Origin: Natronomonas salsuginis
GTDB taxonomy: Archaea; Halobacteriota; Halobacteria; Halobacteriales; Haloarculaceae
Assembly (NCBI RefSeq): GCF_005239135.1
Contig: NZ_QKNX01000004.1
Location: 124,001 to 188,000 of the forward strand
DNA: 64,000 nt
Direction of reading: 5' to 3'
Below, piece by piece: positions 1 to 64,000 of the stretch. The translations under genes and the position numbers were made by a program. The notes under the pieces were generated by a model. That model was given only the letters and a program-made list of their open reading frames with translations. It did not search any database and had not been told where the DNA came from. Numbering within the stretch: position 1 is the stretch's first letter; each line of letters begins with the position of its first letter.

Positions 1-1305
1 TACGATCTGGTGGGCATCGAGTACGAGGGCCACCCGGACATGCGCCGAATCCTCCTGCCCGAAACGTGGCAGGGCCATCCGCTCGGCACGGACTACAACC
101 CGGAGAAACCGCAGGTCGTTCCCTTCCAGAAACACGCCAACCCGCTCCAGCCGGACAGCCGACTCGACGGTGCCGAGTCCGACACGATGTTGCTCAACAT
201 CGGGCCGCACCACCCGGCGACCCACGGCGTTCTCCACGTCAAAGCGGTGCTCGACGGCGAGCAAATCGCCGACGTGGAGCCGGACATCGGCTACCTCCAC
301 CGCTGTGAGGAGCAGATGTGCCAGCAGTCGACGTACCGCCACCAGATCATGCCCTACCCCGACCGGTGGGACTACGTCTCCGCCGGCATCCTCAACGAGT
401 GGGCCTACGCCCGCGCAGCCGAGGACATGGCCGACATCGAGGTGCCGGAGTACGCGCAAGTCATCCGGACGATGTCCGCCGAGCTGTGCCGGATCGCGAG
501 TCACATGCTCGCCCTGGGGACGTTCGCGCTGGACGTATTCGGCGATTTCACCGCCGTCTTCCAGTACGCCTTCCGAGACCGCGAGGTCGTCCAGAACATC
601 CTCGAGGATCTGACCGGCCAGCGGCTCATGTTCAACTATCTCCGACTCGGCGGTGTCGCGTGGGACCTCCCCGAGCCCCGCGAGGAGTTCTTCGAGAAGA
701 CCCGCGACTTTCTCGACGGGCTGCCGGAGAAACTCACCGAGTACCACAACCTCATTACCGCCAACGAGATCTTCCAGGTCCGCTGCGTCGGCACCGGCGA
801 ACTCCCGCCCGAAGTGGCGAAGCAGTACGGCGCGACCGGCCCAGTCGCCCGTGGCTCCGGGGTCGACATCGACCTCCGACGCGACGACCCCTACGGCTAC
901 TACGAGCATCTCGATTGGGATGTCGTCACCGAGGACGGCTGCGACAACTACAGCCGCGTACTCGTCCGGATGCGCGAGGTCGAGGAGTCCGCCAAGATCA
1001 TCGAACAGTGCGTCGACTTACTCGAGGAGTGGCCAGAGGACGACCGCGAGATCCAATCGAACGTCCCGCGGACGCTGAAGCCGGACGCTGACACCGAGGT
1101 CTACCGCGGCGTCGAGGCCGCGAAGGGCGAACTCGGGATCTACATGCGATCGGACGGGACCGACAAACCGGCGCGCTTCAAGATCCGCAGCCCATGTTTC
1201 TGTAACCTGCACACGCTGCGCGAGATGGCCGAGGGCGAGTATATCCCCGACCTGATCGCCTCACTCGGCAGCCTCGATATCGTCCTCGGGGAGGTCGATC
1301 GATGA
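1..1305 (+). CDS. nuoCD: NADH dehydrogenase-like complex I subunit CD (fused), 5'-truncated by window edge
   Basis: The reading frame is open to base 1, so this is the 3' part of a fused NuoC-NuoD protein. The first ~50 residues carry the end of the C (30 kDa) domain ([15 protein letters not shown]). The 49 kDa D domain follows, with [13 protein letters not shown], the quinone-pocket HRCEEQMC stretch and the typical C-terminus [14 protein letters not shown]. It forms part of the peripheral arm of complex I and helps shape the quinone site. In haloarchaea the electron donor of this complex is not settled and the NADH-binding NuoEFG module is usually missing; that is family knowledge. The stop overlaps the nuoH start (ATGA), so the genes are translationally coupled. 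Confidence 0.95.
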
Positions 1306-2363
1306 CGCTGCAGGGCGCGCCACTACCGGATCGACTCGTCGAGATCCTCCCGTTCGGGTCGGGGCCGCTCGGGACGGCTATCGCGGCGATACTCGGCGCG
1401 GCGCTGATCGGCACGCTGATGATGACGATGACGGCCGTCGCCGGTCCGTGGGCCAAACGGAAGGTCACCGCGGCGTTCACCGATCGGTACGCCGTCAACC
1501 GACTCGGCCCGTTCGGGATCGGCATCATCGTCGCCGACGCGGTCCGGCTCCTCTCGAAGGAGCTCATCGTCCCGGACGGCGTCGACCGCCCGGCGTGGGA
1601 CCTCGCGCCGATCGTGTTAGCCGCCTCGGCGCTGTTGGGCTTCGCCGTCATCCCGATGGGGAGCGGGATCCATCTGGCGGACCCGGAGGTCGGCCTCGTC
1701 TACGTCTTTGCAATTTCCTCGATCGCCTCGCTCGGCTTGGTGATGGCCGGCTACGCGTCGAACAACAAATACTCCATGCTCGGCGGGCTCCGGGCGGTCG
1801 CACAGAACCTCGCCTACGAGATTCCGCTGGTGTTGATCGCCGCGTCGGTCGTCCTCTTTTCGGGATCGCTGCAGATGAGCGAGATCGTCGCCACGCAGGC
1901 CCAACCGCTCGTCGAACTCGGCGCGGTGTCGATCCCGACGTGGTACGCCTTCGTCAACCCCTTCGCGTTCGTGCTCTTTCTCATCGCGAACCTGATGGAG
2001 GTCGGTCGCAACCCCTTCGACATCCCCGAAGCGCCGACGGAGATCGTTGCGGGGTATCAGACCGAGTACTCGAGCGTCTACTTCGTGCTCATCTACCTCG
2101 GCGAGTTTCTGCACATCTTTCTCGGCGGCGCGGTCATCGCCACGCTGTTTCTCGGTGGTCCCGCCGGCCCCGGCCCCGCGTCGATCGGGATCGTGTGGTT
2201 CATCGTGAAGATCTGGGCCGTCTACCTGTTCACCCAGTGGGCGCGCTCGGCGCTGCCGCGGCTTCGAATCGACCAGCTGATCGAGATCGGTTGGAAGGGG
2301 ATGCTCGTCCTCTCGCTCGCGAACCTCGTGCTCACCGCCGTTATCGTGGGAGTGATCGCCTAA
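1302..2363 (+). CDS. nuoH: Complex I membrane subunit H
   Basis: A 353-residue polytopic membrane protein with about eight hydrophobic segments. It carries the NuoH signature [17 protein letters not shown] at about residues 229-245, followed by GYQTEYSS, the quinone-channel loop that contacts NuoB and NuoD. NuoH anchors the peripheral arm to the membrane and couples quinone reduction to ion pumping. It overlaps nuoCD by ATGA and nuoI by TAATG, which fits one polycistronic mRNA. Length and motifs are normal for the family. Confidence 0.95.
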
Positions 2364-2824
2364 TGATCGGAATGCTCAAATCGATGGCAACGACGATGAA
2401 ACACGCCCTGGACGGCGAGAAGTTCACCGTCCAGTACCCCGAGGAGACGCCCGACGTTTCCCCGCGGTTCCGCGGCGTTCACAAGTTCTCACAGGAGCGC
2501 TGTATCTGGTGTCGCCAGTGCGAGAAGGTGTGTCCGAACGACACGATCCAGATCGTCACCGACGACATGCGGAACGGCGAGCAGTACAACCTCCACATCG
2601 GCCAGTGCATCTACTGTCGGCTCTGTGAGGAAGTCTGTCCCGTCGACGCCATCCTCCTAACCCAGAACTTCGAGTTCACGGGCGACACGAAGGACGAACT
2701 CGCCTACAACAAAGAGCAGCTGAAGAACGTGCCGTGGTACAAGGATATCGATCCGCTGGCGTCTCGCGAGCCGGATCGAGAGGCGTGGGTCGGCGAGGGT
2801 GACGGCGACGTCGATTACCAGTAG
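2363..2824 (+). CDS. nuoI: Complex I iron-sulfur subunit I
   Basis: A 153-residue ferredoxin-like subunit with two complete 4Fe-4S motifs, CIWCRQCEKVCP and CIYCRLCEEVCP, which carry electrons toward the quinone site. The start ATG overlaps the nuoH stop (TAATG), so the upstream nuoH-frame sequence is not part of this protein. It is the last nuo gene here. The membrane antiporter genes J-N, which usually follow in haloarchaeal operons, are absent; the next gene is convergent and unrelated. Confidence 0.95.
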   Translation: MIGMLKSMATTMKHALDGEKFTVQYPEETPDVSPRFRGVHKFSQERCIWCRQCEKVCPNDTIQIVTDDMRNGEQYNLHIGQCIYCRLCEEVCPVDAILLTQNFEFTGDTKDELAYNKEQLKNVPWYKDIDPLASREPDREAWVGEGDGDVDYQ

Positions 2825-3178
2825 GACGGCGAGCGAGCGCGAGCCGTTTCACCGACGCCGGATCGATATGTTGGCGCTGTCGAACTCGTTTATCAGTGAT
2901 ACATTCAGCCCCGTCATGGTCGGTCCAGAAGAAAGTGCATCCCGATCGGCCGCGGCGAGCCGATCGGCATTCAGCCCCGTCATGGTCGGTCCAGAAGGTC
3001 CCTCACTTCGTGGGGCATGCCCAAACGCACGTGCCGTTCGAGAAAATAATTTGCCTTCAAATTTGCTAGACACGCGCCCGTCTATGAAATTTAAATCAGG
3101 TACGAGTGAAATTCAGCTGACAGCTTTCTCGGACAGTACTGTATCTGAGAAATATCATTTCAGCAGCGCCGAGGTTTT
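2825..3178. other. Convergent intergenic region between nuoI and ribL, with paired repeats and an AT-rich half
   Basis: This stretch of about 350 bases lies between two convergent stops. Its left half holds two perfect 30-nt direct repeats. Its right half (about 3030-3175) is distinctly AT-rich compared with the flanks. Short frames exist on both strands (for example minus 3073-2849, in which the repeat reads SGPTMTGLN twice), but none has an ordinary haloarchaeal codon pattern or a recognisable product, so I do not call a gene. Confidence 0.6.
2902..2997. repeat. Two identical 30-nt direct repeats separated by a 36-nt unique segment (CRISPR-like pair)
   Basis: Copies lie at 2902-2931 and 2968-2997 and are identical over 30 nt (cattcagccccgtcatggtc then 10 more bases). 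The period is 66 nt. The 36-nt segment between them contains a 9-bp inverted repeat (ccgatcggc / gccgatcgg). Repeat and spacer sizes match haloarchaeal type I-B CRISPR units, and read on the minus strand the repeat ends in ggggctgaatg, resembling the ggggttgaa end of those repeats. An AT-rich leader-like stretch lies on the proper side for minus-strand transcription. No cas gene is present, so this may be a relic, a solo mini-array or an unrelated dispersed repeat. Confidence 0.6.
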
Positions 3179-3613
3179 CTAACAGCGCCGATCGCAGATC
3201 CGGTCGATGATGCGCCCTGTCGAGAGCAGTTCGCCCTCGCTTTCGGGATCCGGATCCCGGGCGGAGGCGCGGACGACCGAACAGTCGATCCCCTCCGCCG
3301 CCAACATCCCCGAGAGCGTCTCCTCGTCGTGGTGTTGATCGTGGCCGAGGACGATCACGTCCGGATCGATCTCGCGGATCGGGACGAAGAAGTCCTCCAG
3401 GTGGCCGAGTCGGGCGTCGTCGACCGGATCGAGCGCGTTCACCATCTCGAGCCGCTGGCGGTCCGGCACGATCGGTTTCGGCTTGTGGGTGACGTTTTCG
3501 GCGCGGGCGACGATCACGTCGAGGCGGTCGCCGTACGATTTCGCGTCCGTCAAGTAGTGGAGGTGGCCGGGATGGAGAAGGTCGAACGTCCCCTGTGCGA
3601 CGACTTGCTTCAT
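3179..3613 (-). CDS. ribL: Archaeal FAD synthase (FMN adenylyltransferase) RibL
   Basis: A 144-residue nucleotidyltransferase beginning MKQVVAQGTFDLLHPGHLHY. The HPGH (HxGH) signature at about residues 15-18 and the compact single Rossmann-like domain match the archaeal cytidylyltransferase-like FAD synthase, which adenylates FMN to make FAD in the cytoplasm. It lies just downstream of the JAMM gene on the same strand and overlaps it by ATGA, so the two are probably co-transcribed. The length is typical. A glycerol-3-phosphate cytidylyltransferase-like role is a less likely alternative. Confidence 0.88.
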   Translation of the reverse strand: MKQVVAQGTFDLLHPGHLHYLTDAKSYGDRLDVIVARAENVTHKPKPIVPDRQRLEMVNALDPVDDARLGHLEDFFVPIREIDPDVIVLGHDQHHDEETLSGMLAAEGIDCSVVRASARDPDPESEGELLSTGRIIDRICDRRC

Positions 3614-4116
3614 CTAAGCTCCCGGTCGATGTCCGCCTGCGTGAAGTCGAAGAACTGCTCATCGGGTACGTCGACGGCCAACACGTCGAGGTCGATCGGA
3701 CTCCCGTTGCGATCGAACGCCCGCCAGTCAGTTCGGCGATACGGCGCGCCGACGATGATGTGGACCTTTCCCTTGGTGAACGTCGCCAGATCGGCGTCGC
3801 TGGGCCGCAGCACGCCGTTCGGGTGGGAGTGGACCGAGCCGACGCTGTTGAGATCGTTCGGCAGGTACGTCGGCTTGAACTCCGCGCTCGTCGGGGTCGT
3901 CTTCGTCCCCGGCGCGAGCAACACGTCGGTGATGACCGTTCCCTCACGGTCGAGGCCAAGCTTACGGGCGTCCTGCCCGCGGAGCTGTCCCATGTACTCG
4001 TTCGGGTGTGCGTCCTCCGATGCCTCGAAAGCCAACTGGAGGGCGTCATCGGCGATGCCGATGATCTCGCTCCTGCGGAAGAGCTTCGGTTTCCAAATCG
4101 ACCCGAACAGACCCAT
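3610..4116 (-). CDS. JAMM/MPN-domain metalloprotease-like protein
   Basis: A 168-residue protein with an intact JAMM zinc site: Glu40 (HPNEYMG), then HSHP at 96-99 and Ser106/Asp109 in the HxHx7SxxD pattern. Family members in haloarchaea include desampylases that remove SAMP ubiquitin-like proteins; whether this one does so is inference. I chose the internal ATG (MGLFGSIW) because the in-frame extension to 4212 has non-coding character. Its stop overlaps the ribL start (ATGA), implying co-expression. Confidence 0.85.
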   Translation of the reverse strand: MGLFGSIWKPKLFRRSEIIGIADDALQLAFEASEDAHPNEYMGQLRGQDARKLGLDREGTVITDVLLAPGTKTTPTSAEFKPTYLPNDLNSVGSVHSHPNGVLRPSDADLATFTKGKVHIIVGAPYRRTDWRAFDRNGSPIDLDVLAVDVPDEQFFDFTQADIDRELR

Positions 4117-4281
4117 AGCCGACAATCGGGTCGCACGACAACTAAGCGTTCCGGGTTCATCGGCCACGTGTGCCCGGTCGATCACCGCGGTCGGAGCCGT
4201 CCGACGGATCACGAACGATCTCGAAATCCGGTCGGACCGGATACAACACGCTTAAAACTCGGCAGAACCCACCGTTCGACA

Positions 4282-6192
4282 ATGACTACATCTGCTGCCG
4301 GCGACGCAGATCCCGATTCCTTCGAGCGGGTCGTCAACGATCTGGCGCCCGGTTGTACCGTTGACGATACCGAGGAGGGGGGACTCTACGTGGCGACGGT
4401 GAACGGCGTCGTCAAGTACGGCGTCTTCGTCGATCTCTCCGAACAGCTTTCCGGTCTCGTCCACGAATCGAAGCTCGACGGCACCTACGAGATCGGCGAC
4501 GAAATGCTCGTCCGACTCGTCGAGATTCGGGAGAACGGCGACCTCGGCTTCGAGGACGTGACGACAGAGTTCGACGATCTCGACCGGGTAGACGTCGCCC
4601 ACGGTGACGGGGTCACGATAGACGAACTGGCCGACCGAACCGGTGACGCGGTCCACGTCGAGGGCGACATCGTCCAGATCAAACAGACGGCTGGCCCGAC
4701 GATCTTCTCCGTCCGCGACGGCACTGGCGTCGTCCCCTGTGCGGCGTTCGAGGAAGCCGGCGTTCGCGCGTACCCCGCGATCGAACTCGGCGATACCGTC
4801 CGCGCGACCGGTGGCATCGAGACGCACGACGACGCCCCACAACTCGAGGTCGACAAACTGGTTCGTCTCCGCGGCGAGGCGAAAACCGAGGTTAGAGAGC
4901 GTATCGACGCGGCCATCGCGGCGAACGCCGAACCCGCCGACCCCGACCCGCTCATCGAGTGGCCGGCGTTCGACTCGCTCCGCGAGGGCCTCACCGCCGT
5001 TGCCCGCCGGCTCCGAACTGCCGTTCTCGAGGGCCGTCCGATCCGGGTTCGTCACCACGCCGACGGCGATGGGATGTGCGCGGCGATCCCCGTCCAGCTC
5101 GCGTTGGAGAACTACATCGCCGAGGTACACGCCGATCCCGACGCCCCGAGACATCTGTTCAAGCGTCTGCCGTCGAAGGCCCCGTTCTACGAGATGGAGG
5201 ACGTCACCCGCGACCTCAACTTCGCTCTCGAGGACGCCGAGCGCCACGGACAGCGGCTCCCCCTGCTGTTCATGGTCGACAACGGCTCGACGGAGGAGGA
5301 CACGCCGGCGTACCGGGCACTCGCGCAGTACGACATCCCGATCATCGCTGTCGACCACCACCACCCCGACCCAGACGCGGTCGGTCCGCTGCTCGACGAG
5401 CACGTGAACCCGTATCTCCACGGCGAGGATTACCGCATCACGACCGGGATGATGTGCGTCGAGTTGGCGCGGATGATCGATCCCTCGATCACCGACGACC
5501 TCCGACACGTTCCGGCCGTTGCGGGGCTTGCCGATCGATCGAAGGCCCACGCGATGGACGACTATCTCGCGCTCGCAGCCGATGCGGGCTACGACGAAAC
5601 CGAACTCGAAGATATTGTCGAGGCACTCGATTACGCCGCCCACTGGCTCCGCTATCAGTCCGGTCCGAACCTGATCAGCGACGCGCTCGACCTCGATTGC
5701 GACGACGCCGAGAGGCACGCCGAACTCGTCGAGTTCCTCTCCTCGCGCGCCCGCCGCGACGTCGAACGCCAACTCGATGACGCGGAACCGCACGTCGAAC
5801 ACGAGCGACTCGACAACGACGCCCACCTCTACCGGCTCGACGTGGAGAACCACGCGCGACGGTTCACGTACCCTGCGCCCGGAAAGACGACCGGCGAACT
5901 CCACGACCGGAAGGTGACCGAAACCGGCGATCCGGTCATCACCATCGGTGTCGGTCCAGACTTCGCGGTGCTTCGCTCCGACGGCGTCAGACTCGACATT
6001 CCGAACATGGTGACCGAACTCCAAGATGAACTCGAAGGGGCCGGCGTCTCCGGCGGCGGCCACCTCGTCGTCGGCTCGATCAAGTTCGTCCCCGGTGCCC
6101 GCGAGCGAGTGCTCGACGCGCTCGTCGAGAAGATGGAAGCGGCCGAGCTCGACGCTGAACTCCGGAGCACGCTGCTTCGAGACGACAACTGA
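4282..6192 (+). CDS. DHH-family phosphoesterase with S1 and OB domains (RecJ-like)
   Basis: A 636-residue cytoplasmic nucleic-acid enzyme. Domains in order: S1 RNA-binding domain (about 33-92), an OB-fold (about 125-200, DGTGVVPCAAFEEAG), the DHH catalytic domain with HADGDGM (about 257), MVDNGST (about 330) and VDHHHPD (about 356), and a C-terminal DHHA1-type GGGH motif (about 590). Metal ligands appear complete. Archaeal relatives include RecJ/GAN-type exonucleases and nanoRNA phosphodiesterases, and the S1 domain suggests RNA or RNA-DNA substrates. The start is the ATG at 4282; the longer upstream frame is antisense to the JAMM gene. Confidence 0.85.
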   Translation: MTTSAAGDADPDSFERVVNDLAPGCTVDDTEEGGLYVATVNGVVKYGVFVDLSEQLSGLVHESKLDGTYEIGDEMLVRLVEIRENGDLGFEDVTTEFDDLDRVDVAHGDGVTIDELADRTGDAVHVEGDIVQIKQTAGPTIFSVRDGTGVVPCAAFEEAGVRAYPAIELGDTVRATGGIETHDDAPQLEVDKLVRLRGEAKTEVRERIDAAIAANAEPADPDPLIEWPAFDSLREGLTAVARRLRTAVLEGRPIRVRHHADGDGMCAAIPVQLALENYIAEVHADPDAPRHLFKRLPSKAPFYEMEDVTRDLNFALEDAERHGQRLPLLFMVDNGSTEEDTPAYRALAQYDIPIIAVDHHHPDPDAVGPLLDEHVNPYLHGEDYRITTGMMCVELARMIDPSITDDLRHVPAVAGLADRSKAHAMDDYLALAADAGYDETELEDIVEALDYAAHWLRYQSGPNLISDALDLDCDDAERHAELVEFLSSRARRDVERQLDDAEPHVEHERLDNDAHLYRLDVENHARRFTYPAPGKTTGELHDRKVTETGDPVITIGVGPDFAVLRSDGVRLDIPNMVTELQDELEGAGVSGGGHLVVGSIKFVPGARERVLDALVEKMEAAELDAELRSTLLRDDN

Positions 6193-6201
6193 TCGAGCAC
6201 T

Positions 6202-7845
6202 TCACCACTGCCAGTCGGTTATCACCTCAGCTTCACCGACGAACCGCATCCGACGAACCACCAGTAGCGCGCCGCTTATCGCGACCGCGCTTGCGGCGAA
6301 CAGTCCGGCCGGAACGGGCCGTTTGGTACGGCCGCGCCAGTCGCTCGTGAACACCGTCGCGTAGTACGCCGCGGCTTCATCGCCCTCGAGGGCGACGATG
6401 ACCTCTCTGTTGTCGGACTGGGCCGACCGAACCCAGTTGAGGCTCCCGACGACGGCGGTGTCGTCGGCGATCACCCCCTTCGTGTGGATCTTCTCGTAGC
6501 CGTCGGCGTCATCGACGCGCGCTTCGAGGTCCCACCCCTCTGCCTCGGCCCGGCGGTTCAGCCACCCGGCGAGTTCGGCGTTGTCCCCCTCGACGTACCA
6601 ACTGTCGCCGAGGTGGATTCGGACTCTTGCGCCTCGGTCGGCGGCGCGAAGCGTCGCTCGCAGGAGATCGTTCTCGCGGCTGTCGATGCGAACCTGCTGG
6701 ACCAACACCCGCTCGTCGGCCGCATCGACGATCGAGACGAGTTCTGCGGCCGCGTTGTCCGGGGCGACGAGGACGGTCGTCGACTCGACGTCGATTCGCT
6801 CGGGTTCGTGTCGGGGCTCGAATCCCACGAGTGCGGGGTCGGCGTCCACGAAATCCCGGCCGCTCCGGTACTCGTGCCACGGCGTCGCGGCGCGCCACGT
6901 CCAGTCGGACTCGTGGATCGTCGCGAGCGCATCGGCGGCCGCTCGGTCGTCGAGTACCACGCTCCACCCGCGGCTGGACATCCCGCCCGTGCCGGCCGGT
7001 TTGAAGTTCTCCGTCGAGACGAGCGCTCGATCGTCGACGACGACGTACTTTGGATGGTGGTGTTGATACCGACGGTTCGGACCGGCGAGTAGCCGGACGT
7101 CGACACCCCCGTCGACCAATCGGTCGAGTTGGCGCGCTTGCCGCTCGCTGACTCCCCCGACCGGTGCGCCATCGAGCAGCACGCGGACGTCGACGCCGTC
7201 GTTCGCTCGGTCCACTAAGACGTCCGCGAGCCGCGCGGACGTGAACGTGTAGCCGGCGAGGTGGATCCGGTCGGTCGCGTTTCGAACCGTCCCGACGGTT
7301 CGGTCGGGCGCGTCCGGCAGCACGAACGCGGTCGCGGAACCGCCGTCGGTCCGAGTGGGCTCGTGGTCCGTCGCGCCGATCGGTCGCCACTCGTTCGCGT
7401 CGAAATCCCGAATCTCCGATTCCGGCGCGTTTCGGTAGCGCGCGGTTGAGACGGTTTCGCCCCCCGCTCGGAGGGTCAGTCGATCGCCATCGTCGGCCAA
7501 CAGCAACCGCCCGGAGAGCGGTTCGACCGGGTAGTCGGTATCGGTCCGCGCGTATTCGGGCTCCATCGAGAACGCGACGGTTCCCTCGAACGTCCGGTTG
7601 GGTAGCCGTGTTGCGGTCTTCCCGTCGGTGAGCGTCCACCCGGACGTGTTCGTCGCCGCGGCGAACTGGACGGCGACGAACTCGCCCGGGTCGCCGCGTG
7701 CGACGGGGTTGGGGTACGCCGCTACGAGCGTGGCGTTTGTCGGCTCGATCGAGTCAGCCGCTGTTGCGGTGGTTGCAGCGCTGGGGACGAACGCTCCCGT
7801 CAGCAGCGCGAGCGCGAGACAGCCGGCGGCGATTCGAGCGAGCAC
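6202..7845 (-). CDS. Secreted, membrane-anchored phospholipase D-like protein with two HKD motifs
   Basis: A 547-residue protein with an N-terminal signal peptide (VLARIAAGCLALALLTGAFV), a lamin-tail/LTD-like beta region (about 30-150), two PLD catalytic domains and one C-terminal transmembrane segment (AGLFAASAVAISGALLVV). The HKD motifs are HPKYVVVD (about 262) and HTKGVIAD (about 452); both His, Lys and Asp are present, so the enzyme could be active on phosphodiesters outside the cell. The GTG start is supported by a TATA element 27 nt upstream. The substrate is not predictable: nuclease and phospholipase are both possible. Confidence 0.85.
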   Translation of the reverse strand: MLARIAAGCLALALLTGAFVPSAATTATAADSIEPTNATLVAAYPNPVARGDPGEFVAVQFAAATNTSGWTLTDGKTATRLPNRTFEGTVAFSMEPEYARTDTDYPVEPLSGRLLLADDGDRLTLRAGGETVSTARYRNAPESEIRDFDANEWRPIGATDHEPTRTDGGSATAFVLPDAPDRTVGTVRNATDRIHLAGYTFTSARLADVLVDRANDGVDVRVLLDGAPVGGVSERQARQLDRLVDGGVDVRLLAGPNRRYQHHHPKYVVVDDRALVSTENFKPAGTGGMSSRGWSVVLDDRAAADALATIHESDWTWRAATPWHEYRSGRDFVDADPALVGFEPRHEPERIDVESTTVLVAPDNAAAELVSIVDAADERVLVQQVRIDSRENDLLRATLRAADRGARVRIHLGDSWYVEGDNAELAGWLNRRAEAEGWDLEARVDDADGYEKIHTKGVIADDTAVVGSLNWVRSAQSDNREVIVALEGDEAAAYYATVFTSDWRGRTKRPVPAGLFAASAVAISGALLVVRRMRFVGEAEVITDWQW

Positions 7846-7867
7846 GGGAGGTCTGGTCCCGCGCTGG

Positions 7868-7876
7868 TATATAAAT
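7868..7876 (-). promoter_or_regulatory. TATA element for the phospholipase D-like gene
   Basis: The minus strand reads ATTTATATA, centred about 27 nt before the GTG at 7845. This spacing predicts a leaderless transcript and decides the start codon, since there is no Shine-Dalgarno sequence. Confidence 0.65.
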
Positions 7877-7900
7877 CTGCGCCCACTGGGTGGGTACGAC

Positions 7901-9235
7901 TCAGACCGTCGCCTTCCGCGCCTTCTCCGCTTCGACCTGCACCGTGTACGCGCGGTCGTCGTCGTACTCGGCCGCCGCCGAGAGCGCGCGTTCGGTGCCG
8001 ATCTGAACCAACGCCCACGCCGCGGAGGCTCGCACGTCATCGGCCTCCTCGTCGTCGGCGAGCCGGTCGGAGAGCGGTTCGATCGCGCGCGTGTCGCCGA
8101 TGAGCCCGAGCCCGCGGGCGGCGACCGACCGAACGACTGGCTCGTCGTCAACGAGGACGTTGGCGATCTCCTGTGTCGCCTCTTGGCTGCCGATCTCGCC
8201 GAGCGCGCGGATGGTCGCCTTCTGCAGCGGCGGATTGCCGCTGTCGACGAAGTCGACCAGCATCTCGACTGCCCGCTCGTCGCCGATCTTGCCGAGTACC
8301 TCGATCGCGGGGACGTCGCGGCGCTTCGCGAGCGCCTGCACCGGTTCGAGCGCCTCCTCGGGGCCGAGCCTTCGGAGCGCGTCGAGACAGTTCTCCTGCA
8401 TGAACTCCGAGTCGAGGTATTCGAGCGCCAGGAGGATGCGTTCGGGGTCATTCTCGGCCTCGGCGATCCGAACGACGCCCAACTCCGGCGGGAAATCCTT
8501 TCTGTTCTCCGCGTTCAACCGATCGTAGAACCCCTCGCGGGTGAGCTGCTCGGCAACCTCGAGGTCGCTCCACTCCTCGGCGTCCTCCAGAGCCGCTTCG
8601 AGATCGTCGAGGGCCCCGAGGAGCGCGGCGATGGTCTCGGCGTCCTCGTCGGCGTCGAGGCGGCCGTCGCCGGCCGTTTCGCCGACCGAATCGACCGCCG
8701 CTGCTTGCGACTCGATCGACTCGTCTTCGGCATCGAACTCGGCGTCGAGTTCCGCGCCCGCCGCGTCGAGAAACGCCGAGACGGCGTCGGCGACGGCCGG
8801 TTTCCCATCTCGTGTCCAGCGCGTGTCCCGGATCGTTCCCGCAGCCCCGCCGGCCGCGCTCCGGACGTCCTCGCCGTAGGGGCCGCGCTGCTCTTCGATC
8901 CCGTCGCGGAGGTCGCCGATTCTGTCCTCGAGCGGTTCCTTCGGATCCTCGGGCTCCTCGTCTTCGTCGTCTTCGCCCTCAGACTCCGGTTCGGGGACCG
9001 GAAATTCGGCCGCCTCGAGATCAGTTTCGATCGCGTCGACGTCGGCTTCGACCGCGTCCAAATCCGCCTCGGTTTCGGCATCGTCGAGCGCGGTTTCGAG
9101 TTCGTCGAGGCGCGAATCGAACGTTTCGACGTCGTCCAGTTCCTCCGTCGCCTCCGCGTCGTCCACTCCCTCGGCGTCGGCGTTGGGTTCGCCGTCGGCG
9201 GTGGCGTCCGCGCTCTCGTCGTCCCCGTTACTCAT
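7901..9235 (-). CDS. HEAT-repeat protein with long acidic N-terminal region
   Basis: A 444-residue protein. Residues 1-90 are extremely rich in Asp, Glu and Ala and likely include coiled or helical segments. The C-terminal half (about 240-440) consists of HEAT/PBS-lyase repeats (for example DVPAIEVLGKIGDERAVEML and ATIRALGEIGSQEATQEIA). Such repeats form a helical solenoid for protein binding. The protein is conserved among haloarchaea as a HEAT-repeat protein, with no assigned function. The ATG at 9235 was chosen because the longer frame upstream runs into basic, non-coding sequence. Confidence 0.8.
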   Translation of the reverse strand: MSNGDDESADATADGEPNADAEGVDDAEATEELDDVETFDSRLDELETALDDAETEADLDAVEADVDAIETDLEAAEFPVPEPESEGEDDEDEEPEDPKEPLEDRIGDLRDGIEEQRGPYGEDVRSAAGGAAGTIRDTRWTRDGKPAVADAVSAFLDAAGAELDAEFDAEDESIESQAAAVDSVGETAGDGRLDADEDAETIAALLGALDDLEAALEDAEEWSDLEVAEQLTREGFYDRLNAENRKDFPPELGVVRIAEAENDPERILLALEYLDSEFMQENCLDALRRLGPEEALEPVQALAKRRDVPAIEVLGKIGDERAVEMLVDFVDSGNPPLQKATIRALGEIGSQEATQEIANVLVDDEPVVRSVAARGLGLIGDTRAIEPLSDRLADDEEADDVRASAAWALVQIGTERALSAAAEYDDDRAYTVQVEAEKARKATV

Positions 9236-9299
9236 ACCCCAACGTGCGGCAGAACGACCCAAGAGCGTTTCCCTTCGCCGTGTCTCGTCGACCGCTCGA

Positions 9300-9989
9300 T
9301 CAACTGCCGGTGTCACGCCAGTACACGAACGGCGCGAGGACGAGATACGCGAGAGCAAAGAGCAGTAGTGACCGCGGAAACACCCGATCTACCGCGGTTG
9401 GGATCGCGATCGCGAGCGCCTGTAACCCGCCGAGAACGACCGCATCGCGCGCGTACAGATCGGGATAGGTAACCGGCGCAACCATCAGATACGTGAACAG
9501 CGCCGCCATCGCGACCAACACGGTCGGTTTGCCGATCCCGGCGAGATACGTCACCGCGAGCACCGTCGCGGCCAGCGTCGTCTGGACGCCCTCCGTCTCG
9601 GGGTTCTCGCAGTCGTGGAGCATGTAAAAGCCGAGCCGAACGACCGCCATCGAGACGTACAGCGCGGGGACGACGAGCGCGGCGATCGCGAACGGATCGC
9701 CGCTCACCGTCGTTCCCCCGTTACTGGCGACGGCGTACACCAGCGCGGCGGGTGCGACTCCGAAGGAGGCCACATCGGCGAGCGAATCGAGTACCGGACC
9801 GACGGCCGTGCCGCCGCGAACCCTGGCCACGACGCCGTCGAGGCCGTCCGCGATCGCCGCGAGAAGGATCAGTCTGGCCGCGAGCGCCGGATCGACGGTG
9901 GCCGTGGCGACGGCGACGAACCCGATCGCCGCGTTCGCGGCCGTCACCAGATCGGCGAGCCCCAACTGCCCGAGTAACCGCGGCTGCAT
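9300..9989 (-). CDS. pssA: CDP-alcohol phosphatidyltransferase, probable archaetidylserine synthase
   Basis: A 229-residue integral membrane enzyme with the CDP-alcohol phosphotransferase motif DGLDGVVARVRGGTAVG followed by PVLDSLAD (about residues 46-70), which holds all the conserved Asp residues. It should transfer serine to CDP-archaeol to give archaetidylserine. In Haloferax volcanii the homologue PssA is needed for ArtA-dependent lipid anchoring of PGF-CTERM proteins, which matters because a PGF-CTERM protein lies at 28256-36502. The ATG start at 9989 gives the expected N-terminus; the longer frame is unlikely. Confidence 0.82.
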   Translation of the reverse strand: MQPRLLGQLGLADLVTAANAAIGFVAVATATVDPALAARLILLAAIADGLDGVVARVRGGTAVGPVLDSLADVASFGVAPAALVYAVASNGGTTVSGDPFAIAALVVPALYVSMAVVRLGFYMLHDCENPETEGVQTTLAATVLAVTYLAGIGKPTVLVAMAALFTYLMVAPVTYPDLYARDAVVLGGLQALAIAIPTAVDRVFPRSLLLFALAYLVLAPFVYWRDTGS

Positions 9990-10101
9990 GACTTTACCTC
10001 GCCGGTCGGCGACGGCCGCCTTAGGTGGTTCGCTTCCGCCCCGACCGCGTCTCTCTGACCGGAACCGAGGTACATATGACCGTTCGTCCGTAATCGCGCG
10101 T

Positions 10102-10515
10102 ATGGACCGACGGGCCTTCCTTACCACGGTCGGAACCGGGGCGGTACTCCCTCTCTCAGGCTGCCTCGACGGCGGTCTCAGCGACGACGACTACGACATC
10201 GGGATGTCGCAGAACGCGTTTCTCCCCGAGGAGTACGAGGCGTCCGTCGGCGAGACCGTCGTCTGGGGGAACAACGGCTCGCGCGGACACACCGTTACCG
10301 CGTACGGGTCCCTCCCCAAAGGCGCGGCGTACTTCGCCTCGGGCGGATACGATGGTCCTCAGACAGCCCGCGAGGAGTGGTATGCGAGTGGTGGTGGCGA
10401 TATCTCCCCCGGCGAGACGTACGAGCACACCTTCGAGATTGCCGGTCGGTACGAGTACTTCTGTATCCCGCACGAGTCGAAGGATATGATCGGCGCGATC
10501 GTCGTCACCGACTGA
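10102..10515 (+). CDS. Halocyanin-like blue copper lipoprotein
   Basis: A 137-residue cupredoxin. The N-terminus has a twin-Arg (MDRRAFL) and a lipobox (LPLSGC, Cys21), so it is probably exported folded by Tat and lipid-anchored outside the membrane. Copper ligands are visible as His in SRGHT, then Cys and His in FCIPHE and Met in SKDMIG. It carries electrons in the periplasm-like space. A TATA-like tacatatg 27 nt before the ATG supports this start. It is divergent from pssA. Confidence 0.88.
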   Translation: MDRRAFLTTVGTGAVLPLSGCLDGGLSDDDYDIGMSQNAFLPEEYEASVGETVVWGNNGSRGHTVTAYGSLPKGAAYFASGGYDGPQTAREEWYASGGGDISPGETYEHTFEIAGRYEYFCIPHESKDMIGAIVVTD

Positions 10516-10594
10516 ACCCGTCCGATACGGTCGCGGTGACCCTTTCGACGGACGAACGACAACCCTTATTCGCGGGGCATTCACATCGAGAGAC

Positions 10595-11452
10595 ATGGAT
10601 GTGTCGGTGCCGAAAATCGACTATACGGACTACACCAACCGGCAACTGGTGGCGGTCCCGCTTGCGGTGTTAGCGTTCGCGTTGGCCGTGCTCGTCGTTG
10701 CGACGGTGCTCTCGGGAACGCCCGTCGCGCTCGGTATCGAGTTTACCGGCGGAACCGAGATGCAAGTCGTCACGGACGACTCGGAGGCGGCGATCAGGGA
10801 CAGCTTCGACGAGGAGATCGCCTCGATCACGCCGATCGCCGGCCAATCGGGCAGCTATCAGTTGACGTTTCAGGAGGACGACGCCGATCCGTTGCTCGAA
10901 CAGGCCGAAACCGCTGGTTACGAGGTGGAATCGGTCGGCGAACGCTCGGCGAGTTTCGCGGGTGACTCACAGCGACAGGCGCTCATCGGCCTCGCGATCG
11001 CCTTCGCCGGGATGGCCGCCGTCGTCGGACTGCTGTTTCGGACGTTCATCCCGTCGATCGCCGTGATCGCGTCGGCCTTTTCGGACGTGGTCATCCCGCT
11101 GGGACTGATGCGACTGTTCGACATCGAGTTGACGCTCGGGACGGTCGCCGCGCTGTTGATGATCATCGGCTACTCCGTCGACTCCGACCTGCTGTTGAAC
11201 AACCACGTCCTCAGGCGACACGGGGACTTCTACACGTCGACGGCCCGCGCGATGCGGACCGGTGTGACGATGACCGTCACCTCGATCGCGGCCATGATTG
11301 TGATGACGATCGTCTCGTACCTGTTCGGTATCCCGCTTTTGCCCGATGTCGGCCTCATACTCGTCTTCGGCCTGCTCTCTGACCTGATGAACACGTATCT
11401 GCTCAACGTGAGCCTGCTTCGATACTACATGTACGAGGCGATCGCGAAATGA
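10595..11452 (+). CDS. secF: Protein-export membrane protein SecF
   Basis: A 285-residue SecF with an N-terminal transmembrane helix, an external P1-like domain (GIEFTGGTEMQVV), and five C-terminal helices with the family motif GYSVDSDLLLNNHVLR. SecF and SecD use the ion gradient to help export through SecYE. As is usual in haloarchaea, secF precedes secD, the reverse of the bacterial order. It overlaps secD by ATGA. A TATA-like ccttattc about 29 nt upstream suggests a nearly leaderless mRNA. Confidence 0.93.
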   Translation: MDVSVPKIDYTDYTNRQLVAVPLAVLAFALAVLVVATVLSGTPVALGIEFTGGTEMQVVTDDSEAAIRDSFDEEIASITPIAGQSGSYQLTFQEDDADPLLEQAETAGYEVESVGERSASFAGDSQRQALIGLAIAFAGMAAVVGLLFRTFIPSIAVIASAFSDVVIPLGLMRLFDIELTLGTVAALLMIIGYSVDSDLLLNNHVLRRHGDFYTSTARAMRTGVTMTVTSIAAMIVMTIVSYLFGIPLLPDVGLILVFGLLSDLMNTYLLNVSLLRYYMYEAIAK

Positions 11453-13038
11453 AACTCCAACTCAAAGAGAACTGGCGCGTCTGGCTGCTCGTCGTCTTCA
11501 TGCTCCTGAGTACCGTCTCGCTCTTCGTCCCGTTCGGTGGGACCGGCGGGATCACGGGATCGGATGCGGACCAAGCGTCCGGCTCGCAGTACACGAACCT
11601 CCAGTTCGGCTTGGAGCTCTCCGGCGGCACCCAGGTCCGCGCGCCGTTCGCCGGCATGACCGTTTCCGGGCTCGAATTCGGCCCTGAGGCCCAACCTGAA
11701 ATCGAATCAGCGCTTCGAGCGGAACTCGACATGAGCGCGAGCGACGTCCGCGCTAGCGCCGAGTCCGGAACCGTGGAGGTGTTCGAGGACCGCCACGTCG
11801 GCAACGTGACGCAAGCGGAGTTCGCCGCCGCGCTCACCGAGGCTGGCTACCAAACCGGTGAGGGCGATGTCGAGATGGGCGTGACGGCTGATACCCGCCA
11901 GAACGCCGAAGACGTGCTAAACGAGCGCCTCCGCGAGCGCGGCCTCGGCGGCGGCTCGGCCACGCAGGTTTCGGCCCCCGGCCAGCAGTTCATGGTCGTC
12001 GAGGTGCCCGGTGCGAACCGATCCGAGGTTATCGAGCTCATCGGCGACCGCGGGCAGGTCGAGATCTGGGCGATGTACCCCACTGACAACGGGAGCTACG
12101 AGACGCAGTCGCTTCTCAGCCAGGAGGACCTCGCCGAGATCGGCGGCGCTCGCCAAGAGCAAGGCGAGACGTTCGTTCCGATCCGGCTGAACGAGGAGGC
12201 GGGGGCGCGCTTCGGCGACGCGATGCGCGCGAACGGATTCGGCCAACAGGGCGGTACGCGATGTTCATACGATCTGAACGCCTCCATCGACGAGAACGCG
12301 GCCGACGATCCTGGCCGGTGTCTGCTGACGGTGCTCGACGGTGAGGTCGTCTTCGCGGCCGGCGTCGCGCCCAGCCTCGCTTCGTCGTTCGAGAGCGGCA
12401 CGTTCGACGAGAACCCCTCCTACCGAACGACGACAACCTCCTTCGAGGACGCGCGGGAACTCGAGATCAACATGCGCACCGGCGCGCTCCGGACGGAACT
12501 CGACATCGATAACCGCGGGACGACGTTCTTCCTGCTACCGAGCCTCGCCGAGCGGTTCAAACCGCTCTCGCTCGTGACCGGCGCAGCGGCCGTGTTCGCG
12601 GTCGCGCTCACGGTCTTCGCGCGATATCGGAAACCAGAAGTCGCCGCGCCGATGCTGCTCACCGCCGCCGCCGAGGTGTACATCCTCCTCGGGTTCGCCG
12701 CCGCGGTGAGCTTACCGCTGGACCTCTCTCACATCGCCGGCTTCATCGCCGTCATCGGGACCGGAGTCGACGACCTCGTGATCATCGCCGACGAGGTGAT
12801 GCAACAGGGCGACGTGCGAACGTCGAGGGTGTTCGAATCGCGGTTCAAGAAGGCCTTTTGGGTCATCGGGGCCGCGGCCGCGACGACGATCGTCGCGATG
12901 TCGCCGCTCGCGGTCCTCTCGCTCGGCGATCTGCAGGGCTTCGCGATCATCACCATCATCGGTGTTCTCATCGGCGTCTTGATCACGCGACCGGCCTACG
13001 GTGACATCCTGCGTATCCTCGTGTTGGGCGACGACTGA
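11449..13038 (+). CDS. secD: Protein-export membrane protein SecD
   Basis: A 529-residue SecD: an N-terminal helix, a large external domain starting with GLELSGGTQVRAPF, and a C-terminal bundle with VIGTGVDDLVIIADEVMQ, the counterpart of the bacterial D4/D5 motif. It is coupled to secF by an ATGA overlap and forms the SecDF accessory complex. The length matches haloarchaeal SecD. Nothing looks truncated. Confidence 0.93.
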   Translation: MKLQLKENWRVWLLVVFMLLSTVSLFVPFGGTGGITGSDADQASGSQYTNLQFGLELSGGTQVRAPFAGMTVSGLEFGPEAQPEIESALRAELDMSASDVRASAESGTVEVFEDRHVGNVTQAEFAAALTEAGYQTGEGDVEMGVTADTRQNAEDVLNERLRERGLGGGSATQVSAPGQQFMVVEVPGANRSEVIELIGDRGQVEIWAMYPTDNGSYETQSLLSQEDLAEIGGARQEQGETFVPIRLNEEAGARFGDAMRANGFGQQGGTRCSYDLNASIDENAADDPGRCLLTVLDGEVVFAAGVAPSLASSFESGTFDENPSYRTTTTSFEDARELEINMRTGALRTELDIDNRGTTFFLLPSLAERFKPLSLVTGAAAVFAVALTVFARYRKPEVAAPMLLTAAAEVYILLGFAAAVSLPLDLSHIAGFIAVIGTGVDDLVIIADEVMQQGDVRTSRVFESRFKKAFWVIGAAAATTIVAMSPLAVLSLGDLQGFAIITIIGVLIGVLITRPAYGDILRILVLGDD

Positions 13039-13098
13039 CCGGCCGCCCGGTCCCGCTCGCTTCGAAGCCCTTTCGGCGTTGCTCGTCCAAACCGGGGT

Positions 13099-14712
13099 AT
13101 GACATTCCGCGACGGGACGCTCGTCGATTGGTACGAGTGGGGCCCCGAACCCTTCGAGATCGCCGAGCGTGCCGGAAAGCCCGTGTTGTGCGCTCTGACC
13201 GCGCCGTGGTGTGCGTGGTGTGACCGGATGGACGAGGAGTCGTACTCCGATCCGAAACTCGCGGCCAACATCGGCGACAGCTTCGTCCCCGTGCGGGTCG
13301 ATGTCGATCGACACCCTCGCGTCCGAGAGCGATACAACATGGGTGGGTTCCCGACGACGGTATTTTTGACACCTGACGGGGAGGTGCTCTCCGGCGCGAC
13401 GTATCTCGGTCCCGACGGCCTCCGGCAGGTGCTCGACAGCATCCGGGCCTCGTGGGACGCCAAGGGGACCAGCGCCGGACGCGTCCCCCGGACCGTGTCG
13501 AGCGCCGACCTCCCGAGCGGCGAGATCACCGCCGACATCGAGGCACACATGGTCGAACAGGTCGCCGCGGCGTTCGACGACGAGTACGGCGGCTGGGGGA
13601 CCGACGCCAAGTTCCCCCTGCCACGAACGGTCGAGCTCGCCCTCAAGCGCGATCGCGATCGGGGGACGCGGACGCTCGACGCGGTCCAGACGCACCTGTT
13701 CGACACCTACGACGGCGGCTTCTACCGGTTCGCCGAAACTCGTCGGTGGGGCGAACCCCACCGCGAGAAACTGGTGGACGAGAACGCGGCTCTGCTCCGC
13801 GCGTTCACCACCGGCTATCTGTACACCGGGGACGAGTCCTACCGGCGGACCGCCGAACGGACCGTCGATTACCTGACGACGACCGCCTGGACCGGCGACG
13901 CGTTCGCGGGGAGCCAGGCGGCCAGCGACTACTACACGCTCGAACCGACCGAACGCGAGGAGGCCAAGCCGCCACACGTCGATCCGACGGTCTTCGCGGA
14001 TCGCAACGGGCTGGCCGCCGAAGCGCTCTGTCGGTTCGCGGCCGTCACCGATCACGAGGGCGCTCGATACGCCGAACGCGCGCTCGAGCACGTCCTCGAG
14101 ACGCTCGTCGACGACGGCCACGTGACGCACTTCGACGGCGAGCGGAGCGAAACCGGACTGCTCGCGGACCACGCCCGATTGCTGTCGGGGCTGACCGCCG
14201 CCGCGCAGGTCCTCGGCCCGGACGGCTGGATCGACCCGGCGAGGACGATCGCGGACGACGCGATCGATCGCCTCGCGACCGCCGACGGCTCCTTCCGCGA
14301 CGGCCAGCCGTCGGGAGCGGGCCTGCTCGACCGACCGCTGTACCCGCTCGGGACGAACGCCGAGATGGCGGACGCGCTCCTCGACCTCGCGGCCCTCACC
14401 GGCGAGGACCGATACGTCGCCGCCGCCGAGGACGCACTGAGCGCGTTCGCCGGGGCCTACGATCGGATGGGCGTCGAGGCGGCGGGTTACGCCGCCGGCT
14501 GTGCGCGCGCGCACTACGAGCCACTCGTCGTCCGCACGCCGCCGGTCGGAACCGACCTTCACCGCGCCGCCCTCCGCCTCGCCGACCACGAGAAGGTCGT
14601 CGTCCCGGAGGACCGCGACGATGCCGTCGCGATCCGGGCCGACCACACGACCGCACCCGCGGCGACGCCCGACGAACTGCTCGAACGGGCGAGCGACGGG
14701 CCCCTCCCTTAG
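13099..14712 (+). CDS. DUF255 thioredoxin-like / six-hairpin glycosidase-like protein (YyaL family)
   Basis: A 537-residue cytoplasmic protein. The N-terminal ~120 residues form a thioredoxin-like DUF255 domain with an intact CxxC (APWCAWCDRMD, Cys38/Cys41). The rest is an alpha/alpha-toroid related to N-acylglucosamine 2-epimerase/cellobiose epimerase folds. Members are spermatogenesis-associated protein 20 or YyaL homologues; their biochemical role is not established. The protein is shorter than many bacterial homologues (about 650-700 residues). It stands alone between secD and trmB. Confidence 0.82.
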   Translation: MTFRDGTLVDWYEWGPEPFEIAERAGKPVLCALTAPWCAWCDRMDEESYSDPKLAANIGDSFVPVRVDVDRHPRVRERYNMGGFPTTVFLTPDGEVLSGATYLGPDGLRQVLDSIRASWDAKGTSAGRVPRTVSSADLPSGEITADIEAHMVEQVAAAFDDEYGGWGTDAKFPLPRTVELALKRDRDRGTRTLDAVQTHLFDTYDGGFYRFAETRRWGEPHREKLVDENAALLRAFTTGYLYTGDESYRRTAERTVDYLTTTAWTGDAFAGSQAASDYYTLEPTEREEAKPPHVDPTVFADRNGLAAEALCRFAAVTDHEGARYAERALEHVLETLVDDGHVTHFDGERSETGLLADHARLLSGLTAAAQVLGPDGWIDPARTIADDAIDRLATADGSFRDGQPSGAGLLDRPLYPLGTNAEMADALLDLAALTGEDRYVAAAEDALSAFAGAYDRMGVEAAGYAAGCARAHYEPLVVRTPPVGTDLHRAALRLADHEKVVVPEDRDDAVAIRADHTTAPAATPDELLERASDGPLP

Positions 14713-14778
14713 GCGCCGTTCGGATGCCGACTCCCGACTGAAAAAAACAACTCCTCCGACTCCTAAACGTGCGGTGTG

Positions 14779-14805
14779 TTTATACTTCTCCGGGGAGGAT
14801 CCCCG
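14779..14805 (+). promoter_or_regulatory. TATA box and overlapping palindrome before the TrmB-family gene
   Basis: tttatac at 14779-14785 sits about 28 nt before the ATG at 14810. Between it and the start lies a perfect inverted repeat, cggggaggatccccg (14791-14805), with 6-bp arms around 3 bases. This is the right place for an operator that would block initiation, possibly autoregulation by the TrmB protein; that function is inferred. The ggagg inside it could also act as a ribosome binding site only if transcription starts upstream of it. Confidence 0.55.
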
Positions 14806-14809
14806 ATCG

Positions 14810-15616
14810 ATGGCGAGTCTCAGAGATCTCGGACTGTCGGAGTACGAGGCCCGTGCGTACCGATCACTGCTCGAGACCGGGCCGACAACCGCAAAGGAGT
14901 TGTCCCGCGTCAGCGACGTGCCGATGGGCCGGATCTACGACGTGTTGAACACCATCGAACAGCACAATCTGGTCCGCTCACAGTCCGCGTCCCGACCGAA
15001 AAAGTACGTCGCAGTCGAACCCGCGACCGCTCTCGATCGACTCTTGGACGACAAAAAGCGCGAACTGAGTGAGCGGGCGGACCAGTACGAGACGATCGTC
15101 GAGCAGCTCGCGGGGGAACTCGAGACGGCCGACCCCGTCGAGGAGACCTTCTGGACCGCCGCCGTCGGCCCCGAGGAGGCCACGGATCTCCTCGTCGAAC
15201 GGATCTCAGCGGCCGACGACCGGCTCGTGATGGTGCTGTCGACGCACGCCGGGCAGTTCTTCGATTTCGACGAGATCGGAACGATCGTGCTCGACGAACT
15301 CACCGTCGCGATGGAGCGCGGCGTCGAGATTCAGCTGTTGATGCGACCCGATCTGGTCCCCGCGCTGCCCAAATCGATCGGGGAGCGCTATCGCAACTCG
15401 CTCATCGAACACGAACTGTTCTCGGTCAGAACCAGCGAGAACGTCTCGGGGAGCTTCACGCTCGTCGACGAGTCGGAGGTCGTCATCGAAGTACCGCATC
15501 CGTTACAGACGGACGAGATCTTCGCGATGATCGACTTCAAGGACCGCGAGTTCGCCGAAAGCGTTCGGACCGAGTTCGATCCGCGCTGGCGAAACGCGAC
15601 CGAACTCACGTTTTGA
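14810..15616 (+). CDS. TrmB-family transcriptional regulator
   Basis: A 268-residue protein with an N-terminal winged helix (LRDLGLSEYEARAYRSLLE, a TrmB hallmark, then TAKELSRVSDVPMGRIYDVL), a linking coiled coil (about 85-115), and a C-terminal effector-binding domain resembling the PLD-like fold of TrmB proteins. Relatives regulate sugar or central metabolism in archaea, for example TrmB of Halobacterium. The effector cannot be predicted. It may regulate itself through the palindrome at 14791-14805. The ATG at 14810 is supported by TATA spacing. Confidence 0.85.
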   Translation: MASLRDLGLSEYEARAYRSLLETGPTTAKELSRVSDVPMGRIYDVLNTIEQHNLVRSQSASRPKKYVAVEPATALDRLLDDKKRELSERADQYETIVEQLAGELETADPVEETFWTAAVGPEEATDLLVERISAADDRLVMVLSTHAGQFFDFDEIGTIVLDELTVAMERGVEIQLLMRPDLVPALPKSIGERYRNSLIEHELFSVRTSENVSGSFTLVDESEVVIEVPHPLQTDEIFAMIDFKDREFAESVRTEFDPRWRNATELTF

Positions 15617-15721
15617 GCCCGCCTCAGGGCGCGAGGCGGACGAATCGAGAGCGATATCGGTGGATCGAACGGCCAAAAGAACGATACCGGCGTTCTTCGT
15701 AGTGGCCGTCGATTGAACTCG

Positions 15722-17116
15722 ATGGAACCGCCAGAGGACTTGCGAACGATTCTCGACCTCACACAGGACAAGGTCGTCGTCGTGGATTCGGACGGCCACT
15801 ACCAGTACGCGAACGCGGCGACCGAGCGGATCCTCGGATACGATATCGAGGCGTTCGTCGGGACGAACACGTTCGAGTACATCCATCCCGAGGACCGTGA
15901 GGAGGTTCAATCGACCTTCGAACGACTCGTCGACATCAACGAGGAGCTGATCGAAACGGCGACGTTTCGCCACCGGGCCGCGGACGGGTCGTGGATCTGG
16001 TTCGAGAGCCGCATGTGGAATCGCGCGGATCCGGACCTCGACGGATACGTGGTGTCCTCACGCGACGTCACCGCCCGGCTGGCAGCCGAACGTCGGCAGC
16101 ACGAAGCCGAAACGCAACTTCGGCGGCTAGCCAAACACACCGACGACGTGTTGTGGATGTTCTCGGCCGACTGGGGGAACGTCCACTTCGTCAACGAGGC
16201 GTTCGAAGACATCTGGGGAATGTCGAGAGAGACGCTGATCGACGAGCCGTGGCGATTCCTCGAGCGGGTCCACACGGACGACCGACCGGACGTCAAGCGC
16301 GCGATGGAGCAACTCTCGGACGGAGCCGCGATCGACATCGAGTATCGGGTCGAACGCGACCGATCGTTTCAGAGCTGGGTCTGGGTGAAAGGTCATCCGA
16401 TCGTCGAGAGCGGTGAGGTGACACGCGTCGTCGGGTTCGCCCGGGACATCACGAACCGTCGGCGTCGGGAACGACAGCTTCGGGTGCTCGATAACCTTCT
16501 CAGGCACAACCTCAGAAACGTGTTGAACGTCGTTTTGGGCCACGCCGACCTCGCGAGACAACGCGCTGGTCCGGAGGTCGAGGCCGGGATGGACGCGATC
16601 ACGTCGGTCGCGACGGAGTTGCTGACCACCGTCGAGAAGGAGCGACGGATCGTCGAACTGCTCGTCGAATCCCCCGGGCCGAGCCCGATCGATATCTCGA
16701 CGCTGTTGTCCGATCTGGTCGCCGATGCCCGCCGATCCTATCCCGAGGCGAGCGTCACCCTCGACTGTTCGACGGCGCAGTCCGTGTTTGCTATTCCCGA
16801 GATCCGTCACGCGATAGCCGAGCTGCTGGAGAACGCGATCGTTCACGCATGCGGGCGGGCAGCGATCGAGATTCGAGCCCGATCCCGCTCGGATCACGTC
16901 TCGATACGGATCGAGGACACCGCACCACCGATCCCCCGTAACGAGTTCGAACCCCTCTTTTCGAGCCGAAATCCAAGCGAGCTCTATCACGGGACCGGTC
17001 TGGGCCTCTGGCTCGTCTACTGGGCCGTCGACCTCTCCAACGGTGAACTCGGCTTCGGCCGCACCCCCAAAGACGACGGCAACGTCGTCACCGTCCGACT
17101 GCAGACTGTCCGGTGA
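15722..17116 (+). CDS. PAS-PAS sensor histidine kinase
   Basis: A 464-residue soluble kinase: PAS1 (about 10-125), PAS2/PAC (about 135-250), a dimerisation and phospho-acceptor helix with LLRHNLRNVLNVVLGHADLA (about 258-277; His in RHNLRN), and a HATPase domain with N-box (ELLENAIVHA) and G-box (GTGLGLWLV). No transmembrane segment, so it likely senses a cytoplasmic signal. An orphan kinase without an adjacent receiver, as is common in haloarchaea. A TTG 9 nt upstream is a less likely start. Confidence 0.88.
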   Translation: MEPPEDLRTILDLTQDKVVVVDSDGHYQYANAATERILGYDIEAFVGTNTFEYIHPEDREEVQSTFERLVDINEELIETATFRHRAADGSWIWFESRMWNRADPDLDGYVVSSRDVTARLAAERRQHEAETQLRRLAKHTDDVLWMFSADWGNVHFVNEAFEDIWGMSRETLIDEPWRFLERVHTDDRPDVKRAMEQLSDGAAIDIEYRVERDRSFQSWVWVKGHPIVESGEVTRVVGFARDITNRRRRERQLRVLDNLLRHNLRNVLNVVLGHADLARQRAGPEVEAGMDAITSVATELLTTVEKERRIVELLVESPGPSPIDISTLLSDLVADARRSYPEASVTLDCSTAQSVFAIPEIRHAIAELLENAIVHACGRAAIEIRARSRSDHVSIRIEDTAPPIPRNEFEPLFSSRNPSELYHGTGLGLWLVYWAVDLSNGELGFGRTPKDDGNVVTVRLQTVR

Positions 17117-17239
17117 CCTCGCCTCCAGATGCGGCTCTTTCGTCTCCGCAAAGGGACGCTTCGCTCGCGCTACGATCCGATCGTTCCCTGCTTTCCGCCT
17201 CTCGAGCGGGGTCGCTCACAGAGACGAAAGGAGGAAGCA

Positions 17240-17255
17240 CACGGCTTCAGTCGTG
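17240..17255. terminator. Hairpin at the 3' end of mptA, resembling a TnpB-element right end
   Basis: cacggct-tc-agtcgtg folds into a 7-bp stem with one G-T pair. The mptA stop codon lies in the loop (17247-17249). The surrounding bases ggaagcacacggcttcagtc resemble, with mismatches, the hairpin commonly found at the right end of haloarchaeal IS200/IS605-IS1341 (TnpB) elements. It may act as a terminator for the convergent kinase and mptA genes. Confidence 0.45.
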
Positions 17256-18203
17256 GGTCACTGACTCGCTCGGTTCGCCATCGATCTCGTCGACGAGTTG
17301 GCCGAACTCGGTGACGCGCTCGGCGTGAGCGTTGTGTTGGTGGATCGACTCGTCGTTGGACTGCTCCATCCGCACGACCGCTGTTTCGGGGAGATTCGGA
17401 TACGTCTCGACGACCCCCTCGGCCATCGCCCGGACACAGTCCTCGACGAACTTCGCGTCGCTGTGACTGGCGAACGTCATGTGGTCCTCGTCGGGTCGCT
17501 TCGCGAGGTTGTAGATCCGCGCGCTCATCGAGTCGCGAGCGACCTCGATGAGGTCGTTGAGATCAACCGGCGGTTGTCCGGTCGTCTCGACGGTCAGCGT
17601 GGCGTGTCCCCGCTGGGAGTGTCCCGGTTGGGGAACCTCATCGAGGAAGTCGTCGATGGTCTCGCCGTCCACGTCGAGCCCCTCAAGTACGTCCCTCGCT
17701 CTGGATTCGCTCATCCCCTGCGAACAGGGACACACCGTCATGCCGACGACGTGGCAGCCGATCTCCTCGCGCGTCGTGCCGTCGTTGCTGGCGGTTGCGG
17801 AGGCGATGATGTCCGCCGTCGCCTGCGTGGGTCGATCCGTCGCAGGCGTCTGCTCGCGGATCATGTACTCCGCTTCCATGCGAACCTCGGCTTCGGTCGT
17901 GTACTCGTGTTTGTCGATGAGACGCTCGGCGACGTCGCCGCAAACGTCCTCGACGCGGAGGGCGGGCTCGGAGACGGCCTCTTCGAGCATCTCGTCGACC
18001 ACCTCCATGTTCCGGCTCATGTCCGCCCCTTTCCGCCACCCCGGGAGGTCGACGAACACGTCGAAGGTGGCCATCAGGACAATCGGTCTGTCGTCGAGGC
18101 GGTGGAGCTTGACGAGCTTTTCGACGCCAGTTACGCCAACTCGGTTGAGTCCGACGCTGACGTCCGGGCTCGATGCCTGCACGTCGGGGAGCTGCTGACT
18201 CAT
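17247..18203 (-). CDS. mptA: GTP cyclohydrolase MptA (type IB/IV, FolE2-like)
   Basis: A 318-residue enzyme that opens GTP to 7,8-dihydroneopterin 2',3'-cyclic phosphate, the first step of archaeal pterin (tetrahydrofolate or methanopterin-like) synthesis. The metal-binding CPCSQ motif, [17 protein letters not shown] and the C-terminal [13 protein letters not shown] are all present. The ATG at 18203 is kept, but a TATA box (cttataaac, 18208-18216) lies only about 9 nt from it, whereas GTG at 18182 would be correctly spaced for a leaderless start. The stop codon lies within a hairpin. Confidence 0.92.
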
Positions 18204-18349
18204 TGGACTTATAAACGGTCGGACAACCGTTAGGGCTTTCGGAAGGGGCAGTCCGATGCGGCAGCTCGCGGCGTCGCTCGGCCGGCTTCCGTGTCTGCCT
18301 CGGTGAGAACCCCCCGTCGATTGAAGTGTCGACCCACCCTATCTCGGCC

Positions 18350-19246
18350 ATGCCGGCTGTTCGGGTGATGGAGCTCACGAAGCGATACGGCGACACCGCT
18401 GCCAACGACCGAATCACCTTCGACGTCGAGCGCGGGGAGATCTTCGGCTTTCTCGGTCCCAACGGCGCCGGCAAGACGACGACCATCCGATTGCTGCTCG
18501 GGCTGATAAAGCCGACGTCGGGGACGGCGACCGTACTCGGTGCGGACATCCGTGACCGCCGGGCGCTCACCGATGTCAAAGCGCGCGTGGGGTATCTGCC
18601 GGACACGCTGGGGTTCGACGAGGGGCTGACCGGGCGGCAGGCGCTCGATCACTTCGCCCGGATGCACGGCGACGAACGCCGCGAGGAGCTGTTGGAGCTG
18701 TTTCACCCGCCGCTGGAGAAACCGATCGAGACGTACTCCGAGGGGAACCGGCGGATGCTCGGGATCGTCCAGGCGTTCATGCACGATCCGGAGTTCGTGA
18801 TCATGGACGAACCGACCTCCGGGTTGGACCCGCTCAAACAGGACCGATTACACCAGTTCATCGAGAACGAACGCGACGCCGGTAAGACGCTGTTCTTCTC
18901 CTCGCACGTCCTCAGCGAGGTACAGCGGGTCTGCGATCGCGTCGGGATCATTCGGGCGGGGGAACTGGTCACGCTCGAAGACATCGAGACCCTGCTGAGA
19001 CAGAGCGGGAAGGAAGTGTGGGTCCACTTGAGAGAGCCGGTCGACGAATCTCGGTTCGTCACCGAGCAGATGATCGACGTCGAAATCGTCGACCGCTCGG
19101 TGCGATTTACGTACACTGGGGAGACGCAGCCGCTCCTCGAACACCTCGTTCAGTTCGACGTCGACGACGTCGACATCGGCAATCCGCAGTTGGACACGAT
19201 CTTCAAACACTACTACCGCGAGGGGCCGGCAGGACCAACGCCATGA
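18350..19246 (+). CDS. ABC transporter ATP-binding protein (ABC-2 type exporter)
   Basis: A 298-residue nucleotide-binding subunit with Walker A GPNGAGKTTTIRLLLGL, a divergent signature YSEGNRRMLGIVQA and Walker B FVIMDEPTSGLDP, followed by the H-loop (SSHVLSE) and an additional C-terminal domain typical of the CcmA/NatA/DrrA group. It should power the two membrane subunits encoded just downstream; its stop overlaps the first permease start (ATGA). A GTG 24 nt upstream is an alternative start. The cargo is unknown. Confidence 0.9.
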   Translation: MPAVRVMELTKRYGDTAANDRITFDVERGEIFGFLGPNGAGKTTTIRLLLGLIKPTSGTATVLGADIRDRRALTDVKARVGYLPDTLGFDEGLTGRQALDHFARMHGDERREELLELFHPPLEKPIETYSEGNRRMLGIVQAFMHDPEFVIMDEPTSGLDPLKQDRLHQFIENERDAGKTLFFSSHVLSEVQRVCDRVGIIRAGELVTLEDIETLLRQSGKEVWVHLREPVDESRFVTEQMIDVEIVDRSVRFTYTGETQPLLEHLVQFDVDDVDIGNPQLDTIFKHYYREGPAGPTP

Positions 19247-20025
19247 CGGCCATCTTGCGAAACGAATCGAGGCGGCTGCGACGCGGTTCGCTCCTCTTGA
19301 GCGGGCTGTTCGCGATGCTGACCGCGTTCTTTCTCGCCGTCTTCCCGGCGATACGAGACGAGGCGGAGGTGATCATGGACGCCTACCCGGAGTTCGTCAT
19401 CGAGTTGATGGGGCTCGAGGAGTTGAACACCATCGAGGGGTTCGCCGGCGGCTACATCTACCCGTTCATCTGGGTGCTGTTCGGCGGCGTCTATCTCGCG
19501 TACGTAAGCGCTGGGCTGATTGCGGGAGATATCCAATCCCGAACGTTAGACCTCACGCTGTCGAATCCGGTCTCCCGAGAGTCGGTGTTGGCACAGAAGG
19601 TCGCCGCCCTGTGGGTACCGATCCTCGCGTTGAACGGCGCTGTCGTGGTCACGCTGGCCCTCGGAGCGGTCGCTTTGGGTGAGCGCCTCGATATCGTCGC
19701 GCTGGCGATGGTACACCTACTCGGCGTTCCGTACCTGCTGGTCTGTGCCGGGATCGGCGTCGTGTTCTCCGTGCTCTTCGATCGGGTCGGGCGGGCGCAG
19801 GTCACGTCGCTTGGGTTGGTCTTCGTGCTCTGGTTGGTCGACGGGCTGTCGTACACGGACCCCGACTACGAGTGGATCGGGCAGTTCACACCGAGTCGGT
19901 ACTACGATCCGACCGGGATACTCGTCCACGGCGAGTACGGCTTTCTCGACGCGAGTCTGCTCCTCGCGGCGTTCGTTGCCTCCCTCGTCGTCGCCGCGGC
20001 CATCTTCGTCCGGAGGGACATCTGA
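19243..20025 (+). CDS. ABC-2 type permease, copy 1
   Basis: A 260-residue protein with six predicted membrane helices, beginning MTAILRNESRRLRRGS. The cytoplasmic coupling loop reads IAGDIQSRTLDLTLSNPVSR. It is translationally coupled to the ATPase and is clearly a paralogue of the next gene: same length, same N- and C-termini, and long identical stretches in between. The pair probably forms a heterodimeric exporter channel, like the NosY/NatB group. Confidence 0.88.
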   Translation: MTAILRNESRRLRRGSLLLSGLFAMLTAFFLAVFPAIRDEAEVIMDAYPEFVIELMGLEELNTIEGFAGGYIYPFIWVLFGGVYLAYVSAGLIAGDIQSRTLDLTLSNPVSRESVLAQKVAALWVPILALNGAVVVTLALGAVALGERLDIVALAMVHLLGVPYLLVCAGIGVVFSVLFDRVGRAQVTSLGLVFVLWLVDGLSYTDPDYEWIGQFTPSRYYDPTGILVHGEYGFLDASLLLAAFVASLVVAAAIFVRRDI

Positions 20026-20029
20026 GCCG

Positions 20030-20812
20030 ATGACGGCCATCCTCGAAAACGAGTCTCGACGGCGGCTCCGCGGATCGATCGCCCTGATCGGCGTGTTCGC
20101 CGTGTTGGCCGTGATGTACTTCTCGATCTTCCCGGAGTTCTCCGAGAGCGCGGTGGATATCGAGGCGGTGATTTCGGACTCCGCCTTCGAGGCCTTCGGA
20201 ACCGAGTCGTACAACACGATCGAGGGATTCATCGCCGCCGAGATGTACTCGTTCTTTTGGGTGCTCCTGATCGCAATATACTTCGCTTACGTGAGCGCTG
20301 GGACCATCGCTGGTGACATCGAAAGCCGAAAGATGGATCTCACGCTGTCGAACCCGGTGTCGAGGGAGTCGGTGGTGGCACAGAAAGTCGCCGCCCTGTG
20401 GGTGCCGCTCGTCGCGTTGAACGTCGCGGTCCCGGCCATCGTCTACGTCGGCTCCGTCGGTATCGACGAGCCGATCAACCCGGTCGCGCTGGCGATGGTG
20501 CATCTGCTCAGCGTTCCGTACCTGCTGGTCTGTGCGGGGATCGGACTGGTGGCGTCCGTCCTCTTCGACCGGGCCAGAACCGCACAGGGGGTCGCCCTCG
20601 TGGCGGTGTTCGTACTGTGGCTCGTCGATACAATCTCGACGCTGGATCCCGATGCCGAGTGGCTCGGGCAGTTCACACCGAGCCGGTACTACGACGAGAC
20701 GGATATCCTCGTCAACGAGGTGTACGCGTTCTTCGATGCCGCGATCCTGCTCGTCGCGTTCGTCCTGCTGGTCCTCGTCGCCACAGGGCTCTTCGTCGAG
20801 CGCGACATCTGA
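20030..20812 (+). CDS. ABC-2 type permease, copy 2 (tandem duplicate)
   Basis: 260 residues, six membrane helices, starting MTAILENESRRRLRGS. It shares with copy 1 the loop SRxxDLTLSNPVSRES, the block AQKVAALWVP and the tail GQFTPSRYYD...FVxRDI, which shows a tandem gene duplication. The start lies 4 nt after the copy 1 stop, so the ATPase and both permeases form one operon. The putative partner of the transporter is the secreted protein encoded downstream at 20950. Confidence 0.88.
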   Translation: MTAILENESRRRLRGSIALIGVFAVLAVMYFSIFPEFSESAVDIEAVISDSAFEAFGTESYNTIEGFIAAEMYSFFWVLLIAIYFAYVSAGTIAGDIESRKMDLTLSNPVSRESVVAQKVAALWVPLVALNVAVPAIVYVGSVGIDEPINPVALAMVHLLSVPYLLVCAGIGLVASVLFDRARTAQGVALVAVFVLWLVDTISTLDPDAEWLGQFTPSRYYDETDILVNEVYAFFDAAILLVAFVLLVLVATGLFVERDI

Positions 20813-20906
20813 CGGTTCTCAACCCGTGGTGTTCGGCCTAGTAGTTCTTGTACGAACGGGCGGTATCGCCACACCATCCTCGATGAACCGCCACAGAACA
20901 CACGAC

Positions 20907-20923
20907 GATACCGGTTCGGTATC
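20907..20923. promoter_or_regulatory. Inverted repeat upstream of the secreted Ig-like protein gene
   Basis: gataccg-gtt-cggtatc is a perfect 7-bp inverted repeat with a 3-base centre. It lies 27 nt before the ATG at 20950 and 95 nt after the last permease stop. It could be an operator or a short terminator for the ABC operon. No clear TATA box was found for the downstream gene. Confidence 0.4.
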
Positions 20924-20949
20924 CCGGCGTCGGTGGGAGCAACGCACGC

Positions 20950-22542
20950 ATGCGACGTAGCGCTCTCGTCGTCTTCGTCGTCGGACTGTTCCTCGTCTCC
21001 CCGCTGGCCGGCGTCGCGCTCGCCCAAGACGGTGTCCAGTTCGTTCGCGGCGAACCAGACCTCGACGTGTACGCTCCCGACCCGACGCTCACCCCGGGAA
21101 CGACGACGCAACTCACCCTCCAGATCGAAAACGACGGCAAGATACTGTCGGGGGCCACGTCACAGCGCGCGGTCGTGACGACCGCGCGTGCCGTCTCCGT
21201 CGAGGTCGACGAGCGTCGGGCCCCGATCGTCGTCGAGACCCGACAAACGTCGATCGGCTCCGTCCCCGACGGCGGCGTTCGCGAGGTCCCGATCACGGTC
21301 ACGGTCCCTCGGGATGCTTCCCCCGGCACGTACGACGTTGACGTCGAGCTCCGGTACTCGCACACGTATCAGTACGTTCCCCAAAGCGGGATCGTCCAGG
21401 AGCGATCGCGACGCGTCACCCGTTCCGTCGACGTGCGGGTCGACGACGGTCCGCGATTCGAGATCGAGGCCCAGACGAGCGACGTACAGATTGGCGATTC
21501 GGGAACGCTGCGTGCAGTAGTCACGAACGTCGGTGACGACCCCGCGCGCCAACTCACCGTCGGCCTCGAATCCGGCAGTTCGGACGTCACGCTCGGCGGG
21601 AACTCGCAGAATTCTGCCCGGATCGAACGGCTCGCCCCCGGTGAGAACGCCACGATCACCTACGACGTGGCCGTCAACGACGACGTGTCCCTCCGGACCT
21701 TTCCGCTCGTCGGCCGCGTGCACTTCACCGACGCTAACGGCATCCGGAACGTGCAAGAAGACCTCGCTGTCGGCGTCCGACCGGCGTCCGCCCAGACGTT
21801 TTCGTTCGCCGTCGACGAGTCGACGCTCCGGGTCGGCGAGACTGGCGCCGTTCGCGGCACGATCCGAAACGAGGGGCCAGCCGATCTGACAGACGTCGTG
21901 CTCGCGGTCGGGAACGCGCCGTTCGACCCGCGGACGCCGACCTACGCCATCGGCGACCTCGATCAGGGGGACTCGGCAGCGTTCCAGTTTCGAGGGACCG
22001 TTCCCGCCGAGGCTGACGCGGTTCCGCAGCGGATCGACGTCGTGACCCGGTACCGAACGTCCGGCAGCAACGAGCGAACGGCGGACGATTCACTGCGCGT
22101 CTCCGTCGCCGATCGTCGGGATTCGGTCGCGGTCACGGCAGTCGACCCGCGGTTCGAGGCCGGTTCGGACGGCGTCCTCGAACTCGAGGTAACGAACCGA
22201 CGAGACGTCGAAATACGCGATGTTCGGCTCAACGTGGCGGTCGAAGCGCCGCTCGACAGCGAGTTCCGGTCGGCGATACTCCCGTCGCTCCAACCCGACG
22301 AGACCGGTCGGGTCGCTATCGATCTCGAGGTCGATGGCGACGCGCCCGCAAGCCGCTATCCGGCGACGGTTTCGGTGGCGTACACCGACCAGGACGACGA
22401 ACTCGTCACGGCCCGGCCCGCGATCGTCGCGGTCACGGTGACCGACGCGGAGGGGGTCGAACTGCTCTCGATCGAACTGGTGCTCTTCGGCGTCCTCCTG
22501 CTGCTCGTCGCCGTCGTCTTCGTCTGGCTCTATCGCCGGTGA
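20950..22542 (+). CDS. Secreted, membrane-anchored Ig-like (COG1361/CARDB-type) protein
   Basis: A 530-residue protein with a Sec signal peptide (MRRSALVVFVVGLFLVSPLA, cleavage after ALA-25), four or so beta-sandwich modules of the COG1361/NEW3-CARDB type (for example GDSGTLRAVVTNVGDDPARQ and LRVGETGAVRGTIRNEGPAD), and one C-terminal helix (LVLFGVLLLLVAVVFVWLYR) with a short basic end. It should sit outside the cell, anchored in the membrane. Its position right after an ABC exporter operon suggests it is an accessory or partner of that transporter, which is inference from context. Confidence 0.82.
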   Translation: MRRSALVVFVVGLFLVSPLAGVALAQDGVQFVRGEPDLDVYAPDPTLTPGTTTQLTLQIENDGKILSGATSQRAVVTTARAVSVEVDERRAPIVVETRQTSIGSVPDGGVREVPITVTVPRDASPGTYDVDVELRYSHTYQYVPQSGIVQERSRRVTRSVDVRVDDGPRFEIEAQTSDVQIGDSGTLRAVVTNVGDDPARQLTVGLESGSSDVTLGGNSQNSARIERLAPGENATITYDVAVNDDVSLRTFPLVGRVHFTDANGIRNVQEDLAVGVRPASAQTFSFAVDESTLRVGETGAVRGTIRNEGPADLTDVVLAVGNAPFDPRTPTYAIGDLDQGDSAAFQFRGTVPAEADAVPQRIDVVTRYRTSGSNERTADDSLRVSVADRRDSVAVTAVDPRFEAGSDGVLELEVTNRRDVEIRDVRLNVAVEAPLDSEFRSAILPSLQPDETGRVAIDLEVDGDAPASRYPATVSVAYTDQDDELVTARPAIVAVTVTDAEGVELLSIELVLFGVLLLLVAVVFVWLYRR

Positions 22543-22545
22543 CGC

Positions 22546-23358
22546 TCATTCGAGTTTCCCGAGGGCCGCGAAGAACTCCAGCGGCGGGCCGGCGATCCGA
22601 ACCGGCGTCTCCGCGGGCCGGAGTCGGACCGTCGTCGGCGGGTCGATCCGCTCTCGCGTGCGCCCGTCCGCGATCACGAACGCGTGGTCCGCCTCCTCGA
22701 CGAGGACCGTGATCTCCGCGGCGGTCGGGACCGCGAGTGACGGCATCGACTCGGCGGCGCACATCTCGGTGATGACGAACGCCGACAGGTCCGGATGGAC
22801 CAGCGGGCCGCCCTCGCTGAGGTTGTACGCGGTCGATCCCGCAGCCGTCGAGACCAGCACGCCGTCGGCACGGCCGCCAGAATACAGCTCTCCGTCGACG
22901 CGGAGCTCCATCCCGAGCCCGTTGTTTCTCCCGCGCTGGGGACCGAGCGTCGCGATCTCGTTGACGGCCGCCGGGAGCGACCACCCCTCGCCCTCAGCTC
23001 GGATCTGTGGAAGCTCCTGAAACGTGGCGTCACCGCTTCGGATCCGATCGACCGCCGTCTCGACGGCCTCGACGCAATCGCCCGGCGACACGGCGTTCAG
23101 AAAGCCGACCTCCCCGAGGTTGACCCCCATAATCGGCGTCGGCGAGACCTCGCGGGCAGTGAACAGAAACGTCCCGTCGCCGCCGATCGAGACGACGAGA
23201 TCACACGCAGACAGCGCCTCGACGGCCCGTCCGTCGGCGTCCAGCGCCTCGGCGGTCGCCTCGTCGAGCGTGACCGTCGCGTCGACGCGCCGTCTGATTC
23301 GGTCGGCGAGCTCGGCGGCACGCGGGGTATCACGCTTTGCGACGATGCCGAGGTGCAT
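22546..23358 (-). CDS. nadK: NAD kinase
   Basis: A 270-residue kinase that makes NADP from NAD. The catalytic GGDGTFLFTA motif (about residue 60), MGVNLGEVGFLN and the DGVLVSTAAGSTAYNLSEGG stretch are intact. The start is the ATG at 23358 (MHLGIVAKRD); the long upstream frame is non-coding. It is transcribed away from the KaiC-like gene, with about 115 bp between the two starts. The stop lies 3 bp from that of the convergent secreted-protein gene. Confidence 0.92.
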   Translation of the reverse strand: MHLGIVAKRDTPRAAELADRIRRRVDATVTLDEATAEALDADGRAVEALSACDLVVSIGGDGTFLFTAREVSPTPIMGVNLGEVGFLNAVSPGDCVEAVETAVDRIRSGDATFQELPQIRAEGEGWSLPAAVNEIATLGPQRGRNNGLGMELRVDGELYSGGRADGVLVSTAAGSTAYNLSEGGPLVHPDLSAFVITEMCAAESMPSLAVPTAAEITVLVEEADHAFVIADGRTRERIDPPTTVRLRPAETPVRIAGPPLEFFAALGKLE

Positions 23359-23417
23359 CGAATCAGCCTTCGACAGCCGACGACAAAAGCTCCCCGAAGT
23401 GGCCGTCATCGTCCGCG

Positions 23418-23425
23418 AATATAAG
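23418..23425 (+). promoter_or_regulatory. TATA element upstream of the KaiC-like gene and its mini-ORF
   Basis: aatataag is centred about 28 nt before the ATG of a 9-codon open reading frame at 23449 and about 54 nt before the KaiC-like start. It therefore points to a leaderless transcript that begins with the mini-ORF. Confidence 0.5.
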
Positions 23426-23448
23426 TCGTCGGGGGTCGAACGCCGGCT

Positions 23449-23478
23449 ATGCGCGAGCCGATCGGGGGCGACGAATGA
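23449..23478 (+). CDS. Possible leaderless upstream mini-ORF (9 codons) overlapping the KaiC-like start
   Basis: The frame MREPIGGDE-stop begins where a transcript driven by the TATA element at 23418 would start. Its TGA overlaps the ATG of the KaiC-like gene (ATGA). This geometry would let ribosomes that translate the peptide re-initiate directly on the main gene. It may be a coupling device or chance; nothing suggests that the peptide has a function of its own. Confidence 0.35.
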   Translation: MREPIGGDE

Positions 23479-24353
23479 GCGACGACGACTGGTTCGAGCG
23501 CGATCGCCCTTCCGGTGACGGCGAGCCGACCACGGACGACTTCGCGGCCGCCTTCGACGTCGATTTCGATCCTGCCCTCGATCCAGAACCGGCGATTGAC
23601 GCCGTCGACGCACCGGGTTCGACTTCCGGTGGCGAGTTCGACGAGGCGTTCGAGTCGGATATCCCGCGACTCGAACTCGGGATCGGCGGCCTCGACGCGA
23701 TGATTCAGGGGGGTGTCCCCGAGCGTTCGCTCATGGCCGTGATGGGCTCGGCCGGAACCGGGAAAACCACCTTCGGGTTGCAGTTCCTCCAGCACGGCAT
23801 CGAGCGCGACGAGCGGGCGGTTTACATCGCGCTCGAAGAGAGCGCCACCGCGGTCCAGCAGGCGGCCACCGAGAAGGGATGGCCGTTCGACGACTATCTC
23901 GACGACGAGCGACTGGCGATCGTCGATCTCGACCCGATCGAGATGGCCAACAGCCTCACGTCGATCCGGAACGACCTCCCGCGTCTCATCGAGGAGTTCG
24001 ACGCCGATCGGCTCGTTCTCGACTCCGTCTCGCTGCTGGAAATGATGTACGACGACCAGGCCAAACGCCGGATGGAGGTGTTCGATTTCACCAAGTCGCT
24101 CAAGCGCGCCGGCGTGACGACCATGCTGACGAGCGAGGCGAGCGACCGAGATCCCTACACCTCCAAACACGGCATCATCGAGTATCTCACCGACGCGGTC
24201 TTCGTCCTCCAGTACGTCCGCTCGGAGTTCGACCAGACCCGCTTGGCTATCGAGATTCAGAAGATCAGGAACGCCAACCACTCCCGCGAGACGAAACCGT
24301 ACGAGATCACCAACGATGGGATTTCGGTGTATCGGCAGGCGGACATCTTCTGA
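23475..24353 (+). CDS. KaiC-like RecA-superfamily ATPase
   Basis: A 292-residue protein: an acidic, low-complexity N-terminus (1-60), then a KaiC/RadA-type ATPase domain with LELGIGGLDAMIQGGVP, Walker A GSAGTGKTT (91-99), a catalytic-Glu region ALEES and Walker B DRLVLDSVS. There is only one KaiC domain. Such proteins in haloarchaea are usually signalling ATPases, and some (ArlH) act in archaellum assembly. There is no archaellum gene nearby, so a regulatory role is more likely; the partner is unknown. Confidence 0.85.
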   Translation: MSDDDWFERDRPSGDGEPTTDDFAAAFDVDFDPALDPEPAIDAVDAPGSTSGGEFDEAFESDIPRLELGIGGLDAMIQGGVPERSLMAVMGSAGTGKTTFGLQFLQHGIERDERAVYIALEESATAVQQAATEKGWPFDDYLDDERLAIVDLDPIEMANSLTSIRNDLPRLIEEFDADRLVLDSVSLLEMMYDDQAKRRMEVFDFTKSLKRAGVTTMLTSEASDRDPYTSKHGIIEYLTDAVFVLQYVRSEFDQTRLAIEIQKIRNANHSRETKPYEITNDGISVYRQADIF

Positions 24354-24371
24354 GACGACCGCTCGGCGCTC

Positions 24372-24755
24372 TCAGCCGCCGCCGTCGCTCGCGTGTGCGG
24401 CGAGAACCGGCTTGACCGAACTGGCGAGGTCTTCGAACCGCTCCATCGACATCGAGTCGGTCGTGACCCACACGCCGTACCGGTCCTCGATGACGCGCGT
24501 CAGGTAGCCGTGTTCGAACATCCGGACCGTCGCTTGGTACTCGCCCAACTGCGTGTTCCGATACAGATCATCCGACCGTACCCCCGATCGCTCCAGCTCC
24601 GCGAACCCGGTGAGATCCGCCGTCCGGTCGAGATCCGAGCGTAAATAGAGCTGTTCGACCGTCTCCTCGGTGAAGTACGCGATGCTCCGCAGTTCGTCCC
24701 CGATGCTGGCCCGGCACGCGCTGATCAGCTCCTCGGCGAGGTCGTCCATCTCCAT
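24372..24755 (-). CDS. Conserved haloarchaeal hypothetical protein, about 127 aa
   Basis: A small acidic, cytoplasmic, mainly alpha-helical protein (MEMDDLAEELISACRASIGD...), with no transmembrane segment and no metal-binding motif that I recognise. Codon use is typical of real genes here. A TATA-like actattat on the minus strand, centred about 24 nt before the ATG at 24755, fits a leaderless mRNA; a second in-frame ATG two codons later is possible. It converges on the KaiC-like gene with 18 bp between stops. Function not recognised. Confidence 0.6.
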   Translation of the reverse strand: MEMDDLAEELISACRASIGDELRSIAYFTEETVEQLYLRSDLDRTADLTGFAELERSGVRSDDLYRNTQLGEYQATVRMFEHGYLTRVIEDRYGVWVTTDSMSMERFEDLASSVKPVLAAHASDGGG

Positions 24756-24849
24756 GGTTCGAGTTGCGGTACAGGGATAATAGTGGTGTGGGTTGTCGGG
24801 ACATGACAATGTGCGATGCGCGAGCACGCGTACCCACCACTGGAGGTCG

Positions 24850-26664
24850 CTAGTCGCGCCCGTGTCTCGTCAGACAGTTCGAGAGGCCGATCAACTCGAC
24901 CGGCTCGGAGTTGTCGGGCGAGTAGACCACCATCTGCCCCTTCTCCATGTACGGGACCTTCCCCTCCAGATTCGACGGGATGTTGACCGCCTTGATCGCG
25001 TTCTCGTCGCCGAGGTTCAACACGACCGTCGTGTTGATCTGTTTGAAGATGGGGTCGGCGATGTCCTGGGGATCCTGCGTGATGAGAAACAGGCCGAGGC
25101 GCTCCTTTCGACCCTGTTTGGCCGCCTCGGCGAACTTCCCGATGACGCGATCGGCTTGGACGCTGTCGGCGTCGGTCAGGAAGTTGTGCGCCTCGTCCAT
25201 CCCCAACACGAGCGGCGTCTCCTTGATCCGATCGTGGGTCGGGTTATTCGAGAGCTTTTGGTCGACCAACAGCGACGAGAGCGCCAACACGACGGTCGTC
25301 GTCGCCCGCGAGTCGTTGATGTGGTAGGTCGGCACCGTCGTGATCCCGCCGGGCCGGACGAACGCGTCGACGAGTTCGGTGATGGGGCGAGCGTCCTGGT
25401 CGAAGATCGACCCGAAACCGAGGATCCGCCGTCGGATCGCGTCGAACGTCGCCTCGTGCACGCGGCCGGACTCGTCGAGTTCCTCCTTCAACGCCGGATC
25501 GTCGAGGAAGGTTCGAAAGTCGTCGTACGTTCCGCTGTCGCCGTACTGCCGCTCGAACTGCGGGAGCAGGACGCCCACGAGCGCGCCGTACTGGTTGTCG
25601 TTCAGTCCGCTGCCGGCGACGAGCCACGGGTTGTCGAACACCATCGAGAAGGGGATCGTGAACTCGATCTGTTCGGCCCCGTGGTGGGCGGCGGCGTAGG
25701 TCGCGTCGCCGACCTTCGGGACGAACGCCTTCGTGTCCGCGACGCCCCCGTGTGCGATCCCCTCGCGATCGAGTCGGCGCTCGTACTCGGCGTCCACTTC
25801 GGGGTTGTCGTCGTGCATCTGGGCGTACTCGTCTTGAGGATCGAACTGGACGAGCGCCGGGGCGACCGTCCGGCCGTCGTCGGTCGGGTATCGTCGGTCG
25901 TCAGCGAGATACTGTCGAAGGACGTTCTTCGCGCCGTGGGTCTTCCCGGAGCCGGTCCCGCCGGCGACGAGGGTGTGCCGGAAGACGAGCGGATCGCCGG
26001 CCTCGTAGTCGTCTTTCAGCCGGTAGTCGATCGTCGGCGGACTCGCGGCCGTTTTGACTTTCTCGCCGCCGACGGCGAGGTGGCCGAGGAAGACGCCCTC
26101 CTCGGGGATCTTCAGCCCGGTCTTGATCTCGGTGCTGTCCTCCGCCCGCCGGATGACCGTCTCGGGCTTCGGCACCCGGTCGGTCATCCGCCGCTTGAGC
26201 TCGCCGCCCTCCTCGTACAGCACGGCGACCGGTTCGAGCGTCGCCATGAACTTGTAGTCTTGCTCGTCGATCCCCTCGCGACGCATCGCCCGTCGCGCGT
26301 GGATCTCGGTCGCGTCGTCCGAGCGAAACTCCTGGGCGTACTCTAGGGCGACGATCCGACAGAACAGCCGCTCGCCGTCCGGGTAAGCCGCGACGAGGTA
26401 GCTGCCGATGCGAACCGAGGAGCGATTGTCGACGGTGACGTACGCACGCAGACACGTGTCGTCGGCCTCCTCGCTCACGACGAGCCCTTCGGAGGCCGAC
26501 AGCGTCCCGATGCCGCGATCGGTCCCGACCGGCGAGACGGACATTGGTTCGAAGTCGGCGTCGGCATCGGGCTCGGATTCCGTCGACGACTCGGCCGCTG
26601 CCGTCGAATCTCCCTCCCCGGAGTCATCGGGGTCGTAGTTCGCGAAGTCGCCAAGATCGGACAT
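24850..26664 (-). CDS. HerA-like hexameric ATPase
   Basis: A 604-residue protein: an acidic N-terminus (1-55), a HAS-barrel-like beta region (about 60-190), and a HerA/FtsK-type RecA ATPase with Walker A AGGTGSGKTHGAKNVL and Walker B PLVLGMDEAHNFL, plus the sensor-like LFLITQDPQDI and NTTVVLNLGDENA. HerA proteins pump DNA and often act with NurA nuclease in end resection, but no NurA is next to it, so this may be one of the several HerA paralogues of haloarchaea. It is the last gene of a likely three-gene operon with 27140 and 27671. Confidence 0.85.
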   Translation of the reverse strand: MSDLGDFANYDPDDSGEGDSTAAAESSTESEPDADADFEPMSVSPVGTDRGIGTLSASEGLVVSEEADDTCLRAYVTVDNRSSVRIGSYLVAAYPDGERLFCRIVALEYAQEFRSDDATEIHARRAMRREGIDEQDYKFMATLEPVAVLYEEGGELKRRMTDRVPKPETVIRRAEDSTEIKTGLKIPEEGVFLGHLAVGGEKVKTAASPPTIDYRLKDDYEAGDPLVFRHTLVAGGTGSGKTHGAKNVLRQYLADDRRYPTDDGRTVAPALVQFDPQDEYAQMHDDNPEVDAEYERRLDREGIAHGGVADTKAFVPKVGDATYAAAHHGAEQIEFTIPFSMVFDNPWLVAGSGLNDNQYGALVGVLLPQFERQYGDSGTYDDFRTFLDDPALKEELDESGRVHEATFDAIRRRILGFGSIFDQDARPITELVDAFVRPGGITTVPTYHINDSRATTTVVLALSSLLVDQKLSNNPTHDRIKETPLVLGMDEAHNFLTDADSVQADRVIGKFAEAAKQGRKERLGLFLITQDPQDIADPIFKQINTTVVLNLGDENAIKAVNIPSNLEGKVPYMEKGQMVVYSPDNSEPVELIGLSNCLTRHGRD

Positions 26665-26726
26665 ACGACGACCCTCTCTCCCACCGAACAAAAAGCCACG
26701 CACCCGTACCGGGTCGTCGATAGCGC

Positions 26727-27140
26727 TTACCGATCGAGTTGATGCACGCGATTCACCGCGACCCGCACCGCCTCCGAGAGTGAGTCGACGGTCATCGTCC
26801 GCTCGCGTGCCGCCCGCAGGCCATCGCGCTCGTAGAAGACGATATCACGCCCCGGCTGGCTGTCGTCGATCGGTTTCAACACGAGTTGTGGGTCCGCGAG
26901 CGTCCGGCGAAAGCGGATCGTCTCCGAGAGCGGCTCCGAGCCGAACTGGACGAGGTCGGGGCGGACGTCCCACTCGTCGGGGAGTTCGCGCCGAATCGAC
27001 TGAACGTCGACGCGGTCGGCGATCGTCTCGACTCGACGGATCTCCTCCAGCGTCCCGCCGTCCGATGGGTCCGTGGCAGGTTCGGATTCACTTCGCTTCG
27101 ATGCCGACGCCGCGCCGGTGTTTCTCCTGTGTCGTGTCAT
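26727..27140 (-). CDS. Conserved hypothetical protein upstream of the HerA-like ATPase
   Basis: A 137-residue protein with a basic, disordered N-terminus and a soluble alpha/beta body (IRRELPDEWDVRPDLVQFGS...). No known catalytic motif is visible. It begins 18 bp after the stop of the DUF5658-like membrane gene and ends 62 bp before the HerA-like start, all on the minus strand, so it is probably co-transcribed and may be an accessory protein of the ATPase; that is inference. Upstream of its ATG is ggagg (in gatcggaggataa), a plausible ribosome binding site. Confidence 0.55.
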   Translation of the reverse strand: MTRHRRNTGAASASKRSESEPATDPSDGGTLEEIRRVETIADRVDVQSIRRELPDEWDVRPDLVQFGSEPLSETIRFRRTLADPQLVLKPIDDSQPGRDIVFYERDGLRAARERTMTVDSLSEAVRVAVNRVHQLDR

Positions 27141-27158
27141 TGTCTCGTCTCCATCGAA

Positions 27159-27671
27159 TTATCCTCCGATCACCGCGGCCGGCGCGAGCATGCCGTCGAG
27201 CATGTACGTCGTCTGATCGGCGATGAGCGTCGCGTTGTGCAGGGCGACCAGGCCGAACAGCACCGAGAGAATCAGATAGATCGACGCCTGCGCGAACAGC
27301 GCGGTCTTCGGCAGGCCGTAGCGTCGTCTCACCTCGACCCCGAACAGTTCGGCGGCACAGGCCGCGAACAGCACCGTCGCGAACCCCAACACCGTCAAGC
27401 CGGTCACGAGCCCCATCTCGGTGAACAGTCGGTTCGCAACGGGGTTCGCCTCGACGATCGAAGGGATGTATCGCATCCCGACGACTGTCGTGACGATATC
27501 GGCGAGTTTCGTCCCGACGAGGAAGGTGAGGCCGTAAAAACGGATCGAGCGGTTGTATCGGTACCAGGGATCTGGTCCAGCAGCGCAATAGGTACCTCCC
27601 GTATTTCGACCTCTCCAGAGAGCGTTCGTGTCTCCGACGGTATCGTCCGTTCGCCCGCGATCCGTGCTCAT
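27159..27671 (-). CDS. DUF5658-like membrane protein
   Basis: A 170-residue protein with a 45-residue soluble N-terminus and four predicted helices. It carries the pattern GTKLADIVTTVVG...SIVEANPVANRL, which I also see in the membrane tail of the receiver-HalX protein at 47291 (GVGDLFSTAYPV...GIEEANPIVDTL), so the two share a domain of the DUF5658 type. Its function is unknown. A strong TATA-like tract (ttatatataaa, 27673-27683) lies right against the ATG, too close for that start; a second, ttatatat at about 27731-27738, is better placed for a short leader. Confidence 0.7.
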   Translation of the reverse strand: MSTDRGRTDDTVGDTNALWRGRNTGGTYCAAGPDPWYRYNRSIRFYGLTFLVGTKLADIVTTVVGMRYIPSIVEANPVANRLFTEMGLVTGLTVLGFATVLFAACAAELFGVEVRRRYGLPKTALFAQASIYLILSVLFGLVALHNATLIADQTTYMLDGMLAPAAVIGG

Positions 27672-28255
27672 TATATATAAACCTCTGGATGGTATCGGTG
27701 GCCGTTACGAGCCTTGCGCACGGCTACCACTTATATATTGGCCGATTAAAACCGCCTTACCGGTGATTAACGTCAGATTAAACACCGTTCGGGTCAGATT
27801 GTCCCCGCGAGATCAACGAGTTCAATGGTCGTCTGCCGGCGTGTCGAACTCCTGATTGTTTCTATGACTCCGTCGTTTCGTACGCGCTAAGACTATGTTC
27901 ACATACCCGAATTGTTGAATCACAGTGATGCTCGGTTGAGACACATATATATGATCCCATTTTGTCAGATAAATGGCTTGCACCTTTGCATAAACTGTTT
28001 ATTATAGTGAATGGTATACCGGCAATTCAGGTTCTCTGTCTGCTGAAATATAGTTATAAGGTAAAAAACATCTTATATTTTATGTAACATTTGCGGATCG
28101 ACTGCCGTAACGGACACATAGGTTTTATATTATGAACTGGGGTTTATACATCCACGGCCGGTTTTGGTCAATGAAATGGGGAGTAAGTCGTGCTTACTAC
28201 CTACGGTAACGTATCGACCTCCGAACGATTCCTCTATCTCTGGGTGGGGTGAGAC
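27672..28255. other. AT-rich 584-bp intergenic region between divergent genes (promoter and leader of the giant surface gene)
   Basis: This is the most AT-rich stretch of the window and separates the minus-strand DUF5658 gene from the giant surface gene. It holds several TATA-like sequences: ttatatataaa at 27673, ttatatat at about 27731, acatatatatg at about 27943, and tttata at 28143. I found no convincing ORF longer than about 40 codons. Bases 27840-28130 resemble neither flanking gene and could be a horizontally acquired junction or a long regulatory region. Confidence 0.6.
28143..28198 (+). promoter_or_regulatory. TATA box, leader hairpin and possible 12-codon uORF before the giant surface gene
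   Basis: tttata at 28143-28148 predicts initiation near 28171. There an ATG opens a 12-codon frame (MKWGVSRAYYLR, stop at 28207-28209). Inside it lies a hairpin, agtaag-tcgtg-cttact (28182-28198). The main gene starts at 28256, so its mRNA would carry a leader of about 85 nt with a weak ribosome binding site (ggggtgag). Whether the uORF is translated is unknown. Confidence 0.4.
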
Positions 28256-31200
28256 ATGAGGCGACAGACAACCGATACGGATGTACGCGCTGGGAAGCTT
28301 CGTGCGGTCCTCATCGTCTCGGCCGTCGCGCTATCGATCTTGTTCGGTGGGGTGGCGTTCGTCGGTAGCGCTTCGGCGCAAACCAACAACGCTGACATCG
28401 TAGTCGATGAGGATTGGAGCGAACCGGATGCTGTACCGGACGGATACGACGATGCGACGAATTCGATCAATGAGGCTGTCGGACTAGCAGGATCTGGCGA
28501 TACCATTCACGTCAAATCCGGGACGTATGACGAGTCGGTCATCGTCGATGTATCGAATCTGATGGTCAAGTCCGTGGGTAGTGCCGAAGAGACAGTTATC
28601 ACTCGCTCTGTAAACGATGGGACGCCGACAGTCGCGATAGATGCGGACGGCGTCGTACTCGACGGATTCACGATTGAGCGAGGTGGAGCCAGCACGACTA
28701 CCGCACAAGGTGTTCGCGTTGCGGCCTCGGACGTGGAGGTTCGCAACAACCACGTCGAACACACTAACGACGACGATCAAACTGATAACGGTGTCCTCGT
28801 TACGGATCGGGACTCCAACGGCGACCCGGTCAGTTCGAACGTTTCAGACGTTCTGATCCGCAACAACACGATCTCCGGATTCCCGGTCGGTGCGGCTGTC
28901 GCGACGCAGGAGGATAACGACAATACGGTCCGCGAACTCGACATCTCGAACAACGAGCTCTCGAGTAACGGCGTCGGTGTCGGGTTCTCACAGGCTGTTG
29001 GCGCGACGGATCTCGGCGACGGTCTCTCGACTGACGGCAACACCTTCGATGGAAACGGCTACGGTGTCTACATCTTTGGAGACGACGATAGCAAGAGCTA
29101 TTTGACTCTCAATAACACCAGAACGGACGGTATCTCCATCGAAAACAACGACTTCTTGAATCCGAACAGCAAGCTCGCCGGTGACGGGAACGATCCGCTT
29201 CATATAGTCAACAACGGGAATGAAGAGGGCGAAGACGCGCCGGGTCCGGTCCCAGATACCATCGTCGAGGACAACGGCGAGTTCGACGGAGCCGTTCGGT
29301 ACGACGATGATGTCGTCGCGCCCGAGATTCAGCCCGTGATCGATGAGTTCGTTGAGAACGAGGGAGAAGAAGAGGACGAACCCGAAGAGGAGACGATCGT
29401 CGTCGCACCTGGAACGTACGACGGTGCCACAATCGACGAATCACTAGTCACCCTCGAAGGACCGAACGCTGGTCTTGATGGGGCGAGCGAAGACAGAGGT
29501 CCGGAAGCGACAATTCAGGGGAAACTGCAAGTGAAGGCCGATGGCGTGACTGTTCGGGGCGTCACCGTTTCTCCGACTTCTACATTCACTGCTGATTCAT
29601 CGTTACCTCTCGCAGGAATTTTTGTCAACGGCAATAACGTCTCGATCGAAAATAACAGCGTTTCCGGAATAAATGGTGATGCAGCTACCGGTGAAAGCTC
29701 CGTAACGATTAACGGGGTTCAGGTGTTCAAACAGGACTCCGAACGATTGAATAATATTACCATTTCGAATAATTTAATCGAGAATATCGACAATTCGGGC
29801 GGAGAAGCCTGGCCGAACTATGGTGGTGCTGTCGGTATAAAAATACAAAACCAACTCGACGATGTTCACGTTAACGGGAACACGATCAGACGAATCCATT
29901 CAGCAGGGTGGACATACGGAATTGTCTCCACTCCGTCGTCGAAAAACTCTGTTCAACCAACGAACGTCGTTGTCGAAGGAAATCGGATAGAATCGATCGG
30001 TAACGGAGACCAGTATGATGTATTTGCGGACGATACTGCGGCACCGTATGCTGGCGCTGCAGTCGGCTTGGATACTGCAAGTGGTGATTCAGAAGAAGAC
30101 CCCGTCGCAGATGCTGCTGCGCTAACGGTTACCGAAAACAGTATTTTTGATACTCCGATCGGGGCCCACAACAAAGATTTAGGTGCAACGCTCACCGCCA
30201 CAAACAACTACTGGGATTCCCCGACTGGACCCGACGGCGACGGTAGCCGAACGATCGGTGATGTCGAGACCGACCCGTGGTATCTCAATGAGGATCGAGA
30301 AACACTCAGTAACGAACTGGGAGACACGATCGTCGTCGACGCGGACGGCGACGGCGACGTGACCGACATCCAGACTGCTCTCGACCTGATTGAAGTTACG
30401 GATGCAGAAATCAACACGATCGAAATTCAGTCCGGAATCTACGAAGGGTCTCCCACAATCGATCTCCCCGGACTTACTGTCCAAGCTGCAGAGGGCGCTG
30501 ATCCCGAAATACAGGGTATCGTCACGATCGCAGCGCCCGGCGTAACCGTTGACGGGCTGACGATTGATGGTGGCGACGAGAACGCTGCACCACTCGACGT
30601 TCAGGCCGGTAGTCCGACGATCACCAATAACACGATCAGAGGCGGCTCCGACGCCGGCGGTATCTCGACGTGGGGTGGCCCTGGTCCAGTTGACGGAACG
30701 GTACTGATCGAAGGGAACGCCATCGAAAATGGGCCTATCGGTCTCGTCGTGGATGGCGACTCGACCGTCGACATTCGAGGCAATGATATCGACGGTGCAA
30801 CGTCCGAAGCGATCTGGCTGTCCGATTTCACCGATTCTGCTTCCATCTCCGAAGCCGACATTACGATCGATAACAATGACATCGGCTCGGTAGCGCTCGC
30901 AGACATCAAAATCGAAACTACTGCCCCGGCCTCGTTGAACGGTAACTCCGAATTGGGTGATCCGAGCGATGTTGCGGTACAGTTCCTTGAAGGTAGCAAC
31001 GCTGAGACAGTCACACTCTGGAACGGTCAGACCTACGACGAGAACGGCAACGTCGTCGTTCAGGAGGGCGACTCGATCCAGGATGTGATCGACAACGCAG
31101 GTGAAGACGCGACCATCGTACTCGACGGCGAGTTCGAGGAGGACGTCACGGTCGATCAGCCTGGTCTGACGATCGAGGGCACCGACGACGCGACCGTCGT

Positions 31201-34200
31201 CGGCCAGTCCACCGGATACGGCGGTGCGCTCGAGATCGCAGCCGACGACGTGTCGGTGTCCGGCCTCACGATCGAGGGAACTGGTGAAGCGGCGGTGTAC
31301 GTTCGCTCCGGAACCAAGGGGTTCCACTTGACGGATAGCACGATTCGAACGGCAACCAGTCCTGACGGCCGTCCAAACGGCCTGCTCTTCGAAACCGGCG
31401 GCACGGACGATCACCACATCGAAGGGAATATCTTCGAGAACGAGGCCGATTCGAGCGAGAATCCGATCCTCGCGTACGTGAACGGTGGGGTGAGCGGTCC
31501 GACCGAATCGACCAACGTCAGCTTCGTTGACAATACGTTCACTGGCGACTCTGTCGGCGGCGGTATCGCCCTCGGTCACGAAGCGACGGATAGCGAAATC
31601 ACCGAAAACACGTTCGAAGTCGGAGCCGATTACGGACAACTCGAAGTGTGGGTTTCCGGGGTAGAAGTCACTGACAATGAGTTTGAGGCCGATGAACTAG
31701 GCCCAGGTGCCTTCCACATCCGTGACGATGTTGATAACGTCGATGCGAATGTATTGAACTCGAACGATTTCGAACGGGCAGTATTCGTCGATGAGACGAC
31801 TGACGGTTCACAAAAAGTCTTCGCTGGGCTTGGAGCCGCTGTTGATGACGCGGTTCAGGATGCTACGGTAACTACCAGTACCGGATCTTTCGAGGGTGGC
31901 GTGACCGTCGATACTGACCTGACGATCAAAGGTCCCAACGCTGGCGTTGCTGGACCTGAGCGGGTTACGTCGGATCTTAGTGACGAAGCAGTTATTCAGA
32001 GTCCGGACAGTGACGCCATTCGAGTAAGCAATAATCCAGACATCACCATCGACGGCCTCGCGTTCGATGGCAACCAGCGCTTCCTCTCCGTTGATGATGG
32101 CTGGGGAGACATTACCATTCGAAACAGCGTCTTCACCAACGCTCAGAGCAAAACTGGCGGACACTTCTGGTTTACAGGTGATGCTGGAATGTTGACCTTT
32201 GAGCGAAATTACATCGGTAATAACGCTCCTTCGAACGGTCTCCGCGTCCGCGTCGACAGCGGTGGTCCAGCGAATGTCGACATCTCTGATAACCACTGGG
32301 AGAACAACAATGCATGGGCGATGAACCTCAACCAAGTCGAAGGGGTCATCGAAGACAATGTCTTCGAGAATACGCAGGACACTGAGAAACTGAGCTTCCC
32401 GAACGGTCAAGGCGGTGTTCTCCTTGCCGACGCCAACAACGATCTTGCTGTTACGGATAACGAATTTGAGTCCCTCACGGCATCTGGACTCAATCTTTAC
32501 GGTAATTTTGATGGTGAATTAGAGGTCACAACTAACGACTTCGAAAGCACCAGTAATGTAGCAGCTATTCAGATCTCTGATCGACAACTACCGGAGGGTG
32601 GGTTCCCAGCTGATCCTGAGAACATAGTCATTGTAGACAACAACTTCGAAAACAACGAACAAGCAATATCTAACCAAGTTGATAAGACACTCGTTGCCAC
32701 CGAAAACTACTGGGGCGCGGACACCGGCCCCGGCGGCGAGGGCCCCGGTGACGGCGACGCGGTCAGCGAGAACGTCCAATTCGAACCGTTCCTCGACGCC
32801 CCGTTCGATGAGGGCGGAGAGCCGATCCGACCAACGGCGTTCGAAGTCACGAACTTCGAAATCAGCGCCGAGGAAGTGCCCGTCGGTGAGCAGATCACCG
32901 CCGAGCTAACGGTCGAAAACACCGGTGACGTCGCTGGCGTCAAACCGATCTCGATCCGAGCCGGCGACGAAACGATCGAGACCTTCGGCGTCGAGGGCGG
33001 CGTCGCACTCGGTAGCGGCGCGACGTTCACCGATGAAGTCACCTTCGCGCCCGGCTCCCAAGGCCAGCTCACGATCGCCGCCGAAGCGACCGACGATACG
33101 ACCTCAGAGATCATCACCGTCACCGAAGCGGAGACGACCTTCGACGTCGGCGAGACCGAGATCGACTCGGACGAGGCGCTCCCCGGCGACGAAGTCACCG
33201 TCACCGCGACGGTGACGAACAGCGGTACCGTCGAGGGTACCAGAACGGTCGATCTCGAACGTGACGATGAAACTGTCGACTCCGTCGACGTCACGCTCGA
33301 TGCCGAGGAGTCGACGACCGTCGAGCTGTCGGATATCCCGTCCGTTTCGCTCGAAAACAACGAAGTGACATACACGGTCGCGACGCCCACCGACAATCGC
33401 GGAGCCGGGGCGATCGAAATCCTCGAATCTGCGACCGTCGATATAACTGGCGAGAACCTCGGTGCACTCAGTCCAGTCGTTGCGGGCGAGACGACGACCG
33501 TTGCAGCCACGGTCACGAACAACGGCGATGTCGCCACGACCGAGACGGTCGCGTTGACTGCCGACGGCTCGACGATCGCTGAGACCGACGCCGAGGTGAC
33601 GGGCGGTGAGTCGACCGATATCGAGTTGCAGGCCGACACCCAAGCTCTCTCGGCGGGAACGTATGACCTCATGCTCGCGACGAGCGACGACACCGCGTCC
33701 GGCACGCTCAACGTGGATGCGCCTGCTGAGTTCGTCCCGACCGTCGAATCCGTTTCCGACCCCGCCGTCGGCGCGGACATCGAAGTCGAGACGACTATCC
33801 GGAACGTCGGCGACGCGAGCGCGAGCGGCGAGGTCGAACTCATCGTCCCCGGCGTCGGAAACGAGACCGTCGAAACCGGGGAAATCGCGGGCGACGAGTC
33901 CGAGACGGTCACGCTGACCGTCGCGACCGACGAGGACGCGATCGGCGAACAGTCGCTCTTCGTCACCACCGACGACGAGACGGTCGACAATGAGACGACG
34001 GTGCTGGCACCGCCCGAACTCGATGTCGCCATTGAGGGTGCGACCGACCCGCTCGTTGCGGAGCAGGACACCCTCGCGGTCGAGGTCGCCGTCGAGAACG
34101 ACGGTGGCGTTGAGGCCGAAAACGTCGCGGTCGACCTCGCGCTTTCGGGCGAGGAGGAAGCGTCCGAGACGGTCTCGGTGGCGGGTGGCGAATCCGAGAC

Positions 34201-36502
34201 GGTCACGTTCGACGAGATCGACGTCGGCGAGGCGCTCGAAGGCGACTTGGAACTCAACACCACTGCGACGTACGACGGGACGACCGTCGACGACACGGAG
34301 ACGGTGTCGGTGCTCGAAGCGCCCGAGGACGCGCTTTTCCGCGTCTCCGACTTCACCGTGACGGACAACACGCCGCGCGACGACGTGCTCCGAACCGAGT
34401 CCGGGACGGTCAACGTCGAAGCGACCATCGAGAACGTCGGCGAGCTGGAGGGAACCCAAGAGGTTCCGTTGCTGGTCGACGGTGAATCAGTGACGTCCGA
34501 GAATTCGCTCACTCTCGGCGGCGGTGAGAGTACGACGAACGAGTTCACGATCGACGCGAACGAACTCCGCCCCGGCGACCGAAGGATCAGCGCCCAAACT
34601 GAGGACAGCGACCGATCGTCGACGGTGTCGGTGCGCGACCCCACTCAGGCGACGTTCGAGGTCGAGGTCGACGAATCGAACCTCCCGCTCGAACGCGGTG
34701 ATACGGTCGAGGCGACCGTCCAGAACGTCGGCGATCTCCAGGGGACACAGAGCGTTTCCCTCGAGATCCGATCCGGCGGCGAAACGCTCGAAACGAGTAC
34801 CGAGGACGTGACGCTCGGTCTCGACGAGACCGCGACCGTCGACGTCACAGTCCCCGACGTGCCGCGTGCGGGCACAACCGACGTGACGGTCGACGTCGAG
34901 GCCGCCGACGCGTCCGATTCTGTCGAGACGACGATCGACTTCGGTTCGATCGGAGACGGCCTCGCTGCTGCCGAGTCCGGTGACACCGTTCACGTCGCTC
35001 CCGGCGACTACGACGAGGCGGTCACGCTGGACGAATCCGACGTGACGCTCTCTGGTGAAGACGCGACGTTCACATCGGGCAGTACGGCCGTCTCGATCAC
35101 CGCCAACGGCGTCACCGTCGAAGGGTTCAACTTCGAACGGGCGGACGTTGGGGTCGAAATCACCGGCGACGACGCCACCGTTCGATCCACGCGGTTCCTC
35201 GACTCCGTCACGAACGGAACCGAGATCCGAGCCGTGAACGCGACGATCGAGAACAGCCGCTTCGACAACCTCACCGATACGGCCGTGGTGCTGACCGGCG
35301 GCGCTGATGAGACCACGATCGTGGAAAACAACATCCTCGATAATCGTCTCGGCATCTACGCCGACGCCGGCTTCCACGTCGTCGAGGACAACAACATCGA
35401 GCGGAACAGTTACGCCGCGATCGACGCCGACCGACCGTTCGCCGATTCGATCACCGAGATCGACGCGACGGACAACTACTGGGGTCGGCCCGGTGGGCCG
35501 ATCACCGAGGGTCCGAACGCGGAGATCCTCTCGCCGGTCACCACGGAACCGTTCCTCACCGAACCGAACGAGGACCCAGACTACCGCATCGCGGATTCGA
35601 ACCTCAGCGGGATCGCTGAGGCCGCCGAGGGTGAACCAGTCGAGGTGACCTACACGGTCGAGAACGTCGGCGGCACCGCCGGCAGCGACAGTGCGGACAC
35701 GCTCGTCCTCTCCCTCGACGGCGAGACAGTCGCCGAGACCGACGCCTTCGAGATCGGTGCCGGGCAGACGCTATCGAACGACGATTCCGAACTCGACGCG
35801 CTCACGTTCGAGGTAGACGCGGCGACGGCCGCGAGGCTCGATTCGGGGCAACTCGAACTGTCGACCGACGACGACACCGACTCGAAGGCCGTGGACGTGC
35901 TGAGTGCACCGGACTTCGAGGCGGCGATCACCGACGTCCCCGACGAATTGGAGACAGATGAGACGCTCACGGTCGAAGCGACGATCGAGAACGGCGGCCA
36001 AACCGCCGGCACCAAATCCGTCAGGTTGCAGTTCGACGGGACGACCGTCGATACCGAGGAGCTGACCGTCGCGGGCGGTTCGGCGTCGAAGGTGACGCTC
36101 TCGACCGAACTCGATGGGAGCGACGTCGGGACGAACCTCCTCGTCGACGTGCTGCCGACCGATGGTCGGCCCGAGACGGTGACGGTTCTAGAGGCGAGCG
36201 ATCCCGCTCCAGTCGGAAACATCGGCGGCGGAGGGTCGTCCTCGGACGTCGACACGGAGACGCCACAGCCGGACGACGGGGATCCGGAGCCGGCGGAGAC
36301 GCCGCAACCCGACGAGCCGGTCGAGACGCCCGACGCCCCTGATGAGACGCCGCAACCCGACGAGCCGGCCGAGCCGACCGAACCGCAGCCCGACCCGACT
36401 GAGACGCCGATTGACGAACCGGCGGAGTTGCCCGGATTCGGGGTCGTTGTCACGCTCGTCGCGCTGCTCGCCGCCGCGCTGCTGGCGCGCGTCCGGCGTT
36501 AA
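28256..36502 (+). CDS. Giant PGF-CTERM surface protein with beta-helix and CARDB-type repeats
   Basis: 2748 residues. A signal peptide (AVALSILFGGVAFVGSASAQ) is followed by right-handed beta-helix repeats (about 40-1520; N-rich strands and NYW...GP caps at about 650 and 1483), then about seven CARDB/COG1361 Ig-like modules (about 1525-2250), a second beta-helix block (about 2250-2420, NYWG at 2405), two more CARDB modules, a Pro/Glu/Thr linker (about 2664-2722) and the tail LPGFGVVVTLVALLAAALLA with a basic end. This tail marks archaeosortase A processing and archaetidyl lipid anchoring. It is probably an adhesin or surface glycan-binding protein. GC jumps near 32.7 kb: one 60-nt line at 29761 has 26 G+C and one at 33721 has 41. 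Confidence 0.9.
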   Translation: MRRQTTDTDVRAGKLRAVLIVSAVALSILFGGVAFVGSASAQTNNADIVVDEDWSEPDAVPDGYDDATNSINEAVGLAGSGDTIHVKSGTYDESVIVDVSNLMVKSVGSAEETVITRSVNDGTPTVAIDADGVVLDGFTIERGGASTTTAQGVRVAASDVEVRNNHVEHTNDDDQTDNGVLVTDRDSNGDPVSSNVSDVLIRNNTISGFPVGAAVATQEDNDNTVRELDISNNELSSNGVGVGFSQAVGATDLGDGLSTDGNTFDGNGYGVYIFGDDDSKSYLTLNNTRTDGISIENNDFLNPNSKLAGDGNDPLHIVNNGNEEGEDAPGPVPDTIVEDNGEFDGAVRYDDDVVAPEIQPVIDEFVENEGEEEDEPEEETIVVAPGTYDGATIDESLVTLEGPNAGLDGASEDRGPEATIQGKLQVKADGVTVRGVTVSPTSTFTADSSLPLAGIFVNGNNVSIENNSVSGINGDAATGESSVTINGVQVFKQDSERLNNITISNNLIENIDNSGGEAWPNYGGAVGIKIQNQLDDVHVNGNTIRRIHSAGWTYGIVSTPSSKNSVQPTNVVVEGNRIESIGNGDQYDVFADDTAAPYAGAAVGLDTASGDSEEDPVADAAALTVTENSIFDTPIGAHNKDLGATLTATNNYWDSPTGPDGDGSRTIGDVETDPWYLNEDRETLSNELGDTIVVDADGDGDVTDIQTALDLIEVTDAEINTIEIQSGIYEGSPTIDLPGLTVQAAEGADPEIQGIVTIAAPGVTVDGLTIDGGDENAAPLDVQAGSPTITNNTIRGGSDAGGISTWGGPGPVDGTVLIEGNAIENGPIGLVVDGDSTVDIRGNDIDGATSEAIWLSDFTDSASISEADITIDNNDIGSVALADIKIETTAPASLNGNSELGDPSDVAVQFLEGSNAETVTLWNGQTYDENGNVVVQEGDSIQDVIDNAGEDATIVLDGEFEEDVTVDQPGLTIEGTDDATVVGQSTGYGGALEIAADDVSVSGLTIEGTGEAAVYVRSGTKGFHLTDSTIRTATSPDGRPNGLLFETGGTDDHHIEGNIFENEADSSENPILAYVNGGVSGPTESTNVSFVDNTFTGDSVGGGIALGHEATDSEITENTFEVGADYGQLEVWVSGVEVTDNEFEADELGPGAFHIRDDVDNVDANVLNSNDFERAVFVDETTDGSQKVFAGLGAAVDDAVQDATVTTSTGSFEGGVTVDTDLTIKGPNAGVAGPERVTSDLSDEAVIQSPDSDAIRVSNNPDITIDGLAFDGNQRFLSVDDGWGDITIRNSVFTNAQSKTGGHFWFTGDAGMLTFERNYIGNNAPSNGLRVRVDSGGPANVDISDNHWENNNAWAMNLNQVEGVIEDNVFENTQDTEKLSFPNGQGGVLLADANNDLAVTDNEFESLTASGLNLYGNFDGELEVTTNDFESTSNVAAIQISDRQLPEGGFPADPENIVIVDNNFENNEQAISNQVDKTLVATENYWGADTGPGGEGPGDGDAVSENVQFEPFLDAPFDEGGEPIRPTAFEVTNFEISAEEVPVGEQITAELTVENTGDVAGVKPISIRAGDETIETFGVEGGVALGSGATFTDEVTFAPGSQGQLTIAAEATDDTTSEIITVTEAETTFDVGETEIDSDEALPGDEVTVTATVTNSGTVEGTRTVDLERDDETVDSVDVTLDAEESTTVELSDIPSVSLENNEVTYTVATPTDNRGAGAIEILESATVDITGENLGALSPVVAGETTTVAATVTNNGDVATTETVALTADGSTIAETDAEVTGGESTDIELQADTQALSAGTYDLMLATSDDTASGTLNVDAPAEFVPTVESVSDPAVGADIEVETTIRNVGDASASGEVELIVPGVGNETVETGEIAGDESETVTLTVATDEDAIGEQSLFVTTDDETVDNETTVLAPPELDVAIEGATDPLVAEQDTLAVEVAVENDGGVEAENVAVDLALSGEEEASETVSVAGGESETVTFDEIDVGEALEGDLELNTTATYDGTTVDDTETVSVLEAPEDALFRVSDFTVTDNTPRDDVLRTESGTVNVEATIENVGELEGTQEVPLLVDGESVTSENSLTLGGGESTTNEFTIDANELRPGDRRISAQTEDSDRSSTVSVRDPTQATFEVEVDESNLPLERGDTVEATVQNVGDLQGTQSVSLEIRSGGETLETSTEDVTLGLDETATVDVTVPDVPRAGTTDVTVDVEAADASDSVETTIDFGSIGDGLAAAESGDTVHVAPGDYDEAVTLDESDVTLSGEDATFTSGSTAVSITANGVTVEGFNFERADVGVEITGDDATVRSTRFLDSVTNGTEIRAVNATIENSRFDNLTDTAVVLTGGADETTIVENNILDNRLGIYADAGFHVVEDNNIERNSYAAIDADRPFADSITEIDATDNYWGRPGGPITEGPNAEILSPVTTEPFLTEPNEDPDYRIADSNLSGIAEAAEGEPVEVTYTVENVGGTAGSDSADTLVLSLDGETVAETDAFEIGAGQTLSNDDSELDALTFEVDAATAARLDSGQLELSTDDDTDSKAVDVLSAPDFEAAITDVPDELETDETLTVEATIENGGQTAGTKSVRLQFDGTTVDTEELTVAGGSASKVTLSTELDGSDVGTNLLVDVLPTDGRPETVTVLEASDPAPVGNIGGGGSSSDVDTETPQPDDGDPEPAETPQPDEPVETPDAPDETPQPDEPAEPTEPQPDPTETPIDEPAELPGFGVVVTLVALLAAALLARVRR

Positions 36503-37377
36503 TCGGCCGGTTCGACGAGAGACATCGATTTTTCCTTTGCAGGTCGATCGCCAAACAGGCGCAGTTCGTGTACGAGATACGCCATGGTGAAGCCGAGCGC
36601 GTAACCGATAAAGTGCATGTAGACGTTGCTCACGCTGTTCCCGCCGGCTTCGATCCGCGGAAACCCGACCGAGAGCAGTAGGATCCAGGCGACGACGGCG
36701 ACCACGAGTGATCGATCGAATGCCTCGCACGTTGCCGCCCGTCGCATCGACCCAACGTTCGCCCGCGAAAAGTGGACGGCGAACGCCGATCCGAACACTG
36801 CGGCGGCGATCACGACCGCCGCGGAGGTGGGTGATACCGGAACGGTAACCGCTCCGACGTAGCCTACGGACACGAAGAACGACGCCAGGAGAAGCGTCGT
36901 TTCGATTGGCCGATCTAGTTTCGCTTCGAGATATCTGACGATCGCGATGGGCAACACGCCGGTCAGTGCCATGGTGATGCCCGAGAACCCGTAGGTGACG
37001 CTATTTCTCGGCACCGCGAGGTTTAAAAACGACAGCGCGACTGGAATGACGACGAACAGCGTCGTGAGGGTGCCGACGAGGAGCCACCGGTCACCGATCC
37101 GACTCAAAAGCACGACGATCACGACGCCGAGCATGACGAACGCGACGAGGTTGCTCCCGAGGTGCGTCGGCGTGAAATGGACGAAGTGTGCCGTGTAGGC
37201 AGTCACCACCGTCGGATCGGCGTACACGAACGTCAGCGAGCGTCTGGTCGACGTGGGGAGCAAATACACGCCGACGAGTGCAACCGCGACGAGCCCGACC
37301 GACAGGCCGCCGAGTTGCCGACTGATGGGGTCATCTCGAGCGGCTGGTTCCTCGCATTGGCCCTCGGAAGCGAACAC
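36499..37377 (-). CDS. Rhomboid-like intramembrane serine protease
   Basis: A 292-residue protein with about seven or more membrane helices. It shows the rhomboid layout: HFVHFTPTHLGSNL (His67, Asn76), the nucleophile motif YGFSGI (Ser132) and a late-helix His255 (NVYMHFIGYALGF). It would cut membrane proteins within or near the bilayer. The GTG start is supported by a gtttagc TATA-like element centred about 27 nt upstream. Its stop overlaps the stop of the giant surface gene by 4 bp in convergent orientation. A link between protease and surface protein is suggestive only. Confidence 0.75.
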   Translation of the reverse strand: MFASEGQCEEPAARDDPISRQLGGLSVGLVAVALVGVYLLPTSTRRSLTFVYADPTVVTAYTAHFVHFTPTHLGSNLVAFVMLGVVIVVLLSRIGDRWLLVGTLTTLFVVIPVALSFLNLAVPRNSVTYGFSGITMALTGVLPIAIVRYLEAKLDRPIETTLLLASFFVSVGYVGAVTVPVSPTSAAVVIAAAVFGSAFAVHFSRANVGSMRRAATCEAFDRSLVVAVVAWILLLSVGFPRIEAGGNSVSNVYMHFIGYALGFTMAYLVHELRLFGDRPAKEKSMSLVEPAD

Positions 37378-37477
37378 GTCCAGAGGGACGAGCCGTACAC
37401 GCTAAACGCCGTCGATGATTACGATGAGCGATTCGATCGTCGTAACGCGCGCTGTCCGCCGCACCAACCCTCACTAC

Positions 37478-38917
37478 TCAAACGAACTCGACGCCGGTGA
37501 TCTCGAAGCGTGCGCCGCCCGACTCGCTTTCGGCCGTCTCGATCTCCCAGTCGTGGGCCTCGACGATCTCCTTGACGATCGCGAGGCCGAAACCGGTCCC
37601 ATCGGGCGACATCGACTGTCCGGGTTCGAAGATCTCCGCGCTCATGTTCGGCGGTAATCCCGCCCCATCATCGGCGATATATACGCCGGGAGCGCTCTCC
37701 AGTTTGCCGAGTCGTACCGTCACGTCCGACCCGCCGTGCTCGACCGCGTTGGCAAAGAGGTTCTCCATCACCCGCCGAAGCCGCTCCCGGTCGGCCGCGA
37801 CGGTGAGTCCGTCGGCTTCGACGCGGAGCGTCGCGTCGTCGTGTCCGGTCGTCTCCCACCACCGTTCTGCCGCGGCGGCCAACGCGACCGGTTCCGTCTC
37901 GTCGACGACGCGCCCCTCCCGCGCCAGCGTCAGCGTCGCGTCGATGATCTCCTCCATCCGATCCAAGGCGTTCCCGATCGACGGGAGATGTTCGCTGTCA
38001 CACTCTTCCATCGCCATCTCGAGTCGGGCATCGGCGACCGTGATCGGCGTCTGGAGGTCGTGGCTGACGATGCCCGCGAACTCCTCGAGCCGTTCGGTCT
38101 TCGCTTTGAGTTCGCCTTCGCGAGCTTTTCGGTCCGAGATCTCCCGACTGTTCATCAGAAAGCCGTTGCTGCCCGCTTCGACCCGATTGCTCGCGATCGA
38201 TTCGACCCAGATCCACGATCCGTCGGCGCGTCGGAGTCGCATCTCGAAGCTCTCTCTCGCCTCGTCTTCGATCTCCCCGAGACGATCGAACTCCGCTTCG
38301 ATCCGCTCTCGATCGTCGGGATGGACGTACTCGAACGCTTTTTTACCGACCGGTTCGTCCTGTTCGTAGCCGAGAATGTGCTCGATCGCCGGGCTGTTGT
38401 ATTGAATCGTTCCGTCGGCTTCGAGGATGGTGATGATGTCGGGGGAGTGTCTGACGAACGAGTAAAATCGCTCGTTGAGGTGTTCGAGCTCCTGTTTTCT
38501 ACGCCGTAGCGCCACGTGAGCGCGCCGTTTCTCGACGGCGTCGGCGAGCCGGCTGGCGAGTAACGAGTACTGATCTTTATCGCCCTGCTTTCGGACGTAA
38601 TCCGTTACACCCTTCGAGATCGCCTCGCTCGCAACCGCTTCGTCACCCTCCCCGGTGAGAAGCACGAACGGGATCTCCCCGTGGATGTCGTGGACCGTTT
38701 CGAGGAACTCGAGCCCGTTCGTTCCGACCATCCCGTAGTCGGAGACGACACAGTCTATGCGGTGCGTGTCGAGGATTTCGAGGCCTTCTTCGGCGTTCGT
38801 GGCTTTTTTGCTGTCGAACCGTCCGTCCTCGCGTTCGAGTATCTCGGCAACGGTGTCGGCGAACTCGGGTTCGTCGTCCACGATGAGTATGTTGATGGTC
38901 GCGTCGCTCGCGTTCAT
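37478..38917 (-). CDS. Hybrid receiver-PAS histidine kinase
   Basis: 479 residues: an N-terminal receiver domain (about 8-125; phospho-acceptor Asp in CVVSDYGM, Lys in VRKQGD), a PAS/PAC domain (about 155-275), a HisKA with GIVSHDLQTPITVADAR and a HATPase with ENLFANAVEHGG and GTGFGLAIVKEI. It is soluble. Having the receiver ahead of the kinase is common in haloarchaea and suggests that it is both a target and a source of phosphoryl groups. A ribosome binding site (gggaggg, about 10 nt before the ATG) and a TATA (tttttatat near 38985) indicate a leadered mRNA. Confidence 0.88.
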   Translation of the reverse strand: MNASDATINILIVDDEPEFADTVAEILEREDGRFDSKKATNAEEGLEILDTHRIDCVVSDYGMVGTNGLEFLETVHDIHGEIPFVLLTGEGDEAVASEAISKGVTDYVRKQGDKDQYSLLASRLADAVEKRRAHVALRRRKQELEHLNERFYSFVRHSPDIITILEADGTIQYNSPAIEHILGYEQDEPVGKKAFEYVHPDDRERIEAEFDRLGEIEDEARESFEMRLRRADGSWIWVESIASNRVEAGSNGFLMNSREISDRKAREGELKAKTERLEEFAGIVSHDLQTPITVADARLEMAMEECDSEHLPSIGNALDRMEEIIDATLTLAREGRVVDETEPVALAAAAERWWETTGHDDATLRVEADGLTVAADRERLRRVMENLFANAVEHGGSDVTVRLGKLESAPGVYIADDGAGLPPNMSAEIFEPGQSMSPDGTGFGLAIVKEIVEAHDWEIETAESESGGARFEITGVEFV

Positions 38918-39149
38918 ACAGTACCCTCCCAACATCGTTTGTGCCAACCCCACATTCGCGTGTGTTGGGTATGGCCATCGGATATAAAAATGGTGATGAC
39001 CTGCTACCGAGCGTGATTTTGCTCTTCGGGATTTAAGTACTTCCTTCCGGAGTCATGTGGCGTCTGAGCGGACGAATCCCCCGAGTTCCGGGGTGAGTTA
39101 TGTGCCCTCCGACAGAATTGTCCCAGTGACTCGGCGAGTCCTCCATCGA

Positions 39150-40526
39150 TCACTCGAGGTACACATCGTCGTGGTCAATGGTCACGACCGAATCGAACAG
39201 CGGCTTGAACACGTCTGCGTTGTGCGAGTCGTCGCGCGACGGTTCGATGTGGAAGTGTGAGATCGCGTTCGCGGACCGTAGCTTCGACAGCAAGACCTGC
39301 AGAAACCGAAAGACGCTGCGTTCGTCCGTGTAGCCAACCAGAATCTCGAGTGAGTCAACACAGACGACCGTCTGGAGCGTGTCCGTATCCCATTCTCCGA
39401 TCACGCGCGTCATCACGATCCCCAACCGCGTTAGCTCGCTTGGATTATTGATTCGGGTCGTCTCTACGGACTCGTCGATGTCGTCCGGGAGCGACTGCCG
39501 ATAGCCGATGCTTATCAGATGGACGCCCTCGGCGTCTCCGGCGATGCGGCGGAGCCGTTCCGGGCGTATCTGTCGGTATCGGATCAACAGCACGTTTCGC
39601 CCCTCGACGTTGTCGAGCCCCAACAGATCGGTACACGCCCGATCCTTTCGGTCGTCCTGTGAAACACACTCGATAAGCACCCCGTCGCCGGGTTCGATTT
39701 CGAGGCCCTCCAGAGGCCCATCGTCGTGAATCGGTCGTTCCGGATCGGGTTCGCTGGTAAGCGGTTCGTCGGTTTTTGAGGCTGATGTACCTGTTGGATC
39801 TTCCGTCCCCATCTCGGTCTTCGGGGTGTGATGATCGAGCCACCGGAGCGCGTTTCTCACTTTGTCCCTTATCACCCCGTCCTCGCCGTTTGTCGCCGGT
39901 CCGGCGGGCTCTTCGGCTTCGTCGGCCGTACGTTTGTTCGGTTTCGCTCCGACGTCCTCGACTCCCGTCGACGATACTGGCTCCGTAGCTTCCTCCTCCG
40001 CTATCGTGGCCGCCTCTCGTTTCGAGGGGTCGATATCGTCCTGTGATCCCGTGTTCACGGCATCGGCCTCCGTCCGTGTAAGAACGACCCCATCCCCGTT
40101 TTCGTCGGCTTGTGCGTCCGTGCCAGCCGCGAGTGCCCGTTTTGCTTCGACGAATTGAACCGCCCTCTCGATCCGGTGAGCGAGCAGCCGATACGAGATG
40201 GTCGTTAGCGACTTGGGGAAGTAATCCGCGGCCCCTAGATCGAGTGCCCGTTCGACCACGTCTTCGGATTCATAGCCGGTAAACAAAATAAACGGGAGCG
40301 TCGGATGTTCCTCTTGAACGTGCTTGAGCAGACTGAAGCCGTCCTCGTCCGGCATATCGAGGTCGCACAACACGCAGTCGATATCATCCTCGACGAGTCG
40401 CCGTCTCGCGCTCTCGACGCCCGTCTCGGTGACGACACCGAAACCGAACTCCTCCAGCACTGCGGCTCGTACCGCCAGAGCGTTGCTGTCGTCGTCCACG
40501 TAGAGGACGCGAGTTTGGTCTGTCAT
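39150..40526 (-). CDS. Response regulator with a degenerate KaiC/RecA-like C-terminal domain
   Basis: 458 residues. A receiver domain (1-125) with Asp in CVLCDLDMPDEDG and Lys in YFPKSL; a long acidic, disordered linker (about 135-265); and a C-terminal RecA-like fold (about 270-455) with strands like RNVLLIRY, TVVCVDSLEILVG and SVVTID at positions equivalent to Walker B and later strands of KaiC, but without a Walker A lysine. It resembles the haloarchaeal DUF7504 type and probably cannot hydrolyse ATP. It may pass a phosphorylation signal by protein contact. A small inverted repeat, ctatc-ccac-gatag, abuts the start codon. Confidence 0.75.
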   Translation of the reverse strand: MTDQTRVLYVDDDSNALAVRAAVLEEFGFGVVTETGVESARRRLVEDDIDCVLCDLDMPDEDGFSLLKHVQEEHPTLPFILFTGYESEDVVERALDLGAADYFPKSLTTISYRLLAHRIERAVQFVEAKRALAAGTDAQADENGDGVVLTRTEADAVNTGSQDDIDPSKREAATIAEEEATEPVSSTGVEDVGAKPNKRTADEAEEPAGPATNGEDGVIRDKVRNALRWLDHHTPKTEMGTEDPTGTSASKTDEPLTSEPDPERPIHDDGPLEGLEIEPGDGVLIECVSQDDRKDRACTDLLGLDNVEGRNVLLIRYRQIRPERLRRIAGDAEGVHLISIGYRQSLPDDIDESVETTRINNPSELTRLGIVMTRVIGEWDTDTLQTVVCVDSLEILVGYTDERSVFRFLQVLLSKLRSANAISHFHIEPSRDDSHNADVFKPLFDSVVTIDHDDVYLE

Positions 40527-40791
40527 CTATCCCACGATAGACGATACAGCCGCATACCTCTGTTACCGACATATGTCGTACTCTTCGGTGACCTTCTCGG
40601 GCTCTGGCCGGTCCGTACCGGCGGGCGAGACGGTATCGTGGTTCTCCGATGGATCGTGCGGACGACAAGTGCCGGCAACGAACTCATTACGATTGGCCTA
40701 CTACAAATGAATACACCAAGATGGCACTCCAAACCGACCCGTTGGGGTGGTCTGGCCGGGTTCGGACTGACAGCCGTATCCGGAGAGATCA

Positions 40792-41895
40792 ATGACCGAC
40801 CCAAGTAGACGACTGCGGGTGCGTGCGCTGTTGGATGCGTACTTTCCTATCCTCTTCGGAGCTGCCATTCTCCTGGCTTTCGTGTTCGGCTTCTGGTTGT
40901 TTCAGGTGTACGCCGTCGAAGAGGTGCGGACTGAGCAGCGGACGTTCGTCCAGTGGTCCGAGTCGACGGAACTGGAACACAGTGCGTTAATAGTTAACGA
41001 GTCTGTCCCGTTCGAGGCGGGCCAACGTGTGGAAGACCGGCCGATCTACTACACGACCATCTCGGACGCCCTCGATATCACTTATCGATACGAACACACG
41101 GCTGGCGCGGAGTTGGACGTTTCCACGGATATCTTTCTACGCGTCCGATCGGTCAGCGGTGACGACGTCTTCTGGGAAGTAACCGAACCACGCGCATCCA
41201 CCGGGTCCGAATCCGTCTCGGCCGGTGAAAACCACACTGCAGAGGCGTCCGTCAACATCGCTGAGCTGCGAAGGACTATCGCGGAAATCCAATCGCAACT
41301 CGGGACGGAAGGATCCATCGAGATTGCTATCGTCGCCACTACGAGCATCGACGGTATCGTCGACGGACAGGCGGTGAACCGGACTCACGGAAGCCTGTTG
41401 AGACTCGCCGTCTCGCAGACGTCGTTCCGTGTGACTGACACCGAGACGATCGACGAGGAGTATACGTCGACCGATACCGTCGAGACCACTCAGGACGCGT
41501 CGCTGCTGGAGATGCTTGCCTCGTTGTTGGCCTTTTCAGGATCGCTGACAGTTCTCGGTACACTCGCGTTCGCCCGTCTCCGCGGGTACATCGAGCTCTC
41601 CGGGGAGGAAGCCGAACTCCTCGAGGTCTACCAACAAGAACAGGAGTTCTCTGAGTGGATAACCACCGGAACGTTCCCCTCCGAACGCGATTACGAGGCG
41701 ACGATCGTCGTCGACGATCTCAAGGGGCTGGTCGACGTCGCGATCGACACCAACAAACGCGTCATCAAGGACGAACAGCTCCGCGTGAGCACGGTGTTAG
41801 ACGACGATTACGTCTATCTGTACATTCGCCCCGACTCGTCGGCCAGCGAATGGCTGTTCAACCAAGCCGACATGACGATGGAGGAGCTGGACTAG
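40792..41895 (+). CDS. DUF5305 membrane protein
   Basis: A 367-residue protein with one N-terminal helix (FPILFGAAILLAFVFGFWLF), a large extracytoplasmic beta-rich domain (about 45-240), a second helix (about 245-265) and a cytoplasmic C-terminal domain. In haloarchaea DUF5305 proteins recur beside SipW-like signal peptidases and DUF1102-type secreted proteins, as here; the function is unknown. A ggaga about 8-10 nt before the ATG may be the ribosome binding site. It could be a membrane scaffold for the secreted proteins encoded nearby, which is inference. Confidence 0.75.
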   Translation: MTDPSRRLRVRALLDAYFPILFGAAILLAFVFGFWLFQVYAVEEVRTEQRTFVQWSESTELEHSALIVNESVPFEAGQRVEDRPIYYTTISDALDITYRYEHTAGAELDVSTDIFLRVRSVSGDDVFWEVTEPRASTGSESVSAGENHTAEASVNIAELRRTIAEIQSQLGTEGSIEIAIVATTSIDGIVDGQAVNRTHGSLLRLAVSQTSFRVTDTETIDEEYTSTDTVETTQDASLLEMLASLLAFSGSLTVLGTLAFARLRGYIELSGEEAELLEVYQQEQEFSEWITTGTFPSERDYEATIVVDDLKGLVDVAIDTNKRVIKDEQLRVSTVLDDDYVYLYIRPDSSASEWLFNQADMTMEELD

Positions 41896-42110
41896 CTCTA
41901 GTTTTGAACGGCCGACGGCAAATATATCGGTGTTGGGTGGGCTGATCGATTGGTAGTCGCTCCCCGCACACGGAATCGGCCTTCTCTAGGGTCCAAACGG
42001 CGTACGTCCGCCCGCTGGATTTCCACCGGGTGCGGCGTTCCGGATTCCAACCACGCTCAAGCGGGTCCACGAACACTCCAGTGAAACGCCTGTATGGGGC
42101 CATCATCGGG

Positions 42111-42154
42111 CGGTGAGCTCGCTCGAAAACGCGTCAAGCCGCCGTTGCTCACCG
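42111..42154. repeat. Perfect 8-bp inverted repeat with 28-base loop
   Basis: cggtgagc at 42111-42118 pairs with gctcaccg at 42147-42154. A second pairing, agccgcc (42136-42142) with ggcggct (42198-42204), competes with or interlocks it. Confidence 0.5.
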
Positions 42155-42232
42155 TCTCTCACCGGAACACGTGACACTGGTGGTGATGTGAACTCTCGGC
42201 GGCTCTATCATGACCGCGTTTATCACGTCCGC

Positions 42233-42284
42233 CCGTTCGGGTATACCACACGAGCGTATGCGCTCGTGGGCGCTACCGGAACGG
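42233..42284. terminator. 52-nt long imperfect hairpin
   Basis: Two 24-nt arms flank a tatg loop. The innermost 8 bp (cacgagcg / cgctcgtg) and the outer 4 and 6 bp (ggta / tacc; ccgttc / gaacgg) are perfect; a 1-base mismatch and a 5-base internal loop separate them. It lies 40 nt past the stop of the minus-strand gene and could end transcription from either side. Confidence 0.5.
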
Positions 42285-42323
42285 TGCAAAATACGTAAAC
42301 GCCGCCCGAGGGGACCGAATCCG

Positions 42324-43151
42324 CTAGTCTTCGGTACCGACGAAGACGCTGTCGAGCAGTTGAAAGTCGTCGGTTTCATTCCCATTGAACGGATTGCCAG
42401 TCGCGCTCGCCGCCTCGTTGGCTAGAATGCTCACTTGGTCACCGGTGAGCTCGGTTACGAGATCGACAGTGATGCTTTCGCCCGCTCCGAGTGTAACAAA
42501 GTCGCTCGGTTCTTCCTCCGTTCCATCAGTCCACCCGTTCGTCTCAGCATCGTCCGGAGATGGAGAGAGAAGAAGGTTACTGCCACCGCTTTCGTTGGCC
42601 AGATCACCCAGTCGATTACCCGGGATCTCGAATTTGAACATCTTAAGGACATCCAGTCGCGAGAGATTATCATTGCCGAGATCGTCTACATAATCGTCGT
42701 TGAACCAACCGGTGGTGCCGTCTTGAGCGTAGCCGCTCACTTCGCCGCCGTCATCTATCGCGTATGTCGTCCCGATGCTGACTTCGGTCGTACCGGTGTT
42801 ATCGATCTCGAGGAAATTCGAAAAGCGGATCTCGCTTGCGGAATTCTGTCGGGCCAACGAAACATCGAGTCCGTCGTTTTGGTTTTCGTTGGCACCTGCT
42901 GCGGGTAGATCCCCCGGATTCAGTTCATCGAAGTTCAGGAACTCATCTTGTGCCCAGTCGTCGAGCTCGCTATCCTCGCCGTCTTCGAACGCGGGGCCAC
43001 GCCGAACGATCGTCTGTGCAGCCGCGACGATCCGGAAGTCCGCTCCCGGATTAACGCTGTTTTGGAACGCCGCGCTCGAAAACGCCGCGCCGCTGCCAGT
43101 CGCTAACAGTCCCATGCCGATAATCGTTTTCCGCCGTGATAGGTCTACCAT
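42324..43151 (-). CDS. Secreted protein with SipW/TasA (DUF1102)-like N-terminus, 1
   Basis: 275 residues, acidic. The N-terminus (LSRRKTIIGMGLLATGSGAA, then FSSAAFQNSVNPGADFRIV) matches the short signal and cleavage pattern of SipW-dependent/camelysin-TasA-like secreted proteins. The mature part is a beta-rich, Asn- and Asp-rich domain with LEIDNTGTTEVSIGTTYAI, typical of the DUF1102-like fold in which strand exchange can build filaments. A TATA-like ggtattaag lies about 42 nt upstream, and three phased GCTTGAA motifs lie at 43203-43271. Filament formation is inference. Confidence 0.7.
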   Translation of the reverse strand: MVDLSRRKTIIGMGLLATGSGAAFSSAAFQNSVNPGADFRIVAAAQTIVRRGPAFEDGEDSELDDWAQDEFLNFDELNPGDLPAAGANENQNDGLDVSLARQNSASEIRFSNFLEIDNTGTTEVSIGTTYAIDDGGEVSGYAQDGTTGWFNDDYVDDLGNDNLSRLDVLKMFKFEIPGNRLGDLANESGGSNLLLSPSPDDAETNGWTDGTEEEPSDFVTLGAGESITVDLVTELTGDQVSILANEAASATGNPFNGNETDDFQLLDSVFVGTED

Positions 43152-43202
43152 AACTGTTTCACCTGTTTCGAGCTACGGCCGGTAAGGACTTAATACCGCT
43201 GA

Positions 43203-43271
43203 GCTTGAAACTCCGAAAGCGCCGCTTGAAAGGATCTCTCTGCACGTAATCACTGAAAAGCCCAGCTTGAA
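43203..43271. promoter_or_regulatory. Three phased GCTTGAA motifs in a divergent promoter region
   Basis: gcttgaa occurs at 43203, 43224 and 43265. The spacings are 21 and 41 bp, close to 2 and 4 turns of DNA, so the sites face the same side of the helix. They sit just upstream of the TATA-like element of the minus-strand secreted protein and between it and the divergent HTH gene at 43421. The same motif recurs upstream of two further secreted-protein genes in the cluster. Confidence 0.55.
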
Positions 43272-43420
43272 CCGGGGTTAACGAATTATTAAGCGGTCTA
43301 TCGACCACCGTGCTATCGAAGCGGCCGGCCGTGGCCCTCGCTGACACGGTTGGATCTCATCACCACCTATATATCCCCCGTGTACGTGCCCTCTCGCGTG
43401 GCTGCTGCCTCATATCTCAC

Positions 43421-43966
43421 ATGTCTCTCTCCAGCCAAGAAAAGTACGAGGCGCCAAAAAAGGATAGCGTCTACGAGCTGTTGAGCAACCACCGGCGTCG
43501 GTACGTCCTCCACTACTGCAAACGAAATAACGGGTCGGCAACGCTCTCGGAACTCGCCGAACAGGTCGCCGCCTGGGAACATGAAAAGCCCGTCGAGGAA
43601 GTGACTTCCGCCGAACGAAAGCGAGTGTACACGTCCCTCCAACAAACACACCTCGATCGGATGTCCGACGCCGGAGTTATCGACTACGACGGCGACGAGG
43701 TCGCACTCACCGACAAAGCCCAAGAACTCGACGTGTATCTGGATATCGTCCCCGCCAGCTCGATCTCTTGGGGGCTGTACTACCTCGGGCTCTCGGGGCT
43801 AGCCGCCGCCGTGTTGTTCGGCGTCTGGGTCGGGTTCGTCCCGACCGACACCGTCCCGGCGATCGGCTGGGCCGCGATCGTCCTGACGGCGTTTTTCGTT
43901 TCATCGGTCGCTCAAGTGCTACAGAACCGCCGCTACCGGCTGGATCGCTTCGAACGGCCGCCGTGA
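43421..43966 (+). CDS. DUF7344-type winged-helix protein with two membrane helices
   Basis: 181 residues. The N-terminal ~115 residues are a winged helix-turn-helix (SVYELLSNHRRRYVLHYCKR, a DUF7344 hallmark; TLSELAEQVAAWE; TSLQQTHLDRMSDAGVIDYD). Two transmembrane segments follow (about 120-140 and 145-165), ending in a basic tail. It could be a membrane-tethered transcription regulator. Being divergent from a DUF1102-like gene and next to the phased GCTTGAA motifs, it is the best local candidate for their binder, which is inference. Confidence 0.78.
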   Translation: MSLSSQEKYEAPKKDSVYELLSNHRRRYVLHYCKRNNGSATLSELAEQVAAWEHEKPVEEVTSAERKRVYTSLQQTHLDRMSDAGVIDYDGDEVALTDKAQELDVYLDIVPASSISWGLYYLGLSGLAAAVLFGVWVGFVPTDTVPAIGWAAIVLTAFFVSSVAQVLQNRRYRLDRFERPP

Positions 43967-44021
43967 ATCTGGTGTCGTTCGAGTGTGAACCCAGCGCAAT
44001 CTTAATGTAGCCTCTCATCGC

Positions 44022-44567
44022 ATGCGGCATGTGTTTACACGTCGGGCCGTCCTCTTCGGGGCCGTTTCGGTCGCCGCGGCGAGTGGCGGCTGTGCCGAAG
44101 CGGGACTCGAAGAGCCCCGAGAGGCGATACTCGGAACTAACGACCGCGGGAAAATCGTCGGCACCTACGACCGGGGTGTCGAGCGGTACAACGACGGTAC
44201 CAAAGCCCGCGATGCGGGCGCTCGTGCATTCAACGATGAACGATACGAGGACGCCGCGGACACGCTCGAAACAGCGACTGCCCACTACGCCGACGCGATA
44301 GACTCCTTTCGAGAGGCAGAAACGATGGGTGAGGATGCCGGCGTCCCGCCCGCGGCGGGGATCTGTGACGAGGCGGCGAGACACGCTGATCTGATGCGAG
44401 AGTCGACACTTGAAGCGCGCGAGGCGGCAAGCGCGGCCGAGGCGGGCAAATCGACGTCCGATATCAACGGCCACACAGAGACGTCACGGGAACTACAGGC
44501 CGAGGCCGAGGAATTGACCGTTTCGGACCCCGAGCGCTTGCTCGAAACCCTCGAAGCACAGTCGTAA
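44022..44567 (+). CDS. Small Tat-type lipoprotein, helical
   Basis: 181 residues. The N-terminus TRRAVLFGAVSVAAASGGC contains a twin-Arg and a lipobox with Cys at about 24, so it is probably a lipid-anchored external protein. The mature part is charged and almost wholly alpha-helical, with Ala/Glu-rich repeats that could form coiled coils or TPR-like helices (YEDAADTLETATAHYADAID). No family assigned. A TATA-like tcttaat is 20 nt before the ATG but 29 nt before an in-frame GTG at 44031, which may be the true leaderless start. Confidence 0.65.
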   Translation: MRHVFTRRAVLFGAVSVAAASGGCAEAGLEEPREAILGTNDRGKIVGTYDRGVERYNDGTKARDAGARAFNDERYEDAADTLETATAHYADAIDSFREAETMGEDAGVPPAAGICDEAARHADLMRESTLEAREAASAAEAGKSTSDINGHTETSRELQAEAEELTVSDPERLLETLEAQS

Positions 44568-44592
44568 GCCCCCCGGAATAGAGACTGCGGGT

Positions 44593-45480
44593 TTACTGGT
44601 CCGACCGCAGTTCGATTACAGCAGTTGAACCATCGTCTGCGCGCACGAGGAGATCGACATCCTCAACGAAGACACCACCACCACCCGGACCTCCACCCGG
44701 ACCTCCACCGGCGTCTCTGAACCGTCGGAACTCGAAGTCAACCCCCATACCGGGCTCCAGTAGCACCTCATTGCCGGCGATAACATCGTACACACCGTCA
44801 CCGACAGATATCGGCTGGGTGATCAGGTCCGCATTGTCCGAGCTGTTTGCGAGTGTCGGTTGGCCTCCGTTCGCACTGACTAGATCCGAATCCGGATTCG
44901 TCCATTCGACGCCGAACCCATTCAGCGTTATCTGTTCGTCGGCCGTGTTTGTCAGCGCGAACCTGTATTTGCCGTTCCCGAATCCACCTTTAATGCTTCC
45001 CTCGACCTTTTTGATCGCTGCAACGGCCGAGACGGCGAAAGAACGCACCAGTTCGATGCTTCCGACGACTTCGCTGCCCGCGCTGAGGATCGCGGTTATA
45101 CTCACTGTGTCACTGCCACCGCTGACCTCGAACTCTCTCGCTTCCTCGGGGTCGAGCTCGAACGAAACCGGCTCAGCGAAGGTGCCGTCGCCATCGACGT
45201 CGAATGCGACGTTCCCGCTTTCCAGTGTCACATCCATCGTGTAGTTGCTGTTGTTGGTGAGTTCGGGCGCGGTGTTCGTGTCGTCGTTACCGGTGATCCC
45301 AAGTAGGGCATCCGGGTCCTCCGCCGTGCTGGCCTCGAATCCCCGTTCCCCCACTGTGGAGCTGTAAGCCCCCGTCTGCCGGAGCCCGACCGCCGCCCCA
45401 CCGCTGAAAAGCAATCCCAACGCGGCCCGACGACTGAGCAGGCCGCGGGCCGTTCGCGCTTGCGTTCGATTTCGGGTCAT
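44593..45480 (-). CDS. Secreted protein with SipW/TasA-like N-terminus and Gly-Pro tract, 2
   Basis: 295 residues. A twin-Arg-like N-terminus (LLSRRAALGLLFSGGAAVGL) is followed by TGAYSSTVGERGFEAST, the T-G-aromatic-S pattern shared with the other secreted proteins of this cluster. The mature body is beta-rich (NSNYTMDVTLESGNVAFDVD) and contains a low-complexity GGGPGGGPGGGG tract at about 262-273. It is transcribed downstream of the 45584-46138 gene, with its own TATA-like GATATGT joined to a GCTTGAT motif about 45 nt upstream. Function unknown; a surface or filament-associated protein is plausible. Confidence 0.65.
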   Translation of the reverse strand: MTRNRTQARTARGLLSRRAALGLLFSGGAAVGLRQTGAYSSTVGERGFEASTAEDPDALLGITGNDDTNTAPELTNNSNYTMDVTLESGNVAFDVDGDGTFAEPVSFELDPEEAREFEVSGGSDTVSITAILSAGSEVVGSIELVRSFAVSAVAAIKKVEGSIKGGFGNGKYRFALTNTADEQITLNGFGVEWTNPDSDLVSANGGQPTLANSSDNADLITQPISVGDGVYDVIAGNEVLLEPGMGVDFEFRRFRDAGGGPGGGPGGGGVFVEDVDLLVRADDGSTAVIELRSDQ

Positions 45481-45522
45481 TGATGATCCCCGACACTTCC
45501 GTCATCCCAGACGGCCCGGACA

Positions 45523-45532
45523 CATATCAAGC
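45523..45532 (-). promoter_or_regulatory. GCTTGAT motif overlapping a TATA-like element
   Basis: The minus strand reads gcttgatatg, which ends in a TATA-like gatatg. The element lies about 45 nt before the ATG at 45480. It joins the cluster-wide GCTTGAW motif directly to a promoter. Confidence 0.45.
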
Positions 45533-45583
45533 TTCTCCGAGCTGACGACAATCCGATCGACCGCCTGCTGACGACCACTGAGC

Positions 45584-46138
45584 TCATGGCTCTTCCTCCT
45601 GCTTTGCGGTGAGTAAGAGCCGTATCTCGAGGCCGCTATCCAGCAGTGTCGCTTGATCGCGCAGGTCGACTTCCACCCCGAACACTTCGAACTCGCCGGG
45701 GGCAAGCTCCTCGCCCGAATCGTCGAGGATCGTGGCAACACCACCGCCCTCGTGGATATTCGTGCCGTCGTACACGATCCCCAGCGACTCCTCGGCGGCC
45801 CTCACCCGCTCGTCGGTGTCTTCATCGGTCACCCGGAACTCGAAATCGAGCTCATCGACGGTGACCTCGAGATCGTTCGTGATCCGAACGAGGTCCTCGA
45901 AGCGTGATATCGCCGCCCCGTTTAGCCCATCGAGGGCGATCCCTGTCACTTGGCCCGCCCCATCCACCTCGACGTAGGCCCCGTCGTCTCGCTCAGAGGT
46001 GAGAGACAGCTCGGAAACGACCATGAGACGGAAATCGGCACCCGCCGTGGTACTCGTGGAGAACGTGCCCGTGGTAAGGACACCCCCTCCAAACGTCGCG
46101 GCCACGAGTCCGAGTACGGTCTGTCTTCGAGTGAGCAT
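45584..46138 (-). CDS. Secreted protein with SipW/TasA (DUF1102)-like N-terminus, 3
   Basis: 184 residues. It starts MLTRRQTVLGLVAATFGGGV and continues TTGTFSTSTTAGADFRLMV, the clearest camelysin/TasA-like signal in the cluster. The mature domain is a single acidic beta-sandwich-like region (DLVRITNDLEVTVDELDFEF...FEVFGVEVDLRD) with a hydrophilic C-terminus. It is the right length for a minimal filament subunit. A TATA (gtatatac, about 46170-46177) lies about 35 nt upstream. It is divergent from the DUF1102 gene at 46351, across a large inverted repeat. Confidence 0.7.
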   Translation of the reverse strand: MLTRRQTVLGLVAATFGGGVLTTGTFSTSTTAGADFRLMVVSELSLTSERDDGAYVEVDGAGQVTGIALDGLNGAAISRFEDLVRITNDLEVTVDELDFEFRVTDEDTDERVRAAEESLGIVYDGTNIHEGGGVATILDDSGEELAPGEFEVFGVEVDLRDQATLLDSGLEIRLLLTAKQEEEP

Positions 46139-46215
46139 TGTGGTGGAATCTGCCGGACCTATTGAGCAGTATATACCCCATTAGGTGTTCTAAAACTTTT
46201 GTATTATGCACCTTA

Positions 46216-46293
46216 CCGGTTAGAAAGCACTGGTTGAACGTTTGAATCTGGCTTGATCTCCGTATTGGGACCGTTCAAGCAGTGCTTTACCGG
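46216..46293. repeat. Large inverted repeat (arms about 22-25 nt, loop 31 nt) in a divergent promoter region
   Basis: The left arm, 46216-46240, and the right arm, 46272-46293, match as reverse complements at 21 of 22 positions, apart from a 3-base insertion (tag) in the left arm. Shared cores are aaagcactg and ttgaacg. The element spans 78 nt between two divergent secreted-protein genes. It contains two of the GCTTGAW motifs (46251, plus strand; 46274, minus strand), and a third lies just outside (46306, minus). It may be a regulatory structure or a miniature inverted-repeat transposon; I see no target duplication. Confidence 0.65.
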
Positions 46294-46350
46294 AGGGCTG
46301 AGGCGATCAAGCAACGCAATACAAAGTAGGTAGGGTACAATTACCCCAGT

Positions 46351-47007
46351 ATGAACCGACGTAACGTTCTGATCGGCCTCGGTGGCGTAGTTGCAGGCGG
46401 CGGCGCGCTTCTCGGTACGGGCGCGTTTACGACTGTGGAAGCGGAGCGAACAGTGACAGTGAACACCGCTGGCGATGCCAGCGCGCTCATCGGCCTGGAT
46501 GAGGCCGGTGATGGAGAGAATTCGAACGTCGTGGATATCGAGAACGGATTGTTAGTCATCGACTTCGACGCCGCCGGGAACAACAATGAAGGCGTCAACC
46601 TCAATGCGTTGACGACTGTCGGTGCCGTGACGATGTCTGGAGGCTCGTTGAGTTCGGTCGACACCGCGGCTCTGACGATCGCGAACAACGGCACCCAAAC
46701 GGTTGATATCAGCTTCGATATTGGGTTCGACTCGAATCAAGATTTCGGCTCTGTGGCAGAAGTTAGTAATCCGGGAGATATCCTCAAACTCTGGACCGAC
46801 GCGAGCGGGGCCAACGACGGCCAACTCGGTGGTGCAGACGATTTCGGGAACCTCGTTGCATCCGATCTAGTAGGCCTTGGAATTGGGGAGTCCGTCGACG
46901 TGGCACTCCAGATCGACACGACCGGACTCGATACGACCGATGTCGACACGGGTAATCCGCTCTTCGAATCGGAAGCCACCATCACGGCAACGAGTACGAC
47001 AAATTAA
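46351..47007 (+). CDS. DUF1102-type secreted protein, 4
   Basis: 218 residues. The N-terminus (MNRRNVLIGLGGVVAGGGAL, then GTGAFTTVEAERTVTVNTAG) is the standard haloarchaeal DUF1102 start, related to the camelysin/TasA group. The mature domain is Asn-, Gly- and Asp-rich and beta-structured (LTIANNGTQTVDISFDIGFD). Such proteins are thought to be released by a SipW-like peptidase; one is encoded at 48200-49369. A weak TATA-like atacaaag is about 31 nt upstream. It is followed by a hairpin at 47044. Confidence 0.75.
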   Translation: MNRRNVLIGLGGVVAGGGALLGTGAFTTVEAERTVTVNTAGDASALIGLDEAGDGENSNVVDIENGLLVIDFDAAGNNNEGVNLNALTTVGAVTMSGGSLSSVDTAALTIANNGTQTVDISFDIGFDSNQDFGSVAEVSNPGDILKLWTDASGANDGQLGGADDFGNLVASDLVGLGIGESVDVALQIDTTGLDTTDVDTGNPLFESEATITATSTTN

Positions 47008-47043
47008 CCATATCAGAGCCTTCTGAACTGCGCTTTCGAGTCC

Positions 47044-47075
47044 CGGGTTGACTTCGGCATCCGGATGTCGACCCG
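47044..47075 (+). terminator. Terminator-like hairpin after the DUF1102 gene
   Basis: cgggttgac (47044-47052) pairs with gtcgacccg (47067-47075) over 9 bp with one G-T pair, and the loop holds a further cgg/ccg pairing. It lies 37 nt past the stop. No T-run follows, so termination is only a suggestion. Confidence 0.4.
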
Positions 47076-47290
47076 CGATGGCCGTTCGTACCGTTCGACA
47101 TCGTATCCATGGACAAATGCGGAGTTCACTACGCATACGTCTGCCGGCATGTCACAGTGTTTACACTTTCGCCTGGTAAGAGCCTGTACCCGGTCGGCTG
47201 ATCGAGTCTATGGGCCGATCCAACGTTCGATACAGGGGAGCTAGTCGTACAAACCTCTTTAATCGATACATCCGTGTGTAGGACATACGA

Positions 47291-48190
47291 ATGCCCGATC
47301 CGCCCGTCATCTTGGTAATCACCCCGGACCCGACCCGCTCCGAACGGGTCGCCAGGTGGCTCGGCAACACCCATACCGTTCGGACGGCGGCTGATCGGGA
47401 CGCGGCCTTGCAGGAGTTTGATACCGCTGTGGACGTCGTTCTTGTCGATGAAGAACTGTCGGACGTGCCACTCGAGGAACTGCTCGGCCAGCTAAAGGCC
47501 CTGCAGGTCGGATGTCAGTACGTCCACCTCGTCACCGATCCTCCCGGGCTCGAAGAGATGGGACTCGGCGTCGACGAACGCGTTCGGAAGCCACTCGATC
47601 GCGAAGAACTCCGCTCTCTCGTCACTCGTCTCGAGAAGCGCAAGGACGTCCAGGAGGCGGTCGATTCGTATTTTTCGGCCCTTTCGAAGCGGCGAGCCCT
47701 CGAAGCGGAGATGGTCTCCGATCCCGAAAACGATCCTCGATACCGGGCGCTGTCGGGCGAACTCTTGGGACGGCGGCGACAGATCGAGTCCCTGCTGACG
47801 CAGGTCGAAAAAAAAGACCACGAGTCCACCACCGTCAACGACCGCATCAACACAGAACCAACACCCCTGTATAGAGCCAATCCGTACGAATTCTATGGAC
47901 TGTGGTTATTTGCCGCGTTGACCTACGGCGTCGGCGACCTCTTTTCGACTGCATATCCCGTGCTCGTCGTACCGGGTATCGAAGAGGCGAATCCGATCGT
48001 CGATACGCTGTTGATGAACTTCGGCATCGGTGGCTTTCTGTTTTTCAAACTGTTCGTGTTTTTGATACTGATCACGATCAGCGTTCAGGGAGGTCGTACC
48101 GCCGACCGGTTCTCGTACTACTGGCCGCCGCTATTGGCCACCGTGCTCGGTGCTGGGCTCACGGTATGGAACCTTCGATTGATCGGTTGA
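47291..48190 (+). CDS. Receiver-HalX protein fused to a DUF5658-type membrane domain
   Basis: 299 residues. A receiver domain (about 5-112) with likely phospho-acceptor Asp53 (VVLVDEELSDVP) and Lys in VRKPL; a HalX domain (about 115-175; AVDSYFSALSKRRALEAEM and YRALSGELLGRRRQIESLL); then four membrane helices (about 200-299) bearing the DUF5658 pattern GVGDLFSTAYPV...EEANPIVDTL. HalX proteins are normally soluble response regulators, so a membrane tail is unusual. The frame is continuous with no sign of frameshift. A TATA-like tttaatc is about 31 nt upstream. It converges on the signal peptidase gene. Confidence 0.75.
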   Translation: MPDPPVILVITPDPTRSERVARWLGNTHTVRTAADRDAALQEFDTAVDVVLVDEELSDVPLEELLGQLKALQVGCQYVHLVTDPPGLEEMGLGVDERVRKPLDREELRSLVTRLEKRKDVQEAVDSYFSALSKRRALEAEMVSDPENDPRYRALSGELLGRRRQIESLLTQVEKKDHESTTVNDRINTEPTPLYRANPYEFYGLWLFAALTYGVGDLFSTAYPVLVVPGIEEANPIVDTLLMNFGIGGFLFFKLFVFLILITISVQGGRTADRFSYYWPPLLATVLGAGLTVWNLRLIG

Positions 48191-48199
48191 TCTCACCGT

Positions 48200-49369
48200 C
48201 TACAGCCAGCGTCGGATCTTCCGCCGGACCGTCCCCGAAAGCGTGATGTCACGGTTTGCGTCCCTGAAGCGAAGCGGTTCGAACCCGATCGCGAGCGCGA
48301 AGATCACCGTCACCGTCGCCGCGATCACGGCGTCGATCACCGCGATGGCGACCCATGGGTGGATCTCGTGGAGCGCGACGATCACCGAGAGCGGGAGGAT
48401 TCCGATGTACTGTCGCTCCGCGATGGCCCGGTAGTAGACTCCCGTCTCCTCGGGGGCGGATAGCGTCGCCGTCGTGCCGGCACTCTCACCGCGACGGACG
48501 ACGTGTGTCGTCTCCCCGACGTCCACCCCGGTGCTCGCCGGTTCGATAATCGCAACGAGCGGGATGTATCCGTTGTTCGTGACGTTGTACTCGAGCGTCT
48601 GGTTGCCGCCGCGCTCGATGACCGTGGGTGCGCTGCTCGGCGATTGTGAACTCACGATCGTCACCTCGTTCATCCCGGACGGGACCACCATACTCGCAGT
48701 TGCTGGTACGAGTATCAAAAGCAGGATCACCGCGAGGACGGTCGATGCCCGCATCGAGCCCCCCCGGGCGCGTGAGCGCTCTCCCCCGGTCCGTCTTTCC
48801 CCACGGACCAGATCGGAGACGAAACTGAAGAGCAACAACAACACGCCGGCGCCGATCATGAGCCTGCCGACGTTGCCATCGGCGACCGCGTCGAATCCCG
48901 GAATCCCGCTCAGGATGCCGATGAGCGCAGCGGCGACCCCTTGTAGCGCCAGCGCCACCGTCCCCAGATGCGGAACGACGACGAGGTCGCCGCCGAACCG
49001 CCACGCGACAGCCGCGATCTGAGATTCCTGTACCGGTGGCTCCGGGCCGTCTTGATCGGTGAACGGGTTGGCGTCGCCGCGGGTTATGTAACCCTCATCG
49101 GTCTCCTCGACGACGCGATGCGTCGTGAGCCCGCCGCCCTCGAGTTCGCGCGCGTCGAACGTGATAACGTCTCCTTGCTCGACATCGCCGGCGAGCGCCG
49201 GCGGAATCGCGACGAAGCCATCGCCGGCTTCGAGCGTCGGCGACATACTCCCCGTGACGACGAAGCCGAGAAGGATCGGCTGCCCCAGTTGCTGTCCGAC
49301 GAGCATGGCCACCACGGCAGCGACGAACAGGAGGGTACCCGCCGTGCTGACCGATGAACGGAGCTTCAT
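48200..49369 (-). CDS. SipW-like signal peptidase I with C-terminal extracytoplasmic extension
   Basis: 389 residues. The catalytic part (1-150) has VTGSMSPTLEAGD (Ser41), LTTHRVVEE with His84 in place of the bacterial Lys, and a downstream Asp-rich GDANPFTDQDGPEPPV: the Ser-His-Asp type shared by SipW, archaeal and ER peptidases. Membrane helices follow, then a second external beta-rich domain (about 230-325; NQTLEYNVTNNGYIPLVAII) and C-terminal helices. The extension is not found in the common archaeal Sec11. It probably processes the four TasA/DUF1102-like proteins of this cluster, by analogy with Bacillus SipW and TasA. Confidence 0.82.
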   Translation of the reverse strand: MKLRSSVSTAGTLLFVAAVVAMLVGQQLGQPILLGFVVTGSMSPTLEAGDGFVAIPPALAGDVEQGDVITFDARELEGGGLTTHRVVEETDEGYITRGDANPFTDQDGPEPPVQESQIAAVAWRFGGDLVVVPHLGTVALALQGVAAALIGILSGIPGFDAVADGNVGRLMIGAGVLLLLFSFVSDLVRGERRTGGERSRARGGSMRASTVLAVILLLILVPATASMVVPSGMNEVTIVSSQSPSSAPTVIERGGNQTLEYNVTNNGYIPLVAIIEPASTGVDVGETTHVVRRGESAGTTATLSAPEETGVYYRAIAERQYIGILPLSVIVALHEIHPWVAIAVIDAVIAATVTVIFALAIGFEPLRFRDANRDITLSGTVRRKIRRWL

Positions 49370-49497
49370 ACGCGAGATCTGTTCCCGGTAAGATTGGCAT
49401 ACATAAATATCGAGTGCCGACAGCCGAACCCTACACTGTGAGGTAATACCGGAAAAGTAATCAAACGATTGGTCTATAGTACCGTCATACGAAGGGT

Positions 49498-51594
49498 GTG
49501 CTTACTCCGACCCGGAGTGCCGTTCGTCCGGGAACCTACCGACGCGAGACGCACACCGACGGAACGAGCCACATGAGTTACCCCAAATCGGAGCCCACGC
49601 CGACCGGTCCGTCCGCGATGCCGATCGAAGTGTTGTTGATCGACGACGACGAACGATGGAGTGAGATTCTTGCCTCCGATCTCGAACGCGAGGCGAACCT
49701 GAAGGTCACGGTCGCACTGAGTGCCAACGAAGCGCTCATGACGCTACAGGAGCGCAGTTCGATCGAGTGCGTTGTCGCGGACTACGTGATGCCCGAAATC
49801 GACGGTCTCCAACTGCTCGAGCGCGTCCGAGAGGAGCGTTCTGAACTCCCATTTATTTTTTTTACCGGACAGGGAAGCGAGGATGTCGCCTCTCGAGCGA
49901 TCAATGCCGGTATCTCGGATTACTTTACGAAGGATCCAACCGTCGATCAGACGCCACTGTTAGTCAACCGGATCATCCAAGCCGTCGAACAGCGTCGGCT
50001 TCACCGTGATCTCGAAGCGAGCGAGGAGCGATATCGGACGATCACGGAACAGATCTGGGACGGAATCGTCATCCTCCGAAACGATCGCGTGCTGTTCTGT
50101 AACGAACGGTTCACCGAGGTGACCGGATACGATGCCGAGAACATGGCGGATCGCTCGTTCGTCCGGACTGCGATCCATCCGGACGACAGGGCGGCGGTTA
50201 ACGATGTGCTGCAAACCGCTCGAAGCGGAAACGCGAACGACGACGTGTTCGAGGCTCGATTGATCACCGACACCGACGAACTCCGTGAGTGCGAGTACAC
50301 GATTCAGACCGTTCCCTTCGAAAACGACACCGCACAGGTCGTCTCGATCCGCGATGTCACGGAGTCGAAACGACGACAGCGGAGCCTTCGACGCGAACGC
50401 GAACTCAACCGATCCGTCAGAACTGCGCTCGTCAAAGCCCGAAACCGCTCGGATCTCGAGCATCGAATAACCGCACTGCTTTCGGAGTCCGGATACGAAC
50501 TCGCTTGGATCGGTGAAACGACTGACGATTCGATTCAGCTACGCCGCGTCGCCGGAACGGCTCGCTATCTCGACCGAGTTGAGCTTTCGGTCGGCGCCGG
50601 AGCCCCCACTGGAGAGCCGAGTATCTGGACCGCCCGGACCGGCGACCCGAAGTTCGTCGCGGATATCTCCGAGATGTTCCCCACTACGTGGCGGGACCTC
50701 GCGATGGAGTGTGGATTCGGCTCGACGGCGGCGCTCCCACTGTGTCACGACGGCGTACGCTACGGGATACTCGCTGTCTATCACACGGAGCCGAACGCGA
50801 TCGACGAGAGCGAGCGCGAACTGCTTACCGAACTCTCGGAAACGCTCGCGTTCGCGATTCACCACGCGGAGGTAAAAAAAGCGTTGAGCGCCCCCACCGT
50901 CGTCGAAGCGGAACTCGAACTGACCGGTCCGTCGCATTATCTCACCGATCTCGTCTCCGAATCGGCTCCTGATGTCGCCGCGGCCGAACTCACCGTCCAC
51001 GGGACCCATCGACACACGGACGCGCTCACGATGCAATATATAACGCTCTCGAACGTTCCGATCGATCGGTTTGTGGCCGCCGCGGAGACCCATCCGGTCG
51101 TCGAGAAAACGACCGCGATCGACGAAAACAACCCTCCCCGGATACAGCTCGCTGTCACCGAGGCGCCGCCCGAATTAAAACTCACGACACGTGCCGCAGT
51201 CGTCGGTACCTCGACTGTCAGGTCCGACCGGGCCATACTCCGCGTCGAACTCCCGTCCGAGCGAGCGCTCTCCGATGCCGTCGCCGCGCTCGAAGACGAA
51301 CACGGTGACCTGTCGGTCCGCTCGAAAATAACGTCGACCCGACCCGAAAGCGCTCACGACTGGGGATCACCGGTCGAAGCGGCCGATCTCACGGAAAAGC
51401 AATCGGCCGCACTGCAGGCGGCGTATCTCCACGGGTACTACGAACAGCCGCGAAAGCGGTCGGCGACCGAAATCGCCGAGTCACTCGGGATCGCACACTC
51501 GACGTACCTCCAACACCTTCGAACGGCCCAACAGAAGGTGTTCAGACATATCTACGAGTCGACACCCGAGCGGCAAGCAAGGACTGCCGAGTAA
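49498..51594 (+). CDS. Bat-type transcription regulator (receiver-PAS-GAF-BAT-HTH10)
   Basis: 698 residues from the GTG at 49498, which a tctatagt TATA-like element about 25 nt upstream would make leaderless; ATG codons at 49573 and 49618 are alternatives. Domains: receiver (about 40-160, Asp in CVVADYVMPEIDG), PAS (about 175-290), GAF (about 300-455), bacterio-opsin-activator domain (about 460-620) and HTH-10 (ATEIAESLGIAHSTYLQHLR). Homologues control haloarchaeal genes in response to oxygen, light or other signals. The stop overlaps the next kinase start (TAATG), so the pair likely works together. Confidence 0.87.
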   Translation: MLTPTRSAVRPGTYRRETHTDGTSHMSYPKSEPTPTGPSAMPIEVLLIDDDERWSEILASDLEREANLKVTVALSANEALMTLQERSSIECVVADYVMPEIDGLQLLERVREERSELPFIFFTGQGSEDVASRAINAGISDYFTKDPTVDQTPLLVNRIIQAVEQRRLHRDLEASEERYRTITEQIWDGIVILRNDRVLFCNERFTEVTGYDAENMADRSFVRTAIHPDDRAAVNDVLQTARSGNANDDVFEARLITDTDELRECEYTIQTVPFENDTAQVVSIRDVTESKRRQRSLRRERELNRSVRTALVKARNRSDLEHRITALLSESGYELAWIGETTDDSIQLRRVAGTARYLDRVELSVGAGAPTGEPSIWTARTGDPKFVADISEMFPTTWRDLAMECGFGSTAALPLCHDGVRYGILAVYHTEPNAIDESERELLTELSETLAFAIHHAEVKKALSAPTVVEAELELTGPSHYLTDLVSESAPDVAAAELTVHGTHRHTDALTMQYITLSNVPIDRFVAAAETHPVVEKTTAIDENNPPRIQLAVTEAPPELKLTTRAAVVGTSTVRSDRAILRVELPSERALSDAVAALEDEHGDLSVRSKITSTRPESAHDWGSPVEAADLTEKQSAALQAAYLHGYYEQPRKRSATEIAESLGIAHSTYLQHLRTAQQKVFRHIYESTPERQARTAE

Positions 51595-52670
51595 TGTCTG
51601 ACCAGAACAAAACATCCGCGCTCCAGCGGGTTTGTGCGGCGTTCCCGGGTGTCGTCTGGCTCAGAACCCACGATATGAGCCGAATCAGCTACGTCAACCC
51701 GGCTGTCGGGGACGTGTTCGGGATCACTCCTGAGGACATCTATGCGGAGCCAGGGACGTACATCGAAGCGATACACCCGGACGATCGATCGGAGTACCGA
51801 ACGCTGCTCGAAACGGTTCGCGATCGGGCCTCCGAAGACGACCTCCACCAACGATGGGAGATCGAGTATCGACTGTGCGATGATCGTGCCAACGAGCGGA
51901 TCCTGGAGACGATATTTCCCGTTGAAGTTCGCGATGAAACCCCGCTCTCGTGGGCGGGTTTTACGCGGGATATTCCCGAACAGCACGCCGACCGGGCGAT
52001 CCTCGAGCTACAGGTCGACCAACTCGAACTGTTGAACCAGGTCGTCCGCCACGACATACGAAACGAGGTGAACCTCGGGCTCGATATTATTCGGTCGGCG
52101 ACGCGACGGGGAGAGATCGACGAGGAACACTTCGAACGGGTGCAAAACATACTGCATCATGTATCCGAATTGACCAAAACGGCCCGTGATATGACCGACA
52201 TGATCACCACACTGTCCGACGAACCGGATCCGATCGGACTCGCTCCAACGCTCAAACGCGAGGTCGCCACCATCTCCGCGGTCTCGGAGGGGACGACCAT
52301 CACGATCGAAGGCGAGATCCCGGACGTCGACGTCCGGGTCAACGAACTGCTTTCGGCGGTGTTTCGCAACCTGCTGACGAACGCGATTCAACACAGTGAC
52401 AGCGACGATCCGATGGTTACGGTTTCGTGTACGACGCTCGATGGGCGGATCGCAGTTCACATCGCCGACGATGGCCCGGGGATCCCGGACGACAAGAAGG
52501 AACTGATCTTCGAGAGCGGACGGACGCTCGTCGGAAGCTCGGGAACCGGATTCGGCCTGCCGCTCGTAGAAACGCTGCTCGCGCAGTACGGTGGAGATAT
52601 CTACGTCTCCGATAACGAGCCTCGGGGGTGCGTTTTCACCGTACTACTGCCCCTTGTGCGGGCGACCTGA
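51594..52670 (+). CDS. PAS sensor histidine kinase coupled to the Bat-type regulator
   Basis: 358 residues: a PAS domain (about 10-125), a HisKA-like helix with LLNQVVRHDIRNEVNLGLDI (His in VRHDIRN), and a HATPase with N-box (FRNLLTNAIQHS), G1-box (IADDGPGIPD) and G2-box (GTGFGLPLV). No membrane segment. Its ATG overlaps the stop of the Bat-type gene, an arrangement that implies equimolar synthesis, with the receiver domain of the upstream protein as the likely target. The signal is unknown. Confidence 0.88.
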   Translation: MSDQNKTSALQRVCAAFPGVVWLRTHDMSRISYVNPAVGDVFGITPEDIYAEPGTYIEAIHPDDRSEYRTLLETVRDRASEDDLHQRWEIEYRLCDDRANERILETIFPVEVRDETPLSWAGFTRDIPEQHADRAILELQVDQLELLNQVVRHDIRNEVNLGLDIIRSATRRGEIDEEHFERVQNILHHVSELTKTARDMTDMITTLSDEPDPIGLAPTLKREVATISAVSEGTTITIEGEIPDVDVRVNELLSAVFRNLLTNAIQHSDSDDPMVTVSCTTLDGRIAVHIADDGPGIPDDKKELIFESGRTLVGSSGTGFGLPLVETLLAQYGGDIYVSDNEPRGCVFTVLLPLVRAT

Positions 52671-52857
52671 CCGACGACTAAGCGAGTTCCTCGCTGTTCC
52701 CGATGTGGCCTGTGGCATGTCTTTTTGTCCATATCTCACAACTGGTACCTCCGCTCACTCGGGAACAATGCTGTGATCGCTACCGTCGTCCGAGCGGTCC
52801 GACCGTGGCCGTCCGCCGTAGTGTTCTATCTGGGGCCTGCCCACGTTCGCACATGTC

Positions 52858-53649
52858 ATGAGCGATCCAGTACGCCTCGATATCGAGGACGGTGTCGCGA
52901 CGATCACGCTGAACCGCCCGGAGAACCGAAACGCCCTGAACGCGGAGATGGCGAACGCGATCGTCGACGCCGTCGACGAGGTCGAAACGACCGACGGTGT
53001 TCGCTGTCTCGTCCTCACCGGGACGGAGGGAACCTTCTGTGCCGGCGGCAACATCAAGTCGATGGCCGAGCGACAGGGCAGCTCGACCGATCTCAACGAA
53101 GCGGTCGAAACCGTCCAACTCGTCTTGAGTCGCGCGATCCAGCGAATCGCCGAGTTCCACCTGCCGACGATCGCGAAGATCGACGGCGTCGCCTACGGTG
53201 CCGGCGGGAACCTCGCCATCGTCCCCGACGTCACGGTCGCGTCGGCGGACTCGAAGATCAGCTTCGGCTTCCGGCAGGTCGGGCTCGCCATCGACACCGG
53301 AACCTCGTATCTGCTCCCCCGTCAGGTTGGCTCGAGCAAGGCCAAAGAGCTGGTGTTCACCGGCGAACTGCTCGACGCCAAGGCCGCCGAGGACCTCGGG
53401 CTGTTTAAGACGGTGTTCGAGGGTGAGTTCGAGGAACACGCCGCGGCGTTCATCGACCACATCGCGACCGGCCCGACGGTCGCGCTCAAGACCTCCAAAC
53501 AGCTCATCGAACAGGGCTTTTCGACCTCGCTGAAGGACGCACTCGACAACGAGGCCGTCGCGCAGGCGGTCGTCTTCGACAGTCACGATCACGCAGAGGG
53601 CGCGACCGCATTCTTGGAGGGACGGGAACCGAAATTCGAGGGGCGGTGA
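52858..53649 (+). CDS. Enoyl-CoA hydratase/isomerase family protein
   Basis: A 263-residue crotonase-fold enzyme. The oxyanion-hole motifs appear as CAGGNIKSM and KIDGVAYGAGGNLAIV. Catalytic Glu positions are not both evident: one falls in the block PDVTVASADSKISFG, so hydratase activity is probable but not certain. It would act on acyl-CoAs in fatty-acid or amino-acid breakdown. It is a stand-alone gene preceded by about 190 bp without a clear strong promoter. Confidence 0.85.
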   Translation: MSDPVRLDIEDGVATITLNRPENRNALNAEMANAIVDAVDEVETTDGVRCLVLTGTEGTFCAGGNIKSMAERQGSSTDLNEAVETVQLVLSRAIQRIAEFHLPTIAKIDGVAYGAGGNLAIVPDVTVASADSKISFGFRQVGLAIDTGTSYLLPRQVGSSKAKELVFTGELLDAKAAEDLGLFKTVFEGEFEEHAAAFIDHIATGPTVALKTSKQLIEQGFSTSLKDALDNEAVAQAVVFDSHDHAEGATAFLEGREPKFEGR

Positions 53650-53774
53650 CCGAACGGAGTGTTCGAGTTTGGTTCGGTTCGGATCGTGCAGTTATCGAGG
53701 ACTGGCATGCCTCCTCCGATCGGCGGGGGGTTGTAACCGAAACTGACACCACCGCGGAGCGTGAGTGGCCCGTC

Positions 53775-54299
53775 ATGGACTCGCGCGACGCGCCGGACTG
53801 GAAGTTCAAGGAACGTGACGTGTTGGTGCTGCGTGAACTCTCGCGGGATCCACAGCTCTCCTCGCGGGATCTCGCCCGCCTCCTCGACGAGAAGTACGAT
53901 ATCGACGTCTCGCACGTCACCGTTTCTGAGTCGATCCGCGGCATGCGAGAGGAGGGCGTCTTCCGCGAGGCTATCATCCCCAACGAGGAGTACTTCTACT
54001 TCGCGCTGTTCGAGTTCAAGTTCAATCCCGAGCACTTCGAGGCCCGCTGGCGGCCCGCGATGACGTTCATCCGCGACTCGCCCAACACGCTGTTTTATTT
54101 TCTCTCGGACGGAGAGTATCAGTGGAAATCCGTGATGATGTTCACGAGCCGCGACGCCCAATCGAAGTGGATCCACGAGTTCTACAAGGATCACGGCGCA
54201 GTCGTCGACAACCTCAGAAACTCCGTCGTGACGAACGTGTTGAAGTTTCGAACCGACCCGGAGATCCTCGCGAGCCTCCACAACGGCGACGAGGCGTAG
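53775..54299 (+). CDS. Winged-helix transcriptional regulator (Lrp/AsnC-like HTH)
   Basis: 174 residues: an N-terminal winged helix (FKERDVLVLRELSRDPQLSS, RDLARLLDEKYDIDVSHVTV, SESIRGMREEGVF), then a C-terminal alpha/beta domain (FKFNPEHFEARWRPAMTFIR; LFYFLSDGEYQWKSVMMF) reminiscent of ligand-sensing RAM-like folds. It is conserved in haloarchaea. The in-frame GTG at 53646, which overlaps the upstream stop (GTGA), would add 43 residues with weaker coding character; I prefer ATG 53775. It may regulate the neighbouring enoyl-CoA hydratase. Confidence 0.75.
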   Translation: MDSRDAPDWKFKERDVLVLRELSRDPQLSSRDLARLLDEKYDIDVSHVTVSESIRGMREEGVFREAIIPNEEYFYFALFEFKFNPEHFEARWRPAMTFIRDSPNTLFYFLSDGEYQWKSVMMFTSRDAQSKWIHEFYKDHGAVVDNLRNSVVTNVLKFRTDPEILASLHNGDEA

Positions 54300-54371
54300 T
54301 CCCCGGTCCGGCTCGCGCGGTCGGGTGTCCCGAACAGCAGGACTATTTGTCGTCCGGCACGAAGCCCCCGT

Positions 54372-55151
54372 ATGTCCCTTCGCTCTCGAATCCCCGCACC
54401 CCTCCTCGCGGTTCTCATCGCGATCGGGATCGCGATCGTCGCCTACGGCGGCGGTAACGTCCTCGGTTTCTCGCTCGGCCGACTGTTGAACGCGCTCGGC
54501 GTCGAGCTCTCCCTGCGGTGGTCGTTCATCCTCTCCGTCGTCACGCTCCAACTGGTCGCCTTCACCGGCGTCTCGATCGCGTACCTCCGGTATCGCGAGT
54601 GGTCGCTGCGCGAGATCGGCGTTCGGATGCCGACGCTCGAGGGGTGGATCGTCCTCGGCGTCGGCTTCGTCGGAATGTTGATTCTGTGGCTCGTCGGCTC
54701 GATCGGCAGCTTCGTCGTCGGCCAGCGGCTCGGCATCGAGCGCGAACCGCAGGCCATCTTCGATCTCGCCCAGCAGGACCCGCTCATCTTCGTTCTGTTG
54801 GGTGTGCTCTCGATTCTCATCGTCGGCCCGACGGAGGAGTTGCTCTTTCGGGGGATCATTCAGACGCGGCTCCGCGAGACGTTCGGCGTCGCCGCCGGGA
54901 TCACGACCGCGTCGGTGATCTTCGCGTTCATTCACATCACGGGTTTCACCACTCTCGCCGCCGGCCTCCTCGGCGTCTCGGTGCTGTTCTTCGTCGGCCT
55001 CGTGTTGGCGCTGTCATACGAGTACACGGGCAATCTCGTCGTGGTCGCGATCATGCACGGGCTGTTCAACGCAACGCAAGCGACGCTCGGATACGTCGGC
55101 GTCCGGTTCGGCGATCCCGAAGCGATGGCGCTCTTGACCGCGCTTCTATAG
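54372..55151 (+). CDS. CPBP-family intramembrane protease
   Basis: 259 residues with about seven helices. The CPBP (Abi/Rce1-like) motifs are intact: EELLFRG with Glu155, Glu156 and Arg160, then FAFIHITGF and IMHGLFNATQ with the metal-binding His and Asn. Such glutamic proteases cut membrane or prenylated substrates; the substrate here is unknown. A TATA-like gactattt centred about 27 nt before the ATG indicates a leaderless mRNA. Confidence 0.87.
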   Translation: MSLRSRIPAPLLAVLIAIGIAIVAYGGGNVLGFSLGRLLNALGVELSLRWSFILSVVTLQLVAFTGVSIAYLRYREWSLREIGVRMPTLEGWIVLGVGFVGMLILWLVGSIGSFVVGQRLGIEREPQAIFDLAQQDPLIFVLLGVLSILIVGPTEELLFRGIIQTRLRETFGVAAGITTASVIFAFIHITGFTTLAAGLLGVSVLFFVGLVLALSYEYTGNLVVVAIMHGLFNATQATLGYVGVRFGDPEAMALLTALL

Positions 55152-55184
55152 ATGTTGATAGCCCCATCGACCCGCTCGGAATCG

Positions 55185-55385
55185 TTATTCGGCTGTCGGC
55201 CCGCGGAGCGAGTCGAGTTCTTCGCTGCGCTCCCGGATCGCCCGTCGGTACGCCTCTTTGTCCTCGAAATTCGCCGACTCGAGTCTGGCCTCGAGGACGA
55301 GGAGTTGGAACTGGAGGTCACGGGCCCGATCACGATGTTTGGGTAGGACGCCTTCGGGTGGTGTTTTCGGAAACTCTCCGGACAT
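55185..55385 (-). CDS. Small charged hypothetical protein, 66 aa
   Basis: It starts MSGEFPKTPPEGVLPKHRDR and is otherwise a highly charged, probably helical protein (RARDLQFQLLVLEARLESAN...). No domain known to me. The codon pattern is compatible with a real gene, and it fills the gap between two convergent and divergent neighbours. An ATG 7 codons upstream is an alternative. There is no clear promoter. Confidence 0.5.
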   Translation of the reverse strand: MSGEFPKTPPEGVLPKHRDRARDLQFQLLVLEARLESANFEDKEAYRRAIRERSEELDSLRGPTAE

Positions 55386-55620
55386 ACACCCGAGTAAGGT
55401 TCCCAACGGCTTGGGTTATCGGGCCCTCACATTGATTGCCGATATCACCCGCGCGTCGGCACGTTCATTTTGCAGGAATCGAGAAGACGCAGGGATCACG
55501 ACCGGTGACGCACTCGCTCTCGGAGGTGGAAACGCCGCGAGGGCCGATGACTACGACCCGCACGAATACGGTGCTACCCACGCCAATCGGATGATAGCCG
55601 GTGATCTACGGCTCCAGGCG

Positions 55621-56892
55621 TCAAGCTAGGGCCGACCCGGCCCGGATAATCGTCGACTCGGCGAAGGCGGGGCCGACGAACTGGAGACCGACCGGCCCCT
55701 CGTCGGTTTCACCCGCCGGCACCGAGATCGCGGGGAGGTTCGCGAGGTTGACTGGGACGGTGTTGGCGTCGGCGAGGTACATCTGCAGCGGGTCGCCGAG
55801 GCTTTCGCCCGTTTCGAACGGCGGAACGGGCATCGTCGGCGAGGCGAGCACGTCGACGGACTCGAACGCCGCGTCGAAGTCCTGTTTGATCCACGCGCGG
55901 GCGTCTTGAGCCTTCCTGTAGTACTTGTCGTGGTAGCCGGCCGAGAGCGCGTAGGTGCCGAGCAGCACGCGCCGTTTGACCTCCTCGCCGAAGCCGACGT
56001 CGCGGGCGGCGGCGAAGGCCTCGTTCCAGTTCCCGTCGCTCTCGCCCGCCTGCCCGTATCGGACGCCGTCGAAGCGCGCGAGGTTCGAGGAGGCCTCTGA
56101 CATCGCGATGACGTAGTACGCCTGCACGGCGGTTTCGACCGATGGGAGCGACACCTCCTCGATCGTCGCGCCCTCGGCTTCGAGGTCGTCGAGCGCGTCG
56201 TCGAAGATCGCCCGGACGCCGTCGTCGGCCCCCTCGACCAGTTCGGTCGGCACGCCGATCGTGAGCCCAGACACGTCGCCGTCGGCGGCGGCCGCGTAGT
56301 CGGTGTCGGCGTCCTCCAGCTCGCGCGTCGTCGCGTCCTTCGGGTCGGGGCCGGCGATAACTTCGAGTAGCTCCGCGGCGGCCTCGACCGTGGGAGCCAG
56401 CGGCCCGATCTGTTCGAGGGAGTTGGCGTACGCGACGAGCCCGTATCGAGAGACGAGTCCGTAGGTCGGTTTGATCCCGACGACACCGCAGAAGGCGGCC
56501 GGACAGCGGACCGAGCCGCCCGTGTCGGAGCCGAGCGCGACGTCGGCCTCGCCCGCCGCCACGGCTGCTGCCGAGCCGCCGGAGGAACCCCCCGGAACGC
56601 GCCCCGGCGCGGCGGGGTTCTCCGTCGGACCGAACGCCGAGGTCTCGGTCGTCGTTCCCATCCCGAACTCGTCCATGTTCGTCTTGCCGACGATCGTCGC
56701 GCCGGCGGCTTTCAAGCGCTCGACGACGGTGGCGTCGTACGGCGGGACGTACTCGACGAGAGCGTTCGACCCGCAGGTCGTTCGGACGTCCTCCGTCGAG
56801 ATGTTGTCCTTGACGGCGACGGTTCGACCGGCGAGCGGTCCCCGGTCGTCCCCCTCGATTCGCTCCTCGGTGATGAACGCGTTGTGGCTCAT
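55621..56892 (-). CDS. gatA: Glutamyl-tRNA(Gln) amidotransferase subunit A
   Basis: 423 residues of the amidase-signature family. The Ser-cisSer-Lys triad is visible as Lys28 (TVAVKDN), Ser103 (GGSSGGSA) and Ser127 (GSDTGGSVRCPA). It liberates ammonia from glutamine for GatB, which amidates mischarged Glu-tRNA(Gln) or Asp-tRNA(Asn). It overlaps gatC by ATGA. gatB is not in the window, as usual for haloarchaea. It is slightly shorter than bacterial GatA. Confidence 0.93.
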   Translation of the reverse strand: MSHNAFITEERIEGDDRGPLAGRTVAVKDNISTEDVRTTCGSNALVEYVPPYDATVVERLKAAGATIVGKTNMDEFGMGTTTETSAFGPTENPAAPGRVPGGSSGGSAAAVAAGEADVALGSDTGGSVRCPAAFCGVVGIKPTYGLVSRYGLVAYANSLEQIGPLAPTVEAAAELLEVIAGPDPKDATTRELEDADTDYAAAADGDVSGLTIGVPTELVEGADDGVRAIFDDALDDLEAEGATIEEVSLPSVETAVQAYYVIAMSEASSNLARFDGVRYGQAGESDGNWNEAFAAARDVGFGEEVKRRVLLGTYALSAGYHDKYYRKAQDARAWIKQDFDAAFESVDVLASPTMPVPPFETGESLGDPLQMYLADANTVPVNLANLPAISVPAGETDEGPVGLQFVGPAFAESTIIRAGSALA

Positions 56893-57158
56893 GAGACCTT
56901 CGGCCCTTTGAACTGCCCGTCCTCCGTCTCGGGCGCGTTCCGGAGCGCTTCCTCTTGGGTCAGCCCCGCCTCTACCTCGTCCGGTCGCATCACGTTCGCC
57001 AGTTCAGGCTCCGGTTCGGTCTCCGGCACCGCATCGAGCGCCTCGAAGTACTCGAGGATCTCGCCGAACTGCTCGGTGAACCGTTCGACCTCCGCCTCGT
57101 CGAGGTCGACTCTCGCGAGTCGTGCGACGTGGCGGACCTCCTCGTCGTCGACAGTCAT
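56889..57158 (-). CDS. gatC: Glutamyl-tRNA(Gln) amidotransferase subunit C
   Basis: 89 residues with the GatC signature VRHVARLARVDLDEAEVERF and a C-terminal MRPDEVEAGLTQEEALRNAP. It stabilises the GatA-GatB interface. The ATG overlaps nothing upstream, and a minus-strand cccttagtg centred about 28 nt before the start may be the TATA box. It forms a two-gene operon with gatA. Confidence 0.92.
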   Translation of the reverse strand: MTVDDEEVRHVARLARVDLDEAEVERFTEQFGEILEYFEALDAVPETEPEPELANVMRPDEVEAGLTQEEALRNAPETEDGQFKGPKVS

Positions 57159-57212
57159 GGCTATCTTTCGACCTGCGGCGTCACTAAGGGTTTCGGATGG
57201 TTCTCGACGGCC

Positions 57213-57425
57213 TCACTCGTCGGCCGCGAGCCGTTCGCGCCCCTTCGCAGTCAGCCGATACGTGCCGCCGCTGGTGGCGACCGCGATGTAGCCGTCCGTC
57301 TGGAGGTCGTAACACTGTCGGTCGACAGTTACGGGGTGGCGATCGAGCGCGTCGGCGATCCCGGAAACCGAGTGCTGTTCTTCCGCGAGCAGCTCCAGAA
57401 CAGCCTGTTCGAGCCCTCGATCCAT
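57213..57425 (-). CDS. Small winged-helix DNA-binding protein
   Basis: 70 residues: MDRGLEQAVLELLAEEQHSV, then GIADALDRHPVTVDRQCYDL and a beta-wing (GYIAVATSGGTYRLT). It is just a winged helix-turn-helix, without a ligand domain. The ATG at 57425 was preferred to longer in-frame options that lack coding character. It is divergent from the TFB gene, so it may regulate it or itself. Confidence 0.65.
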   Translation of the reverse strand: MDRGLEQAVLELLAEEQHSVSGIADALDRHPVTVDRQCYDLQTDGYIAVATSGGTYRLTAKGRERLAADE

Positions 57426-57602
57426 ACTGTCTTGGTTCGGTTCTGTCCGCCCATCAGTATCAGGCTTCCGTTCGTCGTGGGGGGCGATCCGGATTCCCGG
57501 ACGCCCCATGGAATATTGTTGCTTCTAATGCCACAATTTTTAAGTTGCGAGAAAAACAATAGGTATGTTGAAAACAAGTTTTGCGGAACAAAAATATTTA
57601 CA

Positions 57603-58607
57603 ATGACCGACTCCACTGTCAGACGGTATCGCAACGAACGCGACGACGAGATCGAACCGAGCGGGCGGACGGACGAACGCGAACCAGACAACCAGCGCGA
57701 GCACGAACACGAGCGAGAGCTGACCTGTCCCGAGTGCGGGGCGCGTCTGGAAGCTGACTCGGAGCACGGGGAGACGGTGTGCACGGAGTGCGGCCTGGTG
57801 GTCGAAGAGGACTCAATCGACCGTGGCCCGGAGTGGCGCGCCTTCGATAGCGCCGAGAAGGATCAAAAATCCCGCGTGGGTGCCCCGACGACCAACATGA
57901 TGCACGACAAGGGGCTCTCCACCAACATCGGTTGGCAGGACAAAGACGCCTACGGGAACTCGCTGGGGTCGCGTCAGCGCCAGAAGATGCAGCGACTCCG
58001 CAAGTGGAACGAGCGTTTTCGCACGCGCGACTCCAAAGAGCGCAATCTCAAGCAGGCACTCGGCGAGATCGACCGGATGGCGAGCGCGCTCGGCCTCCCC
58101 GAGAACGTCCGCGAAACAGCCAGCGTCATCTACCGCCGCGCGCTCGACGAAAACCTGCTGCCCGGCCGCTCCATCGAGGGCGTCTCCACCGCCGCGCTCT
58201 ACGCCGCTGCGAAACAAGCTCGGACGCCGCGCAGCCTCGACGAGATGACGGGCGTTTCGCGGGTCGAAAAGAGCGAGATCGCCCGCACCTACCGCTACGT
58301 CGTCCGCGAACTCGGCCTGGAGATCCAGCCGGCCGATCCGAAGAGCTACGTCCCGCGCTTTGCGAGCGAACTCGGCCTCTCAGAGGAGGCCGAGCGACGC
58401 GCCCGGCAGTTGCTCGACGGCGCGCGCGAGGTCGGCGTTCACTCGGGGAAGTCGCCGGTCGGGCTGGCGGCGGCGGCCGTCTACGCCGCCTCGCTGCTCA
58501 CCAACGAGAAGGTCACCCAGTCGGCGGTCTCGGAGGTCGCCGACATCTCCGAGGTCACTATCCGAAACCGCTACCACGAACTCCTCGAAGTGGAACAGAA
58601 CGCGTAG
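57603..58607 (+). CDS. tfb: Transcription initiation factor TFB
   Basis: 334 residues. An acidic, His/Glu-rich N-terminus, then the zinc ribbon CPECGARLEADSEHGETV...CTEC, a B-reader/B-linker (GPEWRAFDSAEKDQKSRVG, GLSTNIGWQDKDAYGNSL) and two cyclin folds (about 150-235 and 245-330). TFB recruits RNA polymerase to TBP-bound promoters through the BRE. Haloarchaea carry many TFB paralogues used as global regulators. The AT-rich 57510-57602 leader is unlike the flanking coding DNA, with no clear leaderless TATA. Confidence 0.93.
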   Translation: MTDSTVRRYRNERDDEIEPSGRTDEREPDNQREHEHERELTCPECGARLEADSEHGETVCTECGLVVEEDSIDRGPEWRAFDSAEKDQKSRVGAPTTNMMHDKGLSTNIGWQDKDAYGNSLGSRQRQKMQRLRKWNERFRTRDSKERNLKQALGEIDRMASALGLPENVRETASVIYRRALDENLLPGRSIEGVSTAALYAAAKQARTPRSLDEMTGVSRVEKSEIARTYRYVVRELGLEIQPADPKSYVPRFASELGLSEEAERRARQLLDGAREVGVHSGKSPVGLAAAAVYAASLLTNEKVTQSAVSEVADISEVTIRNRYHELLEVEQNA

Positions 58608-58675
58608 CGGCCGTCTCACGGGGGTGGAATTGTCCGCAGGAATTAACATATGGGGCGTGTAGGTACACTCGAAGC

Positions 58676-59071
58676 ATGACACATATCCTACTCGCCGTCG
58701 ACGACGATGAAGACCGCGCCCGAGTGTCCGCAGAGGACCTTGCCGAACTGAAGTGGGGTGACGGAGTGACGGTAACCGTCCTCCACGTATTCACCGACAA
58801 CGTCGAGGGCGCGAACGTCTCGCAGATCGGATCCGCCCGAGAGGCCCGCGACATACTCGAAGCCAGCGGAATCGAGGTTATCCTCGACGAGACGAGCGGT
58901 TCACCGGCCGAAGAGATCATCGATTACGCCGGCGAAGAAGACATCGACATCATCTGTCTCGCCGGCCGCAGCCGCACCCCGGCGGGCAAAGCCGTCTTCG
59001 GCAGCGTCTCTCAGTCGGTCATGCTGGACAGTGATATACCGGTGTTGTTCTGTCCGACGTCCGACCTGTAA
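58676..59071 (+). CDS. Universal stress protein (UspA family)
   Basis: 131 residues with one Usp domain: MTHILLAVDDDEDRARVSAE at the start and the ATP-binding GRSRTPAGKAVFGSVSQSV (a GxxGx-GS-type motif) near the C-terminus, followed by IPVLFC. It may bind ATP and respond to stress; the precise role is unknown. A TATA-like ttaacatatgg about 29 nt upstream indicates a leaderless mRNA. Confidence 0.85.
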   Translation: MTHILLAVDDDEDRARVSAEDLAELKWGDGVTVTVLHVFTDNVEGANVSQIGSAREARDILEASGIEVILDETSGSPAEEIIDYAGEEDIDIICLAGRSRTPAGKAVFGSVSQSVMLDSDIPVLFCPTSDL

Positions 59072-59079
59072 TCGGGCGT

Positions 59080-60162
59080 TCATCCATCGTCCGAGACGAC
59101 CGATTCGACGTACCGCTCGAGGTGGTTGTCCATCCGGCGCTTGAACCCGGCCTGTCTCGCGAGCCGGTCGAACTCCCGCGCGAGGAGGCTCCCGTACTGG
59201 ACGGCCTTTTTATCGCGATGGCGGATCTCTTCCGGCAAGAAATCGCACGCGCGACGGAGGGCGATCTTCCGCTCGTCACCGGTCGCCAGTAACTCACCCG
59301 GCAATCGTAGCGCGGCGTCGATCACTCGATCGGAGAGCAGGGGGACGACGGGCTCGACGCCGGCGGCTCGGAGCGCCAACACGTCCCGTTCGAGCTGTCT
59401 CGGGAGCGAGTCGATCGTCTCATGGGCCGCTCCCCGAACGGTTTCGGCGGCCACGCGGTGGTCGCCCGGTGCGTTGGCGATCTTCGCGTAGCCGCCGAAC
59501 AGCTCGTCCGCGCCCTGCCCGAGCGCCAGGCGGTCGTGGCCGTCGGCGACCGCGGCCTCGGCGACGAGATACAGCGGGAGCGCGATCTGGAGGTCCATCG
59601 GGTTGGTTCGGCCGGTCGCCTCGACCAACGCGGGGATGCCGCGTTCGATGTCGGCGTGGGTGAACTCAACGACGCGAACGTCGCGGCCGAGTGCGGCCGC
59701 CGCTGATCGCGCGGCGTCGACGTCGTGGCTCCCCTCGAAGCCGCCGACGTACAGCGAGCCGTCGAGCCGCGCCGCGAGAATCGAGGAGTCGATGCCGCCG
59801 GAGAAGGCGATCGCCGGGTCGCCGTCCGCGGCGTCGACCGACGCGACGACCGCGTCTCGGACGGTGTCGATCGCCCGGTCACCGTCGTCGCACGGCGCAG
59901 GGTCGGGGAGGGTCCACAGCGCCTCGTCGCCCCTCACGTCGCGGGCGTGTCCCGCCGGAACCGGATCCGGGTCGGCGAGATCCCGCGGATCGAAGCTCCA
60001 CGCCGTCGGATCGTCGGCCTCCGAAAACAGCGGATATCGACCCAGCACGTCTCGGACGAGTCGGCCGTCGACTTCGCCCGCGAATCCGTCGATCCCCGAG
60101 AGCGCGTCGCCGCGCTCCATCGCCGTCCGAACCGCCTCGGTGGACGCGCCGTCCGTCACCAT
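59080..60162 (-). CDS. Asparagine synthase-like protein without a recognisable glutaminase site
   Basis: 360 residues. The synthetase domain has the PP-loop SGGIDSS (about residue 119) and the conserved GQGADELFGGYAKI and PLLSDRVIDAALRLP blocks, so it should activate a carboxylate with ATP. The N-terminal ~100 residues lack the nucleophilic Cys2 and a full class-II glutaminase domain, suggesting ammonia dependence or a different amidation reaction. The ATG at 60162 overlaps the end of the PHP gene by 7 bp. Both are on the minus strand and likely co-transcribed. Confidence 0.8.
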   Translation of the reverse strand: MVTDGASTEAVRTAMERGDALSGIDGFAGEVDGRLVRDVLGRYPLFSEADDPTAWSFDPRDLADPDPVPAGHARDVRGDEALWTLPDPAPCDDGDRAIDTVRDAVVASVDAADGDPAIAFSGGIDSSILAARLDGSLYVGGFEGSHDVDAARSAAAALGRDVRVVEFTHADIERGIPALVEATGRTNPMDLQIALPLYLVAEAAVADGHDRLALGQGADELFGGYAKIANAPGDHRVAAETVRGAAHETIDSLPRQLERDVLALRAAGVEPVVPLLSDRVIDAALRLPGELLATGDERKIALRRACDFLPEEIRHRDKKAVQYGSLLAREFDRLARQAGFKRRMDNHLERYVESVVSDDG

Positions 60163-60833
60163 GGCAGCGCCGACGCGAGGCGGCGTTTGACGCCGCCGCC
60201 GAACTGCTGAACGCTGATGAACCACGGCGTTCGCTTCCCGACGACGGTCGTTCGCCCCTCGACGATGGCGTCGAGGATGCTGTCGACGCTCCCGTGGTAC
60301 GCGTCGACCTCCGTGACCGCCTGCCCGACCATCTCGGCGATGTGGGCGTCGCTGCCGGCGGTCATCGGGATGCCACGCTCCTCGGCGAACCGCTCGGCCT
60401 GTCGGTTCGCCCGGCCGGTAAAGAGTCGCGAGTTGTACACCTCGATCGCGTCGGCGTCGGCCAGCTGGTCGAGCGAGATGTGCGCGGCGACGCCGTGACG
60501 CGAGGATTGGAACGGGTGCGGCACGACCGCGATTCCGTCCTGCGATCTGATTCGGCCGAGCGTCTCGTCGTAGCTCAACCCCGCCGGAATGAGCGTCTCG
60601 ACGCCCAGCGCCAGCACGTGGCCGGCGGCGCTGGACACTTCCATCCCGGGGATGCCGACGAGGCCGTACTCGTCGGCCATCGCGGCCGCCTCGAGCGAGG
60701 CGTCGATCTCGTCGTGATCGGTGATCGCCAGGGCGTCGAGTCCGACGGCCTCAGCTTGTTCTAACAGCAGTTCGACGGGATCGCGCCCGTCGTAGGACAG
60801 ATCCGAGTGTGAGTGAAGCTCGACCGACAGCAC
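60156..60833 (-). CDS. PHP-domain phosphoesterase
   Basis: 225 residues of the PHP family: SVELHSHSDLSYDGRDPVEL (HxHxxxSxDG metal site), ALAITDHDEID, VVPHPFQSSRHG and MTAGSDAHIAEMVG. It probably hydrolyses a phosphate ester or nucleotide; relatives include 3',5'-nucleotide and histidinol phosphatases. The GTG start at 60833 is supported by a minus-strand TATA (ctttttaag) centred about 26 nt upstream; the longer frame would start before the TATA. Confidence 0.82.
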   Translation of the reverse strand: MLSVELHSHSDLSYDGRDPVELLLEQAEAVGLDALAITDHDEIDASLEAAAMADEYGLVGIPGMEVSSAAGHVLALGVETLIPAGLSYDETLGRIRSQDGIAVVPHPFQSSRHGVAAHISLDQLADADAIEVYNSRLFTGRANRQAERFAEERGIPMTAGSDAHIAEMVGQAVTEVDAYHGSVDSILDAIVEGRTTVVGKRTPWFISVQQFGGGVKRRLASALPW

Positions 60834-60854
60834 GGCAGATCGTTCGCCACCGTG

Positions 60855-60863
60855 CTTAAAAAG
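60855..60863 (-). promoter_or_regulatory. TATA element for the PHP gene
   Basis: The minus strand reads ctttttaag, centred about 26 nt before the GTG at 60833. It is the main reason for choosing that start. Confidence 0.6.
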
Positions 60864-60922
60864 CCCCTCGGTTGGACGGACCGACGGCCGCGGAGCGATA
60901 CACAAACGTGCACATCAAAAGC

Positions 60923-60930
60923 GATTTATC
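60923..60930 (+). promoter_or_regulatory. TATA element for purL
   Basis: gatttatc is centred about 28 nt before the purL ATG, so the mRNA is probably leaderless. Together with the PHP element it forms a divergent promoter of about 120 bp. Confidence 0.6.
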
Positions 60931-60954
60931 CGGGAAAAGGGTGCATACAACTGC

Positions 60955-63144
60955 ATGAGTCTCCCGCCGTCGGACCGCGAACTCGTCGTCGAAGCGTTGG
61001 GGCGTGATCCGACGCCCGCCGAGGTCGCGCTGTTCGAGAATCTCTGGAGTGAACACTGCGCGTATCGTTCCTCGCGGCCGCTGCTCTCGGCGTTCGAGAG
61101 CGAGAGCGACCGGGTCGTGATCGGCCCCGGCGACGACGCCGCCGTCGTCGCGCTTCCCGATCCCGAAACCGGTGAGAACAGCGACACCTACGTCACGATG
61201 GGGATCGAGAGCCACAACCACCCCTCCTACGTCGATCCCTTCGACGGTGCGGCGACGGGCGTCGGCGGCATCGTCCGCGACACCCTCTCGATGGGCGCGT
61301 ATCCGATCGCGCTCGCCGATAGCCTCTATTTCGGCGCGTTCGACCACGAACACTCGAAGTATCTCCTCGACGGCGTCGTCGAGGGGATCTCTCACTACGG
61401 AAACTGCATCGGCGTGCCGACGGTGACCGGCAGCGTCGCCTTTCACGACGGTTACGAGGGGAACCCACTCGTCAACGTCGCCTGCATCGGCCTGACAAAC
61501 GAGGAGCGACTGGTGACCGCGGAGGCGCAGACGCCGGGCAATGAACTCGTCCTCGTCGGGAACGCCACCGGACGCGACGGACTCGGTGGGGCCTCCTTCG
61601 CCAGCGAGGATCTGGCCGAGGACGCCGAAACCGAGGACCGGCCCGCGGTGCAGGTTGGCGACCCCTACGCCGAAAAACGACTCATCGAGGCCAACGAGGA
61701 GTTGATTGACGCCGATCTCGTCCGATCGGCCCGTGATCTCGGCGCGGCCGGACTCGGCGGCGCGTCCTCCGAACTCGTCGCGAAGGGCGGCCTCGGCGCG
61801 CACATCGAACTGGACCGGGTCCACCAGCGCGAGCCGAACATGAACGCGACCGAGATCCTGCTCGCCGAATCCCAAGAGCGGATGTGCTACGAGGTCCGTC
61901 CCGAGGACGTCGAGGACGTCGAGGCGATCGCCGAGAAGTACGACCTCGGCTGCTCGGTCATCGGCGAGGTGACCGAGGGGAACTACGTCTGCACCTTCGG
62001 GGGAAGCGAGACGCAGGACGTCTCGGACGAACCGAGCGGCGGTGAGCCGCGAGGTCGTGACACGGTCGTCGACTGCGACGCCGAGTACCTCGCCGACGGC
62101 GCACCGATGAACGACCTCGACCACACGGAACCCCTCGCGCAGGATCGCGACCTACCGTCGCCCGATCTCACCGACGGCTTCGAGGCAGTCGTCAGCTCGC
62201 CCAACACCGCTTCCAAGGAGTGGGTTTACCGGCAGTACGACCACGAGGTCGGAACGCGGACCGCGGTCAAGCCCGGCGACGACGCCGCGCTGTTGGCGAT
62301 TCGAGAGGTCGGCGTCGGCCTCGCGTTCGCTTCGGGTGCCGATCCGAACTGGACTGCCACCGCCCCCTACGAGGGCGCTCGGGCGGTCGCGCTGGAGAAC
62401 GCGATCAACCTCGCGACGACGGGGGCGACGCCGCTCGCTGCGGTCGACTGTCTCAACGGCGGGAATCCCGAAAAATCCGACGTGTACGGCGGGTTCCGGG
62501 CGATCGTCGACGGACTGGCCGACATGTGTTCTGAGCTTGGCGTCCCCGTCGTCGGCGGGAACGTCTCGCTGTACAACGACTCGGTCGCGGGACCGATTCC
62601 CCCGACCCCGACGCTCGCGATGGCCGGCACGAAGGCCGGCTACGACGCCCCCGGGATCGACCTCGACGGCGGCGGCGACCTGTTGCTCGTCGGCGGTCAG
62701 GCGTCGTCGCTCGGCGGTTCGGAACTGCTCGCGCAGTTCGGCGGGACGGATCGGTTCCCGGCCGTCCCCGAACGCGCCGCCGATCTCGTCGCCGCCATCG
62801 CCGCCATCGCCAACGACGAGCGAACGCTGTCGGTTCACGACGTGAGCCACGGCGGTCTGGCGGTCACGCTCGCGGAGATGATCGGGACGGCCGGTGCGGC
62901 GGTCGAACTGCCCGGAGCGTCACCGCTCGAGGCGCTCTTTTCCGAGGCGTCCGGACGCGTCGTCGTCGAGACGACCGACCCCGACGCGGTCCGCGAACTG
63001 GCGGGGGACGTGGCCACCGTCGAACGAATCGGCGAGTCGACACAGACCGGTCGACTCGACTGTACCGTCGGCGACGAGACGCTCTCCTACACGGCCGCCG
63101 AAATCGAGGCACTCCGCGACGCGCTCACGAGCGGCCTGGAATAG
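60955..63144 (+). CDS. purL: Phosphoribosylformylglycinamidine synthase subunit PurL
   Basis: 729 residues, the usual length of stand-alone small PurL. Catalytic NLWSEHCAYRSS (His34), the metal and nucleotide motifs GPGDDAAVV, IESHNHPSYVDPFDGAATGV, SHYGNCIGVPTV and DVSHGGLAVTLAEM are all present. It converts FGAR to FGAM with ATP, using ammonia from PurQ, with PurS as linker; purQ and purS are not in the window. Its stop overlaps the stop of the convergent PAP2 gene by 20 bp. Confidence 0.94.
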   Translation: MSLPPSDRELVVEALGRDPTPAEVALFENLWSEHCAYRSSRPLLSAFESESDRVVIGPGDDAAVVALPDPETGENSDTYVTMGIESHNHPSYVDPFDGAATGVGGIVRDTLSMGAYPIALADSLYFGAFDHEHSKYLLDGVVEGISHYGNCIGVPTVTGSVAFHDGYEGNPLVNVACIGLTNEERLVTAEAQTPGNELVLVGNATGRDGLGGASFASEDLAEDAETEDRPAVQVGDPYAEKRLIEANEELIDADLVRSARDLGAAGLGGASSELVAKGGLGAHIELDRVHQREPNMNATEILLAESQERMCYEVRPEDVEDVEAIAEKYDLGCSVIGEVTEGNYVCTFGGSETQDVSDEPSGGEPRGRDTVVDCDAEYLADGAPMNDLDHTEPLAQDRDLPSPDLTDGFEAVVSSPNTASKEWVYRQYDHEVGTRTAVKPGDDAALLAIREVGVGLAFASGADPNWTATAPYEGARAVALENAINLATTGATPLAAVDCLNGGNPEKSDVYGGFRAIVDGLADMCSELGVPVVGGNVSLYNDSVAGPIPPTPTLAMAGTKAGYDAPGIDLDGGGDLLLVGGQASSLGGSELLAQFGGTDRFPAVPERAADLVAAIAAIANDERTLSVHDVSHGGLAVTLAEMIGTAGAAVELPGASPLEALFSEASGRVVVETTDPDAVRELAGDVATVERIGESTQTGRLDCTVGDETLSYTAAEIEALRDALTSGLE

Positions 63145-64000
63145 CGCTTCTCGCGTATCTGAGAAGGTGCCTGAATCGCCCGATGGTCGGCGGCGTCTCC
63201 TCGAATCGGGTTCCGATCTTCACGCTTACCCACGCCAGCAGGATACCGAATATCACGTCCGTCGCCCAGTGGATCCCGAGGTACATCGTCGAGATGACGA
63301 CGCTGACGGCGAGCGCGGCGGAGATCGGTACCCAGAGCGGATACTCGTCCCGCGTCGTCCACGCCAACAGCGCGGCGGTGACGGCCATCGACGTGTGCAG
63401 TGACGGGAACACGTTCGTCTCGTCGTTGACCGCGTCCGTCACGAACTGATACTGGGCGTACTGGCTGTAGAGCAGCCCCTCGGCCTGATCCGCGATCAGG
63501 TTTCGCGGCCCGTAAGCGATGAACAGGATGTAGCAGAACACGCCGATGAGGTAGTTCGCGCCGTAGGCGACCATCGTCCGTCGGAGCGGTTCGGGCCGCG
63601 ACAGCGCGAAGTACGCCACGAGCGGGAAGATCAAGAGGAAGACGTAGCCGTACACGTAGATGAACGCGAAGTACGCGGTCAGCTCGGGTGTCGCCATCGA
63701 CTGTATCCAGACGACCACCTGCGGCGTGTCGTTCGGATACAGCGGCCACAGGAGCAACCCGTCCGCTTGATGGAGCCGCCCGGTGATCCGAAAGCCGATG
63801 ATCCACGACAGATCGGGGCCGATGTCGCGGGCGATCTTGTTCGCGACCAGCACGATCGCGAGGAGGCCGACGTACGGCGCGATCGCGGCGAACCGATCGC
63901 GGAACGATCGGCGAGTCTGGACGAGTCGCTCGCGGCCGACGACCACCGCGCTGGTGATCGCGAGCAGCGAGAGGACGACGAGGACCAACTGTCCGACGAC
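63125..64000 (-). CDS. PAP2-type membrane phosphatase / inositolphosphotransferase-like, 5'-truncated by window edge
   Basis: At least 291 residues, open to the window edge (the TTG at 63988 is only a nominal start). Several helices carry the PAP2 motifs: YGPRNL, VFPSLHTSMAV and YLGIHWATDVIFG, with the catalytic His residues intact. It may dephosphorylate or exchange lipid head groups such as polyprenyl diphosphates. The C-terminus overlaps purL in convergent orientation. The substrate is unknown. Confidence 0.85.
   Translation of the reverse strand, partial: VVGQLVLVVLSLLAITSAVVVGRERLVQTRRSFRDRFAAIAPYVGLLAIVLVANKIARDIGPDLSWIIGFRITGRLHQADGLLLWPLYPNDTPQVVVWIQSMATPELTAYFAFIYVYGYVFLLIFPLVAYFALSRPEPLRRTMVAYGANYLIGVFCYILFIAYGPRNLIADQAEGLLYSQYAQYQFVTDAVNDETNVFPSLHTSMAVTAALLAWTTRDEYPLWVPISAALAVSVVISTMYLGIHWATDVIFGILLAWVSVKIGTRFEETPPTIGRFRHLLRYARSAIPGRS

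Follow-up and report, generated by a model that had tools for sequence, protein, structure and literature searches.

A conserved Natronomonas salsuginis locus for Tat-signal subunits and a dedicated signal peptidase, a probable divergent relative of the haloarchaeal Tat-fimbriae

The window, a stretch of 64,000 nucleotides from Natronomonas salsuginis, contained a group of genes for secreted, membrane and putative regulatory proteins (Table 1). All of the genes named in the initial annotation were present in the 64-kb window at their annotated positions, and the conserved module reached left to the receiver–DUF7504 gene, with its edge at 39150. The genes of Tat-signal subunits A, B and C lay on one strand and that of subunit D on the other, so that they did not form a single operon, and several strand switches occurred within the locus. 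The acidic open reading frames of the whole 64 kb were scanned for an N-terminal signal of the form RR/RK...G-x-(F/Y/I)-(S/T...). Exactly four matches were obtained, at 42324, 44593, 45584 and 46351, with the variants GSGAAFSS, TGAYSS, TTGTFST and GTGAFTT, respectively. The T-G-x-(F/Y)-(S/T) pattern that had been proposed for all four fitted subunits B, C and D, but the signal of subunit A reads G-A-A-F-S; hence, the pattern is better written as (G/A)-(A/T)-(F/Y)-(S/T).

Table 1. Features of the module, with a possible outlier.
Feature	Coordinates	Strand	Evidence
Rhomboid-like protease with GFSG motif, 292 aa; may belong to the module as an outlier	36499..37377	-	Pfam Rhomboid 5e-4
Receiver–DUF7504 protein, 458 aa	39150..40526	-	Pfam Response_reg 2.3e-20, DUF7504 1e-36
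DUF5305 membrane protein, 367 aa	40792..41895	+	PF17231 3.2e-44
Tat-signal subunit A, 275 aa, ...GSGAAFSS	42324..43151	-	profile–profile matches to subunits D and C
DUF7344 winged-helix protein, two C-terminal TM segments (putative regulator)	43421..43966	+	PF24035 1.1e-29
Tat lipoprotein, 181 aa, lipobox SGGC	44022..44567	+	ORF
Tat-signal subunit B, 295 aa, ...QTGAYSST, TafC-like N-terminus	44593..45480	-	profile match to 9p0a
Tat-signal subunit C, 184 aa, ...TTGTFST	45584..46138	-	AF2 + Foldseek
Tat-signal subunit D, 218 aa, ...LLGTGAFTT, TafE-like	46351..47007	+	TafE model, 9p0a homology
Receiver–HalX–DUF5658 membrane fusion, 299 aa	47291..48190	+	Pfam HalX 1.1e-6
SipW-like S26 signal peptidase, 389 aa	48200..49369	-	TIGR02228 over cut-off

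The DUF5305 protein and the helix-turn-helix protein (DUF7344), which had both been assigned to this region, were confirmed. The DUF5305 protein consisted of an N-terminal TM segment, an ectodomain, a further TM segment and a cytoplasmic tail, and it is possibly an anchor or assembly partner. The Tat-type lipobox of the lipoprotein (TRR...SGGC) was recognized by inspection. The suggested receiver–HalX–membrane fusion was upheld for its HalX domain, but its receiver and DUF5658 parts, at 17.3 and 22.4 bits respectively, fell short of the Pfam cut-offs. The rhomboid-like protein scored 20.7 bits against a Pfam cut-off of 22.6. Of 67 loci, 18 had a rhomboid protease gene next to the peptidase gene and in the same orientation, and the GxSG motif was retained in all 31 loci having a rhomboid homologue.

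The signal peptidase showed the archaeal/ER Ser-His arrangement, as had been anticipated, and scored above the cut-off of the archaeal signal peptidase I model (TIGR02228, 59.8 bits), but the SipW model that its earlier name implied gave 30.8 bits against a cut-off of 190. The residues S41, H84 and D99 (S26B: a Ser-His pair and a conserved Asp) were invariant in 63/63 full-length relatives, and the peptidase is, judged from its sequence, catalytically intact. Its C-terminal extension was composed of a TM segment, an ectodomain and a second TM segment, and these TM segments together with P326 and P338 were invariant. The C-extended type was found in 186 of the 242 haloarchaeal genomes sampled. 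The N. salsuginis genome, which was searched family by family, encoded three C-extended peptidases, each with adjacent Tat subunits, and one orphan subunit.

The conservation of the module was evaluated in 40 loci found via the peptidase. In 38 loci, a DUF5305 gene was located at most 10 kb from the peptidase, DUF7344 was likewise present in 38, and a Tat subunit lay no more than 4.5 kb from the peptidase in 33. The density of Tat subunits was 1.39 per 10 kb near the peptidase versus 0.43 far from it. The dedicated peptidase nearly always travels with Tat subunits. The genes do not stand together by chance, because they were conserved as a group in other genomes; the linkage sought by a synteny check was therefore confirmed. 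The gene content of the module was retained in Halorubrum, where the DUF7344 copies were 65–67% identical, versus about 50% in canonical tafi loci. The receiver–DUF7504 gene adjoined DUF5305 in four loci (L019, L020, L021 and L025). Syntenic copies were found for subunit A in L020, L021, L024 and L025 and for the lipoprotein (36–40%) in L020, L021 and L025. Across the whole class, full-length copies of the receiver–HalX–DUF5658 fusion were limited to Halorubrum-type loci, in which the gene adjoined the peptidase. Subunit B was found in 15/77 family genomes and in 0/5 congeners, and no relatives of subunit D were found on the viral contigs searched.

A twin arginine was present on all four subunits of the window and on 110 of 112 non-redundant related subunits. 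Among these 112, the mature N-terminus was the best conserved part, with 1.58 bits at positions 2–13 versus 0.73 at positions 20–44, and the conserved amino-terminal segment followed the form (A)F-(S/T)-x-V-x-A-x-R-x-V. According to the profile–profile comparison (hhalign), the probabilities were 99.4% for subunits C and D, 97.7% for A and D, and 97.4% for A and C. Three of the four Tat-type precursors were demonstrably related by profile, and the earlier proposal of several distinct secreted subunits was supported. Subunit D matched the solved 'Pilin' structure PDB 9P0A (phmmer, 1.4e-18); the match persisted with a mature-only profile (4.6e-13), and this signal-free match extended over the N-terminal two thirds of the chain. 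The profile of subunit B, signal included, matched 9P0A at 4.6e-8. Membership in the TasA, camelysin or DUF1102 families, for which profile searches had been proposed, was not recovered by sequence: the four mature subunits gave no Pfam match at E<=10, and hhalign of TasA against the subunit profile gave a probability of 0.6%. Moreover, a phmmer search with TasA retrieved, among true relatives, TasA alone.

The structure of subunit C was modelled by AF2 for its mature chain, and the model was all-beta with a pLDDT of 83.3. In a Foldseek search of 350,542 PDB chains, the top-ranked match was AbpA (7ueg_A, E 2.4e-4, probability 1.00), and FimA, the Saci_0406 thread (7pnb) and the TasA fibre (8aur; rank 12, probability 0.90) followed at lower ranks. 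PDB 9P0A was not among the structural matches listed. The TM-scores were modest, 0.39–0.43 for AbpA and 0.31–0.42 for TasA; FimA-like and MSP folds scored just behind, and subunit C and AbpA had 8% identity across aligned columns. For full-length subunit D, the model was poor (pLDDT 46.7), and hence its top match, again AbpA (E 0.01), counts as support only. The model of subunit C suggests an AbpA/TasA-like beta sandwich, as a structural check had been expected to reveal. The initial TasA/AbpA assignment is thus partly supported, in fold and not in sequence.

Haloarchaeal Tat-fimbriae ('tafi'), with the components TafA, TafC, TafE and TafF, were reportedly described by Galeva et al. in 2025 (iScience 28:111793). 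The tafi gene assignments used here follow PMC12687288 together with the NCBIfam models. The TafE model matched subunit D at 8.2e-18 (64.7 bits, cut-off 155), the TafA model gave 40.8 bits (cut-off 190), and subunit B showed a weak TafC match. In the family-by-family searches of the N. salsuginis genome, no TafA or TafE match over cut-off was found, and the best TafC match was 19.2 bits against a cut-off of 410. TafF gave no match in a single search in which the control genomes were likewise without one. Since no protein of the window attained a Taf cut-off, the locus is a divergent relative of tafi. In locus L032, TafA, TafC and TafE genes over cut-off and TafF-like genes occurred alongside the same peptidase, DUF7344 and DUF5305.

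The locus probably encodes a tafi-type surface filament of several homologous beta-sandwich subunits, a reading to which a probability of roughly 0.77 was assigned. The subunits would fold in the cytoplasm, exit via Tat and remain monomers for as long as they keep the signal peptide. The dedicated peptidase would then cut at (G/A)|(A/T)(F/Y) and free the conserved N-terminal segment, which could serve as the donor strand for the next subunit, and the subunits would polymerise. Two ectodomains, one in the peptidase extension and one in DUF5305, may keep the growing fibre anchored at its base, and the DUF7344, receiver–HalX–TM and receiver–DUF7504 proteins may control expression.

The four proteins might instead be separate secreted adhesins or matrix proteins with common export and processing and no common filament. 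They are unlike in length and sequence, polymerisation is a step that we infer, and some loci encoded Tat proteins of far greater size, among them a repetitive one of 516 aa and others of 763–765 aa. However, the profile homology between subunits, the homology to the deposited pilin 9P0A and the fold match to strand-exchange filaments all argue against this explanation, which is unlikely. Orthology of the locus to the canonical tafi cluster (TafA–F), as opposed to a divergent relationship, is also quite unlikely. The TafE and TafA scores of subunit D would agree with orthology, as would the peptidase, DUF7344 and DUF5305 in common, whereas the family-by-family searches of the genome gave no TafA, TafE, TafC or TafF match over cut-off, the locus was without a LamG TafC-like protein, and neither the HalX–TM fusion nor the lipoprotein was found in the canonical tafi loci examined.

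Camelysin and TasA have a common fold and a SipW-type signal, from which an enzymatic reading of the four proteins as camelysin-like surface metalloproteases might be drawn. This reading is highly improbable, as camelysin (PF12389) was among the Pfam families without a match at E<=10 to the mature subunits. An archaeal locus for surface filaments might also code for a type IV pilus or archaellum-type system. The signals, however, were not of class III but Tat signals with signal peptidase I-type sites, the locus genes searched included no recognizable ATPase or membrane protein of the PilB/PilC type, and subunit C is modelled as a beta sandwich rather than a helical protein, which leaves such a system scarcely credible. 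The grounds for discarding the camelysin and type IV pilus readings were the type of signal, the genes present and the outcome of the profile searches.

A wider and tentative proposal, doubtful at present, is that a donor-strand filament pathway, fed by Tat and with neither usher nor sortase, operates in most haloarchaea. The peptidase would be the trigger, by uncapping the donor strand, and, with DUF5305, the membrane platform; an intramembrane rhomboid protease encoded next to it would release or trim the anchored base, and the window locus would be a horizontally spread, multi-subunit version. The reading of the locus as a tafi-type filament brings together haloarchaeal Tat-fimbriae, the strand-exchange filaments of the AbpA/TasA kind and an uncharacterised, ectodomain-bearing signal peptidase, which are usually treated apart. 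If that reading is right, Tat-exported, pre-folded subunits can build strand-exchange filaments, and the polymerisation switch is one proteolytic cut. Furthermore, candidate functions are offered for DUF5305, DUF7344 and the recurrent rhomboid protease.

Several known filaments can be compared with the locus. The Saci_0406 thread (PDB 7PNB) is a donor-strand filament that was among the top structural matches, with no sequence match seen; a dedicated peptidase of this kind is not known for it. AbpA of Pyrobaculum calidifontis (PDB 7UEG) was the best structural match of subunit C and a weak one of subunit D, but it differed in having no sequence-level match and a TM-score of about 0.4, and the window proteins carry a Tat-type signal. 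The likeness to the Bacillus TasA–TapA–SipW system (PDB 8AUR) lies in a dedicated ER-type Ser-His signal peptidase, the beta-sandwich match, and A/T at P1' with an aromatic P2' around the cleavage site, which is predicted in the window proteins. In TasA, which SipW cleaves, the P2' residue is F (PMC10269814); the donor strand of TasA comprises residues 28–38 (PMC9674648). The window locus, in contrast, has Tat signals, several subunits and a peptidase with an extra ectodomain, and no TapA was recognized in it. Among described systems, haloarchaeal Tat-fimbriae come closest, and the initial annotation had missed them. Tafi are characterised by Tat-dependent thin filaments on the cell, for which the window locus is a candidate; its subunits A, B and C are distant relatives only, it is without LamG TafC-like or TafF-like proteins, and it adds the lipoprotein, receiver–HalX–TM and receiver–DUF7504 genes. 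Both have Tat-type GAF signals, subunits with TafE/TafA homology, and an extended S26 peptidase with DUF7344 and DUF5305 as neighbours.

All genes named in the initial annotation were found in the window at the positions assigned to them, and the DUF5305, DUF7344 and HalX domains of the locus were confirmed with Pfam. The peptidase, previously described as SipW-like, was an archaeal/ER-type signal peptidase I above the TIGR02228 cut-off (NCBIfam), whereas its resemblance to SipW was weaker. A pattern of RR/RK, short hydrophobic stretch and G-x-(F/Y/I) was sought in the acidic ORFs of the entire 64-kb window. Exactly four ORFs, namely subunits A to D, carried it, and no fifth occurred in the window. 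These four proteins carried related motifs, but the proposed common signal end, T-G-x-(F/Y)-(S/T), did not hold for subunit A, which has GAAFS; the motif is therefore better written (G/A)-(A/T)-(F/Y)-(S/T).

Coordinates of the features (window positions unless a related locus is named)
Feature	Position	Strand	Remark
GC-poor island	about 28000-54000		adhesin, filament locus, several PAS/receiver kinases
Giant surface protein	28256-36502	+	2748 aa; CARDB/Ig repeats; PGF-CTERM (archaeosortase) motif
Rhomboid-like protease	36499-37377	-	GFSG motif
Receiver-DUF7504	39150-40526
DUF5305	40792-41895
Subunit A	42324-43151	-
DUF7344	43421-43966
Lipoprotein	44022-44567
Subunit B	44593-45480	-
Subunit C	45584-46138	-
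Subunit D	46351-47007	+
Receiver-HalX-TM	47291-48190
Signal peptidase	48200-49369	-
Seemingly split peptidase	L024:10001-11187; L025:10001-11252		break near Ser/Arg-rich linker; candidate frameshift or sequencing error
516-aa Tat-signal repeat proteins	L024:12408-13958; L025:12373-13923; L022:12333-13880		regular short repeats; beside Halorubrum peptidase

Nine loci, mostly in Halorubrum, were obtained with the peptidase as query. The more complete of them shared the order peptidase, receiver-HalX-TM, subunit(s), subunit C, subunit A, lipoprotein, DUF7344, subunit B, DUF5305 and receiver-DUF7504. The expected linkage in related genomes was thus observed: the gene content was conserved in the window, with local rearrangement relative to the Halorubrum-type order. 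Since receiver-DUF7504 ends the conserved order in related loci, the module extends left to 39150. Forty further loci were picked with the peptidase as the sole criterion. DUF5305 was present within 10 kb of it in 38 and DUF7344 likewise in 38, a Tat subunit lay within 4.5 kb in 33, and subunit density near the peptidase was three times that farther off. A few of these were Halorubrum loci repeated under genome handles; hence, the two sets overlap in part and are only partly independent. Full-length peptidase relatives occurred in 186 of 242 genomes of the class (60 of 74 genera); on plasmids, this TM-ectodomain-TM enzyme bears only the annotation 'signal peptidase I'. The 516-aa repeat proteins possibly adopt a beta-solenoid fold and are candidates for a filament tip or adhesin.

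In the peptidase tree, the window sequence was grouped with those of the related loci L047 and L019 (support 0.987), nested in an 11-member Halorubrum-type clade (support 1.0) and far from its own-genome paralogues. According to kinship labels, L047 belongs to a family other than that of the window genome. Subunit B was missing from the five congeners examined, and GC was 52-63% over about 28-54 kb of the window versus 62-68% outside. The GC-poor island, with the filament locus that it carries, was likely acquired horizontally. Haloarchaeal plasmids also carried more distant peptidase relatives. L019 (PULR01000059.1; peptidase 69% identical) is a haloarchaeal locus in a 'Mollicutes bacterium' MAG, probably a mislabelled or mixed bin. 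The 2.9-Mb genome, window included, encoded three long-type peptidases (window, contigs C3 and C2), all accompanied by Tat-signal subunits and DUF7344 genes; at the C3 locus, DUF5305 also adjoined a subunit. One additional orphan subunit was located on C7, and a fourth signal peptidase on C6, a shorter match, looks like a housekeeping enzyme.

Rhomboid homologues were present in 31 examined loci, window counted. In 18 of 67 loci (L020, L027, L035, L044, L046, L048, L061, L062, L067-L072, L074, L076, L077 and L079), the rhomboid gene shared its strand with the C-extended peptidase gene and lay 18-217 bp from it, and in 17 of these its position was upstream by coordinates; the two form a recurrent pair of membrane proteases. 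The distance in the window was 10.8 kb. A 2025 paper described adhesion and biofilm phenotypes for haloarchaeal rhomboids, and the words 'signal peptidase' and 'neighbor' are absent from it (PMC11985538). The giant surface protein gene adjoins the rhomboid gene, and similar repeats were found close to several related loci.

The TasA/camelysin likeness proposed for the subunits was invisible at the sequence level and emerged in part from structure prediction. Subunits C and D were alignable over their length (hhalign, 99.4%), and subunit A matched both at 97.4-97.7%, the shared signal supplying part of these scores. Subunit D matched the solved chain 9p0a ('Pilin') at 1.4e-18 over its full length and 4.6e-13 without the signal. 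The AlphaFold2 model of mature subunit C (13 sequences) was all-beta, with a pLDDT of 83.3 and a pTM of 0.78, and its first Foldseek match was AbpA bundling pili (E 2.4e-4, the sole match below 0.001), followed by FimA variants, major sperm protein, the Saci_0406 thread and the TasA fibre. Full-length subunit D was modelled poorly (pLDDT 46.7), and AbpA again ranked first (E 0.01). TM-scores of about 0.4 indicate similar topology, not close superposition.

TasA has F at P2' and is cut by the ER-type peptidase SipW (PMC10269814); the deposited fibre chain begins AFND, and residues 28-38 form the donor strand (PMC9674648). The same cleavage context was offered by the predicted sites of the window subunits, G|AFTT, G|TFST, G|AYSS and A|AFSS. 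Within the mature part of 112 non-redundant subunits, conservation was highest in the stretch that follows the site (1.58 versus 0.73 bits per position); the selection pattern included the site itself, so the evidence is limited to positions 2-13 after F. Such conservation is expected if one strand type has to fit every partner's groove. S41, H84 and D99 of the peptidase were invariant among relatives, as were P326 and P338 of its C-terminal extension, where two TM segments surround an ectodomain of ~100 residues. The subunits would be exported through Tat and their signals cleaved by the peptidase, after which the N-terminal segment may serve as donor strand in exchange between subunits. The peptidase extension together with DUF5305 is a plausible base that would anchor the fibre.

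Haloarchaeal Tat-fimbriae (tafi), cited and summarised in PMC12687288, are represented by the NCBIfam models TafA, TafC, TafE and TafF; TafA exceeded its cut-off in 21 of 242 class genomes, compared with 186 for full-length relatives of the peptidase. L032, from a genome that has canonical members, contained TafC (558.6 bits), TafA (257.6) and TafE (218.6), and a TafF-like protein at 368.6 bits, below the cut-off of 420. Alongside them were DUF5305, a DUF7344 protein and a full-length peptidase homologous to that of the window. The window proteins matched TafE (64.7 bits, 8e-18), TafA and TafC only under cut-off. Thus, with the accessory genes in common and all Taf matches below cut-off, the window locus is a divergent member of the broader tafi group and not an orthologous tafi cluster.
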